This document shows, one piece after another, positions 1 to 64,000 of a stretch of DNA of 64,000 nucleotides; the first letter of the stretch is position 1; the number at the start of each line of letters is the position of its first letter. The stretch lies in NCBI RefSeq assembly GCF_019704315.1, contig NZ_AP024597.1:2888501-2952500 (forward strand), written 5' to 3'. The position numbers and the translations under genes are program-made. The DNA comes from Stygiolobus caldivivus. GTDB taxonomy: Archaea > Thermoproteota > Thermoprotei_A > Sulfolobales > Sulfolobaceae. The notes beneath the pieces are model-generated. The model saw only the letters and a list, made by a program, of their open reading frames with translations. It searched no databases and had not been told where the DNA came from.

Positions 1-623
1 TTAACCTCTATCCACGCATGTGTAGTCCTGGGGTTATCATGAACGACCCCCATTACGTATCTGGCTGGAAAACCCATTGCACGCAAGATCCCTATAGTTA
101 TCTGTGCTATATCTTGGCAGACACCTAGTCCGATTTCAAAGCTCTTATGTGCTGGAGTATCAACGTTAGTGACCCCTTCTCTATACTTGACCTTGCCGTT
201 AACAAAAGAAACAACTTTATGTAATACTTCATCTAGAGTCTTTGACCCATTATATATTTTATCAGCTATAGGCTTAAAATATTCAACGTTTATTAACTTA
301 GTGGAATCGGTAAACATAGGTTCGTGTACAATACACGGCAACTCACAGTCTATAAAGTCTAAGACTTTAACTCTAACCTTACTAGTGCTCCGTATAACCA
401 TTGAATAATGGGGTTCTATGATTTTTACTCTGTACACACTATTACCCAGTATGTCCCTATATTTAGTTACGTATCCTGCAGGTTCTGTTTCGACTTTTTC
501 TTCTATAACGACTTGGTTATCACCGTCATAAGGGACTACCTTTAAAGTATTATCATTTGTGGTGACTACGTCCTCGTATTCATATCTAGCTTCATAGAAC
601 ACTTCATAATTCACAATATCCAT
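1..623 (-). CDS. Transglutaminase-like cysteine protease family protein (3' end off the window)
   Basis: About 207 residues are visible from the ATG at 621-623 to the left edge; the C-terminus lies outside. A beta-rich N-terminal half resembling the bacterial transglutaminase-like N-terminal domain is followed by the core, with the nucleophile in GLGVCQDIAQ and the catalytic His in THAWIEV. The start overlaps the end of the upstream ATP-grasp gene by 13 bases, so the two are surely co-transcribed and probably translationally coupled. This pairing with a circularly permuted ATP-grasp protein is common in bacteria and archaea, and a role in making or cutting amide bonds in an unknown peptide is generally proposed. 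The family call is firm; the substrate is unknown. Confidence 0.85.
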   Translation of the reverse strand, partial: MDIVNYEVFYEARYEYEDVVTTNDNTLKVVPYDGDNQVVIEEKVETEPAGYVTKYRDILGNSVYRVKIIEPHYSMVIRSTSKVRVKVLDFIDCELPCIVHEPMFTDSTKLINVEYFKPIADKIYNGSKTLDEVLHKVVSFVNGKVKYREGVTNVDTPAHKSFEIGLGVCQDIAQITIGILRAMGFPARYVMGVVHDNPRTTHAWIEV

Positions 624-1924
624 ACCGGCTTCACCAGACCCCCAGAAGAATTATTTGTAATCCTACTTCCAAAGGGCGCTACTCTACTAAGGACTGAGGT
701 TGACGTTTCACCATTGAACATAAATACTCTAATGTCAGCATATGTCTGATAAAAATTGTCGTCAATAGCTGATACGACAGTGTCGAAATCAAGGGTCTCT
801 TGGACCATAAACTCCTCTGGGTAATTCCTCGCTTCTTTTAGTACCCTTATCCTTTCCTCTAAAGGTAGGTCTTTTAAAACATAAGTCCCCGACCCCCCGT
901 ATCCCTCTCTACGTTTAATAACGAATTTTTCTATCTCTTTTTCAAAGTGTTCTTCAGTAGCCTCTAAGGGCAAAGAAAAAGGTTGTCTGATCACTTCTTT
1001 TATCCCCAAAAAGTCCATTATCTTAGGCATAAAGCAGAAAGTTATCTTATCGTCTGCTATCCCCGTCCCGGGGGCGTTCACAATATTCACTCGCCCCCTG
1101 AGGTACGCGTTCATGAGCCCCGGAGTAAGTATATCGAGGTCTTCTATTCTCCTATAAATTACATCAACATGGACCTCACCCTCATCTACAGTCTTAACTA
1201 CGACTTCGCCGTCCTTGACTTTAATATCAGATGGTTCAGCTAAAATAATTTCCAAGTTATCTGAGTAAAATTTGTGTTCAAAATATGCGGAGTTATAAGT
1301 ACCCTCTGTTAAAATGACTATTACCGGGTCCCTTGTGTCGGAAGCTTTTTCTAGTGTAGTCCTCAGTTTTCTTAGCCCATCACCTGTGCTCCCTTTTATC
1401 GAATAAATATCGTTAAACACTCTGTTCGTAAGTTCTACAGACTTAATTGCATAGCTCATACCAGAAGGTATCCTTACGTTATCCTCGAGTATGTAAGGTA
1501 TTCCTTGTACCTTTACTAAGTCCTCTCCGAATATGTATACATAGGTCCCTTTGGGCGGGTCAAACCCCATCATTTCGGGTCTAAAATACACTGAGGATTT
1601 TATAATTTCCTCTGGTACTACTACTTTATCGCCGTGGTACCATGAATAGAGGAACTTGTTTATAGCCATGCCCCTCCTTTTTAACCCGTCTGATATTAGG
1701 CTGAACTCGTCTTGAGTAAGTACTCTAGGGAGTGGATCGACTTTTATACTCCTGTAGTAGTAGGAAGTATAAAACGTAAACCCTTCCCTATACGCTAGTT
1801 CGTTAACCAGCTTAACATACTTGAAATAGTCTTTAGAATTTTCCACATCAGAAATAATTTGTTTATATCTTTCATCATAATACTCCACAAACGCTGACGA
1901 GTTAATTTTTTTAAAAGATATCAC
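611..1924 (-). CDS. Circularly permuted ATP-grasp protein (DUF404/DUF407 type)
   Basis: A 437-aa protein with a GTG start at 1922-1924. The middle carries the glycine-rich STGDGLR segment and a VILTEG strand. The C-terminal third has the VIKRREGYGGSGTYVLK nucleotide-binding loop and the acidic RVFMFNGE region, which matches circularly permuted ATP-grasp enzymes. Relatives are thought to ligate amino acids or peptides using ATP. The gene precedes and overlaps the transglutaminase-like gene. The third usual partner, an alpha-E (DUF403) protein, is not seen here but could lie left of the window. Family confident, reaction unknown. Confidence 0.85.
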   Translation of the reverse strand: MISFKKINSSAFVEYYDERYKQIISDVENSKDYFKYVKLVNELAYREGFTFYTSYYYRSIKVDPLPRVLTQDEFSLISDGLKRRGMAINKFLYSWYHGDKVVVPEEIIKSSVYFRPEMMGFDPPKGTYVYIFGEDLVKVQGIPYILEDNVRIPSGMSYAIKSVELTNRVFNDIYSIKGSTGDGLRKLRTTLEKASDTRDPVIVILTEGTYNSAYFEHKFYSDNLEIILAEPSDIKVKDGEVVVKTVDEGEVHVDVIYRRIEDLDILTPGLMNAYLRGRVNIVNAPGTGIADDKITFCFMPKIMDFLGIKEVIRQPFSLPLEATEEHFEKEIEKFVIKRREGYGGSGTYVLKDLPLEERIRVLKEARNYPEEFMVQETLDFDTVVSAIDDNFYQTYADIRVFMFNGETSTSVLSRVAPFGSRITNNSSGGLVKPVWIL

Positions 1925-2131
1925 AATTTTAATTTCTATTTTCTGGTTTATAAGCTTGAACGATGCACTTTACTTGAAGCGATAAAAATTGATCATTTGT
2001 CAAGGTGGTTCTTGGGAGTATAGCAAAAAGAACGGCTATGTAGTTTAAAAAATTACGTAAAACAAATGATAAAAGGAAGGGCTAAGGTGAACAATTTGTA
2101 GTAAGAAAGCTATTACCGTTGAAAAATAACA

Positions 2132-2140
2132 TTTATATAT
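2132..2140 (+). promoter_or_regulatory. TATA box of the metallophosphoesterase gene
   Basis: The sequence tttatatat lies 24-32 bases before the ATG at 2164. This is the spacing that places the archaeal transcription start on or next to the start codon, and no Shine-Dalgarno motif is visible, so a leaderless transcript is likely. Confidence 0.6.
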
Positions 2141-2163
2141 GACCATTTAAATAATGTATTAGC

Positions 2164-3141
2164 ATGGGGTTATTTAAGAAGAAGAACCCAGACGGCGTAG
2201 ATAGTAAGACGCAGTATAAGATATTGTATACATCAGATGTACACGGGTCAGAGGTGACTTTTAAGAAATTCCTGAACGCCGGAAAAATGTTTAAAGTAGA
2301 CGCTTTAATAATCGGTGGGGACGTAGCGGGAAAAGCCTTAATACCTATAGTAGAATTAGGAAATGGAAAGTATGATGTACAAGGGACGGAGGTCGGGAGG
2401 GAAGGGTTAGAAACACTAAAGCAGAAAATAAAGAACGAAGGAAATTATTATGTTATAGTAGATAAGAAGGGTTATGACGAGCTTAACAACGATAAAAGGA
2501 AAGTAGACGAGGCTTTTAAGACCGCAATGATAGAGAGGCTAAGAGAATGGGTAAAAATAGCCGAAGAGAGATATAAAGGGACGAACATTCCTATTTACGT
2601 TAACCTAGGTAATGATGACCCGTTATATTTGTTTGATATTCTTGACGAGGGCACTGTTACAAAGAAGACTGAAGGGTTTATAATACCTCTTGGTAAATAT
2701 GAGATGATATCCTTCGGGTATGTTAACCCTACGCCCTGGAATACTCCAAGAGAAATGAGTGAGGAAGAGCTGTACTCTAATATGGTAAAAATGATCGAGA
2801 AAGTCTCTAATCCTAACCTAGCAATATTCAACTTCCATGCACCTCCTTACGGCACTAACCTAGATAATGCTCCATTGCTGGATAAAACGTTAAAACCTGT
2901 CGTTAGGGGTGGTGAAATAGTCATGACCCATGTGGGCTCAAAAGCTGTACGAAAGACCATTGAAGAATTTAAGCCCCTAATGGGTATACACGGCCATATT
3001 CATGAGTCAAGGGGGTTTGATAGAGTTGCTGGTACCTTAGTATTGAACCCAGGTAGTGAATATAGTTCAGGTATATTTCATGGTGTTTACATAGTCTTAG
3101 AAGGGGAAAAGGTTAAGACTCATCAATTTATTACCGGTTAA
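2164..3141 (+). CDS. Calcineurin-like metallophosphoesterase
   Basis: A 325-aa soluble protein with the full set of metal-binding motifs: SDVHG (D25, H27), GGDVAG (D53), VNLGNDD near residue 148, NFHAPPYG, and the C-terminal GIHGHIHES. These define a dinuclear-metal phosphoesterase. Members hydrolyse phosphomonoesters, phosphodiesters or cyclic nucleotides, and the substrate cannot be read from sequence. The N-terminus has a short Lys-rich stretch and no signal peptide, so it is cytoplasmic. It is a single gene with its own TATA box, not obviously part of an operon. Confidence 0.85.
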
Positions 3142-3487
3142 TCCTTTGATTTTTTACACTTCTTGGACTTTCATAGGTGGTTTAGACTAAAATTCTATCG
3201 TATGTTTTTACTAATTAGATATGTGCTATTATATACTTTAATGATTAAGAGTTGGAACTCTCCAGTGTTTAACATAAAATTAAGTATAAGTATTCATACA
3301 AGTATTAAGGTAATACACTCTGCTGCCACGATTTTTCAATAAATGCTACACGAGTATAGCTCTGGTATTATAGCTCCACCGAAACATATTTAGTTTATGT
3401 TGTCCTATATAGATTACATTATCTATATATACTATATGTACCACACATTTATTATACTGAAAAACTAAGTATATTTGTTATATAAAT
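3142..3487. other. Intergenic stretch, A+T rich, with one copy of a dispersed repeat
   Basis: T-rich sequence just after the metallophosphoesterase stop (gattttttac) could end its transcript. The remainder holds the repeat described at 3267-3355 and no convincing reading frame. Confidence 0.5.
3267..3355 (+). repeat. Dispersed ~90-bp repeat, copy A
   Basis: It shares a common layout with 56134-56218 and 57632-57713: tttaac(a/g)taa, then a ataagtat block, a short AT spacer, a GC-containing ctgct/gctgt block, and attttttcaa(t/c)aaa followed by tgctacacga or a close variant. The block ttcaataaatgctacacga is at 3335-3353. No coding potential or clear terminal inverted repeat is seen. It may be a small non-autonomous element or the end of an unidentified IS. 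Confidence 0.5.
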
Positions 3488-3790
3488 ATGCAATCCTTCC
3501 TTGGAGTTGAATATATATTAGAAAAAAACTTAATACCTAAAATAAAGCCTTATTTTTCAAATATTGTAATAAAAATTGATGGCACTGGGTTTGGAAATAA
3601 ACAAATTAAAAACTTCTCAAAACCATATTGTAGCCCTCACGATAGTCCTATACTAGATACAATTCCTATTACTGGAGTCAACTTAAACGACGTGACTTGT
3701 GGAATGCCCACAACCGGTCCGTATGGTACCAGGGCTAAGGACAATAAAAGAATAGGTAATGCCACATATACCACATTATATGCTGGCTAA
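3488..3790 (+). pseudogene. Decayed fragment of a molybdenum hydroxylase (xanthine/aldehyde oxidase family) large subunit
   Basis: A 100-codon open frame whose middle resembles a short internal stretch of XDH-type large subunits. IVIKIDGTGFG corresponds to the family's 'V.V.DGTG.V' strand, HDSPILDTIPITGVNLNDV to the 'GQG..T..AQI.AD.LGV.LDDV' segment, and GPYGTRAKDNKRIGNATY to 'PYGTWASRS....GNA.Y'. The same segment in the intact gene at 41991-43796 reads GYGTWASRSLTTAGNAAY. The rest of the roughly 700-aa protein is absent and conserved Gly/Gln residues are altered, so this is a relic. The assignment rests on pattern matching by eye. Confidence 0.4.
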
Positions 3791-3811
3791 AGGCCCTTAC
3801 GGGAAATAATC

Positions 3812-4537
3812 ATGGTTGAGGAAGCTATTATTCAACTTACTGGGGGGATAGATTCCACAGTATTAGCGTATTATCTTAAAGATAAGTACGCACTGCACGG
3901 GGCTTTCCTATATTATGGTTACCCTCCCCAGACGAGAGAATTAGAATTAGTTAAAGAGTTGTCTAAAAAGCTCGAGATCCCCCTAAAGGTCATCGACTTT
4001 TCTTCTTATGTTAAGTCTTTCGGTCTACCTCCAATAGATACTATACAATACAAGATTAAGTACCAGTTCGTGGTAGAAATCCTCGCACCTTTTTCTGCTT
4101 ATCCCGACCTAAATACGATGTTTGTGGGCTGGCTTAAAGACGAATGGAACAATAAGATGAGTCTTCTGGAAAGAATTGAATCTATTATGGGTTTTAAGGT
4201 CATAACACCTTTTCATACGATGGTAAAAAGCGAAGTTATTAAATTGGGTGAGAAATTGGGTGTAGATTTCACAAAAACCCACAGTTGCATTGTGTCCGGA
4301 AAAACGCACTGCGGTATATGTATGCCTTGTAGGTCTAGGAGGAGGGCTTTTGAAGAGGCGAAAGTCAAAGACCCTACAGTCTACTACTATAATTTATCTC
4401 CTGATGAGGTGGATAAGTTATCGCGTGAACTAAGCCAGGGGGAGTTCATAGAGAGGTATTTCAGACCTTTCTTAGAGTATACCGGAGAATACCCTAAAGA
4501 GTTTGTAGATAACTTAGTCAATATTTTAAAAGAATAG
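3812..4537 (+). CDS. QueC-like PP-loop ATPase (7-cyano-7-deazaguanine synthase family)
   Basis: A 241-aa protein. The PP-loop is LTGGIDST (residues 9-16), with Thr where QueC usually has Ser. The C-terminal zinc site is complete: Cys159, Cys167, Cys170 and Cys173 in the run from SCIVSGKTHCG to MPCRSRRRAF, which is the QueC signature. QueC converts 7-carboxy-7-deazaguanine to preQ0, the precursor of archaeosine in tRNA. No other queuosine/archaeosine gene is nearby. Instead an MFS-type membrane protein follows after 8 bases, which suggests a dedicated transporter pair. It could be the housekeeping enzyme or a paralogue acting on another carboxylate. Confidence 0.75.
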   Translation: MVEEAIIQLTGGIDSTVLAYYLKDKYALHGAFLYYGYPPQTRELELVKELSKKLEIPLKVIDFSSYVKSFGLPPIDTIQYKIKYQFVVEILAPFSAYPDLNTMFVGWLKDEWNNKMSLLERIESIMGFKVITPFHTMVKSEVIKLGEKLGVDFTKTHSCIVSGKTHCGICMPCRSRRRAFEEAKVKDPTVYYYNLSPDEVDKLSRELSQGEFIERYFRPFLEYTGEYPKEFVDNLVNILKE

Positions 4538-4545
4538 GACTGGTC

Positions 4546-5625
4546 TTGATGAAGAATTATGTCATAACATATAGGTCAATTCTCTCTTTTTTCATAGGTT
4601 TCATGAGTTACGCCTTCATAGCCTTAATGAAAATATCAGGGCTAAGTGACTTTCAGATAGGGTTGGTATTAAGTTCTATACAAATATCCCAGTTTATTTC
4701 TTATGTCGTTTTAATCGCCCTCTCAGTGAAGAGGCACATCATGGTCTCAGCGGTACTAGAATTGTTTATACCGATAATTTTAATTGTTGATAGGTCCGCT
4801 TTCACTTTTGTCCTCTCCGGGGTCCTTATGGGTATAGCCAACTCTATAAATTCTTCAGTTATAATAATTCAGAAAGAGTTTACAAGAAAGGACTATTCAG
4901 TGCTGATGGCTTTAACGTACACTCTTAGTTTAGCAGGGTTAGGGATATTCTATTTGAGCGGAATAGTAGGGGTGAGTGTCCTCTTCGCGTTGTTTATCCC
5001 TTTACTGTTTTCAAACTTAGTGTTAGCATTGACGCTCAGGTATGAAGAGAAGAGAGAGAGGTTATCTGATATCTATCACTGGCTAAAGGGAGTCGGGAAG
5101 TCGGTCTTAGCCTTTGGCTTCTTTACGAGCTTAAGGAGGGTCATCATCGGGAGTTATATACCTTTAATCCTCCTGATAACATTTTCTGTATATACCCCGC
5201 AAGAAATAAGTTTATACCTCATGGTGTTCCAAGTCCCTCTAATTATTTTCTTCTATGTAGGCCACAAAATAAGTGAAAAATTATTCATGGTTTTATCTGT
5301 GGTGGAGTTTATCCTTTTCTTGGTACTTTCCGTATTTTACCGAGAATCGATATTGTTAGCCTTGTCTTTAATACTTTTGGCTAATATGACTTCGTCCTTG
5401 AGGGCCCCAGTCGCTGAAGAGACTGTGATCAAATTATCTAATTTTAGTACAAAAATTTCTTCATTTTACCATTTGATAGACACTATCTTCTCGGCGTTAG
5501 CAGCGATCTTACTTGCGTTAATAGTAAAACTGGGCCTGTTTTACGGTATTTTTATAATGGCAGGGTTATCTTCATTCTTGCCGTCTTTGTTTTTATACAA
5601 GGTTTTACTACAACGGAAACAGTAA
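4546..5625 (+). CDS. MFS-type membrane transporter
   Basis: A 359-aa protein of about 11-12 hydrophobic segments with short loops and no recognisable soluble domain. It begins with ATGATGAAG; the second ATG at 4549 is equally possible. It lies 8 bases after the QueC-like gene and is almost certainly in the same operon. At 359 residues it is shorter than the usual 400 of the superfamily. Substrate unknown; co-transcription suggests a 7-deazaguanine, nucleobase or precursor, which is inference only. Confidence 0.65.
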   Translation: MMKNYVITYRSILSFFIGFMSYAFIALMKISGLSDFQIGLVLSSIQISQFISYVVLIALSVKRHIMVSAVLELFIPIILIVDRSAFTFVLSGVLMGIANSINSSVIIIQKEFTRKDYSVLMALTYTLSLAGLGIFYLSGIVGVSVLFALFIPLLFSNLVLALTLRYEEKRERLSDIYHWLKGVGKSVLAFGFFTSLRRVIIGSYIPLILLITFSVYTPQEISLYLMVFQVPLIIFFYVGHKISEKLFMVLSVVEFILFLVLSVFYRESILLALSLILLANMTSSLRAPVAEETVIKLSNFSTKISSFYHLIDTIFSALAAILLALIVKLGLFYGIFIMAGLSSFLPSLFLYKVLLQRKQ

Positions 5626-6039
5626 AAATTCTAACTGCCAACTATCTGGTTATAACTCGGCAGACCTTAAAGGGCAAGGTCCTATCGTTGAGGACCAAAA
5701 ACAACCACGCCAAAGCCCGGAATGCACGGCATAAAGTTAGGAAAAAAGAATAAACGATATCCAAGGGGAAAAGACGTTAAGTATAGTGTTGAGAGATACT
5801 GTGGACCGTGGGCGTCAGTATTAAATGTAGCCTCTTTGCCCTTAAAAGTATGACGAGGTATAATTTCACCTCGACCTTTATATTCTAAAGGAGCATAAAT
5901 ATTGTTTAATTTTTATGTTATATAATTATAATTATAGTGCCTTAAATGCTCAATAAGTAACCTAAATTAATGAATAACTTACATACTAAACCCATTTAAC
6001 TTTATAATATAATTTATCATTATACCATTTGAATATAAA
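5626..6039. other. Intergenic region upstream of the urease operon
   Basis: It contains a decayed reading frame at about 5670-5753 (plus strand) ending in a basic tail RHKVRKKE, of no recognised family; the two adjacent hairpins at 5854-5891; and very A+T-rich sequence leading to a TATA-like tataatat at 6003-6010, about 30 bases before the ureAB ATG. Confidence 0.5.
5854..5891 (+). promoter_or_regulatory. Two consecutive perfect inverted repeats upstream of urease
   Basis: Arm cgaggt (5854-5859) pairs with acctcg (5868-5873). Immediately after, ccttta (5875-5880) pairs with taaagg (5886-5891) across a 5-base loop. They lie about 150 bases before ureAB and 230 bases after the MFS stop. They may be operators for a dimeric regulator, an RNA structure in a long leader, or a terminator. 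Confidence 0.35.
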
Positions 6040-6702
6040 ATGTTTTTAACACCACGTGAGCAAGAGAAGTTACTAATCTCATGGGCTGCAGAAGTAGCTA
6101 GGAGGAGGAAAGAAAGGGGTATAAAACTGAACTATGTAGAAGCAGAGGCAATTATCGTAGACTACATCCTCGAGAAAGCTAGAGAAGGTGCTAAGATGGA
6201 AGAGATCATAAAGGGGGCCCAAGAATTGCTCACAGAAAATGATGTAATGGATGAAGTACCTGAAATGCTAGACCTAATCCAAGTCGAAGCTACATTCCCT
6301 GATGGCACTAAACTTGTAACCGTTAGAAACCCTATAAAGTCGAGTAAGAAATCACTGAATACGTTCATAATCGGTGAGGGTGAAATAAACGTTGAAAAAG
6401 GAGATGAAGTAGAAATGCAAGTTACAAATTCAGGAGACCGTCCAATACAAGTAGGTTCCCATTACCATTTCTTTGAAGTTAATAAAGCACTAAAATTTGA
6501 TAGACAGTTAGCCTTCGGTATGAGGTTAGCTATACCGTCTGGTACCTCAGTTAGGTTTGAGCCTGGGCAGACCAGAGTTATAAGGTTGAGAAAGATAGGG
6601 GGTTCACGCAGAGTAACAGGTTTAAATGGCCTAACAGAAGGTTCTTTAGACCATAACAAAGACCAGGCTATCAAAAGGGCAAAAGATAGGGGGTTCGTAT
6701 GA
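6040..6702 (+). CDS. ureAB: Urease gamma-beta fusion subunit
   Basis: A 220-aa structural subunit of the nickel enzyme that hydrolyses urea to ammonia and carbamate. Residues 1-100 are the gamma domain ([20 protein letters not shown], and [20 protein letters not shown] at its end). Residues 110-220 are the beta domain ([20 protein letters not shown], then [12 protein letters not shown] and the [13 protein letters not shown] repeat). The gamma-beta fusion order is as in Helicobacter UreA; many bacteria encode them separately. The last four bases overlap the start of ureC (ATGA). First gene of the operon; a TATA-like box sits about 30 bases upstream. Confidence 0.95.
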
Positions 6703-8372
6703 AAATAGACCGGTACCGCTATTTTGAACTCTATGGACCCACGGAAGGGGACCTTATAAGGTTAGGGAACTCTAACCTACATATAAAAATAGAAAAGGAC
6801 CTGATCCAAAAAGGTGAGGAGCTAGTCTTCGGTGCAGGAAAGACTGCTCGTGACGGGCTCGGGCTTTTACCCACGGCTAGAGAAGAGGACACTATGGACG
6901 TAATAATTACGAACGCTGTTATACTCGACCCACTGTTGGGAGTAATTAAGGCTGATATCGGAATTAAAAACGGAGTAATAGTAGGTATAGGTCATGGAGG
7001 AAACCCGTTTACAATGGACGGAGTAGATTTTGTATTAGGCAGTAACACGGAAGTTATCTCTGCAGAAGGGCTCATAGCGACTCCTGGGTTTATAGATACT
7101 CACGTCCACTGGGTTGCACCTGAACAAGTTTTCGATGCGCTCTCAGCTGGGTTTACTACCTTAATAGGTGGAGGGACTGGTCCTGCAGAGGGGACAAAAG
7201 CTACTACTGCAACTCCGGGGTCTTGGAATATTAAGGTAGTCGCTGAAGCGCTGGATAGTTTTCCGGTTAATTTTGGTTTAACGGCTAAGGGCTCTTCTAG
7301 CCGGATTACGATGGAACAGTCTCTAAGGGCTGGGGCACTGGGTTTCAAGATCCATGAAGACTGGGGGGCAATGCCAAGGGTTATAGATGAGACTTTAACA
7401 GTTGCAGATGAATACGATGTCCAAGTCGCGATACATACAGACACTTCGAACGAAAGTGGCTACCTAGAGGACACATTAAATGCTATAGGAGGTAGGACTA
7501 TACACGCCTATCACGTAGAAGGTGCTGGGGGAGGTCATGCACCGGACATAATTAAAATATGCGGAGAACCTAACATATTACCTTCTTCTACAAACCCCAC
7601 GAAACCTTTCACAGTCCACACTTATGAGGAGCACCTAGAGATGTTAATGGCAGTCCATCACCTCAATCCTAAAGTCCCGGAGGACGTTGCATATGCTGAG
7701 TCAAGGATAAGAGAAGAGACGATGCAGGCAGAAGACTACCTCCACGACCTTGGGGCTATAAGTATGATGTCATCCGATTCACAAGCTATGGGGAGGGTTG
7801 GAGAAACCGGCATAAGGACGTTTCAATTAGCACATAAGATGAAAGAATTGGGACTAGTCAAGGTGACCGACAACGAAAGAGTTCTACGTTATTTAGCTAA
7901 AATTACTATTAACCCAGCTATCACACACGGTATTTCATCTTACGTAGGTACGCTGTCTCCCGGACATATTGCGGATATCGTACTGTGGGACCCCAGGTTT
8001 TTCCCAGCTAAACCTTACATGGTGATTAAGGGTGGGGCTATAGCTTGGGCATTAATGGGGGACACAAACGCCTCTATAGCCTACTCTCAGCCCGTACTCT
8101 ATAAACCAATGTTCGGGTATTACTCCGCTAAGACTGTATCTTTATGGTTCTCGGCATCTGAAGGCGTCAATAGTATTTCCAATGTAGTGAAAAGGAGAGT
8201 AGTCCCGGTAAAGAATACGAGAAATATAAGTAAAAAAGATATGGTGTATAATAGTTCGCTGCCTAAAATCGATGTAAACCCTGATACGTACGAAGTTAAA
8301 GTAAACGGTATAGTCCCGGAGGTGCCACCGTCTAAGTGGCTCCCGTTCACTCAACTCTACTTCATGTACTGA
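6699..8372 (+). CDS. ureC: Urease alpha subunit (catalytic)
   Basis: A 557-aa catalytic subunit, slightly shorter than the usual 567. Nickel ligands and active-site motifs are present: HVHWVAPEQ, the carbamylated lysine K217 in [29 protein letters not shown], and [12 protein letters not shown] with the metal-ligand Asp. The mobile flap reads MAVHHLNP where bacterial enzymes have MVCHHLDP, so residue 319, normally the flap Cys, is Val. The Cys is known not to be essential in Klebsiella urease but affects activity and pH profile. ureC overlaps ureAB by 4 bases and is followed by an SD (gaggtga) and ureE. Confidence 0.97.
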
Positions 8373-8383
8373 GGTGAATATAA

Positions 8384-8869
8384 ATGATGGTGGTAGTCAG
8401 GAAACTTGGTAGAAAAGATGAACTTAAGTCTGTCGTGGAAAAGGCCCAGAAGAACGGGCTGCTTAGATTAGTTAAACTTTCGAGAGAGTGTATAGAGAAA
8501 GGGAGGTGCAGGGGTAAGACTGACAGGGACGAAGACGTGGTAATAAACCTCAGGGGGATCCCTTTAAATGAGGGTGATATATTAGAAGCCGACAACGGTT
8601 TCCTTATCTTGATCCAATTAAAAGAAGAACGTGTAATCGAGTTCGAATTGAAAGACCCTGTTGAGGCGTTTAAGCTAGGGTTTGCTCTAGGTAATTACCA
8701 TATGAGGGTAATGCTACAAGGTAACAAAGTATATATATCGGCTGAATTAGGAGAGGAATTTTTACTAGAAAGGTTTAGAGAATACAAGCCTCAGGTAAAG
8801 GAAGTTGTATTTAAGCCGAATTTAGAATTACCGGTCTCACCAGTGGTGATAGATTTTGCTAACGCCTAG
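8384..8869 (+). CDS. ureE: Urease accessory protein UreE (nickel metallochaperone)
   Basis: A 161-aa protein with an N-terminal peptide-binding domain and a C-terminal nickel-binding domain. The conserved GNYHMRV, at the family's GN.H position, supplies the dimer-interface His. There is no His-rich C-terminal tail, so it should bind few nickel ions. A Cys-containing CIEKGRCRG segment sits near residue 40. The gaggtga SD at 8371-8377 supports the ATG at 8384 or the adjacent one at 8387. The 3' end overlaps the ureF start by 14 bases. Confidence 0.88.
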   Translation: MMVVVRKLGRKDELKSVVEKAQKNGLLRLVKLSRECIEKGRCRGKTDRDEDVVINLRGIPLNEGDILEADNGFLILIQLKEERVIEFELKDPVEAFKLGFALGNYHMRVMLQGNKVYISAELGEEFLLERFREYKPQVKEVVFKPNLELPVSPVVIDFANA

Positions 8870-9455
8870 GGTATTTCAACTCTTTGATACTTCGTTACCC
8901 ATAGGGTCATTTAACCACTCTTTTGGTATTGAAGAGGCCTACTACGCCGGTCTGGAGGTCACGTCCTTCATAGAGGATATCTTCCAAAGCGTGATCTTAC
9001 CGGGAGACGTACAGCTAGTAAAGTTAGCCTTCAGTGACCCCTACAGAGCTGACCAAATTGCTTACGCTTCAAAACTAACTCCTGAGTTAAAAAACGCGAC
9101 GGTAAACCTAGGTAGCTCACTCGCGTCATTAGGACTCTGTGAAAACGACTTTATCCGAAAAGTGAAGAATGGCGAAACGTATGGTACGTATCCAGTGGTC
9201 ATTGCGGTATGTTGTAAAGAACTCGGTATCGGAGTTGATGACTGCATGGTAGGTCTAGCTTATTCTGAACTAGTCCAACTAGTATATTCAGCTGTAAGGC
9301 TTAAAGCCATAAACTTTATAGAGGGACAAAAGCTAATCACTAGGCTACTAGAGAAATTGAGGATTGAAAACACTGAGTTTAAGCCTTTTTCACCCGTCCT
9401 TGATAACCTGAGTAAAAACCACGAGGTAAGAGAACCGAAGGTGTTTATGTCATGA
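8856..9455 (+). CDS. ureF: Urease accessory protein UreF
   Basis: A 199-aa all-helical protein with the family signature [18 protein letters not shown] at residues 9-26. UreF bridges UreD and UreG during delivery of nickel to apo-urease and activates GTP hydrolysis. The start is TTG at 8856, inside the end of ureE; no better start is available without losing the conserved N-terminus. It overlaps ureG by 4 bases. Slightly shorter than bacterial UreF (220-230 aa). Confidence 0.9.
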
Positions 9456-10081
9456 TGAAGATAGGGGTCTTAGGCCCAGTGGGCTCGGGGAAAACTACCT
9501 TAATCGAGTTCCTCACTGAGTACTTCGTCAGGAAGTTCGCTATATCAGTAGGGATAATCACTAACGATGTAGTCTCTAACCATGATGCAGTAAGGGTCTA
9601 TGAAGAGCTAGTTGTCACTAAAAAAGTCCTACCTAAAGAAAATGTAGTGGGTCTTGTTACCGGCGGTTGCCCACACACGGCTATTAGAGAAGACCCTTCA
9701 ATGAACTTAAGGGCACTGGAAAGGCTCACCAGGAGGGTAAGGTTAGACGTTATATTTATAGAAAGTGGAGGAGATAATGTAATGAGTACATTTAGCGGGC
9801 TACTAGCTGACTACACTATATTCGTTTTAGACACAGCTGCTGGTGATAAATACCCAGGTAAGGGCGGGTTAGGGATTTCTGAAAGCGACTTATTAGTAGT
9901 TAATAAGGTCGACCTAGCCCCTTATGTAGGTGCTGACCTGGAGAAAATGAAAAGAGACGCTGAAAAAGTAAGGAAAGGAAAACCTACAGTATTTGTGAGC
10001 CTTAAGACCGGAGAAGGTGTGGAAAGTCTAATAAACGTTTTAAAGGAGGAGTTATCAATTGAAGGGATCCTTAGAATTTGA
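9452..10081 (+). CDS. ureG: Urease accessory GTPase UreG
   Basis: A 209-aa SIMIBI-class GTPase that powers insertion of nickel into urease. It has the P-loop GPVGSGKTT (residues 8-16), the nickel-binding CPH motif within [16 protein letters not shown], the ESGGDN switch and the NKVDLAP specificity motif. All diagnostic residues are intact. It overlaps ureF by 4 bases and ureD by 23 bases. Confidence 0.97.
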
Positions 10082-10652
10082 TGAGAATATGATAAAGAGG
10101 AACGGACCTCTGAACATATTCTCTTGTAACACTTACCTAGTAGTTACTAACCCTTCAGAGGTATTGGCCCATGAAGACGAGTTAATTGTTAAAATTTCCG
10201 GGAGGGACCTTAAGATAACTGACCAAGCTTATACCAAAATATTGAGAAAGAGTAATGTAAAAATAGTAGTAGAGGTCACGGGGGATAAGGTAGATTATTT
10301 CCCACACCCTATAATTTTTTATAATTCCAGCAGGGCTAGACTGTACACTAAGGTCGTAGTTAGGGAGAGGGCAAAGATAATAGAGGCATATATTTTAGGG
10401 CGTAAGGGCTCTATGGAGGAATTTGTTGAAGGAGACATTTTAGCTATCACTGAGGTTTTCTATGGGGATAAATTACTAATTTATGACGTGTTTAGGGGTG
10501 ACGGCTATTACAAGAGCAGAAATATAATGGGTAAGGAAGCCCTACTTACGGTCTATGAAGTAGAAGACGGAGAATATAAATTTAATAAAATAATCACCGA
10601 CTACCAAAACATAGACAAGACATGGCGAGACCTTACCGGGATATATTTCTAG
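10059..10652 (+). CDS. ureD: Urease accessory protein UreD (UreH)
   Basis: A 197-aa protein, short for UreD (usually about 270 aa). It keeps family landmarks: DQAYTKILR (the usual T.QA.TKIYR) and [20 protein letters not shown] (the LPHPLIPF..SR region), followed by a beta-rich half with GRKGSMEE and [10 protein letters not shown]. UreD docks on urease and receives nickel from UreF-UreG. The TTG start lies within ureG; an ATG at 10089 would remove 10 residues. Last gene of the operon, facing the convergent amidotransferase gene with a 4-base overlap of stops. Confidence 0.82.
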
Positions 10653-11278
10653 TACCCTAACCACCAGTTTACAATACTCTCTAAGTTCTTCCTCAGGACC
10701 TCTTCTTTTTCTCTGACCTCTGAGATAAGACTAGTATCACCTTTGTATTCTTCGACCCACCTACTTACCATTTTACTGTCTACTTCTAGATGAAACTGTA
10801 GGGCCATTATTTGTCCAGTATTAAATGCCTGAAAGTACTTTTCACTATAGGCCAGTAGTTCCGATGAAGGGGGTAAGGTAAAAGTATCCCCGTGCCACTG
10901 GAATACTTCAATTTCTTTATCTCCGAGTCTAGGTAAAAGCTTTACCTTACTTATCCCGATTTCCGGTCCGAAAATGCCCTTTTTAACACTCCCACCCAAG
11001 GAGGCTGAAATTAGTTGCGAGCCGAGGCAAATGCCCAGCACCTTTTTCCCTTCTCGCATAGCCTTTCTAATTAGCTCCATTTCGGTGTATAAGAAGGGGT
11101 ATTTTTCAGCTTCATATACACCCATAGGACCTCCCATAATTACAAGTATATCGAAGTCTTCATTTCCCTTAAGTTCTGTCGCCATCTTCTCTTTAACTTT
11201 GAACCCCCTCTCGTTAAGGACCTCCGCTAGGTTTCCCATTCCCTCTATCGGATGGTTTAATATTCCTAAAACGTACAT
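10649..11278 (-). CDS. Class I glutamine amidotransferase (GMP synthase-like, stand-alone)
   Basis: A 209-aa GATase1 domain. The nucleophile Cys lies in GICLGSQLISASLGG, with the oxyanion MGGPMGV before it and the catalytic His-Glu in LQFHLEV. Stand-alone proteins of this kind hydrolyse glutamine or other gamma-glutamyl amides, including gamma-glutamyl polyamines. It is convergent with ureD, so not part of the urease operon, and no synthetase partner is adjacent. The start at 11278 follows an A+T-rich region. Confidence 0.8.
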   Translation of the reverse strand: MYVLGILNHPIEGMGNLAEVLNERGFKVKEKMATELKGNEDFDILVIMGGPMGVYEAEKYPFLYTEMELIRKAMREGKKVLGICLGSQLISASLGGSVKKGIFGPEIGISKVKLLPRLGDKEIEVFQWHGDTFTLPPSSELLAYSEKYFQAFNTGQIMALQFHLEVDSKMVSRWVEEYKGDTSLISEVREKEEVLRKNLESIVNWWLGY

Positions 11279-11321
11279 TGCTATACCACTATAACCTCGA
11301 CATTTATATAATTTTTTAACG

Positions 11322-12731
11322 TTAAATTTTCTTTATCTCCTCGAATCCCTCTACGTCTTTAAGATGTTCCCTCAATACATTCTCGTCAATGTTTTCAAGG
11401 TTTATTTTCCCTTCTTTAACTAGCTTCACTAACTTATCTGTTACCTCCATATATTTATCAGCGGGTATGGAACCAATCACTTTACCGATTTTCTTGTTCC
11501 CCCCACCGACCACAACGTTCAGCCTGACATCACCTCTATTTGCGATAGCACCAAATCCTAGATCCATAACCCAATGTTTACCGCAAGAGTGAGTACATCC
11601 GCTAAACGAAATTCTTATATTAATCCCTTCATCCTTAAGCCTCTCATAAACTTTAGATGCCATCTCGGTCGTAGGAACTAAAGCAGGTGGGCAATAGTCG
11701 TTACCTATACATGAGTTTACATTGAATGACCTTTTCCATATATTAGTATCTGTAATTTCGTTTGGCGCTCTCAGTTTAACTGAATAGTCATTAGCCGTTA
11801 TCGGAATATATAGTTCTTGAGTATTAAACAAGTAGCCGTAGCCTAGATTCCTCCTCATTACAGAAACGATTTCTGGGATGTCTTGAATATCCAACCAACC
11901 ACCAATTGGCTTAACCCTAAGTAGTCTCTCAACTGACATAAACTTGTTTACCGTTATATTTTCTTTCAATGGAGGTAAGGTCGGTGCTATATCGTTAGCC
12001 TCTTTGATTATCATTTCTTTAATTTTATCTTCTCCATATTTTTCTACAATATGTTTGAAACCCCTCTTTTCGTTTTCTCTCTTCAATATATTTGCTACTG
12101 CTACGCAAATTGGTAGTAACTTGTCTAGGGTTACGTCAGTAAATAGTGTTTTCGCTTCAAAGGCTTTCTCTCCTATACCTCCTCCTACCATAACGTCAAA
12201 CTTACCGTTATTTTTACCTACTATTCCTACATCCATAATTACGGGATGAGCACAGCCAACTTCACATGCTGATATTGATATCTTAACTCTTTTAGGTAAG
12301 TTCGGATATTCGTATTCCTTATTGTACCTAAAAAAATTAGAAATATATATAGCTACTTTCTCAGCGTCTACATTAGCTTTAGGACATATTTGCGATAAAC
12401 ACGGGATTACATTTCTCACAGAAGCACCGCAAGAGTCTCTTGGACTTAGACCTACGGATTCTAATTTTGCTAATATCTCATCAAGGTGCTTCATATCTAT
12501 TCCATAGAGTTCTACATCTCCTCTAGACGTTAAATGGATTTTATTATTACCATAATCTCTTGTAATTTCTACAAGTTTTTCAAATTGCTCTGCTGTCCAT
12601 TGAGAAGGATCTCTTCCTTTTCCTTGTCTTATCCTTATCGAGATAAGTGGATTATCCCCCCTACTAGTATATATTCCTTCGTATCTTCTAGGATAAAATA
12701 ACTTGTATTTATCTTTAAAAGATATACTCAT
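11322..12731 (-). CDS. Siroheme-dependent sulfite/nitrite reductase (ferredoxin type)
   Basis: About 469 aa from ATG at 12731, which sits roughly 26 bases from a TATA-like run at 12752-12760; an in-frame ATG at 12746 adds five residues. The two ferrodoxin-like/NIR_SIR halves are visible. The 4Fe-4S and siroheme ligands are CIGNDYC, then SGCTHSCGKHW (C-x5-C...C-x3-C). The first half has a similar CLSQIC / CEVGC set, so it could carry a second cluster. It reduces sulfite to sulfide or nitrite to ammonia. A role in sulfate or nitrogen assimilation is possible, and sequence alone does not separate them. Confidence 0.85.
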   Translation of the reverse strand: MSISFKDKYKLFYPRRYEGIYTSRGDNPLISIRIRQGKGRDPSQWTAEQFEKLVEITRDYGNNKIHLTSRGDVELYGIDMKHLDEILAKLESVGLSPRDSCGASVRNVIPCLSQICPKANVDAEKVAIYISNFFRYNKEYEYPNLPKRVKISISACEVGCAHPVIMDVGIVGKNNGKFDVMVGGGIGEKAFEAKTLFTDVTLDKLLPICVAVANILKRENEKRGFKHIVEKYGEDKIKEMIIKEANDIAPTLPPLKENITVNKFMSVERLLRVKPIGGWLDIQDIPEIVSVMRRNLGYGYLFNTQELYIPITANDYSVKLRAPNEITDTNIWKRSFNVNSCIGNDYCPPALVPTTEMASKVYERLKDEGINIRISFSGCTHSCGKHWVMDLGFGAIANRGDVRLNVVVGGGNKKIGKVIGSIPADKYMEVTDKLVKLVKEGKINLENIDENVLREHLKDVEGFEEIKKI

Positions 12732-12963
12732 TATGCGAAATATCATGAAATAATAAATAAACTAATACCCTCATTTGATTAAACATTTTTAAAATATCAT
12801 TATAATTATTTTTAGTTGAATTAAGGGGCTACTAACGTTTAGTATTCTATAGCATATTTAATAATTTATTTTCTTTATTCCCGTCCTTTGTGTTTATACT
12901 TTTGAACATAGTACAAATAAATACCTGATAAGATTAATATATCGTTTAACATAAATCGCTTTT

Positions 12964-14409
12964 ATGAGAGATGTAGATTCAATTATAGTCAATCCTGAGA
13001 TCCTACCTGTCCCCAAGGAAATAAAGAAGTGGAAAGCTCCTGACTACACAATGGCATGGATTACAATGTCAGTAGGTGTTCTTACGTGGGAATATCCTTG
13101 GTTCGGGATATTTTTGGGTATACCTTGGTATCTTGCACTTAGCCTAGAATTTTTGGGAAACTTACTGACCTTAGTCCCTATGATAATCCAGTCTCATGCA
13201 GGTGCAAAATATGGAATAGCTGAGCCTCAAGTTACACGGAGTAGATGGGGTATATGGGGTGCTCAATTACCCTCGATAATAAGAGCGATTATAGGAACAG
13301 GATGGTGGGGTATTAACGTGTTCATAATAACCGAGATCATAGTCGGACTTTACCTTAAGCTTTCTGGAAATTTAACGTCCGTTGTAGGTCCTTTACTCAA
13401 AAGTGGACAAGCTAATTCATTCACTATATCTCTTGCCGATCCTTCACTTTTCTGGGTAGTTTTCGTTTCAGTAATTTTAGCTGAAATAGGAATACTGTAT
13501 TATTCTCCCGTACTTAAAGGACAAGAGCCGTTAAGAAAGATGAGTTGGGTTGTAGCACCTATAGTAATGTTGTCTCTAATCTCGATATTCGCGTTTGAAG
13601 CTACTAAATATGGTCTAAGTTTTACATTACCCACGACCTTCAATGCTTCTCTACCTACAATCTTAGCATATTTAGGAGGGAACATGGCAAGTTGGCTGAC
13701 AATGGCTATATCGATGCCTGACTTAACGAGATTTGCAGTAAATCAAAGGGCTCAAATATTCGGACAAGTGATATTGCCATTCACTTATGCTATATTCGGA
13801 CTTTTTGGTATAATAGGGTCTGGAATAGTGTATTCCTCAACCCATCTCCTCGTCATAGATCCAGTCCTGCTCACTTTATTAACTGCACCTGCTCCGATTT
13901 CGATTTTATTACTAACTCCACTTTTAATAGAGACTTTCGCAGTTAATACACTTGCTAACCTATTACCTCCAGCTTATGACCTTAGTAACATCTTCCCTAA
14001 GAAGATAACGTGGTTTAGAGGAGTATTATTAGCGACTTTAGTTGGGATTTTAGTTGGAGCATGGAGCTTCTTAGGTAGCGCTTATGGTTTTATGGAGAGT
14101 TGGCTACTTACTTATGGTACTGCACTGGGTTCTATAGTAGGTATTAACATAGCTGATTACGTGTTTATCAGGAAATTTGACATTGATGTAGATTCTCTAT
14201 TTACCACTAGAGGAGTTTATAGGTATCTGAGGGGATTTAACCCATCAGCGTTTCTAGCATTCGGCATCTCGGCATTAATAGGCTATCTTAGCGATCTAGG
14301 GATAAAGAACGTAATTACGCTATATATAGGGAGTTTAGGGCCTTTGGTTACTTTACCGTTGAGTATAATTCTATACCTGATTTTCATGAAACTATTTAAG
14401 AATTATTGA
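12964..14409 (+). CDS. NCS1-family nucleobase/allantoin-type permease
   Basis: A 481-aa membrane protein of 12 predicted helices. The N-terminal [19 protein letters not shown] and the helix-3 motif [10 protein letters not shown] are typical of NCS1 carriers for cytosine, uracil, allantoin, hydantoin or thiamine. The later segment SMPDLTRFA is the conserved P.L.RF motif of helix 6. A TATA-like ttaatatat lies about 25 bases before the ATG, so a leaderless message is likely. It is divergent from the sulfite/nitrite reductase gene. A second, distinct NCS1 carrier is at 49241. Confidence 0.85.
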
Positions 14410-14515
14410 TTTTTTCTATGAATTATAGAGAGGTAAAGAGTCTTAATTGACTCCTTATACTGTGTACCTTAATATATCTATATAATAGAAATACATAGTA
14501 ATAGGAAATTTATGG

Positions 14516-15685
14516 TTATTTTATAAACTGTCTATAGTTAAGCATTATTATTGATGGAATTATTACTAAAAGGGACAGTAAGAATACAGCTTCAGGAGAA
14601 ATGTCTACCCAGAAGTAGAGAGCAATTATGGGAGAAGATATTGATAGTAATGTAGATACAGAATCTATTAACGACATGGATAAATTAGCTGTTTTCGATC
14701 TAGAGATTACACTCACCTCCGGTAAATTGTCCATAGCTATAAATAACGTCCCGATAAAATTTATTATTATGAATAAAATTGGAGATCTTGTAAAATAAAG
14801 TAAAGCGTAAGTTATACCGGCTAATATTCTTGTTATTGCTAGGGTGTTAATATCCCCTAGTTTATCCGATAAGAACTTTGATGGAAATGCAGCTAAACTT
14901 ATTCCAATGGTCTCAGTACTAAACATTATTCCTAACTCTAATAGACTACCCTTAATTATCTCAGTGAAGTATAACGGAATATACAAAAAGCTTGTTCCAA
15001 AGATAAATCTTATTATAGCTATTAATAACGGTAAGGTTGTAGCATTCTTATCCTCTTTCACTAATTTTATATACGATTTAACATCTACTCTCTTCATATT
15101 ATTTACCCGTACATCAAATATAATAGATCTTATTCGTAATATAATTAAAATTACGATAATTATAATAATAAATGTTAAAATAAAATCAACTTTGTAACTT
15201 TCTTGGGCAATATAAGCGGAAATTAATGGAGCTGCCATAGAGGCCAATGGGACTATTGTAAAATAGATGCTCAACTCGTTCTTACTTAGCCTCCTTCCAA
15301 TTATGACTCTCATTAACGGTACTCGTACACTAAATCCAATATATACTAAAGTCATTGCAATCAAAATTACTAGAAAAATATCTGATAAAATTAGAAAAAC
15401 AATACCTATGCTTATTATCATTAATGAAAGCGTTAATAAGTTATAAGGATTAAGGAAATCGGCTAATATACCTATGCTTAAAGTTATAATCCCTTCAACT
15501 AAAGTTAAAATTAGATAAATTAATGAAATCTGAAATATAGTAAATTGTAATTGGATTCCTAAGTAAGGTTGTATAATAGTCCCAAATATTCTCACAGCAA
15601 AAGCCGCTAAAATAGAAGATAACATATATAATTTAGTTTCTTTATTTAAATTAAAAAAATTTGTTAACTTTAACCACTTTCTCAC
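14516..15685 (-). CDS. MFS transporter
   Basis: A 389-aa protein with about 12 hydrophobic helices; a cytoplasmic Lys/Arg-rich loop in the middle (residues 190-210) separates two six-helix bundles. Short motifs such as GRRLSK between helices and SKFLSDKLGD in the second half fit the major facilitator fold. The ATG at 15685 is followed by a basic N-terminus. Codon use is noticeably A+T richer than the neighbours. Substrate unknown. Confidence 0.7.
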   Translation of the reverse strand: MRKWLKLTNFFNLNKETKLYMLSSILAAFAVRIFGTIIQPYLGIQLQFTIFQISLIYLILTLVEGIITLSIGILADFLNPYNLLTLSLMIISIGIVFLILSDIFLVILIAMTLVYIGFSVRVPLMRVIIGRRLSKNELSIYFTIVPLASMAAPLISAYIAQESYKVDFILTFIIIIIVILIILRIRSIIFDVRVNNMKRVDVKSYIKLVKEDKNATTLPLLIAIIRFIFGTSFLYIPLYFTEIIKGSLLELGIMFSTETIGISLAAFPSKFLSDKLGDINTLAITRILAGITYALLYFTRSPILFIIINFIGTLFIAMDNLPEVSVISRSKTANLSMSLIDSVSTLLSISSPIIALYFWVDISPEAVFLLSLLVIIPSIIMLNYRQFIK

Positions 15686-16033
15686 CTTATAGTATTATAC
15701 TTAACTTCTTACCTTATATCTTAACTTTCCGAATAACTCCAGCACTTTTATCGTACATATAATGTTACTGTTCTTCACTAAATCTTATCTAGATAACTCA
15801 AATTTATTCTATTATATATAACATTAATTTCTATATCTATTTACAAAAATTTGTAAAGCTATCTAGTTAAATAATTATCACAAGTTATTGCATTTCTCCA
15901 GATGCTTTTATGTCTAAGCTTGAGTGAATATAATAATACTATTGATACAATCATTAAATATTAGTGTTTTTAAGGCAAAAGAATTGTCAGAGCGTAGTAA
16001 AAATAGCTTTTCATTAGTCAAAAATAATATTTA
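15686..16033. other. Intergenic, A+T rich, nothing recognised
   Basis: About 350 bases between two minus-strand genes. Promoter elements for the MFS gene are expected at its left end, but no clear TATA/BRE, hairpin or short gene could be defined. Confidence 0.4.
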
Positions 16034-17221
16034 TTAGAATTTGACTTTGCCTGGGTTAAATAGATCTTCTTTATCGTATGTCTTCTTATAGTTTACAATC
16101 TTACTTACATGCTCTCTCGGTAATCTATCATTTATATACATAGAATGTAAATTGAACGAACTTTCGGAGAACAGTTCTAAGAGTTTGTTGAATCTTTCTC
16201 TTCCTTGGACTATGAAGTAAGTATGTCCCTTCCAATCATTCGCAAATTCACTCTCTATTATTGGGTTTATTTCTCTAGTTTTAGTTATCCATTCTGATAA
16301 CTCCTCTATTGGTATATGATATTGATTATAGTAGATCCCCTTCATTAGCATATTAGATGTCACGTATACTGCTGCAAAGAACAAGTTTCTTCTACTCCAT
16401 AACATTGTCCCATCGTAACCCCCTTCTAGTTTTATCTCCCTGTTCTCAGGGTATGCAATTAATACCTGCCACTTATCAGTGGAAAACCCTGTAGATTTTT
16501 CAGTTAGTTTTGCAATTTCTGGAGACCTTAAAGTTATATGATATAAAGGTATTTCATCTTCATATATTTTCTGTATAAACTTAATTGCATCTTGATAAGT
16601 ATCGAAAAGGAAAAGTTTGCTGGTGTCGTTGGTATCTTCTCGTTTTAAGATTTTTAATTGGGTAACTATTCCAGTAGTGCCCTCAGCATGAGCAGCTATT
16701 TTAATATCTCCACCTTTTAGAGTAACGAGTTTTCCCTTAGGATTAACCATAGTCACTTCGATCACTTGATCCCAGTTAGGTCCATATTCATAAGATCCTA
16801 TCCCCCAAGAACCTCCGCAAAAATAACCTCCAACAGTGGTTTTCTGATATATAGTGGGATATACTCTTGCATTAAAGGAAAATTTTGCACCGGCTTCTGC
16901 TTCCACATAATCCTCGTATTCCCTAATCTTGTTCATTTTAGTCATATCTACAATGAGTCCTCCCCTCAGGGGGATTAAACCTCCTACAGTACCGTAACCT
17001 GCACCTCTAGGTATAAGAGGGATGTGCATTTGCAGAGCGAACTCAACTATGCTCATAACTTCATCCTCGTTTTTAGGGAAAGCCACGGCGTCGGCTTTTA
17101 AAGAGGTATATTCGGATAAGAGTGGAGACACAAAACTCCAATCTTTACTCTTATCTTCAACTATTTTAGGATCTTGTGACACTTCTATGCCTTGTTTAGT
17201 TAGGTAAATAAAAACGCTCAT
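16034..17221 (-). CDS. FAD-linked oxidase (PCMH/VAO type, GlcD-like), paralogue 1
   Basis: A 395-aa protein with an N-terminal PCMH FAD-binding domain: FPKNEDEVMSIVEFALQ, the PRGAGYGTVGG phosphate-binding loop and KTTVGGYFCGGSWGIGS. GGDIKIAAHAEGTTGIVT follows near residue 180. The C-terminal YKKTYDKEDLFNPGK corresponds to the '..DP..LLNPGK' tail of glycolate/D-lactate oxidases. It is shorter than most GlcD proteins (about 460 aa). It is closely related to the protein at 29314-30486 and more distantly to 50820-52061. It probably oxidises an alcohol, amine or ring substrate with FAD; substrate unknown. Confidence 0.8.
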   Translation of the reverse strand: MSVFIYLTKQGIEVSQDPKIVEDKSKDWSFVSPLLSEYTSLKADAVAFPKNEDEVMSIVEFALQMHIPLIPRGAGYGTVGGLIPLRGGLIVDMTKMNKIREYEDYVEAEAGAKFSFNARVYPTIYQKTTVGGYFCGGSWGIGSYEYGPNWDQVIEVTMVNPKGKLVTLKGGDIKIAAHAEGTTGIVTQLKILKREDTNDTSKLFLFDTYQDAIKFIQKIYEDEIPLYHITLRSPEIAKLTEKSTGFSTDKWQVLIAYPENREIKLEGGYDGTMLWSRRNLFFAAVYVTSNMLMKGIYYNQYHIPIEELSEWITKTREINPIIESEFANDWKGHTYFIVQGRERFNKLLELFSESSFNLHSMYINDRLPREHVSKIVNYKKTYDKEDLFNPGKVKF

Positions 17222-17369
17222 TTATCACACTTTTACTTTTTAATAAATAAAAAATTTATTAGGATCTACTTGGATATTTTCCAAGATTTTAAACATCAGA
17301 ATTAAACTTTGTCAATTCAATAAGAGCATCATCTTATGCTTCTTAAGGCTTTATAAGCAGACTTTCCTT

Positions 17370-17387
17370 AACGCCCTAAAGGGCGTT
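17370..17387 (-). repeat. Hairpin at the 3' side of the TnpB relic
   Basis: A perfect 7-bp stem, aacgccc/gggcgtt, with loop taaa. Subterminal hairpins near the right end are typical of IS200/IS605-family elements, and this one lies 17 bases beyond the TnpB stop codon. Confidence 0.45.
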
Positions 17388-17403
17388 TGGTTCACCTCAT
17401 CGA

Positions 17404-17990
<587 letters not shown>

Positions 17991-18047
17991 GAATTGTTGT
18001 TAGGAAAAAGGTTTCTATCATAGAAAAATTTTAAAGGATAAAAATTA

Positions 18048-19109
18048 TTATAACATAATCTTTTCTGAATAAATTAACTTTACCTCTTTCTCTTTTAACC
18101 TATTTAAGAATATTTCAGAGTCAATTACTTTTTCAGGTGGTAAAACCCCTCTACCTTCTACTTTCATATCAACAGTAATTACCGGCGATATACCCGTAAC
18201 GTATTGGGTACCGTCGAACTCACCTTTAGGACCAGATATGAATTCCATCGAGACTTCCTTATTTAAGTACTTAAAAATCACTTTACATGCTTCCATCTCA
18301 TTAGGCTTTTCATTATTATAACCCAATAGCCCTTTACTCCTCAGGAGCTCTTTAAGATACCTCCTTGCTTTTATTCCCATGACCTCTGCGTCATCTCCGA
18401 ACAATCTCGATAGAAACGCCACTTGTTCAAAACCTGTCCCACCTTCCATCCAATCTACGTATTTCACTCCTTCAAAGGAACTAGGAAAAGTGGCGAGTTC
18501 GCTGTGTATAGTTAGGTATACTTTAATCCTACCTATTGTGAAGTCAACCTCTTCGCTTTTTGAAAGCGGTTTATAATATTTGTATTCACCGTTTTCAAAC
18601 ACGGGTGCGTCCATAACCATTTCGTCCATCTGTGTATCTATGCTCCAGTCTATTTTCTCGCTATAATTTATCCATCCGTCCCTAAGATTTATTGCCTCTG
18701 GAGTCCCAAACCTGTTATAAATGTATTTTGCTATCACATTCGTAACACCTGGTTCTGCACCCATCCCAACGAGCGCTAAAAGCCCTTCCCTTTCAAACTC
18801 GTCGTTTAGTTCTAGTTGTTTCCTAGTCATCCAATATAACCCACCTAGGTCTATATAATTTACTCCTGCCTTTAACGACGCTTTCATAGCATTTAAGTTA
18901 AAGTAATACTGAGCCGAGTTTATTACATAATCACTGTTTTTTATCTTGTTGGCAATATCGTCTACGTTATTTAAATCACCGTAAATATAGTCCACTTCCT
19001 TATATGGTGGCCTTATTATATCTACAACATTTACCTCGTGTTTTCTCAGTAACTCTTTGGTTATAACCCTACCTATTAGCCCAGAACCCCCCAGTACGGA
19101 AACTTTCAA
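18048..19109 (-). CDS. Saccharopine dehydrogenase-like NAD(P)-dependent reductase
   Basis: A 353-aa protein. The N-terminal Rossmann fold has GGSGLIGRVITKELL (residues 7-21). This is followed by DYVINSAQYYFNLNAMKASLKAGVNYIDLGG, which is typical of saccharopine dehydrogenase / carboxynorspermidine synthase-type proteins, and VGMGAEPGVTNVIAKY. It starts 6 bases after the APC permease gene at 19116 on the same strand, so the two form an operon. It may act on the imported amino acid or amine; the exact reaction is not predictable. Confidence 0.75.
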   Translation of the reverse strand: MKVSVLGGSGLIGRVITKELLRKHEVNVVDIIRPPYKEVDYIYGDLNNVDDIANKIKNSDYVINSAQYYFNLNAMKASLKAGVNYIDLGGLYWMTRKQLELNDEFEREGLLALVGMGAEPGVTNVIAKYIYNRFGTPEAINLRDGWINYSEKIDWSIDTQMDEMVMDAPVFENGEYKYYKPLSKSEEVDFTIGRIKVYLTIHSELATFPSSFEGVKYVDWMEGGTGFEQVAFLSRLFGDDAEVMGIKARRYLKELLRSKGLLGYNNEKPNEMEACKVIFKYLNKEVSMEFISGPKGEFDGTQYVTGISPVITVDMKVEGRGVLPPEKVIDSEIFLNRLKEKEVKLIYSEKIML

Positions 19110-19115
19110 CCTTAC

Positions 19116-20705
<1,590 letters not shown>

Positions 20706-20961
20706 AGCATGTTAGTTGATAAACATTTAAAAAATATATCTAAGGAGACTAGTGATTCATATTTACTGTTATCAGGGGTAAAAATGATCAGTATTAAAGT
20801 AAGTTAAGCTTAACTTTCTCTATAGGTATAACCGATATCTTGAAAATTATTCAATAATAGGCGTACATATATCAATATTAAGTGAAATCTGGGTATAAGT
20901 TTTTACGTAAACTTAAACATGATCAACCAAATATTTATATACTTTTTCATGAATAGTAAAT

Positions 20962-20985
20962 TGAGGTGGTTGAATTGAGACCTCA
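20962..20985 (+). promoter_or_regulatory. Hairpin able to mask a Shine-Dalgarno sequence
   Basis: tgaggt (20962-20967) and acctca (20980-20985) are perfectly complementary across a 12-base loop. The left arm is the SD-like gaggtgg and the loop contains the TTG that starts the small frame at 20975. Such an arrangement could control translation, but it is read from sequence only. Confidence 0.35.
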
Positions 20986-21064
20986 GATCTACGCGGAGAA
21001 AAAACTTAATTCAAGTCTATATTATTATTATCTATTTCTTTATATGTTAAAACCTAAACAATAG
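20975..21064 (+). CDS. Possible 29-aa leader peptide
   Basis: A short frame starting TTG, 5 bases after a good SD (gaggtgg, 20963-20969), about 38 bases after a TATA box and ending 33 bases before the aminotransferase ATG. It encodes a basic N-terminus and then LYYYYLFLYMLK, with four consecutive Tyr codons. It may be a regulatory leader peptide for the downstream operon, or the SD may be coincidental. It is too short for coding statistics. Confidence 0.3.
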   Translation: MRPQIYAEKKLNSSLYYYYLFLYMLKPKQ

Positions 21065-21097
21065 TAGTAGTCTCATTCTATCTTCTGGTGAACATTA

Positions 21098-22411
21098 ATG
21101 TTATCACAGTACATAAGCAAGACTCCTAAATCTAAAGTTCTCTTCGAAGAGAACAAGGAATTTATGCCTTACGGAGTTAGCAGTAACTATAGGTATTTCG
21201 ATCCGTATCCACTTTATCTTGTTAGAGGTAAAGGCAGTAAAGTATGGGATATTGACGGAAATGAATATACAGATTATAATTTAGGGTTTGGAGTACTAGA
21301 AGTAGGTCATGCAAATGAGAGAATAATAGAGGTAATAAGCGATACTATTAAGGACAGTTCAATAATGGGCTTTGAATACTATAAGACCGGTACCCTTGCT
21401 AAGATTATATGTCAGAGATATGGAATAGATATGGTGAGATTCTCTTCATCAGGTACTGAAGCTACCATGCACTCAATAAGGTTGGCAAGAGCATTTACAA
21501 AGCGAAAGAAAATAATTAAATTCGAGGGACATTATCATGGTAGTCATGACCAATTACTCGTTAATGTAAATCCTTTAAAAGTTGGAGGAAAAGTTCCATC
21601 TTCTAGCGGAATTCCGGACGAAGTAATACAGAACACTATTATAGTAGATTGGAATGACATAGATTCATTTGAGAAAGTGGCAAAAGAAGACATTGCTGCA
21701 GTTATAATGGAACCAGTTGCGATGAATATGGGTTTAATACCTACCGATAAAGAATTTATGAAATCGGTATTCGAACTATCTAAGGATAAAGGTTTCTTGG
21801 TGATCTTCGACGAAACAAAGACCGGCGGAAAGTTTTATAACGGTGCAGCGGGATATTTCGGGGTTAAACCAGATATCATTATCCTAGGTAAAGCGATAGC
21901 TGGAGGGCTCCCGCTTTCCGTAATAGGTGGAAAAAGAGAAATAATGGAACTAATAGGGCCCGGGAAAGTAGCACACGGAGGGACTTTTAATGCTAATACT
22001 TTATCTGTTAACGCCTCAATAGTGACTTTAAGAGAACTCCTGACCGAGTCAGCATTTTACCAATTGCATAGACTAAGTGATATGTTAGAGATAGGTTACA
22101 GAGATATTGCAGAAGATCTAGGAGTAGAGCTGAGTGTAAGTAAATGGGGACCAAGTGGTTCAATATATTTCTCTGAAAAGGTTCCCAAAAACTATAAAGA
22201 ATTTATAAGGATGGACTTTAGCAGGTGGTTCACGTATTTCTATGTTATGTTGTCAAAAGGAGTAATACCCATGGGAGGATTCAACGAACAATGGACAGTA
22301 TCAATAAAGCATAGTGAAGAAGACATATTAAAACACATAGAAGTAGCAGAGGAAGCAATAAAGAAAGCAAAAGATACTAAGACTAATATGTCAATAGAGG
22401 AATCGTTCTGA
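21098..22411 (+). CDS. Class III aminotransferase, glutamate-1-semialdehyde aminomutase-like
   Basis: A 437-aa PLP enzyme. [18 protein letters not shown] binds the cofactor phosphate, HYHGSHD follows, the acidic VIFDETKTG contacts the pyridine nitrogen, and the Schiff-base lysine is in [12 protein letters not shown]. The overall layout ([20 protein letters not shown] near residue 45) resembles HemL. However, the gene is paired with a ureohydrolase and a permease rather than haem genes, and the conserved HemL context is absent. A catabolic omega-amino acid:2-oxoacid aminotransferase is more likely. The downstream gene begins 12 bases later. Confidence 0.8.
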
Positions 22412-22423
22412 GGTAGATGCTTA

Positions 22424-23320
22424 ATGAGGCAAATAGACGCTTTAAAATCTCCCAGATTCACTCAGGTCTCCACATTCGGAAGGCTCCCACTGTGTCAAAA
22501 GTTAAATGACGGAGAAGCGGTGTTCATAGGTATACCATTTAATGATGCAACTAGTTATAGACCGGGCGCTAGATTCGGTCCCGCTGGAATTAGGCAAGGA
22601 TCAAGACTATTAAGACCCTATAACCAATTCATGGACGTATATCCGTTTGACTCCCTTAATGTATGCGATATGGGAGATATTAACATAATCCCCGGGTATA
22701 TTGAAGATACGATGAAAGTAATAGAAGAGGAACTACTAAAAATAGATGCAATACCGTTTATAGCAGGGGGAGATCATTCAATAACTCTCCCGATATTAAG
22801 AGCGATGTATAAAAAACATGGAAAAATTAACCTTATCCATTTAGATTCACACTACGACTTCTGGGACTCTTACTGGGGTAAAAAATATACGCATGGAACA
22901 TGGCTAAGAAGGGCGCTAGAAGAAGGGATCCTTAATGAAGTAGTACAAATGGGGATCAGGGGTTCAGTGTATTCTAAAGACGATGTAGAAGATTCCAAAA
23001 AACTAGGTGTGAAAAGTTTTACAATAAGGGATCTCAAATATAGATTAAAGGAGGTTCTTAAAGAGTTACCTTCAGGTAAGACTTATGTATCGGTGGACAT
23101 AGACGTAGTGGATCCCGCTTTCGCTCCGGGAACCGGGACTCCAGAGGTAGGAGGACTTACCAGCTTTGAGGTAATAGAAATCATAAGGAGTTTTAACTTT
23201 AATATTATAGGTTTTGATGTTGTTGAAATTTCTCCGCCCTATGATGTGAGCGAATTAACATCAATGTTAGGAGCTAATATAATCTTTGAGGGTCTTAGCG
23301 TTTTAGCAAAGAGGAGGTAG
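22424..23320 (+). CDS. Ureohydrolase (agmatinase/arginase family)
   Basis: A 298-aa enzyme with a complete dinuclear metal site: the His in GGDHSITLPI, HLDSHYDFWD and SVDIDVVDPAFAPGTGTPE. The family hydrolyses guanidino compounds (agmatine, arginine, guanidinobutyrate, guanidinopropionate, guanidine, formimidoylglutamate), in most cases releasing urea. HLDSHYDFWDSY has Ser where arginase has Ala. It is second in the operon after the class III aminotransferase, with an SD gaggtag in the spacer. Released urea could feed the urease encoded 12 kb away. The exact substrate is not readable from sequence. Confidence 0.82.
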   Translation: MRQIDALKSPRFTQVSTFGRLPLCQKLNDGEAVFIGIPFNDATSYRPGARFGPAGIRQGSRLLRPYNQFMDVYPFDSLNVCDMGDINIIPGYIEDTMKVIEEELLKIDAIPFIAGGDHSITLPILRAMYKKHGKINLIHLDSHYDFWDSYWGKKYTHGTWLRRALEEGILNEVVQMGIRGSVYSKDDVEDSKKLGVKSFTIRDLKYRLKEVLKELPSGKTYVSVDIDVVDPAFAPGTGTPEVGGLTSFEVIEIIRSFNFNIIGFDVVEISPPYDVSELTSMLGANIIFEGLSVLAKRR

Positions 23321-23521
23321 GATTTTTCCTTTTCTGAGTAGTATCCCATAAAAACGTAGTATTTTCTAGTGATTATAATAATAAGTCGTAGCAGATCGAG
23401 AAAACTAGTAGTTACTTTTTAATGACTTTCATAATGTATTAAAATAATATTGTTATACTTAGTTAGAAAATAAAGGGGAGTGTTCTCAAACAGTCACCAA
23501 ATTCGAAAATCATTTGTAATA

Positions 23522-24420
23522 TTATATCAGTTTACTCCTAATATACTGTACCCCCTTCAAGTAAGCCTCGTTCAAGGGAGTTCTCTGCCTTGAATAAACT
23601 ACCGGGTACATGACATTCAACAAGGCTAGACTATACTCAACTATCCCCACGTCCCTATTAACAGCCCTCGTGTCCCTTGCCAACCTAGCCAAGTGGGCCC
23701 TACAGTAAGAATGATAACTCTCCACAGTGTAAGTATACTCCTTACCCACTACGTGGTTGTCGAGTACTTGGTAAACTGAATAACCGTCAGTGTAGTACAC
23801 CCTACTCTCGGGTAGGGAGTTCTAGAGGAAGCTGAAAGTCCTATAACCCCTATCACCCGTGATAAAGAAGGGTACACCATCTGCCAACGCGTTCCATATC
23901 CACAAGTCTTCCCTCTTTTGCCCATGTCTGGCCCACACGTAAGTCCAACTCTCGTCGAGCACTGTAGCTTTTGCCGTGAAACCCTCTAATCGTCCTTGCA
24001 AGAGTAGTAGGTAAGCATACGCTTCTACCCCTTTCCTCCTTATAAAGCTGTATATCGTAGTTAACGGTTTCCCTTCGACCCTCGCTATCCCCCTCATGCT
24101 CATCCTATTCGTGTATTCTTTCAATACCCTCTCTTTTTGTTCCTTGCTCATCTTGTGGTTGGTCGCTTGGTAGGACGTCTTCTCGCAAGTCTTGCACTTG
24201 TATTTTGTTTTTCCTCTAGCTGATCGTCCTTTACTACTCTGTTTGATTTGCACGAGGGGCATGGTGGTCTTTCTCCTCTCCTCCTCTTTATCCCGAGTTT
24301 TTTAGTGTAGTAGTATAGTGTTGATGGTGGTGTCCCTAACTTGGTGACTTGTACTCCTAGTAAGTATGCTGCTATTGTGTAAGCGAGGTCTTCCGGCTCG
24401 TGTTTTCTCGGCTTAAATTC
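23522..24420 (-). pseudogene. Inactivated IS1-like transposase of copy 1
   Basis: It is homologous along its length to the intact transposase at 24623-25588 but broken. A Gln codon (CAG in copy 2) is TAG at about 23822-23824, splitting off the last 92 codons, which carry the third catalytic residue. A frameshift near 24260 separates the N-terminal zinc-finger region. The middle piece keeps LDESWTY and the conserved NHKMSKEQKERVLKEYTNR segment. Mobilisation would need copy 2's enzyme in trans. Confidence 0.85.
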
Positions 24421-24568
24421 CTTAAAGCCGAGGGTATTAGCTGTGTAGGGTTACGAGGTCCATCTCGTAGACCCCTTAAAATCTCGTGACCCTTGCACAT
24501 AAGTGTTTCTAAAGTAATGTTTGCCTTTATACTTCTAGCCCTTTCCTGCGAGTAGTGTTAGAAAGGAT

Positions 24569-24576
24569 AGTTTTTA
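24569..24576 (+). repeat. Target-site duplication of copy 2 (left)
   Basis: agttttta immediately before the left end of copy 2. The identical octamer is at 25749-25756, right after its right end. The flanking sequence on both sides matches one continuous element end, as in copy 2 itself, which proves insertion of copy 2 into copy 1. Confidence 0.9.
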
Positions 24577-25748
24577 GGGAGTGTTCTCAAACAGTCATGA
24601 AATTCGATAAGTTTTTGTAATATTATATCAGTTTACTCCTAATATACTGTACGCCCTCCAAGTAAGCCTCGTTCAACGGAGTTTTCTCCCTCGAGTAAAC
24701 TACCGGGTACATGACATTCAACAAGGCAAGACTATACTCAATTATCCCCACGTCCTTGTTAACGGCCCTCGTGTCCCTTGCCAACCTAGCCAGGTGGGCC
24801 CTACAGTAAGAATGATAACTCTCCACAGTGTAAGTGTACCTCTTACCCACGACGTGGTTGTCGAGTACTTGGTAAACCGAGTAACCGTCAGTGTAGTATA
24901 CCCTACTCTCGGGTAGGGAGTTCTGGAGGAAGCTAAAAGTCATGTAATCCCTATCACCCGTGATAAAGAAGGGCACACCATCTGCCAACGCATTCCATAC
25001 CCACAAGTCTTCCCTCTTTCGCCCACGCCTGACCCCCACATAAGTCCAACTCTCGTCAAGCACTGTAGCTTTTGCCGTGAAACCCTCCAGTCGCCCTTGC
25101 AAGAGTAGTAGGTAAGCATACGCTTCTACCCCTTTCCTCCTTATAAAGCTGTATATTGTCGTTAACGGTTTCCCTTCGACCCTCGCTATCCCCCTCATGC
25201 TCATCCTATTCGTGTATTCTTTCAGTACTCTCTCCTTTTGTTCTTTACCCATCTTGTGGTTAGTAGCCTGGTAAAACGTCTTCCCACAAGCCTTACACTT
25301 GTATTTTGTTTTTCCTCTAGATGAGCCGTTCTTTACTACTCTGTTTGATTTGCACGAGGGACAAGGTGGCCTTTCTCCTCTCCTCCTCTTTACCCCGAGT
25401 TTTTTAGTGTAGTAGTATAGTGTTGACGGTGGTATCACTAACTTGGTGACTTGTACTCCTAGTAAGTATGCTGCTATTGCGTATGCGAGGTCTTCCAGCT
25501 CGTGTTTTCTCGGCTTAAAATTTAAATCCCTTAAAACCAAGAGTATTAATTGTGCAAGGGTTACGAGGTTCATCGTGTGGATCCCCATAAATCTCGTGAC
25601 CCTTGCACATAAGTGTTTCTAAAGTAATGTTTGCTCTCATTATTTCTAGCTCTTTCCCGCAAGTAGAGCTAGAAAGGATAGTTTTTATAAATACTCTATT
25701 ATTTTTACAAATACTTTTCGAATTTGGTGACTGTTTGAGAACACTCCC
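24577..25748 (-). mobile_element. IS1-like element copy 2, intact (1172 bp)
   Basis: It is bounded by inverted ends gggagtgttctcaaacagtc (24577) and its complement ending at 25748, flanked by the 8-base direct repeat agttttta. It carries a single transposase on the minus strand and looks complete, so it is the most likely active IS in the window. It is inserted 61 bases from the right end of copy 1. Confidence 0.92.
24623..25588 (-). CDS. IS1-like DDE transposase (apparently intact)
   Basis: A 321-aa single-frame transposase. It has an N-terminal helical region, then a zinc ribbon CPSCKSNRVVKNG...CKACGKTFYQ (about residues 79-110) and a helix-turn-helix NRMSMRGIARVEGKPLTTIY. The catalytic domain has LDESWTYVG (first D), YYTDGYSVYQ (second D) and ESYHSYCRAHLARL (E). 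This matches archaeal single-ORF IS1 enzymes, which lack the InsA/InsB frameshift of enterobacterial IS1. It catalyses cut-and-join of the gggagtgttctc ends. Confidence 0.9.
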   Translation of the reverse strand: MGIHTMNLVTLAQLILLVLRDLNFKPRKHELEDLAYAIAAYLLGVQVTKLVIPPSTLYYYTKKLGVKRRRGERPPCPSCKSNRVVKNGSSRGKTKYKCKACGKTFYQATNHKMGKEQKERVLKEYTNRMSMRGIARVEGKPLTTIYSFIRRKGVEAYAYLLLLQGRLEGFTAKATVLDESWTYVGVRRGRKREDLWVWNALADGVPFFITGDRDYMTFSFLQNSLPESRVYYTDGYSVYQVLDNHVVGKRYTYTVESYHSYCRAHLARLARDTRAVNKDVGIIEYSLALLNVMYPVVYSREKTPLNEAYLEGVQYIRSKLI

Positions 25749-25756
25749 AGTTTTTA
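25749..25756 (+). repeat. Target-site duplication of copy 2 (right)
   Basis: agttttta, identical to 24569-24576; the two copies bracket the inserted IS. Confidence 0.9.
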
Positions 25757-26029
25757 TAAATACTCTATTATTTTTACTAATACTTATCGAATTTGGTGAC
25801 TGTTTGAGAACACTCCCGATTAGTTCAATTCTTAGAAAATATTTCTATCTTATAGGTGGGATCACTCCAAAAATTAGCACATAATATCGTTATTTTTATA
25901 AGGAGTTTATTGAAAACTTTCTTTTATACAAACCGTAATAAACATAAATTATTAAGTTTAACGGTACTTCCTTATAATTTATATAATGTAATACAACCGA
26001 GTCATGATTTCTCTAGCTTAAAATTGCTT

Positions 26030-26320
26030 ACCTTAGAGGCCCAAAAATCATTTTACAAAACACAATGTGGCCGAGCCTTTCCTCGTCTCTACCCGAGAGT
26101 TGGGTATTCCGCTCCTTCACCTTAGTCCCCAGCGATACTCGTCTACCCCTTTACCCACTTTCAAAGGGTAGGGTAAGTAAGGGGTCCTTCAGGCTGTTCT
26201 TGTTATTGCTACTCCTACCAGGTAATATTACCGTCTGATACAGTGTTCGATTGGACTCCTGAGACCACTTTTAAATTCATTTGAATTAAATTCAGGTGAT
26301 GAATTTGAGGGGTCTAAGGT
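26030..26320 (+). mobile_element. Internally deleted ISH3-like element (~290 bp)
   Basis: The left end accttagaggcccaaaaatc matches the right end of the 32186-33329 element read in reverse (accctagaccccaaaatcat). The right end gaggggtctaaggt at 26307-26320 matches its other end. In between, only the decayed 3' part of the transposase survives: TCCTTCAGGCTGTTCTTG is parallel to ESFRLLLL in the 32-kb copy, and the run ttcatttgaattaaattcag is shared exactly. The catalytic part is deleted. Non-autonomous and truncated. Confidence 0.7.
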
Positions 26321-26323
26321 ATT
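26316..26323 (+). repeat. Target-site duplication of the 325-bp MITE (left)
   Basis: aaggtatt, repeated exactly at 26649-26656. It overlaps the last bases of the ISH3-like relic, showing that the MITE inserted into that relic's terminus. Confidence 0.8.
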
Positions 26324-26648
26324 GGGACTGTTCTCATGCAGTCATGAAATTCGAAAATTATTTGTAATATTATATCAAATTAACGCAGTGTGTTTAATCG
26401 TCTTCAAATGACCTCATTTAAGGGTGTAGCCTCTCTCAAGAAAACACAAGGGTAAATAACTTGTGCTTTTTAGACCTACCTACGAGGACATCACAACCTT
26501 TATACATATAATGTTTTAAAAAACAATATTTTCCCTTTACAATTCTAGGTCTTTTCAATAGTTCAAGATAGTAAAAATAATTTTTATAAATACTCTAATA
26601 TTTTTACAAATACTTTTCGAATTTGGTGACTGTTTGAGAACACCCCCC
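26324..26648. mobile_element. 325-bp MITE derived from an IS1-like element
   Basis: Its ends gggactgttctcatgcagtc and gactgtttgagaacaccccc are close relatives of the IS1-like ends at 23476-25817. Subterminal blocks (ttgtaatattatatca on the left, tttttataaatactct on the right) are also shared. The interior is a few hundred bases of decayed 3' transposase sequence with no open frame. An 8-base direct repeat flanks it, the same length as copy 2's duplication, so it was probably mobilised by the same or a related transposase. Confidence 0.85.
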
Positions 26649-26837
26649 AAGGTATTAAGGAGGTGTATGGCCATGCTGTGTGTACTCACATTCATAGTAC
26701 ACTTAGTTAGAGCGTGAAGGACAACACGGAGTCTGAGACCACGTAATGGCCTCTAGTGAGATAAGGAAAAAAGTCCTTTGCCCTTTAAAGCCCGAAGCAT
26801 ATACAAATTTTATAACTTTCTAAAACTATTTTATAGT

Positions 26838-27737
26838 ATGCAACTTAAAATTGAAGAAGTAATAGAGCTTATCTATAGAATTTTCAAGAAAATAACTTAT
26901 GACCAATACGCAGTATATATTTCGGAAGAGCTAGCGGAGTCTGAGGTTGACGGGCACCCGGACCACGGCTTACAACTAATCCCATATTACTTAGAGCTGG
27001 CTAAGGGTAATCCCGTAGATATAGGTGGAACAAAGGTCCGCCCTATTAATCCTAAGGCTGAGGTGGAGATCAAGGGAGAAAACTTAGTCGAAGTAAACGG
27101 TAACTTTACCTTTGGGCAAGTGGTTTTGAGGAAGACTGTCGAATACTTAGTAAAGAAGGACTTAGAATATTACGTTATCTTTGGGAAAAATGTAAGCCAT
27201 ATAGGTAGGTTAGCGACCTTTACCAGGCGGTTAGGAGCTAAAGGATATATAAGTATCATTATGGCTAGGAGCCCCCCACTGATGGCCCTAAAGGGGATGA
27301 CAAGAAGGGTCGTAGGTAATAACCCGATAAGTATAGGTTCACCTGAACTGGTAATAGATACAGCACTTAGTGTTACCTCTTTCGGTAATGCTTTACATAA
27401 GCTTATAAGAGGGGAAAAATTCGATGAAGAAGTCATCGTGGATAAGGACGGGAACTTGAGCAGGAACCCAGAGGATCTGATAAAGGGTGGTTCTCTATTA
27501 CCCATAGGTGGATATAAAGGTTTTAACCTAGCTTTAGGGATAGATTTGATAACCTCTAGTTTTGCCGAAGACACAGACGTGAATCCCTTTTTTGCTGTGG
27601 CTTTCAAAAATAGAGGTGACGCTGCAAAAAAGGTGATCCCTAAGCTTCCTAAGGGCTACCCCTTATTAGTGAAAAAGAGAAAGGAGGTGATCGAAGTTGA
27701 AGAATCCGTCTGGAATAAATTAAAGGAGTTAGCTTAA
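26838..27737 (+). CDS. Malate/L-lactate dehydrogenase-family oxidoreductase (Ldh_2 fold)
   Basis: 299 aa from ATG at 26838, chosen because it follows A+T-rich promoter-like sequence; an upstream in-frame ATG at 26778 adds 20 residues unlike the family. Motifs include DGHPDHGLQLIPYYL (catalytic His region, usually SHG..R.P.Y), LKGMTRRVVGNNPISIG, PELVIDTALS and LLPIGGYKGFNLAL. Relatives use NAD(P) on malate, sulfolactate, ureidoglycolate or delta-1-piperideine-2-carboxylate. Somewhat shorter than the usual 330-350 aa. Given the nearby ureide-type enzymes, ureidoglycolate or another 2-hydroxy acid is an attractive guess. Confidence 0.8.
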   Translation: MQLKIEEVIELIYRIFKKITYDQYAVYISEELAESEVDGHPDHGLQLIPYYLELAKGNPVDIGGTKVRPINPKAEVEIKGENLVEVNGNFTFGQVVLRKTVEYLVKKDLEYYVIFGKNVSHIGRLATFTRRLGAKGYISIIMARSPPLMALKGMTRRVVGNNPISIGSPELVIDTALSVTSFGNALHKLIRGEKFDEEVIVDKDGNLSRNPEDLIKGGSLLPIGGYKGFNLALGIDLITSSFAEDTDVNPFFAVAFKNRGDAAKKVIPKLPKGYPLLVKKRKEVIEVEESVWNKLKELA

Positions 27738-28100
27738 GGGCTATGCATGGCGTATGCTAAAGGATCTTTTACTAAAAAGTGCGAAACCATTTATACATCA
27801 ACTTTCCCTATCTGGATTTTGGATAAAATCCAAGAAGCCTGACGTATTTTTAGTAATTGTAGCTGGTTATTCCCCTCTTATATCTATCTGAAGTTTTAAC
27901 AGTTTCTACCCAGAAAAGGTAATCAGTTAGTGAGTTTTACGGCTTGGTCGCGTTTTCAGCAAAAGCTCTCTATGTCTAGATCTATCATTGTAAATTAGGA
28001 ACATCATTTAAGGGTTTTATTTTTTATGGATTATTTCGGCCTTTATTTTAAATGTAATTCTCCTTAAAGAATATAAAATAGGCAAAGGACTTAAACTTCT
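27738..28100. other. Intergenic region before the deaminase-like operon
   Basis: About 360 bases with no credible gene. A TATA box tataaaat at 28072-28079 lies about 25 bases before the ATG at 28101, suggesting a leaderless operon transcript. Confidence 0.5.
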
Positions 28101-29321
28101 ATGCTAATAAAAAATGCTAGAGCAGTAAACCTTGATGATAGGCTCCACAGTATTTACGTAAACCCTGAAGGTATAATAGAATGCATAGACTGCATGAAGA
28201 AAGACGGAGAAGTAATAGACGCTCAAGGTAGGATTTTATTACCACCATTTATAAATCCTCACTGTCATCTTGGTTATTCTATGACAATTGATATATCAAG
28301 GCATAATATTACCGGTACTTTAACAGAAGGGGCCAGGATAGTGAGAGAGGAGACTTCAAAGAGGATCAACGAGGAGGAACTCAAACAAAGACTAAGTAAA
28401 ATTATCGAAATTCTTTTCTCACACGGTATATTTTACGTGAGGACCCATGAGCTCATAACGCTGGAAAGTAATATAGCTTTAAAGACCCTTAAAGTAAGGG
28501 AGAACCCTCTGGTGAATATACAAGTCGTTACCTTACCTGCAACTGGAGTTATGGAAGAAGGGGAAGACGAAGTTATTAAAACTCTCGAATCGGGTGCTGA
28601 GGTGGTAGGATTCGTCCCCCAAATGGAGCTTAATTATGAGTTAGCGGTAAAAAGCGTCAAAAAGGCTTTTGATATAGCGGTCGGTTTGAATAAGTTAGTA
28701 GACGGACATGTAGACGAGACTGATGACCCATCATCGAAGTACACTGAGCTGGTAATCGCAGAAGCAATGAAGAGGGGATACGGAAATAAAACTACGATAA
28801 GCCATATGACTGCGTCTCATTCATATGATAACTGGTATTTCCACGAGCTCCTCTATAAATTAGTAGATTCTGGTGTTAGTGTAGTCTCTAACCCTATGGT
28901 GAGCCTTTACTTACAAGGTAGGTACGACCCCTATCCTAAGAGGCGTGGAATAGCGAGGATAAAAGACATGTTAAATAAGGGAATTAATGTAGGGATAGGT
29001 ACGGATAACGTTATGGACCCTATTTTCCCTTTGGGGGATTATAATATGCTGAGGGTCCTGAACTACGCGTTTATCGTAGACCACTTCTCTGTCCAAGATA
29101 TCCCGCTTTTGTTCAAGACAGTCACTTACAACTCCTCTAATATTTTGGGGATAACAGATTACGGCAGACTTGAAGTAGGTAAAAAGGCTGAATTTATTAT
29201 CCTGAACGAGAGGAGCTTGTCCGATGCAATTTCGTATACGTCGAAGCCGTTTTTAGCAGTAAGGGGAGAATACATGGTAATGAACAGACTTGAGTCAAGT
29301 GGTGTTATTAAGCATGACTGA
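28101..29321 (+). CDS. Cytosine deaminase-like amidohydrolase
   Basis: A 406-aa metal-dependent amidohydrolase closely following the CodA pattern. Metal ligands lie in NPHCHLGYSM, DGHVDETDDPSSKYTE (the HCDE-type Glu) and TISHMTASHSY. NPMVSLYLQGRYDPYPKRRG is followed by IGTDNVMDPIFPLGDYNML with the catalytic Asp. The family deaminates cytosine, isoguanine, 5-methylcytosine or creatinine-like rings. HVDE replaces the common HCDE. The stop overlaps the start of the FAD oxidase gene by 8 bases, so the two act together. Confidence 0.82.
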   Translation: MLIKNARAVNLDDRLHSIYVNPEGIIECIDCMKKDGEVIDAQGRILLPPFINPHCHLGYSMTIDISRHNITGTLTEGARIVREETSKRINEEELKQRLSKIIEILFSHGIFYVRTHELITLESNIALKTLKVRENPLVNIQVVTLPATGVMEEGEDEVIKTLESGAEVVGFVPQMELNYELAVKSVKKAFDIAVGLNKLVDGHVDETDDPSSKYTELVIAEAMKRGYGNKTTISHMTASHSYDNWYFHELLYKLVDSGVSVVSNPMVSLYLQGRYDPYPKRRGIARIKDMLNKGINVGIGTDNVMDPIFPLGDYNMLRVLNYAFIVDHFSVQDIPLLFKTVTYNSSNILGITDYGRLEVGKKAEFIILNERSLSDAISYTSKPFLAVRGEYMVMNRLESSGVIKHD

Positions 29322-30486
29322 CGATACTATCGCTGAAAGGTTTAAGAGGACTAACGTTGAATACTCTACTGACCTCCAGGAGAGGATTGTAAAATCCCGA
29401 GATCTTACTAAGTTTGTGAAATCTCTTTCTATTCCAGACATTGTCGTTTATCCTAAAAACGAGGAAGACGTTATTAAGATCGTGGAATTCGCTTTAGAAG
29501 AGCATGTCCCTATAGTCCCGAGAGGTAGCGGTCACGGCAGTGTAGGAGGTGTTATACCGTTAAAGGGGGGAATATTAGTTGATATGACGAGAATGAATAA
29601 GAGAATCGAGGAGGACGAGGACACGATCACATTGGAGGCAGGTTCACCTATAAATTTTCCAGCTAGGGTATATCCGACTCTCTGGAAAAGAGTTACCATA
29701 GGGGGTAATTTCTGCGGTGGGTCGTGGGGTATAGGTTCTTACATGTACGGTATTAACTGGGACCAAGTAATTGAAGCCAGGATGGTAAACCCGCTAGGTA
29801 GTGTAGTGACCCTAAAAGGAGGGGATATAAAGATCGCGGCTCATGCTGAAGGGACTACGGGGATCGTTACATCTTTAAAAGTCTTGAAAAAGCCTGGATA
29901 TAGAGAGGAAGCGAGGATTTACTTATTCGGGAGACTGAAAGACGCTGTAAGAGCAATAACTAAGGTCTATGAAGAGTCTCCTCCTTTATATCACTTGTTA
30001 CTGAGGTCTCCTCAGATGTCCAGGCTTACTAAGCATCTAGGAGAGTTTAATAAGTGGCAACTTCTTATAGTATATTTTTCTGAGTCGGAACCTGAGGAGA
30101 AGGATCTCCCGCGTCAGAGCTACGTGAACGGAAAAGTCTTATGGGAAAACCGGGATATGTTCTTCGCGGGAGTATATCTTAAACATTTTAATGAAATGTA
30201 TTATTCAACAGTTCATGTTGAACTTGATAGAATGGAGGGTATAATGGAAAAGTTTAAGGACGAGTATCTCGAGGTGGAGTTTGCTAATGATAGGCTAGCC
30301 CACATAGACATTATGTCAAATAGGCCAATCAACTTTACCTTGGATAACCCTTTTAGCGTGGATGACATTAAGATAAATAGTAGGTTAAGGAGAGATCATT
30401 TACAAAAAATTATAAATTATAAAAAAAGATATGATAAAGAAGATCTATTTAACCCCGGTAAGGTTAGTCTGGAGGTATTTCAGTAA
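29314..30486 (+). CDS. FAD-linked oxidase (PCMH/VAO type), paralogue 2
   Basis: 390 aa from ATG at 29314, which overlaps the deaminase stop by 8 bases. It shares long identical stretches with the 16034-17221 protein, including FCGGSWGIGSY and GGDIKIAAHAEGTTGIVT. The FAD phosphate loop is PRGSGHGSVGG, and the C-terminus has YKKRYDKEDLFNPGK. The stop region overlaps the convergent APC permease gene by 23 bases. It probably oxidises the product or substrate of the coupled amidohydrolase; no partner iron-sulfur subunit is seen. Confidence 0.8.
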   Translation: MTDDTIAERFKRTNVEYSTDLQERIVKSRDLTKFVKSLSIPDIVVYPKNEEDVIKIVEFALEEHVPIVPRGSGHGSVGGVIPLKGGILVDMTRMNKRIEEDEDTITLEAGSPINFPARVYPTLWKRVTIGGNFCGGSWGIGSYMYGINWDQVIEARMVNPLGSVVTLKGGDIKIAAHAEGTTGIVTSLKVLKKPGYREEARIYLFGRLKDAVRAITKVYEESPPLYHLLLRSPQMSRLTKHLGEFNKWQLLIVYFSESEPEEKDLPRQSYVNGKVLWENRDMFFAGVYLKHFNEMYYSTVHVELDRMEGIMEKFKDEYLEVEFANDRLAHIDIMSNRPINFTLDNPFSVDDIKINSRLRRDHLQKIINYKKRYDKEDLFNPGKVSLEVFQ

Positions 30487-32062
30487 AGACCATTCTTATA
30501 TCTATTCCGTCCTTTTTCATTCTATACCATTTAACTATTTCATACCACACTTCAGCTGTAATTACTATCCCCGCCAATAGTGAGACTGAAGGTATAATAT
30601 TACCAGAGAATAGATCGTAACCGAAGCCATTGGGTGTATACGTTAATATTCCATATCCTAACATTAGTCCTACAGCACTCCCTACTGCTATTATTGATAA
30701 AATACTTGTAATTAATAATTTAGAAGTTATTTCGTTTTTCTCTTTTTTAGAAAGTTTTAGTGCTCCTAATGAAGCTATAAAGTATTGGAATAACATATAG
30801 CTGATAACCCCGAACATTAGAGATAGAGAAAAGCCCTGATAAATTTCTAGGTAGTTAAAGATTAACGCAATAGCTAAAAATACTAGCGTTGATACGTATG
30901 GTGATTTAAGCCTAACGCTCACGTCAGCAAACTTTTCAGGTAGCATTCTGTCAAAACTAGCAGCAAACATAGCCCTTATACCCGCAACAGCTCCTATGAG
31001 TGCGTAAGAGATGTACCAGGTTAGCCCCGAAATTAACAGTAGTAGAAGTAGTGGGATGTTGTGAATAGCAGGGATAATAACATATGCCAAGAGAGAGTAT
31101 GGGGCAATGGGTATCCCTGAACCGGAAGAGGTAGTCCAGCCGTTTACTGAAGTATATAGGAAGAACCTTTGCCCTATATCAGCAACTATTATGTAGACAA
31201 GTATTACAGAAATTATTGCGGCAACTACATAAGAATAAAGTATCCCTGCTCTGATTGTCTTATATCCCTTCTTTACTTCACCTCCTACCCATACCGGAGC
31301 GTTATTGTAGATGAATAAATTGCCCATGATCATGATCCCTAGCATTAAAGTCCCGAATAAACTAAAGGGGGGTATTGATGATGAGACCAGATCGGAATAA
31401 TAAGGGCCTTTAAACTCTGATGACAGGGAATTAAACGCTGAGACAAATCCTCCCTTTCCTATATATGCAAGGAGTATTATTATGGCTATAGTCCCTACGA
31501 TCTGTAATATGGTTAAACTCGATATGACCCGCGCGACCCACTTTATACTGAAGACCATAACTAAGCCTACTAGTAGTATCATTAGAGTAGTAAAGGCAAA
31601 ATAGTAAGTGGTGTTTGAGATCAGTTCATTTCCTAAGTTAATCAAACCTTGGTTGTGAAAAGCGACTCCTATAGCCTGAAAAAAAGGTACTATTACAAGG
31701 CTCATTTCAGTCTGAACATCAATCCCAATCCCGTAACCGAATAAGTTCACCAAAGCCTGGATGAGTCCCACTCTGGGCCCTAAATATCTCGATACGTAGA
31801 TATAATCAGCTGCTGTTTTAGGAGTTAACCTACTAATATAATAATACATCATCGCCGTGGGAAGAGCAAGCAGTGCTCCAATAACAGTAGCTAATATCCA
31901 GTTTGCCCCGGGGAAGAAGAAGGCGAAGGTTAAAGGATATGCTATACTTGCAGCTGGTGCTAAATACATAAAGTTCATTAGGAATACATCCCTTCCATTG
32001 AGGGTTCTCACCAAACCTGAGGTCTCTCTAACAAAAAGTTTTTTACTTTCCTCTCGTGACAT
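30464..32062 (-). CDS. APC-family amino acid/amine permease, paralogue 2
   Basis: A 532-aa protein of about 12 helices. The N-terminus [16 protein letters not shown] and C-terminus RMVFTEIPPD mirror the 19116-20705 permease, so the two are paralogues. Central VWVGGEVKKGYKTI is the conserved loop after helix 6. It is convergent with the deaminase/FAD oxidase operon and overlaps it by 23 bases. In both places an APC permease of this type sits beside an FAD oxidase of the same subfamily, suggesting a shared pathway. Confidence 0.8.
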   Translation of the reverse strand: MSREESKKLFVRETSGLVRTLNGRDVFLMNFMYLAPAASIAYPLTFAFFFPGANWILATVIGALLALPTAMMYYYISRLTPKTAADYIYVSRYLGPRVGLIQALVNLFGYGIGIDVQTEMSLVIVPFFQAIGVAFHNQGLINLGNELISNTTYYFAFTTLMILLVGLVMVFSIKWVARVISSLTILQIVGTIAIIILLAYIGKGGFVSAFNSLSSEFKGPYYSDLVSSSIPPFSLFGTLMLGIMIMGNLFIYNNAPVWVGGEVKKGYKTIRAGILYSYVVAAIISVILVYIIVADIGQRFFLYTSVNGWTTSSGSGIPIAPYSLLAYVIIPAIHNIPLLLLLLISGLTWYISYALIGAVAGIRAMFAASFDRMLPEKFADVSVRLKSPYVSTLVFLAIALIFNYLEIYQGFSLSLMFGVISYMLFQYFIASLGALKLSKKEKNEITSKLLITSILSIIAVGSAVGLMLGYGILTYTPNGFGYDLFSGNIIPSVSLLAGIVITAEVWYEIVKWYRMKKDGIDIRMVFTEIPPD

Positions 32063-32185
32063 GGAGATCTCTTATGATTTAACTGAAATAAATTGTTATT
32101 ATAAGGATTACGTATTAATATTTAAATTTTTTAAATGCTTAAGCATCCTTATAAAATAATGTGAAATATATTATGTAACTAGTGT

Positions 32186-33329
32186 ACCCTAGACCCCAAA
32201 ATCATCACCCTGAATTTAATTCAAATGAATTTAAAAGTGTGTTGAGGAATTGAATTGAATATTCAACCAAATCATTAATATTATCCAACAAGAGCAGCAA
32301 TAACAAGAGTAGTCTGAAGGACTCCCTACTTGTCCTCCCCTTTGCGAGTATTAGGTAAAGGGTGTAGATGAGCATTGCTAGGACGAAGAAGCGGAAGACC
32401 CAACTCTTAGATGAGGTGAAGACGAGGAAGGACTTGGTCATCTTGTACGAAGTCTCTATCGGCGTCCTCACCTTGTTATACCACTTTATCACGGACCTCT
32501 TGTTCACGTCCAAGTTGGTCGCCTTTGCCAAGTACTTCCCCTTCCTGCCCTCGTATACTATTAGCCTGAAGGTAACTCCTTTCCCCTTGGGTTCCGCAGT
32601 GTACTTCCCGTCATACTTGTGCCTCACCCTTACCTGCAGGGACTGACATTATGTAGTCGAAGTTTTTGAGGTAGTTTAGTACGTCTACGGAGTAGAATCC
32701 TGCATCGAGTACTATTAGGTCTATCTCGAGCCCCAAGGCCAGGACTTGTCCTACCAAGTCTTGTACTGTAGTTTTGTCATCCCTTTTTTCACGGGTGTGC
32801 AAGCTAGTATGAGTGTTTTTTTCTTTACGGTCGTCGTGGCTGTCGCGTAGTCCCGTGCCTAGTTTTGACCCGCTTACCTATGGGTTTCCCCCGTACTGGT
32901 GGGGGTTAGGTCTATTGAGGTCCTTATTGTTTTTCTTTCCCCGAGTAGTTTTAGGGAGTTTTTCTTTATCTCGTGTATCATGGTGTTTATTGCTTGGTCT
33001 TGTCCTTCTACGTAGTTTCTCACGGTTTGTGGTGATATTCCGAGTCCTTTTGCTTTGTTTTCTATTGAGTCGTTTGGTAGTGCTGCTGTTGCGAGTGTTT
33101 TCACGACTTCTCTCGCTTTTCTCCCCTCGAGGGGTAGAATAGGAAGTAATTTTAGTCCTATTTGCTTGTTTATTGTTGGGTAGGGGGAGTCTGGTAGTAC
33201 CAAGTGAACTCCCTCATAACGTATTACCGCTCCCCCTACCTTAAGTTTTTCTTTTATTACAAAATTTTTAGGGTTTACTATAATTATTCTTTGAAATTAT
33301 TTTTGTAAAATGATTTTGGGGTCTAGGGT
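32186..33329 (-). mobile_element. Decayed ISH3/IS4-superfamily-like element (1144 bp)
   Basis: It is bounded by 20-base inverted repeats accctagaccccaaaatcat (32186-32205) and its exact complement (33310-33329). No target duplication is visible. It lies against the cut 3' end of a permease pseudogene, and no remainder of that gene exists on the other side, so a deletion accompanied or followed insertion. Confidence 0.8.
32205..33203 (-). pseudogene. Broken DDE transposase of the ISH3-like element
   Basis: Three pieces in different frames. The N-terminal piece, 32874-33203, ends in RTSIDLTPTSTGE (first catalytic Asp region). The middle, 32611-32802, has LIVLDAGFYSVDVLNYL (second Asp). The C-terminal piece, 32205-32627, has PIETSYKMTKSF with the Y-x2-R/K-like helix and glutamate, then a Leu-rich tail. 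At least two frameshifts make it inactive. The DDE order and YKMTKSF region resemble ISH3-type archaeal transposases. Confidence 0.75.
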
Positions 33330-34527
33330 GAAGTACATTTGCATTAGCAGTAGTAGTTGTTAATGCTTGAATAGGATTAAGTCCATTAACTGCAAACATT
33401 GCAAAAGCTGTTAAGATGGCTGAGAAATCGATGATGCTATTCCTATAAATGTTAACGCCCTATAAGGAGTATGGTATTTTGGATGGATCTTTGAGAACCA
33501 TTTTGGAATTACATTATCTCTAGCCATAGAGAAGTAAACCCTTCCAGCATTACTTTGCATTGCTACCGCATCAGAAAACGCTGAATTCATTGCAACAAGG
33601 AATAATCCCATCGAGCCTATTATACCTAAATATAATCCCATCACTATTATACCCGATATTGTCTGAACATCTGGGTTTGGATTATTAGTTAATGCTGATA
33701 AATTATTTACTCCCAAACCTGCAACTATAGCATATGCCATTTCAGTCAACACTGCACCAACTATAAATACGCCTAAGCTCAAAGCCCTCAGTATTTGTTT
33801 AGGATGCTCAACTTCTTCACCTAAAGGTGCAGATCCTCCATAGCCGATAAAGCTCGTAATTGAAAAGACCATTGCTAATCCCAAAGCTCCAGCAGGTCCT
33901 CCGTAGGGTGCAAAATCCTTAGCGTATTGAGGCCATGCAAAGGGATTAAATACTGCTAATGTATTATCTGGTGCCTTAGTAATTACAATTGCTCCTATTA
34001 CTGCTAAAAATGCCACTTCGAATAATGAAGCGAATTTCAAAGTAGTAATCTGAGGTCTTATTCCTATTATTGCTAATGTTATTGGAACTATTACGAATAC
34101 TAGAATTAACGGTAACCAGAGCCAAGATGGTAGGACTATATGGTAATAGTAATCTAAGAATGCTGGAATAATAGCACCGCCTATGTAAGTGGGAATTGCG
34201 GCAGTACTTGTTACTTGATATAAGACTTAAAGTAATCCAGATATGGTAGCCTGGTACGGGGCCAAAGGCGTTAGCAATATAACCATAATATCCTCCAGCA
34301 CTTGCATGTCTTTTAGCTAGGTGATATAACGTATTTACTTCTAAATACATTGCCAACGTAGCTAATAGGAATGCTAAAGGTGTTAATGCAAAGGCATATG
34401 CGATTGCAGAAGTTATAAAGACTACTACGTCACATGCTGGTGCCATTGCTGCTATTTCTTCAACTAAAGCCCCTAATGTACTAACTTGACCCTTCTTCAA
34501 ACGGGGAACTTCTTGCTGACTCATCAC
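33330..34527 (-). pseudogene. Broken APC/amino-acid permease
   Basis: The N-terminal half (from ATG near 34524) starts MSQQEVPRLKKGQVSTLGAL and continues to VPGYHIWITLSLI, then shifts frame near 34220. The second half, 33411-34040, carries GEEVEHPKQILRAL and AGRVYFSMARDNVIPKW, typical of APC permeases. A second frameshift near 33430 throws it out of frame before the ISH3-like element removes the C-terminus. At least three lesions; non-functional. It is not a close match to the two intact APC permeases. Confidence 0.85.
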
Positions 34528-34544
34528 TATTATTAAGGGTAACC

Positions 34545-35003
34545 CTAATTTATTATAGGTGTGTAGGTTAGTGTGCCATTAAAGCATATTCTATATAAAG
34601 AAACATTAAGAATTGCAGACAATGCTGAGAGTACTTGAAAGAAAGTACTATGCAATGTAATGTTGCCTTTGCGTACTACGGCATAATATACGATACCTTT
34701 ATTAGTTGAAACACCACTAATTTGTGTTATCGCGAAAGGAAGGCTGTACGTTTTATTATTGTATATTAAAGAAGAATTTAGATAAATCAAAGTGTTTATC
34801 CTAGAGATAAGGTTATTTGACGATATGTTTACACTAATGTTGGCATGGACATTTATGTAATCAACTATTATAGAGTAATTTCCATTGCAATAAGCTAATG
34901 ATGTAGGAATAGGTAACTGGCCTTGTATTACACATGTGTATGTTTCTCCCTTAAAGGTTGAGGGAAATGAAAGACCTAGTAACATTAAAGAAATCAGAAG
35001 CAT
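34545..35003 (-). CDS. Small secreted, probably glycosylated protein of unknown function
   Basis: A 152-aa protein with a hydrophobic N-terminus (MLLISLMLLGLSFPSTF) that looks like a signal peptide or anchor, followed by a beta-rich, Asn/Ser/Thr-rich body. It has about eight N-glycosylation sequons (for example NIS, NSS, NKT, NIT, NVS, NGT), as usual for exported Sulfolobales proteins. Three Cys are present. No recognised family. It lies about 190 bases downstream of the winged-helix gene on the same strand and may belong to that small cluster. Confidence 0.55.
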   Translation of the reverse strand: MLLISLMLLGLSFPSTFKGETYTCVIQGQLPIPTSLAYCNGNYSIIVDYINVHANISVNISSNNLISRINTLIYLNSSLIYNNKTYSLPFAITQISGVSTNKGIVYYAVVRKGNITLHSTFFQVLSALSAILNVSLYRICFNGTLTYTPIIN

Positions 35004-35191
35004 GGTTACAAGTTTAATCGTTTCATGTATATCCCTTACGTTTCTTAATATATAAGTTTTATCGTGATAGTTTACTATAAAAAGTAAAAATAATCTGCTT
35101 AATTTACCACAATACGTGCAACAATCTACAGGTTTAATTAGTAATTTTTACCAGACTCATTATATGAATGTTATGAAATTAAAATAAAACC

Positions 35192-35479
35192 TTACCAACC
35201 TATCCATATCCACCAGTCATTAATCCATTCAGATACCCATTTATCTGGACCTGTAGGCAAATTCTTACCAAACTCTGTAAGCTCAAAATATTCCTCCTTA
35301 TCTTTTACGTATTTCCTAACTATTCCATATGTTAATAGATAACTTATTGCAAAATCAAAAAAGCAACCATAAGCTGTAGTTTTTTCCCTAAGCTCACTTA
35401 CCTTTAGCGGGCCATCCTTTAAAGCAGAATATATTTGGTTAACTATAATTCTTAAAGGTCTCTTAGACATATCCATCAC
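35192..35479 (-). CDS. Small winged-helix protein with a Trp-rich tail
   Basis: 95 aa from GTG at 35477-35479, which overlaps the stop of the upstream peptide gene (GTGA); an in-frame ATG at 35476 is an alternative. Residues 10-75 have a winged-helix pattern: IVNQIYSALKDGPLKVSELRE, then FAISYLLTYGIVRKY and EYFELTEFGKNLP. The last 17 residues (DKWVSEWINDWWIWIGW) contain six Trp, which is unusual for a DNA-binding protein and could bind a membrane or a partner. It may be a regulator or a peptide-recognition protein for the coupled Cys-rich peptide. Confidence 0.65.
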   Translation of the reverse strand: MMDMSKRPLRIIVNQIYSALKDGPLKVSELREKTTAYGCFFDFAISYLLTYGIVRKYVKDKEEYFELTEFGKNLPTGPDKWVSEWINDWWIWIGW

Positions 35480-35673
35480 GTGATAGTATCTGGTTTGATA
35501 TTTCTATTTTTCTCCGATACGTTTTCTATTCTTACATTACCACTGCTGCAGCACGAAGTAGTAGACGAAAGTATGTCTGTTGTACTACATGCACCAGGAG
35601 CTAACTCTACCTCTATGTTATCTTCAATACTACCAGAGGTAGATTTAACCTCTTTTCTATTTGTTATTTTCAT
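35476..35673 (-). CDS. 65-aa Cys/Ser/Thr-rich small peptide (possible modified-peptide precursor)
   Basis: The start is ATG at 35671-35673 with a gagg about 9 bases upstream; a TTG at 35688 would add five residues. The N-terminal part is charged (MKITNRKEVKSTSGSIEDN). The centre reads ELAPGACSTTDILSSTTSCC, rich in Cys, Ser and Thr, followed by SSG and a polar C-terminal tail. There is no signal peptide or membrane segment. It is translationally coupled to the winged-helix gene. The composition recalls precursors of ribosomally made modified peptides, but no modifying enzyme is adjacent and the polar tail after the Cys region is atypical. Function unknown. Confidence 0.5.
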   Translation of the reverse strand: MKITNRKEVKSTSGSIEDNIEVELAPGACSTTDILSSTTSCCSSGNVRIENVSEKNRNIKPDTIT

Positions 35674-35802
35674 GATTGATATCCTCAATATTCTCTTCTA
35701 CATTACTGATATTTAATAATAGTTATGAGTTCATTTTTTTGAACTATTAAATAACCTTATAAGAAGCACTCTAACCACCTTATACATGTGGATAAAGTAA
35801 AC

Positions 35803-36615
35803 GAGTGTGGAGATAGTGTCGTCATTAAGCTATTTATATTTGTATAACGAGTATTACTTATGGGTAGGAAGCCTGTAATTAGGCAAGATTTAGCGTGTCC
35901 CTCTTGTGGTAGTCACCACGTCGTTAAGTGCGGTAAGCCTCTTGGTAGGCAGAGGTATTTGTGCAGGGATTGCGGTAAGTACTTCCTCAGTGACGCGAGT
36001 TATCACCACTACTCCAAGGAGTTGAGGGAGGAGGCTTTGAGGATGTATTCTAATGGCATGAGTATGAGGGCTATTTCTAGGGCCCTTAATGTGCCTTTGG
36101 GTACTGTGTTTACATGGGTTAAGCGTTATGGTGGGCAGAAGTATGAGAAGCTAGTGGACTTGTGGAGTAGGGCTAAAGAGTTAGTCAAGGGTAAGGTCGT
36201 TACTAAGGTTGTTGACGAGATGTGGACGTACTTGTATAGGAACACTAGGGCTTTCAACAAGCGGGTGTTTACTTGTTATGTGTACACGAGTCTCGGGTTT
36301 TACCTAGTTTACTCTGTGGGTGATAGGGACGAGGACACTTTTCGTGAGGCCAAGGGCTACTTGCCTGACGACGGTAGGTGGGTTAGTGATGACTACAGTG
36401 TTACTTTTGGTTAAAAAACCACACGGTAGTCTCACCTGTTAACCCCAACGAGTCCTTCCACTCCTCACTGAGGGATAGGCTTGTGCGTTTCAAGAGGGCG
36501 ACGAAGGCTGTTAACAGGAGTATAAATATGGTGAAGTATTCTATAGCGCTGGTCTTGTGGGAGAGAAGGCTAATCCCAGAATTTGTAGCTTAATGACGAC
36601 ACTATCTCCACACTC
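35803..36615 (+). mobile_element. IS1-like element (~813 bp)
   Basis: Inverted ends of 29 bases begin gagtgtggagatagtgtcgt at 35803, and the exact complement ends at 36615. No direct repeat is evident. It carries one transposase frame that is interrupted. The same terminal motif (atagtgtcgtcattaagct) recurs in small relics at 54-58 kb. Confidence 0.85.
35860..36593 (+). pseudogene. IS1-like transposase with a -1 frame change
   Basis: The first frame (184 codons, 35860-36414) holds the zinc ribbon CPSCGSHHVVKCG...CRDCG, an HTH (SMRAISRALNVPLGTVFTW) and VDEMWTYLY with the first catalytic residue. It ends at TAA just after VTFG. The remainder (NHTVVSPVNPNESFHSSLR to LIPEFVA, ending 36593) is in the -1 frame, joined at a run of four T at about 36406-36409. 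It could be a one-base indel or a -1 slip on the T run. Archaeal IS1-type enzymes are usually single frame, so a mutation is more likely. Confidence 0.75.
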
Positions 36616-36716
36616 TCATCATTCATAATTTCTTTTATAAATGGCATAGGCACTATCTTAACTCACTCTATTATACCTGCAATAATCGCTCATGAAATCT
36701 TTGTTATTTTCTATAT

Positions 36717-36733
36717 TAGAAAAAAAATAGAAA
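36717..36733 (-). terminator. T-rich terminator of the ABC operon
   Basis: The minus strand here gives a run of T interrupted by few bases (complement of ttagaaaaaaaatagaa) about 15 bases after the permease stop, a typical archaeal termination signal. Confidence 0.4.
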
Positions 36734-36746
36734 ATTATTTAAAAAA

Positions 36747-37559
36747 TTAGAACATTCTTTGTTCTTCTGCTTGTCTTAGATATATTTTTCTCATCAGTAA
36801 TATATCGACTACAGTTAGTACCAAAACCCACGGTAAGGTTCCGAGGAATAAATAGGGGATCGAAAGTGTGGAATTATGGTTTGGCGCACTTATGGGTAAA
36901 CTATGGTCGTAATAGGAATACACGGTTAAAAGCATTGATGATAAGAACGGATTTACATAATCCACTACTGGATTACTGTAAGGATACACAGTATATAGGA
37001 AGTATGAGGCTATGGCTATAAACATCGGTATATAAAGTAGGAAGAGTGAGTATTGTAACATTTTTATTTTAATTAGAGAGAACAGCTCAATAAGGATCGC
37101 TATAGATATTAAGAATAGCCCTTCAAAGAACACGCCTACTACTAAAAGTGCAGGATTTGACGGAAAGATAACACTACCCTCTAACTTAGTAAGTATCATA
37201 AATACTAGCATTGAAAATATACCAATAATTTCAGAGTCTAGAAGATTTGCTGAATAGAAGGCTAGTACGTATTTAAGTGGTGTCAACTTAGAGAACTTAA
37301 ACATAAAAGGTAAAGCTTGCGCGTTAAAGAATATTGCATATGCTACGCCTATTGCGAATGTAGAAAGAGCGATTAACGTAGTCGAGCTATATCCTAGAGA
37401 GATGTAAAGTGCGTACTCTTTGAAACTCGAAGGCTTATAAACGTTAATAAGTAACATTGAAAGAATACTCCAGAATATTAGAAAACCTAATACCCAACTC
37501 AGATTAGCCTTTGTTACGAGTCTTGTTATATATGATATGAACAAGTTCTTCATGTTCAC
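36747..37559 (-). CDS. ABC transporter membrane subunit (ABC-2-like)
   Basis: A 270-aa protein with about six hydrophobic helices and short loops, no soluble domain. It overlaps the ATPase gene by 4 bases (ATG within the ATPase stop), so the two subunits form one exporter or membrane-remodelling transporter. No substrate-binding protein is near, in keeping with export. The C-terminus is short and charged (RQAEEQRMF). The substrate may be a peptide or lipid, inferred only from the simple two-gene layout. Confidence 0.7.
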   Translation of the reverse strand: MNMKNLFISYITRLVTKANLSWVLGFLIFWSILSMLLINVYKPSSFKEYALYISLGYSSTTLIALSTFAIGVAYAIFFNAQALPFMFKFSKLTPLKYVLAFYSANLLDSEIIGIFSMLVFMILTKLEGSVIFPSNPALLVVGVFFEGLFLISIAILIELFSLIKIKMLQYSLFLLYIPMFIAIASYFLYTVYPYSNPVVDYVNPFLSSMLLTVYSYYDHSLPISAPNHNSTLSIPYLFLGTLPWVLVLTVVDILLMRKIYLRQAEEQRMF

Positions 37560-38323
37560 ACCCCGTAAAGTCTATCTATAGTGCCTAACAAGCCTATTTT
37601 CATCCCCTCTTTACCTTTAACTAAGGACACTTTTTTACCAGATACTCGCAAAATTAAAATAGCGTCTTCGCTTTCCCCTTCTATTACTGAAGCCTCTAAG
37701 AAGTCTTTAACCGTTATAGGACCGTAAAGACTGCTATCTGATAAAACATAGAGCTTATAGTCTGGGAACTTGCTAAGTATATCCAGATTGTGAGTCGTAA
37801 TTATTCCTTCTTTTCCAAATTTCTTTATCCACTCAGCAACTATACTCCTTCTTGCAGGATCTATGTTTTCAAAAGGTTCGTCAAGTAAGATGATCCTTGG
37901 CTTTGCCGAGAAAGCTAAAATATTGCGCAGTAGCAGAGATTGTCCTGTTGAAAGCTTGAAGAGTGGCGACTTTAAATCAATGTCTAAGTCTACTTCCTTC
38001 AACAGCTCTGAGAAGAGCCCTTTATCCACGTTCATTTCTTCTGAGTATATATCTAATATGTTATTAATGCCATAACCTAGGTTATACACCTCTCCTAGAT
38101 TTGTAGATAGACCTAGATAGTTCTTAATTTCTCTGACCTCTTTTCCGTCGATTCTTATTGAACCTTTATATGGGAGTAAGCCAACAGTAGCCTTAATTAG
38201 TGTTGTCTTCCCAGAACCGTTTTTGCCTATGATGAATACTTTCCCATCTATTTTTGCCGTTAGATTTTTTATAACAACCCACTTCCAGTAGCTTATTGTA
38301 ACATTTTGATATTCAATCATCAT
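37556..38323 (-). CDS. ABC transporter ATPase subunit
   Basis: About 255 aa from the ATG at 38323 (or 38320), just downstream of a TATA-like sequence at 38338-38350; a longer frame to 38389 crosses this promoter and is disfavoured. Walker A is GKNGSGKTT, the signature is LSTGQSLLLRN (the degenerate LSGGQ), Walker B is RIILLDEPFENIDP, and the switch His is in ITTHNLD. The C-terminal 50 residues resemble the accessory domain of drug or bacteriocin ABC proteins. It works with the 36747-37559 membrane subunit. Confidence 0.88.
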   Translation of the reverse strand: MMIEYQNVTISYWKWVVIKNLTAKIDGKVFIIGKNGSGKTTLIKATVGLLPYKGSIRIDGKEVREIKNYLGLSTNLGEVYNLGYGINNILDIYSEEMNVDKGLFSELLKEVDLDIDLKSPLFKLSTGQSLLLRNILAFSAKPRIILLDEPFENIDPARRSIVAEWIKKFGKEGIITTHNLDILSKFPDYKLYVLSDSSLYGPITVKDFLEASVIEGESEDAILILRVSGKKVSLVKGKEGMKIGLLGTIDRLYGV

Positions 38324-38440
38324 GAATAATGTAAAAATCTGGATATATAATGGATCAAGATTGTTCAAAGAGTTGAACGCATAGTTCAAAAATATGAATT
38401 AATATATCAATTTAAATAATAGGAAGAAGAAAGATTTACA
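38324..38440. promoter_or_regulatory. Divergent promoter region
   Basis: 117 bases between the ABC operon and the membrane protein/regulator pair. A leftward TATA lies at about 38338-38350 (minus strand cattatatatcc). A rightward TATA-like atttaaataat at 38412-38422 lies 19-29 bases before the ATG at 38441. Both transcripts should be nearly leaderless, and a single operator could control both. Confidence 0.5.
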
Positions 38441-39106
38441 ATGAGCTATGATATTGTCGATGAAGCTAAGAAACAAACTTACAAATTCTTATTACGTAAA
38501 GGAAGAAAAACAATGTCTATGTACTATTTGATGTGGGGCCTTTACTCTCTCTCTTTGTCTGTTAGTGTTCCACTTTTATATTCGTTAATTCCTCAATTTT
38601 ACGTTCTTCTCTTTATTTTAATCCTTATGTTTTTACCTAATTACTATACTGCAAAAATATTTTATGTATCGATTAGGAGTTACCTATTACTTTACACAAA
38701 TAGTATAACTGCGGAAAGAAAATTCAGGAAAAATTACGTTAAGTCTTATATTATAAGAAGTATAATCACATATCTTGTTGTACTTCTTTCCTACTTCTTT
38801 AAACCCCTTCTATTCTTATTTATAATTGCATCAATACCATTATTTATAGTTGTTGAAAGAAATCTTTATAGATATTTATTCGTTAAAGAATTTAGAATCG
38901 CTAGGGGAAAGTATTACGATAAGATTGCAATATATACGTTAAATCTAATACCAGTTATGCTAGCCTTCTTTTACTTATACTATATATCTGAAAATACTAT
39001 ATTTTACTTTACTTCAATAGCTATAGGCTATATCTTCGGAATTTTATGGCTCATATTCTTCGCACTCTCAATGACTGATTTAGTGGAGGTTGATAAAGAT
39101 GAGTGA
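38441..39106 (+). CDS. Multi-pass membrane protein of unknown function
   Basis: A 221-aa protein. A soluble basic N-terminus (about 35 residues, ..YKFLLRKGRKTMS) is followed by helices at about 38-60 and 62-82, then a basic loop (ERKFRKNYVKSY), and four more helices to residue 210, ending acidic (VEVDKDE). No family recognised. The stop overlaps the start of the small regulator gene by 8 bases. It is divergent from the ABC transporter and probably functions or is regulated with it. Confidence 0.6.
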   Translation: MSYDIVDEAKKQTYKFLLRKGRKTMSMYYLMWGLYSLSLSVSVPLLYSLIPQFYVLLFILILMFLPNYYTAKIFYVSIRSYLLLYTNSITAERKFRKNYVKSYIIRSIITYLVVLLSYFFKPLLFLFIIASIPLFIVVERNLYRYLFVKEFRIARGKYYDKIAIYTLNLIPVMLAFFYLYYISENTIFYFTSIAIGYIFGILWLIFFALSMTDLVEVDKDE

Positions 39107-39428
39107 CGAGAGAAAAGTGCAAACACTTAAGGAAATTATGGATCTACTAAAGGAGAATGCATTAACTACGAGTATTAGGCTAAGTATACTCCTTACCCTT
39201 TATATTTACGCCAAAGTCACCTTCAGCGAACTGTTAGCTTATACTTCTTTGAAAAAGAACACTCTTTACGTAAACTTACAAGTTCTAGCAGATAACGGAC
39301 TGATAAAGTACAAAAAGGCTTTCTCGCTAAAGGGGGTAATTAGTGTAGTAGAGATAACGCCTAAAGGTAGGGAAGTAGTAGAGAAATTGTTTGAAATGAT
39401 TGAGAATATAAAAGAGGAGGAGAAATAG
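39099..39428 (+). CDS. Winged-helix transcriptional regulator
   Basis: About 109 aa from ATG at 39099, which overlaps the preceding stop (ATGAGTGA). It has a classic winged-helix layout: SIRLSILLTLYIYAKVTFSELL, then SLKKNTLYVNLQVLADNGLIKYKK as the recognition helix, and the wing VVEITPKGREVVEKLFEMIE. It matches the transcriptional regulators seen next to ABC transporter/membrane protein genes in archaea. It probably controls its own operon and the divergent ABC operon. Confidence 0.78.
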   Translation: MSDERKVQTLKEIMDLLKENALTTSIRLSILLTLYIYAKVTFSELLAYTSLKKNTLYVNLQVLADNGLIKYKKAFSLKGVISVVEITPKGREVVEKLFEMIENIKEEEK

Positions 39429-39500
39429 TCCTACCTGCCTTTCTTGTATTAGTTAAGAAATTTTATATGAAAATTCTATATAAATTTTTAACTACTTTTA

Positions 39501-40217
39501 GCATTTTACGTAAAATCCTAGGTACTCCACGAGGTACTCCCCTTGGGGGAACTCGCCAACGGGCACGGACCTGCCACCCTCGACGACCCGTGCGTCGGAC
39601 TTGAGCTCCCCCACAGTGTTTCCACGGAGAGTCCTAGAGTTCACGTACCACGAGTCGAAGACTATAGCCTTCACGTTGAAGCCGGCGAGGGAGGGTAACA
39701 ACTCTAGGGAGACGTTGACCTTTGTCTCGGACTCCACCTCCTCACCCCTTCCCCCACCTTTCTGGGTACGTAAGGGGTGGTTGGCTACATTTCGTTGTTG
39801 GTCAAGTCCTTGACCCCTATTACAAGGAGCTGGATCGAGGGCCCGGACTCCTTGTGGGCCCTGCAGTAGAAGGCTTGTGTCCCGTCCCTTGAGACCGGCA
39901 TAGCTCTAGCGTAGGGCTTGTGGTCGTGGGTGTCGTCGACTATGAGGAGGACAGGGTGGTCCCCTACCAAGTGCTTCACTACCTCGGTCAAGCTTGTACT
40001 AGCTGTCTAACCCCTTCAGCACGGTCTCGTAGTGCGTCCCCGCCTCTTGGGCTATCTCTGTGGTGTTCCCTCTCGTGGTCGCTCCCAACACTAGCCTCCT
40101 TGCGACGTCCTTTCTTACCCCAGTGAAAGACTGGGCTACCTCGTTGATTGCCTCCTCAAGTGCTTTGTAGTACTGCTCCCTTGCCCTCTCCTTGATCATA
40201 CCAAAATTAAACGCCAT
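39501..40217 (-). pseudogene. Transposase remnant (IS4-superfamily-like)
   Basis: Three disconnected frames. The N-terminal piece is 39999-40217 (MAFNFGMIKERAREQYYKAL). 39785-39991 has LLIVDDTHDHKPYARA with the first catalytic Asp, and 39498-39737 has AIVFDSWYVNSRTL with the second. The C-terminal part with the catalytic Glu is missing, so an internal deletion as well as frameshifts has occurred. The family is judged from the DDT and FDSWY motifs. Inactive. GC content is clearly higher than in the neighbours, suggesting a foreign origin. Confidence 0.65.
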
Positions 40218-40273
40218 AATTGTTAAAAAGTTTTCACGGTTCGCCTACCCTGTCAGGATTTTCCGATAAAAGC
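39501..40273 (-). mobile_element. Decayed DDE-transposase element with palindromic end
   Basis: The left end gcattttacgtaaaatcct (39501-39519) contains a 14-base palindrome. The right end, read on the other strand (gcttttatcggaaaatcct, 40255-40273), matches it at 15 of 19 positions. The same end sequence recurs alone at 57536-57554. The element abuts and truncates the aminotransferase gene on its right. Confidence 0.6.
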
Positions 40274-40794
40274 TACTCTATTATTTTAAAGTCATAGTCC
40301 TCGGCTAGCTCCAGTAAATATTTCTTATTATCATCATGAGTTACGTATCCAGTCGGATTATTGATCGTGACTGTATACAGAAAAGAAGGTCTCACTCCCT
40401 TCTTTAATATTTTTTCCAGTTCTTCTACTTTAATTCCTTCACTATCTAGCGGTATCGTATATACTGAACCCCCATAAGAAAATCCATAAGAAAATTTAAG
40501 TAAGCTTATAAACCCCTGATAGGTAGGTTCTTCTATAACTATATCTTTATTCATCAAAAAGGATAAGATATAAAGGGCTTCCTTAGCACCACTGGTAAGG
40601 ACTATATTGTTTTTGTCTGTTTGTATCCCCCGTAATTCTACCAGTTTTGCTAACGCTTCTCGGGCTTCAACATACCCCTCTACGGGACCATATTGCAGAG
40701 AACGTATATCTTCTATTACCTTTAATGATGCTTCTTTTATTAGAGGAATAGGAAGTAGTTCAGGATCCGGTATACCAAAACTAAGATCGATCAT
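40273..40794 (-). pseudogene. Class I/II aminotransferase, truncated by an IS
   Basis: Only the first 173 residues remain, from DLSFGIPDPELLPIPLI through SGAKEALYILSFLM (PLP phosphate region) and NNPTGYVTHDDNKKY. The frame stops at DFKIIE exactly at the border of the transposase relic, before the PLP-binding Lys and the C-terminal domain. It resembles the MocR/ARO8-like aminotransferases of archaea. It begins 6 bases after the M20 hydrolase stop, so it was the last gene of the catabolic operon. No trace of the lost C-terminus is found beyond the IS. Confidence 0.85.
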
Positions 40795-40800
40795 ACCCCT

Positions 40801-42015
40801 TCAACTGCCGGCAAGCTTAAGTAGTGTTAATTTAAGTACTTCAACACCTTTATAGGCATCTTCAAAATCAGTCCATTCATCAGGAGCATGGCTAATTCCA
40901 CCCTTACTAGGTACAAAGATCATTCCTATTTTGGTTATCTCTGACATTACTTGAGAATCGTGCACTGCTCTACTGGGCATCTTCATATACTGATATCCTA
41001 GCTGGATAACGGACTCCTCGATAGTCTTAACTATTGTTTCATCACACATAGCCGGGTTCTCTATATATGTCTCGTAATTTAATCTTACTCCTTCTTTTTC
41101 AGAAACATTCCTCGCATAATCTATAACTTCTTTTCCAACTTCTAACATGTCGTTTCTCGATAGAGATCTAATATCTATTCCTATTCTTACGGAACCCGCT
41201 ATGACGTTGACCACATTAGGTGAAACTTGAAAGTACCCTACTGTACCTACAAGGTCTTTTCCCCGTCCTAGTACAATTTCTCTCACTTTAGTTACCGTAG
41301 CTGAGGCAGAGATCATCGGATCTGATCTCATATTCATTGGAGTAGTCCCTGCGTGAGCTTGCTTACCGTTAAAATTCATCCAGATTCTGTGAACCCCTAC
41401 TATCCCCGTCACAACTCCTATCTGCTTCCTTTCTACCTCTAGGATCGGTCCCTGTTCTACATGGAGTTCCAAATGAGATAAAATGGTTGAGGAAAACCTC
41501 TCTATCACACCTGCGTTTGATCTCTTAAGAAACCTTTCAAGTGCATTTCCAAACGATATCTTCTCATACTTACCTTCAACGGCATGTAATGTGCTCTTAT
41601 CGATCAGCCCTGCAAAGTATTTACTTCCTGCAAAAGGCATAAAAGCATTACCTTCTTCATCTGTGAAGACCACTAAGGCTATAGGTAATTTAGTCTGTAC
41701 CCTATCTTCATTTAACTCTCTTATTGCTTCTAGGCCACCTAAAACTCCTAATGCACCATCAAACATCCCTCCATTAAGGACAGTGTCTATGTGGGAACCA
41801 GTAGTAATAAATGGTTCTTTAACTTTACCTTCTCTCAAACCAATTATATTCCCTCCTTGGTCTACGTATACTTTTAATTTAGCTTCCTTCATTTTTTCTA
41901 TTACATAAAGTCTTGCTTCTATATCTGGCTCCGATAATGCTGGTCTAGATACTCCTCCCTTAGGATCTTTCCCTATTTTACCTAAACTTTCTAAATCTGA
42001 TTTAAGCCTCTCCAT
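40801..42015 (-). CDS. N-carbamoyl-L-amino acid hydrolase / allantoate amidohydrolase (M20 family)
   Basis: A 404-aa dimetal amidohydrolase. Ligands are the His and Asp in TGSHIDTVLNGGMFDGALG, Glu-Glu in FTDEEGNAF, a His in LELHVEQGP and the C-terminal GGISHAPDEWT. GKQAHAGTTPMNMRSDP is the substrate-binding signature of the hydantoinase/carbamoylase group. It hydrolyses N-carbamoyl amino acids or allantoate, releasing ammonia and CO2. The start overlaps the XDH-type gene by 25 bases. The family is sure; carbamoylase and allantoate hydrolase cannot be separated by eye. Confidence 0.88.
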   Translation of the reverse strand: MERLKSDLESLGKIGKDPKGGVSRPALSEPDIEARLYVIEKMKEAKLKVYVDQGGNIIGLREGKVKEPFITTGSHIDTVLNGGMFDGALGVLGGLEAIRELNEDRVQTKLPIALVVFTDEEGNAFMPFAGSKYFAGLIDKSTLHAVEGKYEKISFGNALERFLKRSNAGVIERFSSTILSHLELHVEQGPILEVERKQIGVVTGIVGVHRIWMNFNGKQAHAGTTPMNMRSDPMISASATVTKVREIVLGRGKDLVGTVGYFQVSPNVVNVIAGSVRIGIDIRSLSRNDMLEVGKEVIDYARNVSEKEGVRLNYETYIENPAMCDETIVKTIEESVIQLGYQYMKMPSRAVHDSQVMSEITKIGMIFVPSKGGISHAPDEWTDFEDAYKGVEVLKLTLLKLAGS

Positions 42016-43796
42016 TCTCTCACCGGAATCCTATAGACCGGTTTATAATTCGAGATAGCGTTAGAAACTGAAGCCAACGAACCTATAATTGAATTTTCTC
42101 CTACTCCTCTCACCCCCAGGGGTGTCTTAGAAGGTGTAGATATTACGTCCACATCCGTTAAAGGTGATTCAACTGCGGTTGGTATTATGTAATCCGCCAT
42201 GTCAGTAGACGATTCAAATAAAACTTCTCCTAGACCTTGTACAAACCCACCGATAATTTGTCCTTTAACAATCTCACTGTCTATTACGTTTCCTGCATCA
42301 ACAACAATGTATTGATATATTATTTTTTCACCATCAAATACGGTTAATTGACCTCCTACAGCACCTAAAATTTCTTCAGTTTCATAACACGCGTATCCCT
42401 CACCCTTCTCAAGAAATTGCTTAGCTGCTAAATAAGCAGCGTTTCCTGCGGTAGTTAAAGACCTGCTGGCCCACGTACCGTAACCCTCCACTGAAGAATC
42501 ACCGCATATTACTTCTACTGGACCGTTTACCGTTAAAGTATTTCTCACTATCTTTTCTATAGATTTACATATTCCTTGTCCTAATTCTGTGACACTTGTC
42601 CTAACCACTACTTTTCCTTTTTCATTTACTATTTTTACGCATTCCACTCCTTTTATCTCTTCTCCCCGTTTCTTTAGATATTCAGTATTTGGGGCAAAAG
42701 CGTAATGGACATAAAGACTTATTCCTACACCTTGTCTAAATTTTTTACGTTTTTCATCTAATTTATCGAGAACTAATCTGAGATTTCCGGCGTCAAATTC
42801 CAAGTCTCTTAAATTATTTTTTCTGAATTCTAACGGGTCTACTTTTAGTTCTTTTGAGATCTCATCCATCAACCTTTCGACTACAAAAATAGCTTCAGGT
42901 CTTCCAAACCCTCTATATGCACCATAAGGCGGTTTATTAGTGAGGATCGCTCTAACGTTATAATAAACGTTATAAGAGTAAACGTTTCTCAAATGCTTTA
43001 AGGTTACAAAGAGGGGAGATAATCCTATCCAAGGAAGAGGGAATGCACCGACATCATACTCTATCTCGTCAAAGATCCACTTTATCTTATTGTTGTTATT
43101 ATCTTCTACACAGGCTTTTATCTTATGGACTTGAGACCTAGATTGAACTAACATTAAATCCTCGTTTCTGGTCTCCTTCCATTCAAGATCTATACCCTTA
43201 GTATAAGAGAGTAGTATAATGCTAACTTCATCAGGTAAAATATCTTGCTTTCCTCCGAATCCTCCACCTAAAGCATACGGAACCACTTTTATTTTTTTAG
43301 TAGTCTCTAAGATTTCATATAGAATTTTCTCAACTACTGTTGGTGCTTGTGTCGACATATGAATAAGAAGTGTGTCACCGTAGTTACCCACTTTAAGTTC
43401 ACGGGGCTGTATATAGTAGGGTGATACCCTATCGAGGCTGAATTCCCTCTCTACCACTATTCCTTCGCACTCGTCTTCAAATGAATTTTTTGACTCATAG
43501 ATAATATTATCAGGGATATCTTGGTATAATGGCCCATTAGCTTCTTTGTATTCTACTTCCACTTGGTCTTTTTTATCCCATGCAGTGTATTCATCTTCTC
43601 CAATTACGATCCCTAATGCATGGCCTACAAATAACGCCTTTCTATCCGCTAAAGGTTTGACGCTTATCCTTTTCATCCCCTCTAAGTGGGCTATGCTGGG
43701 TATTGAATAATTTATATCATCTACCGTTATAATATTTCCAGAAAGAGAAAAATAAGCATGGGGGTAGTTAGATCTTACAAATGAAACAAAAGGCAT
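41991..43796 (-). CDS. Xanthine dehydrogenase-type molybdenum-binding subunit (orphan)
   Basis: 601 aa, shorter than the usual 700-770. It has the molybdopterin and active-site landmarks: GGGFGGKQDI, PYGAYRGFGRPEA, VTELGQGI, GYGTWASRSLTTAGNAA, and the C-terminal GVRGVGENS with the catalytic Glu. No genes for the 2Fe-2S or FAD (CO_deh_flav) subunits lie next to it in this window. The N-terminus is trimmed compared with relatives. It sits 18 bases after the dihydropyrimidinase gene in the same operon. It probably hydroxylates a purine, pyrimidine or other N-heterocycle. Confidence 0.85.
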   Translation of the reverse strand: MPFVSFVRSNYPHAYFSLSGNIITVDDINYSIPSIAHLEGMKRISVKPLADRKALFVGHALGIVIGEDEYTAWDKKDQVEVEYKEANGPLYQDIPDNIIYESKNSFEDECEGIVVEREFSLDRVSPYYIQPRELKVGNYGDTLLIHMSTQAPTVVEKILYEILETTKKIKVVPYALGGGFGGKQDILPDEVSIILLSYTKGIDLEWKETRNEDLMLVQSRSQVHKIKACVEDNNNNKIKWIFDEIEYDVGAFPLPWIGLSPLFVTLKHLRNVYSYNVYYNVRAILTNKPPYGAYRGFGRPEAIFVVERLMDEISKELKVDPLEFRKNNLRDLEFDAGNLRLVLDKLDEKRKKFRQGVGISLYVHYAFAPNTEYLKKRGEEIKGVECVKIVNEKGKVVVRTSVTELGQGICKSIEKIVRNTLTVNGPVEVICGDSSVEGYGTWASRSLTTAGNAAYLAAKQFLEKGEGYACYETEEILGAVGGQLTVFDGEKIIYQYIVVDAGNVIDSEIVKGQIIGGFVQGLGEVLFESSTDMADYIIPTAVESPLTDVDVISTPSKTPLGVRGVGENSIIGSLASVSNAISNYKPVYRIPVREWRGLNQI

Positions 43797-43814
43797 TATG
43801 ATTACACCGTCTCC

Positions 43815-45209
43815 TTAGACTAAAACGGGTAACTTACCTGGTATATACATACCAGAGCCTTTTTTGCCCAATACTTGCCCTTCTTCATATACTATTTCTC
43901 CCCTTCTGATAGTCATTACGTTCCAGCCTTCCACTTCCAACCCGTCGTAAATAGTGTAATTAATATTACTGTGTAATAGATCAGGTGATATTCTAACCTT
44001 TCTGTTGGGGTCTATTACAGCGAAGTCAGCGTCACTCCCCGGTAAGATTGCTCCCTTTTTAGGATAAAGTCCGAATAATTTAGCTGGATTATAGGAGGTT
44101 ACTTCAACAAACCTTTCCATACTAATTATGTCCTTCTTGACTCCTAAGCCGAAAAGTAACGGTAGAATAGTTTCTACGCCGGGGACACCGTTAGGTATTT
44201 CATGGAAGGGAGGGACTTTCTCCTTGTATCTTTTCTTTTGAGCGTCATTATAAACACAGTGGTCACTTCCCACTGTAAATATATCTCCAGATGCCAGTCT
44301 GTACCATAATTTCGTCCTCTGTTCATCACTCCTTAAGGGCGGGCTCATGATATATCTATAACCGTCAGGTCTTGTTAAATAGTCTGTATTGAGAACAAGG
44401 TAATGGGGTGTGGTCTCGTTGTAAAACTTTAGCCCCTTCTTTCTGTATTCGGACATGATGTCTACTGCCTCACCAGTTGAAGTGTGAACTATGTACATTT
44501 TCACGTTCTTACCTATCATACTGGCAATTGAAGCTATCCTGTTTGTAGCCTCTATTTCTAATATATCAGGTCTAGAATAATAATGATATACAGGATCCGC
44601 TTTTCCTTCGGAAAGAAACTGCTGTATTAACTCGTATATTATTTCCCCATTTTCAGCATGTATACCTACTACTCCACCATTATCACTTATCTTCTTTATT
44701 AGTTGATATAATTGACCGTCTAATAGCATTAGTTCGTTCTTATAAGCCATAAAAAGCTTAAAACTAACCACTCCATTTCTAATTACTTCTGGGATCTGTT
44801 CTAGTATTATAGGGTTAATTTCTCTAATAATCATATGTAGTCCATAATCTGACATTACCTTAGCATCAGCTTTTTCCCTCCACTGCTTATACGCCGTCAT
44901 CAGGTCCTGCCCCGGAGCCGGAGTTATGAAGTCCACTATCGTCGTTACTCCTCCTGCGACTGCTGCTCTCGTACCGTGATAGAAGTCATCAGCTGTAACC
45001 TCTCCCATGAAGGGAAATTCCATATGTGTATGTCCGTCAACCAACCCCGGTACAACGTATTTCCCCGAGAGATTAACAGTTTTATCTGCTTGTTCTTGGA
45101 TATCACCTGATATCTTTACTATCTTTCCGTGTTTCACTCCAATATCTCCTTCAAACGGTCCAGCATGGGTAAATACTTTAGCATTTTTTATCAACAAATC
45201 TAAAGACAT
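43815..45209 (-). CDS. Dihydropyrimidinase / hydantoinase
   Basis: A 464-aa cyclic amidohydrolase. Metal ligands are DGHTHMEFPF, the carboxylated Lys in SFKLFMAYKN, GIHAENGE, IVHTSTGEA and the catalytic Asp in TVGSDHCVYN. This set and the length fit dihydropyrimidinases and D-hydantoinases, which open dihydrouracil or hydantoin rings to N-carbamoyl acids. It is first of an operon with the Mo subunit, the M20 carbamoylase and the truncated aminotransferase. A TATA-like ttataattta on the minus strand (45231-45240) lies about 26 bases before the start. Confidence 0.9.
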   Translation of the reverse strand: MSLDLLIKNAKVFTHAGPFEGDIGVKHGKIVKISGDIQEQADKTVNLSGKYVVPGLVDGHTHMEFPFMGEVTADDFYHGTRAAVAGGVTTIVDFITPAPGQDLMTAYKQWREKADAKVMSDYGLHMIIREINPIILEQIPEVIRNGVVSFKLFMAYKNELMLLDGQLYQLIKKISDNGGVVGIHAENGEIIYELIQQFLSEGKADPVYHYYSRPDILEIEATNRIASIASMIGKNVKMYIVHTSTGEAVDIMSEYRKKGLKFYNETTPHYLVLNTDYLTRPDGYRYIMSPPLRSDEQRTKLWYRLASGDIFTVGSDHCVYNDAQKKRYKEKVPPFHEIPNGVPGVETILPLLFGLGVKKDIISMERFVEVTSYNPAKLFGLYPKKGAILPGSDADFAVIDPNRKVRISPDLLHSNINYTIYDGLEVEGWNVMTIRRGEIVYEEGQVLGKKGSGMYIPGKLPVLV

Positions 45210-45396
45210 ACGGTGGGTATGTATTTAAATTAAATTATAAGTGTTTTCATTAATTCGTTTATTATTTGTACAAATTTTAAGGTATGTAGGAGACTTTCAA
45301 GTTAAAAGTTTATAACTCTCAAGCGTAATAAAATTGGAAATTCTACCAGTTCATCATATGGAATATATAAAAATTGTCTAATAGTTTGAACTTATT
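45210..45396. promoter_or_regulatory. Divergent promoter of the two catabolic operons
   Basis: 187 bases. A leftward TATA is at 45231-45240 and a rightward tatataaaaa at 45364-45373, about 29 bases before the ATG at 45397. Both transcripts appear leaderless. A shared operator is likely here but none is obvious. Confidence 0.5.
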
Positions 45397-46443
45397 ATGA
45401 TAGATCTGTCGGTAGAATTTGTAGGACTCTCCCTTCCTAATCCTTTCATTGTAGGTTCTGGGCCTACAACTGGAAATCCAGAAAAGATAATAAAGGCTAT
45501 TAAAGCTGGGTGGGGTAGTGTAGTAGTAAAGACAATAGGTGATTCGATAGTTAGAAAGGCGGTAAGGCCTATGTACGGAGTTTTTAAGAGAGGGAGAGAT
45601 CTAGTGGCGTTTGAAAACCTCGAATTAATAACAGAGGATCCTTTAGAAGCTTGGGACAAGTATCTCAAGGTTATTAAAAGTGAGGTTAAAAACCCCATAA
45701 TAGTGAGCATAATGGGCGGTTCTGATTACGATGAATGGGTAAAGTTAGCTAGGTGGGTTGAGGAAAGAGGTGCAGGTGCGGTAGAACTTAATTTTGGGTG
45801 CCCTCATGGAGAACCTGAAAGAAAAACAGGGGCGTTTATAGGGCAACATCCTGATCTTGTATTCCAATATACTAAAGAAGTAGTGAGGGCAGTAGGGATC
45901 CCAGTAGTTGTAAAGCTAACTCCCAATGTCACCGATATAAGCGAAATAGCTAAAGCCGCGGAGCTTGCTGGGGCTAAAGGCGTAACAGCGATAAACACCG
46001 TGAATGGGGTCATTGGTGTAGATATAGAGAGAGGGACTCCTCTCCCAGATGTCAATGGGTATACGACTTATGGAGGTATTTCGGGACCTGCTATTAAGCC
46101 CATCGGTCTAGCCGCAGTCTCTAAAGTTAGGACTTCGACACAACTGGAGATCAGCGGAGTGGGAGGGATATTTGATTGGAGAGACGGGGTAGAATATATG
46201 ATGCTGGGGGCAAGTACTGTACAGTCTGTTACATACACGATGATCAAGGGTTTCGATTTCGTAAGAGAATGGGAAAAGGAGCTAGTGTCCTTTTTAGAAA
46301 GGAAAGGTTATAGTAGTGTAAGAGACTTAATTGGTATTGCATCGAGCAAGATAACATCATATGAATTTTTGGAAAAAGTTACTAAGAGAAGGACTTCAGT
46401 AGATGAGGAGATAACTTCTGTGAGAGGTGAGGTCTATGGTTAA
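45397..46443 (+). CDS. Dihydropyrimidine dehydrogenase-like flavoprotein (PreA/DHOD family)
   Basis: A 348-aa TIM-barrel FMN enzyme. It begins VEFVGLSLPNPFIVGSGPTT, then has VELNFGCPHGEPERKTGAFI, VVVKLTPNVTD, a TTYGGISGPAIKPIGL phosphate-binding segment and ISGVGGI. This is the PreA/dihydroorotate dehydrogenase pattern. The C-terminal ferredoxin domain and the PreT-type electron-input subunit found in classical dihydropyrimidine dehydrogenase are absent, so it must take electrons from elsewhere. It precedes the nitrilase gene with an 8-base overlap and is divergent from dihydropyrimidinase: the first and second steps of reductive pyrimidine breakdown. Confidence 0.85.
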   Translation: MIDLSVEFVGLSLPNPFIVGSGPTTGNPEKIIKAIKAGWGSVVVKTIGDSIVRKAVRPMYGVFKRGRDLVAFENLELITEDPLEAWDKYLKVIKSEVKNPIIVSIMGGSDYDEWVKLARWVEERGAGAVELNFGCPHGEPERKTGAFIGQHPDLVFQYTKEVVRAVGIPVVVKLTPNVTDISEIAKAAELAGAKGVTAINTVNGVIGVDIERGTPLPDVNGYTTYGGISGPAIKPIGLAAVSKVRTSTQLEISGVGGIFDWRDGVEYMMLGASTVQSVTYTMIKGFDFVREWEKELVSFLERKGYSSVRDLIGIASSKITSYEFLEKVTKRRTSVDEEITSVRGEVYG

Positions 46444-47278
46444 GGTAGCTATGATCCAAATGGGTAGTGTTGAGTCTAAGTCAGCTAATATAAATAAGGC
46501 CCTAGATTATGCAGAGAAAGCAGTAAAAGAGGGCGCAGAACTAATCGTATATAATGAATTATTTACTACACAATATTTCCCTGCTATAGAGGATCCAAGG
46601 TTCTTTGAATTAGCCGAACCGGAGGACGGTCCTACGGTAAGGACTTTTCAAGAGTTCTCACATAGACATAAGGTAGGAATGGTTATAACAATATTTGAGG
46701 AGGATAAGAAGATCAGGGGAACATATTATGATACTGCAATCTTCATAAATAAGGGAGAAATTCTAGGAAAATATAGGAAAACACATATACCTCAGCTACC
46801 TGGGTACTATGAAAAGTTCTACTTCAAGCCTGGAAAAGGTTATCCGGTATTTGATTTCGGTGGGTATAAGGTCGGAACGGTTATATGTTATGATAGGCAT
46901 TTCCCTGAGGGTCCAAGGATATTAGCTTTAAAGGGAGCGGATATAATTACTATCCCCACTACTACTAACTTTTACCCTGAACTATGGGAGCTTGAGTTAA
47001 GGGCACATGCTTCATTTAATACAGTATATGTAGTGGGTGTTAATAGGACTCCTGAGGTATTTCAAGGAAGAGAGATCTCTTACTTAGGTAAAAGCTTAGT
47101 AGCTGATCCGATGGGAAAGATAGTGAAAGAAATGGACGGCTCTGAAGGGGTTGAAGTAATTGACCTTGACCTTGATTTTATAAGACAAAGGAGAATTAAA
47201 GCACCGTTCTTAAAGGATAGAAAGCCGGAAAATTATACGGATATATCGCAGTTATATATCGAAAGTGTGCAAGAATGA
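46436..47278 (+). CDS. Nitrilase-superfamily amidase (beta-ureidopropionase / N-carbamoyl amidase)
   Basis: About 280 aa from ATG at 46436, inside the end of the previous gene and after a gaggtga-type SD. The catalytic triad is clear: Glu in LIVYNELFTTQYFP, Lys in KYRKTHIPQLPGYYEKFYF and Cys in GTVICYDRHFPEG. The CYDRHFPEGPR motif is typical of beta-ureidopropionases and N-carbamoylputrescine amidases. In the pathway it would cleave N-carbamoyl-beta-alanine to beta-alanine, CO2 and ammonia, the third step of reductive pyrimidine breakdown. Confidence 0.88.
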   Translation: MVKVAMIQMGSVESKSANINKALDYAEKAVKEGAELIVYNELFTTQYFPAIEDPRFFELAEPEDGPTVRTFQEFSHRHKVGMVITIFEEDKKIRGTYYDTAIFINKGEILGKYRKTHIPQLPGYYEKFYFKPGKGYPVFDFGGYKVGTVICYDRHFPEGPRILALKGADIITIPTTTNFYPELWELELRAHASFNTVYVVGVNRTPEVFQGREISYLGKSLVADPMGKIVKEMDGSEGVEVIDLDLDFIRQRRIKAPFLKDRKPENYTDISQLYIESVQE

Positions 47279-47326
47279 ACTAATTTTTCTCTTCTCAAAA
47301 TCTTTCTATTCCAGGTGAATCACATA

Positions 47327-48112
47327 GTGGAAATCAGGATTTTATTAACCGGTATTACTGTTCAAACTAACAGAGGTTTTCTAATGACCTCCACGGTTAC
47401 GTTAATTGAAGACAAGGATCTCACTATCTTGGTGGATACTGGTAATTTTGAATCTAGAGATTTACTCGTAAATTCCCTATGTGAAATAGGGTTAAGCCCT
47501 GAAGATATAGATGTTGTTGTTCTTACCCATTTGCATTGGGATCATTGTCTTAACGTCGATTTATTCAATAGCTCTCACATTATAGTAAACGAAAAGGAAA
47601 TGAGAAGTACTGTACTTAGTGGACTATCAGATAAATTAACAGGTTATTTTAAGAATATGCTAAAGGAAAGTAGTAACCTATTAACAGTTAACGGGAATTT
47701 CAGTATATCAGATAAAATAGAAGTAATAGAACTAGCCGGTCACACTGAAGGCAGTATGGGAGTTAAAATAGAGTATGACGGTAAAGTAGTGGTTATAACA
47801 GGTGATGCTATTCCCAACTTAAGATCTTTTAAACGAGGAATACCAGACTTCATATTTTACGACTCTATAAAAGCTAGAAAAACAATTAATAAGGTAAAAA
47901 AAGAATTAAAGCCGGATATAATAATACCCGGGCATGATATTCCGTTTAATTTCAAGGGTAAGTATATTAAAGCTGATGTAATTAATTTCCCTAAGGACAA
48001 CGCAGTAGAGTTAAGATTCAGGACCGATGAGGAAAAAGATCTTCTAGTTACTGTAAAATATACATCAGATATTATTAGACCAAGCAGCGTAATAAAAGAT
48101 AGATCAGTATAA
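47327..48112 (+). CDS. Metallo-beta-lactamase-fold hydrolase
   Basis: 261 aa from the GTG at 47327, preferred because ggtga at 47314-47318 is well spaced; a GTG at 47315 is also possible. The zinc motif is THLHWDHCLN, followed by His in ELAGHTEGSMG, Asp in VITGDAIPNL and His in IIPGHDIPF. Closest in style to N-acyl homoserine lactonase/YcbK-like MBL proteins, so it may open a lactone or lactam. It is third in the rightward operon after the ureidopropionase, which suggests a ring-opening or detoxifying role. Confidence 0.8.
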   Translation: MEIRILLTGITVQTNRGFLMTSTVTLIEDKDLTILVDTGNFESRDLLVNSLCEIGLSPEDIDVVVLTHLHWDHCLNVDLFNSSHIIVNEKEMRSTVLSGLSDKLTGYFKNMLKESSNLLTVNGNFSISDKIEVIELAGHTEGSMGVKIEYDGKVVVITGDAIPNLRSFKRGIPDFIFYDSIKARKTINKVKKELKPDIIIPGHDIPFNFKGKYIKADVINFPKDNAVELRFRTDEEKDLLVTVKYTSDIIRPSSVIKDRSV

Positions 48113-48206
48113 CAGTTTACTACTTGAATTTTTTATATTATATATACATTAAATTTATATATATAATATAATAAAATAGAAAATTCACTATATCACCTTA
48201 TCCTTC

Positions 48207-49085
48207 TTATAGTATCTTTCCTTCTTTAAATAAATTCACGGCTTCCCTTAAAGTAATAAATTCTATGTTGGGAAAACTTTTGATGTATTCTATTAGTTCC
48301 TCTAATCTCAGTATACCTTGAACCCTACCGCTTACGTCAGGGTGTATTGTGTAAATCAGTATACCGCTCTTCTCTTTTTTATAATAATAGTCGAAGTGTT
48401 CTTTAAATAGGACTTTATAAACTATATCTGGATGAGTCCATCCGTAATTATAGTAAGGATGTTTCATAAACATTTGTGGTGGAAGATCGTCTAAATACCA
48501 CGACACGGGGAATTCTATTAACCTAGTTTCTTCTCCGAACTCATATGGTTTCATCCATTCATCAGGGTCTTTGTTATAATCAATCTTATACCACTTGTCT
48601 CCTTTCCTTACATAATAAGGATGGAACTCGTTTCCCATTAAGCTACTATCATATTCAAATCCCAACTCAATCAACACATTAAGAGTATTTGGACCGAAGT
48701 CCCACCAAGGTTGCCTGTTGCCTGTTGGCTTTTCACCGGTCAGCTTATAGATTAAGTCTATATCCTTTTTAAATATTTTCATTTCTTGTTCTAGTGATAA
48801 TCTGTTAGGATCTTCATGAGAATAACCATGAGTACCTATTTCATGGCCTGCATCTACTACTTTCTTGATCTGAGTTCTAAATGTTTCTATGGAATGTCCA
48901 GGGACAAACCATGTTGCTTTAATTTTAAATGATTCTAACAGGTCTAATAGTCTTAATATACCTATTTTACCGGCAAATTCACCTCTGGATAGGTCGCACA
49001 GCGAGTCTTGGCCTCCATATGAACCCAACCAGCCCGCTATAGCATCAACATCTATAGTTATAGAAATGTAGTATTTGTCCTGCAT
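48207..49085 (-). CDS. Polysaccharide deacetylase-fold hydrolase (PuuE/PgdA-like)
   Basis: A 292-aa NodB-fold protein. The catalytic Asp-Asp is in ITIDVDAIAGW, the metal His pair in GHEIGTHGYSHEDP, and later motifs are RQPWWDFG and YTIHPDVSGR. No signal peptide, so cytoplasmic. This length and the WFVPGHSIETF segment fit the PuuE allantoinase / Helicobacter PgdA group rather than cell-wall deacetylases. In this setting a cyclic-ureide hydrolase such as allantoinase is plausible. It is divergent from the NCS1 permease gene. Confidence 0.78.
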   Translation of the reverse strand: MQDKYYISITIDVDAIAGWLGSYGGQDSLCDLSRGEFAGKIGILRLLDLLESFKIKATWFVPGHSIETFRTQIKKVVDAGHEIGTHGYSHEDPNRLSLEQEMKIFKKDIDLIYKLTGEKPTGNRQPWWDFGPNTLNVLIELGFEYDSSLMGNEFHPYYVRKGDKWYKIDYNKDPDEWMKPYEFGEETRLIEFPVSWYLDDLPPQMFMKHPYYNYGWTHPDIVYKVLFKEHFDYYYKKEKSGILIYTIHPDVSGRVQGILRLEELIEYIKSFPNIEFITLREAVNLFKEGKIL

Positions 49086-49240
49086 ACTAGTCGGTATAGT
49101 TTGTTTTTACTTTAAATGTATTTTTGCATCTCCAAGGATAATCTTGATCAAATAGGCATAGTTAAAATTAAACTATTGGAAAATATTCATACTATTGCCG
49201 GTTAAAGCTTAAATAATATTTAACATTCTCATCAACTACA

Positions 49241-50704
49241 ATGGCTCAAGAAGAAGTGTCTAATGTGAAATTAGATCTATCTGATTACGGACAAGGACAA
49301 ACTACAGTATCTCCTAAATACTATAATGAAAATTTAGTCCCAGTCCCTAAAGCTCTAAAGAATTGGAATTGGATAAATTATTCTACAATATGGGCAGGCA
49401 TGTCCCATAACGTGGTCGCTTTCGAGTTAGCCGGTTTGTTGACATTCGAATACGGGGCTCCGTTAGCGTTATTTATCGTAGGATTTGCTTACGGTACTCT
49501 ACTTATAGCACTTTACTTGAATGGTCATATAGGTGCCAAGTGGGGAATACCATATCCAGTAGCTGTGAGACCGATGTTTGGTTTAAGAGGAGCTGCATTA
49601 CCAGTTGTGATGAGAGCAGCTGTAGCGTTGTTCTGGTTTGCTGTTCAGACATATGTAGGCGGTACTATAATAGATGCCGTGATATCCATATTTTATCCAG
49701 CATGGAAGTCCCTAACGGCAGATATATTAGGGATGCCCGAGCACCTAGCTATCTCGTTCTTTGTATTCTGGTTATTAAACGTCATAGTACTATTCAGAGG
49801 AATGAATGAAGTAAAGAACTTCGAATTGGTAGCGGGACCTCTAATCGTGGCGACATTAGGCGGATTATTCGCATATGGGATTGAGAAGGCTCACGGTCTA
49901 GGTCCTCTATTTTCGGTAACTGGTTCCGCAACTCCTTCTGAAATAGGACTATCTATCGCTTCAATGGCCGGTGTGTGGGCCACATTAGTGCTAAATATAC
50001 CCGATTTTACGAGGTTTTCTAAGTCTCAAAAGGATCAGCTTATAGGTCAAGCAATAGGTTTACCTATAGTTGTTACGTTATTTTCCTTTATAGCTGTGGG
50101 AATAACATCTACAATGATCTACCTTTATCATATTCCTTCCAGTCAGGCAGTTAATTACGTCAACCCTGTAAACATAATGTATCTCTTTACTGGGAATTCC
50201 CTCTTAGCTCTCTTAACGGGCGTAAGTTTAGTAGTAGCTACAGTATCCGTAAATGTAGCAGCTAATATAGTATCACCAGTCTATGACCTTATAGCTCTCT
50301 TCCCTAGAAAATTGAAGACTTGGTCGATCTCTGCCGTCGTAGCTGCTATAGTAGCACTGTTTTACGTGCCACAACTATGGTATAATAACGCCTCAACTAT
50401 TTTCGACCTACTAAACGTGATAGGTGCTGGGCTAGGCGCTATAGCAGGGATAATGATTGCGGACTACTGGATAATGAGAAAAACTAATTTGAGCTTAGTA
50501 GACCTTTTCATGCCAAGAGGGCAGTACTGGTATAATGAAGGTATAAATTGGAAGGCTCTATTGTCATTAGCAGTAGCTTTTGGAATTCCTATAATAGGCT
50601 TTATAGTACCGGCGTTATCGGCATTATATGATTATGGATGGTATTTGTCAGTCGGCGTTAGCCTACTCTTGTATCTGTTGTTAAACAAAATGGTAAAGAG
50701 GTAA
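49241..50704 (+). CDS. NCS1-family permease (uracil/allantoin/hydantoin type)
   Basis: A 487-aa protein of 12 helices. The N-terminus LVPVPKALKNWNWINYSTIW is the canonical NCS1 signature, with GAKWGIPYPVAVRPMFGLRG after helix 2 and LNIPDFTRFSKSQKDQ in helix 6. The C-terminal MRKTNLSLVDLFMPRGQYWY is also typical. A TATA-like aataatatt sits 25-30 bases upstream. It is followed by an FAD oxidase and an amidohydrolase, so the three may import and process one ring compound. Confidence 0.87.
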   Translation: MAQEEVSNVKLDLSDYGQGQTTVSPKYYNENLVPVPKALKNWNWINYSTIWAGMSHNVVAFELAGLLTFEYGAPLALFIVGFAYGTLLIALYLNGHIGAKWGIPYPVAVRPMFGLRGAALPVVMRAAVALFWFAVQTYVGGTIIDAVISIFYPAWKSLTADILGMPEHLAISFFVFWLLNVIVLFRGMNEVKNFELVAGPLIVATLGGLFAYGIEKAHGLGPLFSVTGSATPSEIGLSIASMAGVWATLVLNIPDFTRFSKSQKDQLIGQAIGLPIVVTLFSFIAVGITSTMIYLYHIPSSQAVNYVNPVNIMYLFTGNSLLALLTGVSLVVATVSVNVAANIVSPVYDLIALFPRKLKTWSISAVVAAIVALFYVPQLWYNNASTIFDLLNVIGAGLGAIAGIMIADYWIMRKTNLSLVDLFMPRGQYWYNEGINWKALLSLAVAFGIPIIGFIVPALSALYDYGWYLSVGVSLLLYLLLNKMVKR

Positions 50705-50819
50705 AATGTTCAATTTATTTTATCAGCAAATTAATTTTTTATTAAATTTAAATCTTTTTTTGTTTATATAGTTATGTTAAGAATATTAACTAAAGAATAA
50801 AATTTAAAATGTTTACAAA

Positions 50820-52061
50820 ATGGTGGAAGATATGATGTTAACATATATTATTAAAGAACTAGAAGATATATTCCCTCGAGACCAATTAATTTTGAGCAAA
50901 GAGACATTAGAAAAAGAGGGAAGATCTCCTTATAACGTCTCACCCGCACTAAAGAAACTAGAAAGACCGCCCGATGCTGTAGTAAAAGTAAGAAATGAGG
51001 AAGATGTCAGAAAAATTGTAACTTTATCATCGAAGTATAATATCCCTCTCATACCTTACGGTAATAAGACCGGAACACTAGGACAGACTATTCCAATCCA
51101 TGGAGGAATAATGGTAGACATGAAGGAATTTAAAGGAATAATAGATGTAAAACGAGACAGTATATCCTTATACCCTGGGACTAGGATAATCGACGCCCTT
51201 AAGGAATTAGGCAAAGATAATAAGGAACTAATGGTATTCCCGAGCAGTTATCACATTGCTACAGTAGGAGGATATATAGGGGCGGGAAACGTAGGGATAG
51301 GGGCTTTTCAGTACGGGTATTTTTATCATAAAGCGCTATCATCTGCTAAAATCATATCACCTAAGGTTGAACTTGAGTTAAGAGGTGAAGCTGTGTTAGG
51401 CATTGCCCAAGCCGCAGGCACTACCGGTATAGTGACTAAGGCAGAGTTCTTAACCGTGGATAGAGATGACTGGGAGGAGCAAGTTATCTTTTGTAAAGAC
51501 GTATCTTGCGTAAAGAATTCCATGAAACTATTGCTTAACGACCCTCTTAAGACGAGGAGAGTCACTATTGAGGATTATGAGACTTTTACGAGGGTCACTT
51601 CCAAAGGAGGATGTCTTTGGAATGTAATAGTTTCATCTAAGCTAAAAGTCGGTACAAAGATCGATAAGGTATTTGATGCTATTGCGTTTGCTGCGATATA
51701 CGTGTACTTTAATAAGAAGAGCCCGTATAGGAGATACCATTACGAAGCCAAATTGCTAGATCTTGAATCATTCATAGAAATATCTAACATATTAAAACAT
51801 AAGTTAGGTCCTTCTATAATGATTCACGGTGATGTGATGAATATTAAGTCGAAGCCGACGGTTTATGCGGTATTTATGTCTGATATAGATAATTTCGACT
51901 TAATAATGAGTATTTTACATGATTATGGTTATTATTACAACCTTCACTCATACCAAATAAATGATTACCATGAAGATTCTTATGTTATGCAAAAAATAAT
52001 CAAACTAAAAAGGCATGCCGACCCCGCTGACTTACTTAATAGAGGAAAACTAAGATTTTAA
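50820..52061 (+). CDS. FAD-linked oxidase (PCMH/VAO type), paralogue 3
   Basis: A 413-aa protein; an alternative start at the ATG at 50832 would remove four residues. The FAD loop is IPYGNKTGTLGQTIP, and IATVGGYIGAGNVGIGAFQYG and AQAAGTTGIVTKAEF follow the order seen in the two other paralogues, with lower identity. The C-terminal KLKRHADPADLLNRGK is the family tail. It lies between the NCS1 permease and the ACMSD-like amidohydrolase and starts 115 bases after the permease. Substrate unknown. Confidence 0.78.
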   Translation: MVEDMMLTYIIKELEDIFPRDQLILSKETLEKEGRSPYNVSPALKKLERPPDAVVKVRNEEDVRKIVTLSSKYNIPLIPYGNKTGTLGQTIPIHGGIMVDMKEFKGIIDVKRDSISLYPGTRIIDALKELGKDNKELMVFPSSYHIATVGGYIGAGNVGIGAFQYGYFYHKALSSAKIISPKVELELRGEAVLGIAQAAGTTGIVTKAEFLTVDRDDWEEQVIFCKDVSCVKNSMKLLLNDPLKTRRVTIEDYETFTRVTSKGGCLWNVIVSSKLKVGTKIDKVFDAIAFAAIYVYFNKKSPYRRYHYEAKLLDLESFIEISNILKHKLGPSIMIHGDVMNIKSKPTVYAVFMSDIDNFDLIMSILHDYGYYYNLHSYQINDYHEDSYVMQKIIKLKRHADPADLLNRGKLRF

Positions 52062-52079
52062 CTTGTGAGAGGGGTGACC

Positions 52080-53006
52080 ATGAATAAATTAGCTATAGAC
52101 TTACACTCCCATTATTATCCTAGACCATTAGCGAAAAAGTTAATAGAATCAGGAGTCCTCAATGTAAAAGATGAAAAAATAATTCTCACGTGGAATGGTA
52201 GAAGATCAGAGGCAACAAGATCTATAATAGATATAGAAGATAAAAAGAAAGAATTAGATAAATTTCAGATTTATGCTGTTTTATCTGTACCTAATCCGTG
52301 GACATATTTCATAAGCGACGCGAGAGAAGAAGTAAAAATAGCTAAAGAATGTAATGATGAGCTCGCCTTTTTATCTAGAAAATTTCCAGATACCTTTGGT
52401 GCACTTGCCACTCTTCCGCTAGGTGATATACAAGGATCAATAGAAGAGGCTGAGAGAGCAGTTAAAGAATTAGGACTTTTAGGTTTTATTATAGGTACCG
52501 GAATTAAGGGAAAGACCATAGCTGACGAAGATTTTTATGAATTAGTCAAATTCCTAGAAAAATTAGGAAAACCCATCTTTATTCACCCTGGTACTTTATT
52601 TATTAGCAATTTTGAAGACGTCATCTCCGTTATAGCTTCGTTTCCCTTTGAGACTACATACGTTTTATTAAAAATAATACAAAAAGGTTATAACCTAAAA
52701 ATAATAGTCCCTCACGGAGGTGGATTTATCCCATATCAATTAGGGAGGATAAACTTGTTAAAGGAGGTATTTAATATTACCGAATTCAAACCAGAGGATT
52801 ACATCCTTAACCACTTGTATTTTGATAGTGTATTGTACAAAGACAGTGAAGTTAACTTCTTGGTGAATACTGTAGGACTAGATAAGGTAGTGTTCGGGAC
52901 AGATCACCCTTTTACTGTTTCCCAGATCGAAAAATCCTTGTCATTTATGAAAAAATATGGAAAGAGGGTATTAATCGATAACGCGATACAATTATTGGGT
53001 CTTTAA
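52080..53006 (+). CDS. Amidohydrolase 2 family protein (ACMSD/isoorotate decarboxylase-like)
   Basis: 308 aa from ATG at 52080, fixed by a strong ggggtga SD 3 bases upstream; an in-frame start at 52065 includes the SD and is disfavoured. The metal-binding motifs are LHSHYYP (H-x-H), KPIFIHPGT, VPHGGGF and FGTDHPFT with the catalytic Asp. This family includes non-oxidative decarboxylases such as isoorotate, 5-carboxyvanillate and ACMS decarboxylases, and some hydrolases. Context with an NCS1 carrier suggests a carboxylated N-heterocycle. It starts 18 bases after the FAD oxidase stop. Confidence 0.82.
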   Translation: MNKLAIDLHSHYYPRPLAKKLIESGVLNVKDEKIILTWNGRRSEATRSIIDIEDKKKELDKFQIYAVLSVPNPWTYFISDAREEVKIAKECNDELAFLSRKFPDTFGALATLPLGDIQGSIEEAERAVKELGLLGFIIGTGIKGKTIADEDFYELVKFLEKLGKPIFIHPGTLFISNFEDVISVIASFPFETTYVLLKIIQKGYNLKIIVPHGGGFIPYQLGRINLLKEVFNITEFKPEDYILNHLYFDSVLYKDSEVNFLVNTVGLDKVVFGTDHPFTVSQIEKSLSFMKKYGKRVLIDNAIQLLGL

Positions 53007-53341
53007 TCATACGTCCTCCAGGCAAAGGAAAAAACAAGGTTATGAAGATTTTGCTAGTTATCGTTTACGTTAGTAATTAACGATTATTGTAAACAATCGT
53101 TTTGTGTAAAATTCTAGAGTTTAATGATTTTTAAATATGTTCATCTAACTAATAATAGTATTACTTACATTTACACCCCTGAAAGGGGGCTTACCACCTT
53201 CTGGGAATTAGACAGCTGTACACTTATCGGACTGCAATGTTCATGTTAGCCATATACGTGTTTGTTACTATAATATTATACTTAGGTGATATTATAATAC
53301 TATTAAAACGGTAGAAAGTATGAGGATAGATAAGGAGTTAT
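53007..53341. other. Intergenic, with a short hydrophobic frame
   Basis: T/A-rich sequence. A fragment at about 53190-53316 reads YHLLGIRQLYTYRTAM and continues with a hydrophobic tail to a TAG at 53314-53316. It looks like the last 40 codons of a lost membrane protein or transposase, and no start is visible. Nothing else recognised. Confidence 0.3.
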
Positions 53342-53611
53342 ATGAAAAAGGAGAACTTTATAAGGAAGAGGAGGGAGAAGATGAAGAGTGAAGAAGTCTT
53401 AGGAAATATAAATGAAGTTCTATCAACAATGTCCGAGACGAAATCGGACAGGGCAGAAGTGGCGGGGGAAGGATAGGGAAAACAATTCACACGTTATGTC
53501 GTTTCTAGGTTTGTTACCAGGGAGAAGGGACGGGAGAGTATTACGGAGGTATTAACGGAAGGTGATACCTCGGGCTTTGCTCTCATAGAGGTAACTAGAG
53601 AGTATTGTTAA
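53342..53611 (+). pseudogene. Small gene interrupted by one in-frame TAG
   Basis: A single frame runs 89 codons from ATG at 53342 (or 53381) to TAA at 53609-53611 and is broken only by TAG at 53474-53476 (..EVAGEG*GKQFTRYVVSRF..). The part after the stop (VTREKGRESITEVLTEGDTSG, then FALIEVTREYC) looks as protein-like as the part before. No family recognised. It is most simply a nonsense mutation. No pyrrolysine machinery is visible in the window. Confidence 0.4.
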
Positions 53612-53644
53612 AAGTTAATAAGTTAAGGTTCACCAAAAACGGAC

Positions 53645-54173
53645 ATGGAAAAAGACCTTTATAAGCTCGGAGAAGATTATGTTGAAGCCGGGGTAATTGA
53701 AAGCTTATCTGGTCTTCTCCTATCTCTTGCTCGATGCAGAGAAGGATATACGAGGGAGTCTGCTGGGAAGGCTTTCAGTGCGGTGAAAGCGTTAATGAGC
53801 GCGATAATAGTGACTAATGAGGAGAAGTTACTTGCTCTGCCTAATGATGACAAAGAGAAGGAGTGGATTAAGAAGAAAGCACACATAGTACCTACCTACA
53901 GTATGCTTACTTTATCACAAATGTTAAGGAAAATAGGGGTCGATATCGTAAATCTTGTGAGGGCTGCGTTAGACTTTCATGAATACCAATATAACGGTTT
54001 TGAACCAAGGCTTTAGCAAATATAGTAGGAAGGAGGACGTGTTTGCGGATTTAGTAACCGTCGTAAAGGGGACTGAGAGGGTAATAAACACGTATTTCCG
54101 TCAATACGAGGTTAAGGAGGTTTCACAAAAAATTGATGAACTGTTAAAGGGATTATCAGGACAAAGTCCATAA
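53645..54173 (+). pseudogene. PaREP1-type gene split by a frameshift
   Basis: The first frame (53645-54016, 123 aa) runs MEKDLYKLGEDYVEAGVIES to LDFHEYQYNGFEPRL. Its helical repeats and HEYQYNG motif match PaREP1-family proteins of crenarchaea. The natural continuation (FSKYSRKEDVFADLVTVVKG) is in the +1 frame up to 54173, overlapping by about 38 bases. A single-base indel between 53995 and 54015 explains this. PaREP1 function is unknown; the genes are multicopy and often accessory. Both halves are otherwise free of stops. Confidence 0.65.
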
Positions 54174-54562
54174 ATCATATGCAGTTTTCGAAATTTAGAT
54201 ATTGTGAAAGCTTATGAAATATATTAAGAAACGGGTATGGGGCGAAAGACTGTGGGGACGGGCAGCCCTTGTATAGTGTTAGGACGATACAGCTGTTCTA
54301 TCCACTGGCTGTCGTTGGCCTGCCTCTGTTAGCACTTAAAGGTAACCGTGGCAGTCGGGGAGTGTGGTCTTAGTGTAGTTATCAAGCTATAATTAGACGA
54401 TGGAAATCTCTACAAATAGTAGGTGCAGAATAACGCCCTATATGCATTATTCTAGACATAGAAATATAAATAGCTCAATGACGACAGTATGTGCACACTC
54501 AAACCTACAGTCTCGCTGGGTATAACACCTACCGTGACGACTCAGGCAGAGGCTCTCTGTCT
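54174..54562. other. Gene-free stretch with an IS1-like terminal relic
   Basis: At 54470-54502 the run aaatagctcaatgacgacag and the following cacactc match the right end of the 35803-36615 IS. A degenerate agatattgtgaaagcttatg at about 54198 may be the other end, giving a roughly 300-base non-autonomous relic. The interior has no recognisable frame. Confidence 0.4.
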
Positions 54563-54976
54563 TTAAGGAGTAATAACGTACTCCTTTAGCTCGTTACTGA
54601 CCTTATTAAAGAGCTTTAGGTCTGTAGTTAGGAGCTTGGACTTTTCCCTTATCGCTAGGTAGAGGAACGCCGAGTCATAAAAGGGCAACTTTTCGCTTAC
54701 GGCAAGCTTAATAGCGTCCGAAATTATGTCCTCCGTGCTAGTCACACTACAGACATCTTCGATAAAGTTAACGGCGTTCCTTAACTGCCTCAGCGCTATT
54801 TCCTTGTCCTCCCCAAATATAACGACCCTCTTCCACGCTACGTTAGACACTTCTGCGAAAGCTAGGTCTAATGTCTTAAACTCTTCATGAGCGTTACTAC
54901 TAATTATTTCTGCTGTTTTTTCTGAGAAATTATCCCTAAAAAAGAGGGAAGCTATTACGGAAGAGTCTAGTATCAA
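54563..54976 (-). CDS. vapC: VapC-type PIN-domain ribonuclease toxin
   Basis: A 137-aa PIN domain. Acidic residues are in the expected order: MILDSSVIASLFF (first Asp), LAFAEVSNVAW (Glu), LPFYDSAFLYLA (Asp) and LLTTDLKLF (Asp). VapC toxins cut tRNA or rRNA when not held by VapB. The gene overlaps vapB by 4 bases (ATGA). Short and complete. Confidence 0.88.
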   Translation of the reverse strand: MILDSSVIASLFFRDNFSEKTAEIISSNAHEEFKTLDLAFAEVSNVAWKRVVIFGEDKEIALRQLRNAVNFIEDVCSVTSTEDIISDAIKLAVSEKLPFYDSAFLYLAIREKSKLLTTDLKLFNKVSNELKEYVITP

Positions 54977-55185
54977 CCTTCTCTGTCCTCCCTTATTAGT
55001 ACGGAGTTGTCTATGACCTTCATCCCTTTTAAGTCCTTACTACTCTCCTGAATGAACTTCTTAATTAGCTCCTCCCTAACCCTTTCCTCTATGAACTTAC
55101 TTACCTCCCTCTGCCAGTCTACGTCTACAGACTCCATTAGTTCCCTAAGTTTTTTGGGTATCCGTATACTATAAACGGTAGACAT
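54973..55185 (-). CDS. vapB: VapB-type antitoxin
   Basis: A 70-aa protein with an N-terminal ribbon-helix-helix-like segment (TVYSIRIPKKLRELMESVDV) and a charged C-terminal arm (IQESSKDLKGMKVIDNSVLI) to bind the toxin. It overlaps vapC by 4 bases. A TATA-like stretch on the minus strand at about 55207-55217 lies 25-30 bases upstream. It represses its own operon in the usual model. Confidence 0.85.
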   Translation of the reverse strand: MSTVYSIRIPKKLRELMESVDVDWQREVSKFIEERVREELIKKFIQESSKDLKGMKVIDNSVLIREDREG

Positions 55186-55822
55186 AAATAAATATAAACA
55201 CCATATTTAAAAAACTTTTATAGGGTGGGTTACGGGGTCTTTAACGACTCTTTTGCGGTTTCTATTTCTCTAGGTAGAGAGAGGTTATCACATTAAATAT
55301 ACATTAAATTAATATTTAAGGCTTAAAGTGAATGGTTAATAATTCAGTTTACACAGAATGACCTTTGTGTACCGTATTGTTTGACCGTCTAATTATACTA
55401 ATTTAACGGGGATACTATAATCCGCCAAGGACTTATGAAATACCTAAAAAATGAAGCTCAAGTCTTTATTATAATTTGAAATATTTTAAGGAAAAAATAA
55501 ATATAATTCTATACTATATATATAACCCAATACATGTTAAGCATTTAATGGTAGTTATACATGGTGAGTTAACCAGGGTCCTTCCACGTGTCCTTTGGAA
55601 TTGTAATTTCTCTCAGATATGGAGAAGATGTTAAGAGGAGGTTTTACACGTTCTAATGCGAATATAGAAATATAAATACCTTAGTGGCGACACTAAGGAT
55701 CATACGAAGAAGTAATCCAAATTATATAACAAGTATAGAGGAAAATAAGAATAATTGTAATAATATTACAGTTACAAAAATTTGAATTAAAGGGGACGGA
55801 AAGATTTGCCCCTTTAAGGCGG

Positions 55823-56030
55823 AATTGGATAGCCCTTATATTCGTATACCTCTTTGCCGTGAATACTTCTAGTGACGTTAATGACGCTCTTCACTAACCC
55901 GATTGAGGGCTTAATGGGACTTTGGCAGGGGCTACTACCACCCCCACCTTCTCTTCCCTTAAGGGACTAGGTGTAATTGATGAAAGTCCCTCTCCTTTCA
56001 GATGGGATCGGGTCTCTGCCCGCTCGACTG
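55823..56030 (-). pseudogene. Decayed coding fragment of unknown family
   Basis: The minus strand reads, after one frameshift, REEKVGVVVAPA, then SPIKPSIGLVKSVINVTRSI and HGKEVYEYKGYPIPP, ending with TAA at about 55823-55825. The protein-like composition suggests the 3' end of a lost gene. No family was recognised and no start is visible. Confidence 0.35.
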
Positions 56031-56133
56031 TCCACGAATAGCATTTACGTATAACCCTTACATATGATATGTTTTATCGATTATATGTGTGTTATTACGT
56101 ACTCCGCGATCGAAAATTAGGAGTTTTTGATTA

Positions 56134-56218
56134 TTTAACGTAAAGTTGTGTATAAGTATCTACGTAAACATTTAGGGTAATACCCTGCTGATAGATTTTT
56201 TCAACAAATGCTACACGA
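56134..56218 (+). repeat. Dispersed ~90-bp repeat, copy B
   Basis: Same layout as copy A at 3267-3355: tttaacgtaa, gtataagtat, gtaatac, cctgct and tttttcaacaaatgctacac followed by ga. The block tgctacacga is identical between A and B. Confidence 0.5.
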
Positions 56219-56451
56219 AATGTAGTCCCGAACAGGTGGTGGGAACGGTGAGCCCTCTGGGGGGACCCTTGTCCCTTCCTGAGAGGAGAAGAAGCCAGCT
56301 TACTCGGATAAACAGAATCACAATAGGCCCGTGAATAGACCTAGTAGCGATACACCTATTATTTGGCATAATAAAATTTTTGTTAGTTTTTAGTTTTTAT
56401 AAGGATAAAGTTTAAATAGACGTCTGTTTACTTCCTCTCAGGAACCAAAAA

Positions 56452-57315
56452 ATGAAAACGTACACGGAAGAAGTCCTAGTACCTGCATCTAGGGAGAGAA
56501 TAATACGTTGGCTATCAGACCCATTTCTAATAGCTGGTGTAATAGGGCACCTTAGCATACTCCAAGTATACGACCCCAAGACACAGAGTTACGTGTCCCC
56601 TTCATTACTGTCTGGGTACTGTACTAGGTTCAAGGTGATCTACATCTTCGGGACAGCTGACACTAAACTATATACTGTTCTGGGGGAAATGAGGGGCCCC
56701 ATTTACAACCCTTCAGGGATAACCTATGAGGGGAATACGAGTGACGGCAAACTCAAGTGGAGCATTAATTTCCAAGTAAGGGTTATGAAGACTCTGGAGT
56801 CCCTGGTGAGGGCCTCTGTCAGTGCTGAATATGAGATGTCCCTATTGGACAGGCTTTTCGATAGGTCGCCATTAGCCCTAGCGGAACACATAATTAAGGA
56901 TCACCTCATACCCTATATTAAGTACTATTTTAAGCCTAGCGATACGGGTCAGTTAGACATAACACCTACAGTATTATACGTGAGCGAAGGGAGTCTAAGC
57001 GAAATAATTCCCATGGTACTGAGGGAAGCTGTCGCAGTGCAATACGGAGTGGTGACAATAGAGGGGGATGGGATAAGGGGGAAGATCCTTATCAAAAACG
57101 GGAGGATCGAGAGGCTGAATGTAAACTATGAAGAGAACTTGATAACAAGTGAAGAAGCCCTACCTCAAATTAAAAATATACCGAACAGTGCTAAGGTGAC
57201 CCTCTTCAGCGTTGACGTAGACACAGCGGTTATGACGATACTGGAGAGGGCGCACGGTGACGGACTAAAAAGGGGAGATATACCTAAGGACGGTAGCATT
57301 ATGGGTAACCAGTAG
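56452..57315 (+). CDS. SRPBCC-fold protein with an unknown C-terminal domain
   Basis: A 287-aa soluble protein. Residues 1-165 follow a START/CoxG-like ligand-binding pattern: EEVLVPASRERIIRWLSDP as the helix after strand 1, YCTRFKVIYIFG, and a C-terminal long helix DRSPLALAEHIIKDHLIPYI. Residues 185-287 form a separate alpha/beta unit (TVLYVSEGSLSEIIPMVLRE, GVVTIEGDGIRGKILIKNG) not recognised. CoxG-type proteins accompany molybdenum hydroxylases in bacteria, but this gene stands alone. A TATA box lies about 40 bases upstream. Confidence 0.6.
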   Translation: MKTYTEEVLVPASRERIIRWLSDPFLIAGVIGHLSILQVYDPKTQSYVSPSLLSGYCTRFKVIYIFGTADTKLYTVLGEMRGPIYNPSGITYEGNTSDGKLKWSINFQVRVMKTLESLVRASVSAEYEMSLLDRLFDRSPLALAEHIIKDHLIPYIKYYFKPSDTGQLDITPTVLYVSEGSLSEIIPMVLREAVAVQYGVVTIEGDGIRGKILIKNGRIERLNVNYEENLITSEEALPQIKNIPNSAKVTLFSVDVDTAVMTILERAHGDGLKRGDIPKDGSIMGNQ

Positions 57316-57535
57316 ATGTCGTGAGAGTCACGGCCCAGATGAAGGGTAAACCGGACAAGCCCCAAAGCTATAGCATGGGTTAGGGTAGTAATTTTTGTGA
57401 ACTATTGGATGGTTACATCAGTCCAGAAGTAATATATAATACTTAGTTAGATATCATGGGAAAGACCTCGTCCTGCTTGGCTGATAGATCCGCTTTACAG
57501 CAGTAGTGCTCTTGCCCTTTATTAACTGACCGAGT

Positions 57536-57554
57536 AGCATTTTACGTAAAATCC
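57536..57554 (+). repeat. Solo copy of the palindromic IS end
   Basis: gcattttacgtaaaatcct, identical to the left end of the element at 39501-39519, standing alone here. Confidence 0.6.
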
Positions 57555-57631
57555 TTAACAAATAATATGTTTTTATTAACTGACCTAATAATGCCTAGTA
57601 TTTTTAGATTAAATTATCGGCTCTTAAGGTA

Positions 57632-57713
57632 TTTAACGTAAGATAAGTGATAAGTATTAATAAAAATATTGAGGATAGCGCTCGAGCTGTCATGATTTTT
57701 CAATAAACACTAG
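57632..57713 (+). repeat. Dispersed ~90-bp repeat, copy C
   Basis: tttaacgtaag, gataagtatt and atgatttttcaataaacact line up with copies A and B. It is more divergent at the right end. Confidence 0.45.
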
Positions 57714-57759
57714 TGGGTAGTAGTACCTCTAGGTAAAATCGTTGTGATTGAAATGTTTG

Positions 57760-57883
57760 ATAGTTTCGTCATTAAGCTATGAATTGCACATGAAATGAAT
57801 TTCACTTAATGGTAACGATTTAGGAAAAGGACTCAACACGCCTTAGGTACTGTGGAGACATTATAGCTCAGTGACGACACTAT
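57760..57883. mobile_element. 124-bp MITE with IS1-like ends
   Basis: Inverted 21-base ends (57760-57780 and 57863-57883) match each other at 18 of 21 positions and match the ends of the 35803-36615 IS (core tcgtca.t.agctat). The interior is about 80 bases without coding capacity. Probably mobilised in trans by a relative of that IS. Confidence 0.7.
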
Positions 57884-58231
57884 ATCTGCTTTCTAAGCGC
57901 TAAAAGGCAAGCCCTTATTATCTTGCTTATTAAATATGTTAGCCAGAGAGAGCGGGTCGGGATAAAGAAACCATTGAATGTATCATTACTAGGGTATTCA
58001 TATTTCTCTAAAATTAATATTTAGGAACCATAAAACGTTTTCATATTACAGTCTCTTTATAAAGAATTTTACTGATTAGTAAGTTTATACCTTAATGATG
58101 GCACTATAAAACCATTTAAGTACGAGAAAATCATAAAATATAACTTCTCCAAGGCAGAGGGAGAGAAATAGGGGATATAACGACCAAGGTCGGTACTAAA
58201 TATCGTAAAACTCTATGAAAGTCATATCCTC

Positions 58232-58633
58232 TTACGTGCTCACCCTCTCAATTATCTCCCTGGGTATTTCAACAGATTTCCACGCTTTCGGGTTAATTGC
58301 GACCTGGACCAAGTACCCCTCGGTAGTCACTTCTCCCTCCCTCAATATTTTCAGGTCGAACCTCATCGCCTTATTAGAGAGGACTTTCGGGCTCAGTAAC
58401 ACGGTCAGGGTATCCCCTAGTTTCACCGGCCTGCGGTACACGGCGTGTGACTCCACCATTACAAACCACAGTTCATCACTGACGTTAGGGTACGGTACCC
58501 CTACCCTCTCTTTAAAGAACTTCTCGATCGTGTTGGTAAAAAAACGGTAATATGCAGCATAATGTGCTATCCCTTGTGCGTCTGTGTCGTATATCCTCAC
58601 TACGTCTTCAAACACGTACTCTAAACCGGCCAT
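58232..58633 (-). CDS. Hotdog-fold acyl-CoA thioesterase (4-hydroxybenzoyl-CoA thioesterase-like)
   Basis: A 133-aa single hotdog domain. The motif VRIYDTDAQGIAHYAAYYRFF carries the catalytic Asp, as in the YbgC/4HBT group. VESHAVYRRPVKLGDTLTV and KILREGEVTTEGYLVQVAIN follow as strands. It cleaves an acyl-CoA thioester; chain preference unknown. A single gene with no co-directional neighbour. Confidence 0.85.
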   Translation of the reverse strand: MAGLEYVFEDVVRIYDTDAQGIAHYAAYYRFFTNTIEKFFKERVGVPYPNVSDELWFVMVESHAVYRRPVKLGDTLTVLLSPKVLSNKAMRFDLKILREGEVTTEGYLVQVAINPKAWKSVEIPREIIERVST

Positions 58634-58930
58634 AATTATTTAGTATAACTGTACCTTAATAGTTTTTCCAGGTGATTAAAGTCAAGGGCAGACCGGCTTG
58701 AGGGCTCTCTCCTACACTTACGTCGTTTCCGGTCGTACTTGTCGGAAAAACCGTGCGGATAATTACTAACTTGAGCACTTACCTTAACATATACGTACGG
58801 TCTTACGTCAAGACGTCGAGGTTTCAAAGTACATACGTAAAGGTAGATAGTACCATGATGTGTTGAGTAGACAAATGTTAGACTTAAAGTACTATACAAA
58901 ACCTCAAACTGGTTCCATAATTGCTAAAAA
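58634..58930. other. Intergenic, nothing convincing
   Basis: About 300 bases between two minus-strand genes. Open frames here have poor protein-like composition and were not accepted. The right part would contain the terminator of the surface protein gene. Confidence 0.4.
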
Positions 58931-60619
58931 TTACTTCTTTCTCTTCATTAATAATATACCTACTACGGCTATAACTGCTACGGCGACTATTATCACGACT
59001 ATCACAAGAGGAGTTGAAGGGGTTGCTAAGCGCGTAATAGTTGGTGGGGGCACTGGTGAGGTCTTTGATAACGACCTTACCAAGCTAGCGACTATTACAG
59101 GGTTAGGGAATGCCACCTCATAGAGTATTATCACAGTCTTTCCAGACGGGTAGGAGTGTACTTTGAGCAAGTAGTACTTGTAGGGATCCACTTTGGTTAA
59201 GTAGAGCCCAGGCTCCTTTAGGAACGTGTACAGTGGCGGAACACTCACATTCCCTACGTTTACAGTCCCCCTGATAGTACCGTTACTGTATAAGAAGGCG
59301 AGTGAGAAGTTACCGCTCTTGTTTAACAATAACACGTAACTTGCTGGGACGTAGTCCGACACGTTTCCGTCAAGTATGTAGTTTGTCACCCCGCCCTGAT
59401 AGACATCAGTGATGTTGGAGCCCTTTAATGTAGGGTTGATCACGAGCAGGTATTTCCCGAAGTCATAGACGGTATCGGTCAAAGTGACAGAACAGTTAAG
59501 TGTGTGACCGCCCGGGTAAGTCACCTCTTCTACTCGCGACATCACCGGTACCCTAGCGACGAGTGTTAGCCCGGTACCGTTATATTCTCTGACTTCGATT
59601 TCATGGGATCCGTGTGTCAAAACGTACAACTTACCGCCTATGTTTAAAAGTTCCCAATTCAGTGTGATATTCATGAGGTTTATCTCCTTATTCACTTCAC
59701 CGTCCTGTAGGTCTACCCCCACTATCGTAGTGTTGACCCTTGCATTTACGGGCATAACTGGCGGTAAAGGTGTAGTGACGTTCATGAGGTAGAGTTCGTC
59801 ACCTATAATTGTCGCAAAACCTTCTTGTGCCGGAGACGCAGTTGTAATTGAAAGGGCTAAAACTTCTGCCTCTGACGTAATATAGGGGTTACTCACGTTA
59901 TATCCCTTACTCCATATAACCTTACCGTCGTAGGAGAAAAGTGTGAAGTTTATGAATACCTTCGGTGGGGGTTCGAAGTAATTTAAATACGACAAGTTCA
60001 TGGAGGCTATCAGTACACCCTCTTTTAACTGTAGCCAGATTAACGGTATCGAGTTTATTAACGTAATGTTAGTAGTGTTAAGGATAAAAGTATAGTTAAA
60101 GTAAAAGTGAGGGAAGACTAATGCAAACTTTGTCAACATCATCGCAGACAAGTTAAAGAGCTGTCCCTGCGGCCCTTTTGCATAGCTCAATAAACCGTCC
60201 ACACTCTGCGTATTGACGAGCCTCAGGCCCCTGAACACGTATACGTTAGTTTGATAAGCAGGGTGGGACACGGAAGACGTTTCGGAGTCCACTAAGGCGT
60301 ATAGTTCTCCGCCCTTTACGAACGTATAAGCGAGTATAATACTCTTTACCGTGGACTTATACAGTGATAAGCTTTCCGTCTTGTTCAAGAAGTAAATGCA
60401 CAATGTGGACGCTTGCTGTTGGTTTGCATATGTAAAATTACTGTAACCAAGTACCAGCACTAAGCCGTGGTCGTATGGTGTCATAGAGTATATCGATACT
60501 GAGGGTGAATTTACGGGAAGACTAGAGACCTTCTCGAGCACCGGTGTCGCTTGTGCGGTCACTAGTGTCGGCAGGAAGAGTAGTATAAGAAGTAAGGGGA
60601 CTGAGTACTTCTTCTTCAT
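58931..60619 (-). CDS. Large secreted, membrane-anchored surface protein of unknown function
   Basis: About 562 aa from ATG at 60619, which starts the signal peptide KKKYSVPLLLILLFLPTLV; a longer frame to 60670 spoils it. The body is beta-rich, resembling a propeller-like repeat protein, with many N-glycosylation sequons. The C-terminus is a Pro/Thr stalk, one transmembrane helix (VIVVIIVAVAVIAVVGILL) and a MKRKK tail. The protein is anchored in the membrane with its bulk outside, as for sugar- or peptide-binding or S-layer-associated proteins. No enzymatic motif seen. Confidence 0.65.
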   Translation of the reverse strand: MKKKYSVPLLLILLFLPTLVTAQATPVLEKVSSLPVNSPSVSIYSMTPYDHGLVLVLGYSNFTYANQQQASTLCIYFLNKTESLSLYKSTVKSIILAYTFVKGGELYALVDSETSSVSHPAYQTNVYVFRGLRLVNTQSVDGLLSYAKGPQGQLFNLSAMMLTKFALVFPHFYFNYTFILNTTNITLINSIPLIWLQLKEGVLIASMNLSYLNYFEPPPKVFINFTLFSYDGKVIWSKGYNVSNPYITSEAEVLALSITTASPAQEGFATIIGDELYLMNVTTPLPPVMPVNARVNTTIVGVDLQDGEVNKEINLMNITLNWELLNIGGKLYVLTHGSHEIEVREYNGTGLTLVARVPVMSRVEEVTYPGGHTLNCSVTLTDTVYDFGKYLLVINPTLKGSNITDVYQGGVTNYILDGNVSDYVPASYVLLLNKSGNFSLAFLYSNGTIRGTVNVGNVSVPPLYTFLKEPGLYLTKVDPYKYYLLKVHSYPSGKTVIILYEVAFPNPVIVASLVRSLSKTSPVPPPTITRLATPSTPLVIVVIIVAVAVIAVVGILLMKRKK

Positions 60620-61295
60620 TATTATTAATAAGCGGAGGTGTCTTCCTATAAGGTTATTCCTAATACACACTGTCCTGTGATATACCCTTTTAAGCTAAAG
60701 TTTTAGATGAGTAGACTGTAATTATGTGCTTTGTGTTCTAGCTGTATTAGCCGGGAAATCCTGTAATATAACTCGAAACACACTCAGGTTAAAAAACTCA
60801 GTGCAGTACCTAAGAATAGAGTATCCCCATTTCCCTTTTCACCGACGTTACCAACACAAGTCACTTACAGCACTCTTTCGCGCCTCTGCGCGATCGATAA
60901 TCGTTTATCCTAAACTCTCCTTTAACTACCATTACACAGTGTTATGTTACGGTAATGGTAAAAATGAACAGCATTTATTCTATTTTGCCTTAGGTAATAA
61001 TACCAAACTACCGGTAATATTGATAAAGTTTTAGACTCATGTCGGTTTTATTGAAAAATGTGAAGCCTGAAAAGGGCTGGGCACTGCTAAGGGTGAACCG
61101 GCTAGCTGGGGAGCTCGCCGGCCTGATGGGCGTGGAAGAGGACTCCTAAGGCCTGTTGAAAACCTTTAGAATGCGTTAAAGTAGGATAACTGCTATTACA
61201 GTTATTTGCCTCGAATCTATGGCTTAAAAGGGCCAGTCATAGAGCGGTATGTATTAGGAATAACCTTATAAGAAGTCCTCAATTTACTAGTAAAT
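60620..61295. other. Intergenic, with a small open frame and a promoter
   Basis: A 36-codon frame at 61039-61149 (MSVLLKNVKPEKGWALLRVN, ending EEDS) has protein-like composition but no recognised family and may be a gene fragment. A TATA-like ccttataag at 61264-61272 lies 24-32 bases before the ATG at 61296. A longer frame at 60726-61034 was rejected. Confidence 0.35.
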
Positions 61296-62738
61296 ATGCG
61301 TGCAAACATCTATGACTTGAAAAGGAGCCTGATGAGGGTCAGTACCCTCTTCGTCATTATTTTATTCTCCATAATCTCCGCTGCATTTGCAGTGCAGTTC
61401 TTTACGCATAACCCCTTTGGGCAGACGCTCTACGGAGGCTACCCTTATCAGGGTGTAAACCTCATAGGTATCGCGACTTCACACTATTACCCCTCTAACT
61501 CCACGTTTTTGATTACGGTTTACGGTTACGCGTTTAACAACCAAGGGCAGCCTATAAGCGGTACCGTGGAGGTGAAAGTTTTAGGGCCCAATAACGCCCA
61601 GTATGTCAAGTCAATAAGTGTAGACGGGGTATTTAACGCCAGCTTTTGTTTCAAGGTACCACCAGCCCCTTCCAGCCCAGCCCCACCTGGGACACCCATT
61701 TACTTTGGCAACCAAATCTCTGGTACCGGCTTCCAGCCCTCTCCTCCCATCATACCGTACCCCTCTTATATCCTGGTCCTCAGTAGCGGGGGAGTAAATC
61801 GCATGCAACAGTTCTTTAACACTAACTCTACCTCCCCGGTAATAGCGACGAGTGAGGTCTGTTACACTAGCGCGTCTATTTCAGGGGACAAGTCACTGGC
61901 GTTTGTACAAATGGGTAAGGCGATAGCCCTTAGCAACGCTAACGGCGTAGTGAAGGTAGTGTTCTATAACCAGAAAAAGGTACTGGGGGAGCAGACCTTC
62001 AGTGTGGTGGCTTATAAGGTAAAGGAGCTAGACATTAACGCGCCTTATAACACCACCGCTGTTAAGGTCTTCTTCGGTAACTCTTCGAAGGTAAGTGGGT
62101 ATTACCAGTACACCGAGTTAGGGAATAACTTAATGAGTTATTTCTATTCCCTCGTATTCCTACTGTTAGAGATCTTGCTACCGCTCTTTGTGATCTATCT
62201 GGGCTACTCTTATTTCGCCGAGCCCAGGGGGAGGGGGTCTTTGGAGTTCATCCTTTCGAGGCCCGTTACTAAGACGGACATTTACGTGAACCGGTACATC
62301 GCCAACGTGGTCACTGTAGGGGTCGCCTCGTTCGTCCTAGTCGCGGTGTTCTACTTGGTCGTGTACTTTTACTCCCAATATATGGTGCCCCTTTACGTAA
62401 TCGTGTTGAACTGGCTGGGGCTGTTCCTCCTATTAACTACGTACTTGTCTATCGTGTACTTTACGGGAGGGCTCTTTAAGTCGAGTAATTACACGATCCT
62501 GATAGGAGGTCTGTCGTTCCTAATCGACTCGTTTTTATTCCAGATAATGGGCTTTATGCCTAAATACTATTTCATTAAATATTACGTCCAGTTCGCTTCG
62601 GTCAACGAGGCCATAAAGCACTACATCATGTTGCAAGGGGACAGCTTCAGCGTACCCCTCTCGTTATTGGCGTCGCTGTCATGGGTCTTTATACCCTTCC
62701 TACTGGGCCTATTGGCGTTCAAGAAGAGGGACATATGA
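61296..62738 (+). CDS. ABC-2-type permease with a large external domain
   Basis: A 480-aa protein. One transmembrane helix near residues 15-35 is followed by an external domain to about residue 270: Gly/Asn/Pro-rich, with FLITVYGYAFNNQGQPISG resembling a beta-sandwich. A block of six helices then starts LVFLLLEILLPLFVIYLGYS. The loop AEPRGRGSLEFILSRPVTKT is the hallmark of ABC-2 permeases. No ATPase gene is adjacent. It probably takes part in export or surface assembly. Confidence 0.72.
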   Translation: MRANIYDLKRSLMRVSTLFVIILFSIISAAFAVQFFTHNPFGQTLYGGYPYQGVNLIGIATSHYYPSNSTFLITVYGYAFNNQGQPISGTVEVKVLGPNNAQYVKSISVDGVFNASFCFKVPPAPSSPAPPGTPIYFGNQISGTGFQPSPPIIPYPSYILVLSSGGVNRMQQFFNTNSTSPVIATSEVCYTSASISGDKSLAFVQMGKAIALSNANGVVKVVFYNQKKVLGEQTFSVVAYKVKELDINAPYNTTAVKVFFGNSSKVSGYYQYTELGNNLMSYFYSLVFLLLEILLPLFVIYLGYSYFAEPRGRGSLEFILSRPVTKTDIYVNRYIANVVTVGVASFVLVAVFYLVVYFYSQYMVPLYVIVLNWLGLFLLLTTYLSIVYFTGGLFKSSNYTILIGGLSFLIDSFLFQIMGFMPKYYFIKYYVQFASVNEAIKHYIMLQGDSFSVPLSLLASLSWVFIPFLLGLLAFKKRDI

Positions 62739-63036
62739 GCGGACGGAGACCTAGAGCCTAACTATTTTTCGTGTTACCTTTTTTAAGCTACCTTTGTGGC
62801 CCTTTTTTCTGTCAGGTTGTGCTTTCGTGGACGAATAATACCACGCCAAAGACCGCTGGGTAAGGTGGGGCGTCATATCTCTTTTTCCCTCCGAGTCTTT
62901 CACGGCTCTCTTTTGCAATCCCTATTCGTCTAAGTATACTAAGTTATTAACCCGTCACCCTACACTTTTATACATACAATGTATCAATATTGTTAAGTGC
63001 ATATTTAATAGGGCTAAAAAAAAAAAGAAAAACCTT
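62739..63036. other. Convergent intergenic space with A-run
   Basis: The right end includes an uninterrupted A run at 63016-63026 that reads as a T run just past the stop of the minus-strand permease, a likely terminator. Nothing else recognised. Confidence 0.5.
63014..63032 (-). terminator. Poly-T terminator of the ABC-2 permease operon
   Basis: On the minus strand a T-rich run (more than ten T with one interruption) begins about 5 bases after the stop codon at 63037-63039, typical of archaeal intrinsic termination. Confidence 0.5.
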
Positions 63037-63921
63037 TCAGGAACTCAGGTACCTCCACGATAAGACTATGCCTATCCCTGACAGTATTACCGCAAACAAG
63101 ACCAAGTAAGTGAAGTCCAATACTAAGTTAGTGTTTATCCCCAACAACATCCCCCTTACTACAGCGTTTGAGTACGTCAGCGGGTTTACCTCCGCCACGG
63201 GCTTCAACCAGAAAGGCATCGACTTTATCGGGTAAAACGCGTTGCTGGTGAAGAGTAAGGGCAAGTTCAGTAGGTTCATTATCGCCATCTGTGACTGCCA
63301 CGAGCTAGCCCTTATTGCTAGCATCAGGAAGAGCGACGAGAGCCCGAAGGACATCAGGAAGAGCCCCGCATAGGCACCGAGGAAGTCCATAGCGTTTATG
63401 CCCGGGTAGAAACTCATACCCAGAAGTACCCCTACGGCTAGCACAATTGTAGCTTGCACTAACGACCTTATCACCGAGGAGAGGACTTTACTTATTATTA
63501 TGTTCCCCCTAGGTACCGGAGTGGTCAGGAGCCTGTCCAACACGCCCAACCTCCTGTCCCAGACCATCGACATACCGCTCTGCATTGAAGTGAACAGTAC
63601 TATGAAGGACAGCATACCCGCAGCTAGGTAGGAAAAGTAATCGGTAGTCCCGAAGGTCTGTTTGAGTATTTCTGTGCCTATCTGGTCTATTACACTTTTA
63701 GGTATAGTGAGGCCGGGGATCGCTAGGGAAGTACCTGAGAATAAGCTCTGCAGGTTCATCGCCTTTCCGAACAGTGCTATCCAGAATATGGGCTGTATAA
63801 TGGAGAGTAATAACACTACCGGTGCCTTGTACCACTTCTTAAGCTCCCTGTTGGTCAGGGTCCAGAGCCCGTGAGCGACGGAACTGTTTACCCTTTCCCT
63901 CTTCTGTATTTCCTCCACCAT
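63037..63921 (-). CDS. ABC-2-type transporter membrane subunit (drug/polysaccharide exporter type)
   Basis: A 294-aa protein with six helices. The N-terminal ALTNRELKKWYKAPVVLLLS precedes helix 1. The conserved WDRRLGVLDRLLTTPVPRGN loop and SNAFYPIKSMPFWLKPVAEVNPLTY are characteristic of the ABC2_membrane family (DrrB/NodJ-like). It follows the ATPase gene (63924-64000) after 2 bases, so the pair is an exporter. Confidence 0.85.
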   Translation of the reverse strand: MVEEIQKRERVNSSVAHGLWTLTNRELKKWYKAPVVLLLSIIQPIFWIALFGKAMNLQSLFSGTSLAIPGLTIPKSVIDQIGTEILKQTFGTTDYFSYLAAGMLSFIVLFTSMQSGMSMVWDRRLGVLDRLLTTPVPRGNIIISKVLSSVIRSLVQATIVLAVGVLLGMSFYPGINAMDFLGAYAGLFLMSFGLSSLFLMLAIRASSWQSQMAIMNLLNLPLLFTSNAFYPIKSMPFWLKPVAEVNPLTYSNAVVRGMLLGINTNLVLDFTYLVLFAVILSGIGIVLSWRYLSS

Positions 63922-63923
63922 GT

Positions 63924-64000
63924 TTACCCCCTCGCTCTCCTTAATGTCCTCCTCATCATAAACGCCTCCTTAGAGTCCCCTTCTTCGTCCCTCATCTTCC
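63924..64000 (-). CDS. C-terminal end of an ABC ATPase (rest outside the window)
   Basis: The last 24 codons of a minus-strand frame entering from the right edge: MRDEEGDSKEAFMMRRTLRR, then ARG and TAA at 63924-63926, two bases before the permease start. The EEAF-type ending and position fit the DrrA-like ATPase that partners the permease. Too little is visible for certainty. Confidence 0.55.
   Translation of the reverse strand, partial: KMRDEEGDSKEAFMMRRTLRRARG

Follow-up and report, generated by a model that had tools for sequence, protein, structure and literature searches.

Does a crowded group of catabolic genes in a thermoacidophilic archaeon encode a single degradation route, or do several functions lie side by side? 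The question is raised by 12.7 kb of the window, i.e., the whole stretch of 64,000 nucleotides analysed here (G000:C1:2888501-2952500, in the 2,958,410-bp single-contig genome of Stygiolobus caldivivus). There, a first-pass annotation had listed a PreA-like dehydrogenase, a dihydropyrimidinase/hydantoinase, a nitrilase-type ureidopropionase, an M20 carbamoylase/allantoate hydrolase, an XDH-type molybdenum subunit, a PuuE-like hydrolase and several neighbours, and had suggested one route for pyrimidines, hydantoins or purines. All the listed open reading frames (ORFs) are found where it placed them and their broad family assignments are upheld by Pfam (Table 1). The "island" is a mosaic made of a conserved three-gene core and of looser neighbours. 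A search of the open-access literature brought up no description of such a cluster from Sulfolobales.

Table 1. Features of the locus, with positions in the window and supporting matches (scores in bits).
Feature	Position	Strand	Support or remark
Degenerate ISC1217-type transposase remnant	39500..40260	-	two pieces match PF04693 DDE_Tnp_2, E 2.5e-17 and 4.3e-31
Truncated class I aminotransferase, pseudogene	40273..40794	-	173 aa vs 365-aa G136 homolog, 43%
M20 amidase (hydantoinase/carbamoylase or allantoate amidohydrolase group)	40801..42015	-	TIGR01879 366 vs cut-off 204; NF006771 409 vs 399
XDH-type molybdenum subunit, 601 aa	41991..43796	-	PF02738, PF20256
Dihydropyrimidinase (PydB/D-hydantoinase), 464 aa, core	43815..45209	-	TIGR02033 493, cut-off 393
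Divergent promoter region, DHP/PreA	45210..45396	.	187 bp; same layout in six other genomes
PreA-type dihydropyrimidine dehydrogenase, FMN barrel only, 348 aa, core	45397..46443	+	NF006183 398, cut-off 335
Carbon-nitrogen hydrolase, probable beta-ureidopropionase (PydC), core	46427..47278	+	PF00795 187
Metallo-beta-lactamase-fold hydrolase (MBL)	47315..48112	+	PF00753
HP0310/HxnM-type hydrolase, probable cyclic imidase	48207..49085	-	PDB 3qbu, E 1.6e-93 over 281 residues
NCS1-family nucleobase/allantoin-type permease	49241..50704	+	PF02133 268; TIGR00800 292 vs cut-off 353
GlcD-like FAD oxidase	50820..52061	+	PF01565
Amidohydrolase family 2 (ACMSD-like)	52065..53006	+	PF04909 78

The core is formed by the dihydropyrimidinase gene (DHP) and, diverging from it, the PreA and nitrilase-type genes (45397-47278). 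Among the 197 genomes of the order that were searched, DHP has orthologs of at least 70% identity in seven (G011, G066, G078, G090, G119, G136 and G183, all Sulfolobaceae; 70-82%), and PreA has orthologs of at least 67% in the same genomes except G119, where DHP is found with a different nitrilase. In all six PreA-bearing relatives, DHP faces the PreA-nitrilase pair, with core identities of 67-82%, and the three genes also stand together in four Thermoplasmata MAGs. Both orthologs are missing from G108, the one further genome of this genus in the list. The DHP-PreA gene order exceeds chance: in the 31 listed Sulfolobaceae, DHP occurs in eight and PreA in seven, all seven being shared and adjacent (hypergeometric P ~3e-6 for the overlap, shared ancestry being ignored). 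In the comparison of gene order that the first-pass annotation had named as its check, the PreA, dihydropyrimidinase and nitrilase core is kept together, usually with the NCS1 permease (whose orthologs in G136, G066, G090 and G183 are 73-77% identical and lie close to the core). Compared across relatives, the DHP-PreA intergenic region is poorly conserved in sequence and holds no clear common operator; a sigma-70 promoter scan is unsuited to archaea.

We propose that this conserved core is a module of reductive pyrimidine degradation (Pyd) leading from uracil to beta-alanine, a reading to which we give a probability of roughly 0.8 and which, as a prediction, draws good support from conserved residues and from independent gene neighbourhoods. 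The NCS1 permease would import the base, the FMN of PreA would be the site where uracil (or thymine) is reduced to the dihydropyrimidine, DHP would open the ring of the latter to yield N-carbamoyl-beta-alanine, and the nitrilase-type enzyme would hydrolyse this product to beta-alanine, CO2 and ammonia; substrates and direction of the reactions are thus presumed to be those of the uracil route. By family, the three activities are the same as those of bacterial and eukaryotic PydA, PydB and PydC (which act with PydD and a semialdehyde dehydrogenase), and they are clustered here too; in related archaeal clusters they are joined by genes for an aminotransferase and a semialdehyde dehydrogenase.

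Regarding DHP, the earlier dihydropyrimidinase/hydantoinase call is confirmed by the NCBIfam dihydropyrimidinase model, and the motifs HTH, SFKLFMAY, HAEN, HTST, GSDH and NGVPG are all found. Its nearest solved structures are a dihydropyrimidinase and a D-hydantoinase (E 2.8e-111), to which it is about equally close. This closeness, together with the presence of D-carbamoylases among the nitrilase relatives, would also suit a route for hydantoins and N-carbamoyl amino acids, with DHP as D-hydantoinase and either the nitrilase as D-carbamoylase or the M20 amidase as L-carbamoylase. Such a route appears improbable to us, since the most constant partner of DHP is a PreA with the pyrimidine site of dihydropyrimidine dehydrogenase (DPD), the M20 gene is found at just three of seven relatives' loci, and the Thermoplasmata clusters hold cytosine-deaminase-like and beta-alanine-type genes. 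As for the nitrilase-type protein, its membership of the CN-hydrolase family stands, with the catalytic Glu, Lys and Cys motifs NELF, YRKTH and CYDRH, but the name ureidopropionase comes from context, as no ureidopropionase cut-off is reached among the equivalog models. With 67-81% orthologs in the core of six Sulfolobaceae and 62% orthologs in the Thermoplasmata Pyd clusters, this gene context makes it a probable beta-ureidopropionase.

Gene neighbourhoods outside the window also point to pyrimidines as the substrates of the core. At four Thermoplasmata MAG loci, PreA (55-57%), nitrilase (62%) and DHP (55-57%) are accompanied by NCS1 permeases and a cytosine-deaminase-like protein. One of them (L020) reads as a single run: Lrp regulator, class III aminotransferase, methylmalonate-semialdehyde-type dehydrogenase (TIGR01722 493, above the subfamily cut-off of 448.5), PreA, nitrilase, two NCS1 permeases, cytosine-deaminase-like protein and DHP. 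The name of the penultimate protein is provisional because its score (362 vs 438) lies below the curated cut-offs; as its product would be uracil, the reducing direction is favoured for PreA. In Sulfolobaceae, the core and the NCS1 permease of G078, probably Sulfurisphaera tokodaii strain 7, have as neighbours a semialdehyde dehydrogenase, an Lrp regulator and an aminotransferase. Their order agrees with the published one of ST1114 to ST1116, in which ST1115 is BarR, a regulator that is responsive to beta-alanine and governs its degradation, in papers that make no mention of pyrimidines (PMC6801745, PMC4977709); from gene position, we infer a link between the two. In the window's genome, an aminotransferase 73% identical to that of G078 is encoded ~80 kb upstream (G000:2849636-2850958), and it is to this class III enzyme that beta-alanine would probably be handed; for the semialdehyde dehydrogenase, the same genome has no close copy (best match 35%). 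If the proposed route is correct, aerobic thermoacidophilic archaea would own a full path from uracil to beta-alanine, and this path would supply an upstream source of ligand for the BarR regulator of Sulfolobales.

The novel part of the locus is a PreA which, judged from sequence, has neither Fe-S clusters nor a PreT partner. The PreA-like call passes its cut-off, but the alignment spans only positions 1-342 of the 422 of the NF006183 model. Every pyrimidine-site residue checked is retained, with K574, N609, E611, N668, C671, H673, K709, N736 and T737 of pig DPD all kept in the alignment. The only cysteine of the protein, C135, aligns with the catalytic C671, by which a loss of the catalytic cysteine is ruled out; having a single cysteine, PreA should be unable to hold an Fe-S cluster. 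No CxxCxxCxxxC 4Fe-4S motif is found in it or in its ten clade relatives (eleven proteins, from seven Sulfolobaceae and four Thermoplasmata), and two such motifs each are present in E. coli PreA, three bacterial relatives and eight other Thermoproteota proteins. A tree built on the barrel only unites the Fe-S-free proteins in a single clade (support 100/99); its deeper nodes are unsure, and long branches meet. This short form occurs in 5 of 400 Thermoplasmata genomes. An Fe-S tail encoded as a separate ORF behind PreA was ruled out, the start of the nitrilase gene overlapping the end of PreA by 17 bp. PreT adjoins PreA in G315 and G208, both with an Fe-S-bearing form. Where PreA is Fe-S-free, PreT finds at best partial matches (~35%, eleven genomes) in ORFs of thioredoxin-reductase length, and a genome-wide search ruled out a PreT elsewhere in the window's genome; loss of the Fe-S tail therefore appears to accompany loss of PreT. 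An AlphaFold model of PreA, computed with an input of nine sequences, reaches a modest pLDDT of 64.5, and a Foldseek search with it confirms no more than the DPD barrel.

The dihydropyrimidine dehydrogenases characterised in the literature consulted receive their electrons through parts that are missing from the short PreA, the known PydA types using either NAD(P)H via an FAD module or reduced ferredoxin via retained Fe-S domains (PMC7332683). In the survey of 3419 PydA candidates, the forms described are NAD(P)H-linked or are ferredoxin-dependent with retained ferredoxin domains (PMC7332683), whereas PydA is here a bare FMN barrel. E. coli PreA is 35% identical to it and shares the pyrimidine site except for His673 (Gln in E. 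coli) but, unlike it, has its two 4Fe-4S motifs and a gene adjoining PreT; E. coli is moreover without PydB and PydC (PMC7332683). In the ferredoxin-dependent PydAc of Clostridium chromiireducens, the NAD(P)H/FAD domain is missing as in the PreA of the window, but the Fe-S domains are kept, whereas the archaeal protein has none. Because neither an Fe-S relay nor PreT is present, the FMN of PreA would be reduced directly by a soluble donor such as NAD(P)H, ferredoxin or another flavin carrier. We hence lean, by a modest degree, towards a bare-FMN-barrel dihydropyrimidine dehydrogenase in Sulfolobaceae and some Thermoplasmata that would reduce uracil without Fe-S relay or PreT, with a donor new to this enzyme class. 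If so, the long Fe-S electron path regarded as basic to dihydropyrimidine dehydrogenase would be dispensable, and this small heat-stable form would offer a simple model of the FMN site of an enzyme that clears fluoropyrimidine drugs and is hence of medical interest.

Sulfolobaceae live with oxygen, and the Fe-S-free PreA could be imagined to work in reverse, as a dihydrouracil oxidase similar to the stand-alone class 1A DHODH-like enzymes of fungi. Fungal proteins of this kind have been shown to be dihydrouracil oxidases (PMC10395836) and, as class 1A DHODH, they resemble PreA in being one FMN barrel that has neither an Fe-S domain nor a partner subunit. Yet they belong to another sequence branch, for which oxidation is the expected direction (PMC10395836), and are described as class 1A-like whereas the PreA of the window groups with PreA/DPD. 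Oxidase and DHP would also compete for dihydrouracil, and the cytosine-deaminase-like neighbour in Thermoplasmata suggests uracil as the starting substrate, so that we hold the oxidising direction to be unlikely and retain uracil reduction for the core.

Around this pyrimidine module, the imidase-like, M20 and XDH-type genes form a loose attachment, with presumed accessory roles in the use of imides or of further N-heterocycles. The supposed PuuE-like hydrolase scores 52 where the PuuE cut-off is 424.6 (TIGR03212) and is instead a full-length relative of HP0310. By alignment it belongs to the HP0310/HxnM cyclic-imidase group: it can be aligned end to end with HP0310, its metal ligands are kept, and its motifs align with D12, D14, H86 and H90 of the latter (PMC3084791). 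HP0310 is inactive on allantoin and is apparently the binder of some small molecule (PMC3084791); HxnM and a P. putida relative are cyclic imidases, and the ring opened by HxnM is that of a cyclic imide on the nicotinate degradation route of fungi (PMC9304392). The product of the window's gene is thus predicted to be, probably, a cyclic imidase, and imidase-like genes adjoin the core in G136, G066, G090 and G119. The carbamoylase/allantoate hydrolase call of the M20 amidase proved sound, both the hydantoinase/carbamoylase subfamily and the PRK09290 allantoate amidohydrolase subfamily cut-offs being passed, and 55-60% orthologs lie near the core in G066, G090 and G119. DHP, M20 and an imidase-like gene also share one contig in L015, a Nitrososphaeria-type MAG. 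On this contig (L015:676-3481), genes of the asparaginase family and of the maleate-isomerase/arylmalonate-decarboxylase type flank the HP0310-like gene and might suit the breakdown of cyclic imides; an asparaginase-like gene, identified by translation, is found beside the HP0310-like gene of G119 too.

The other neighbours are less constant. The MBL and ACMSD-like genes have no match at the seven relatives' loci, and the FAD oxidase has matches of only 28-35%, in two of these seven loci. Seven GlcD-like FAD oxidase paralogs are found within ~100 kb (window 16034, 29290 and 50820; L007:12763; L008:2796 and 9190; L070:5221), several of them adjoining cytosine-deaminase-like amidohydrolases and APC transporters.

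For the XDH-type protein, the molybdenum-subunit domains are borne out, as are the motifs GGGFG, GAYRGFG, GQG and GVGE, but this compact protein stays under every equivalog cut-off and its name goes no further than the type. Its gene is separated from DHP by an 18-bp gap and overlaps M20 by 25 bp, a place in the DHP operon that it occupies only in the window's genome: no ortholog is present at the relatives' loci, and the best match outside the genome (46%) is to a different paralog. No FAD or 2Fe-2S subunit gene stands beside it, the three Fer2_2 genes of the genome being elsewhere. One conserved XDH-DHP-M20-aminotransferase operon was considered and ruled out, the XDH matches of the relatives being the second paralog. 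Immediately behind this second XDH-type molybdenum subunit (L008:12500-15750) comes another cyclic amidohydrolase, 40% identical to DHP. Eight other Sulfolobaceae retain the pair, and no FAD or 2Fe-2S genes were seen beside the L008 pair. The last gene of the DHP operon, the truncated aminotransferase, breaks off at an ISC1217 remnant that holds an internal stop codon; its alignment ends at residue 177 of the G136 homolog, and its other half was not found in the window.

A single purine, allantoin or ureide route through the whole island, in which XDH would oxidise a purine, the PuuE-like protein or DHP open allantoin, M20 split allantoate and urease use the urea, could draw on the XDH-type, M20 and NCS1 genes, on the allantoate amidohydrolase score of M20 and on a urease operon 30 kb away (6040-10652), but we hold it to be improbable given the distance from the PuuE model, the grouping of that gene with the allantoin-inactive HP0310 (PMC3084791), an XDH unique to this genome and without nearby FAD/2Fe-2S partner, and the lack of any place for PreA or nitrilase. 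The broader proposal that all the listed genes serve one route is not sustained either, with a broken aminotransferase, an XDH that lacks orthologs at the relatives' loci, MBL and ACMSD-like genes that are unmatched there, weak FAD oxidase matches, and a "PuuE" gene that is no allantoinase by its own family model.

Elsewhere in the window, the urease operon comprises, from ORF translations, a UreAB fusion, UreC and accessory genes, with another NCS1 permease at 12964-14409; in G136 and G090, the surroundings of the core likewise include a urease-type gene. At 33411-34527, two overlapping ORFs share what was one amino acid permease gene, probably now a frameshifted pseudogene. Finally, a C-terminal EIPPE (or EIPPD) is common to many APC-type transporters, including those at 19116-20705 and 30464-32062 of the window and those of L007, L008, L036 and L038.
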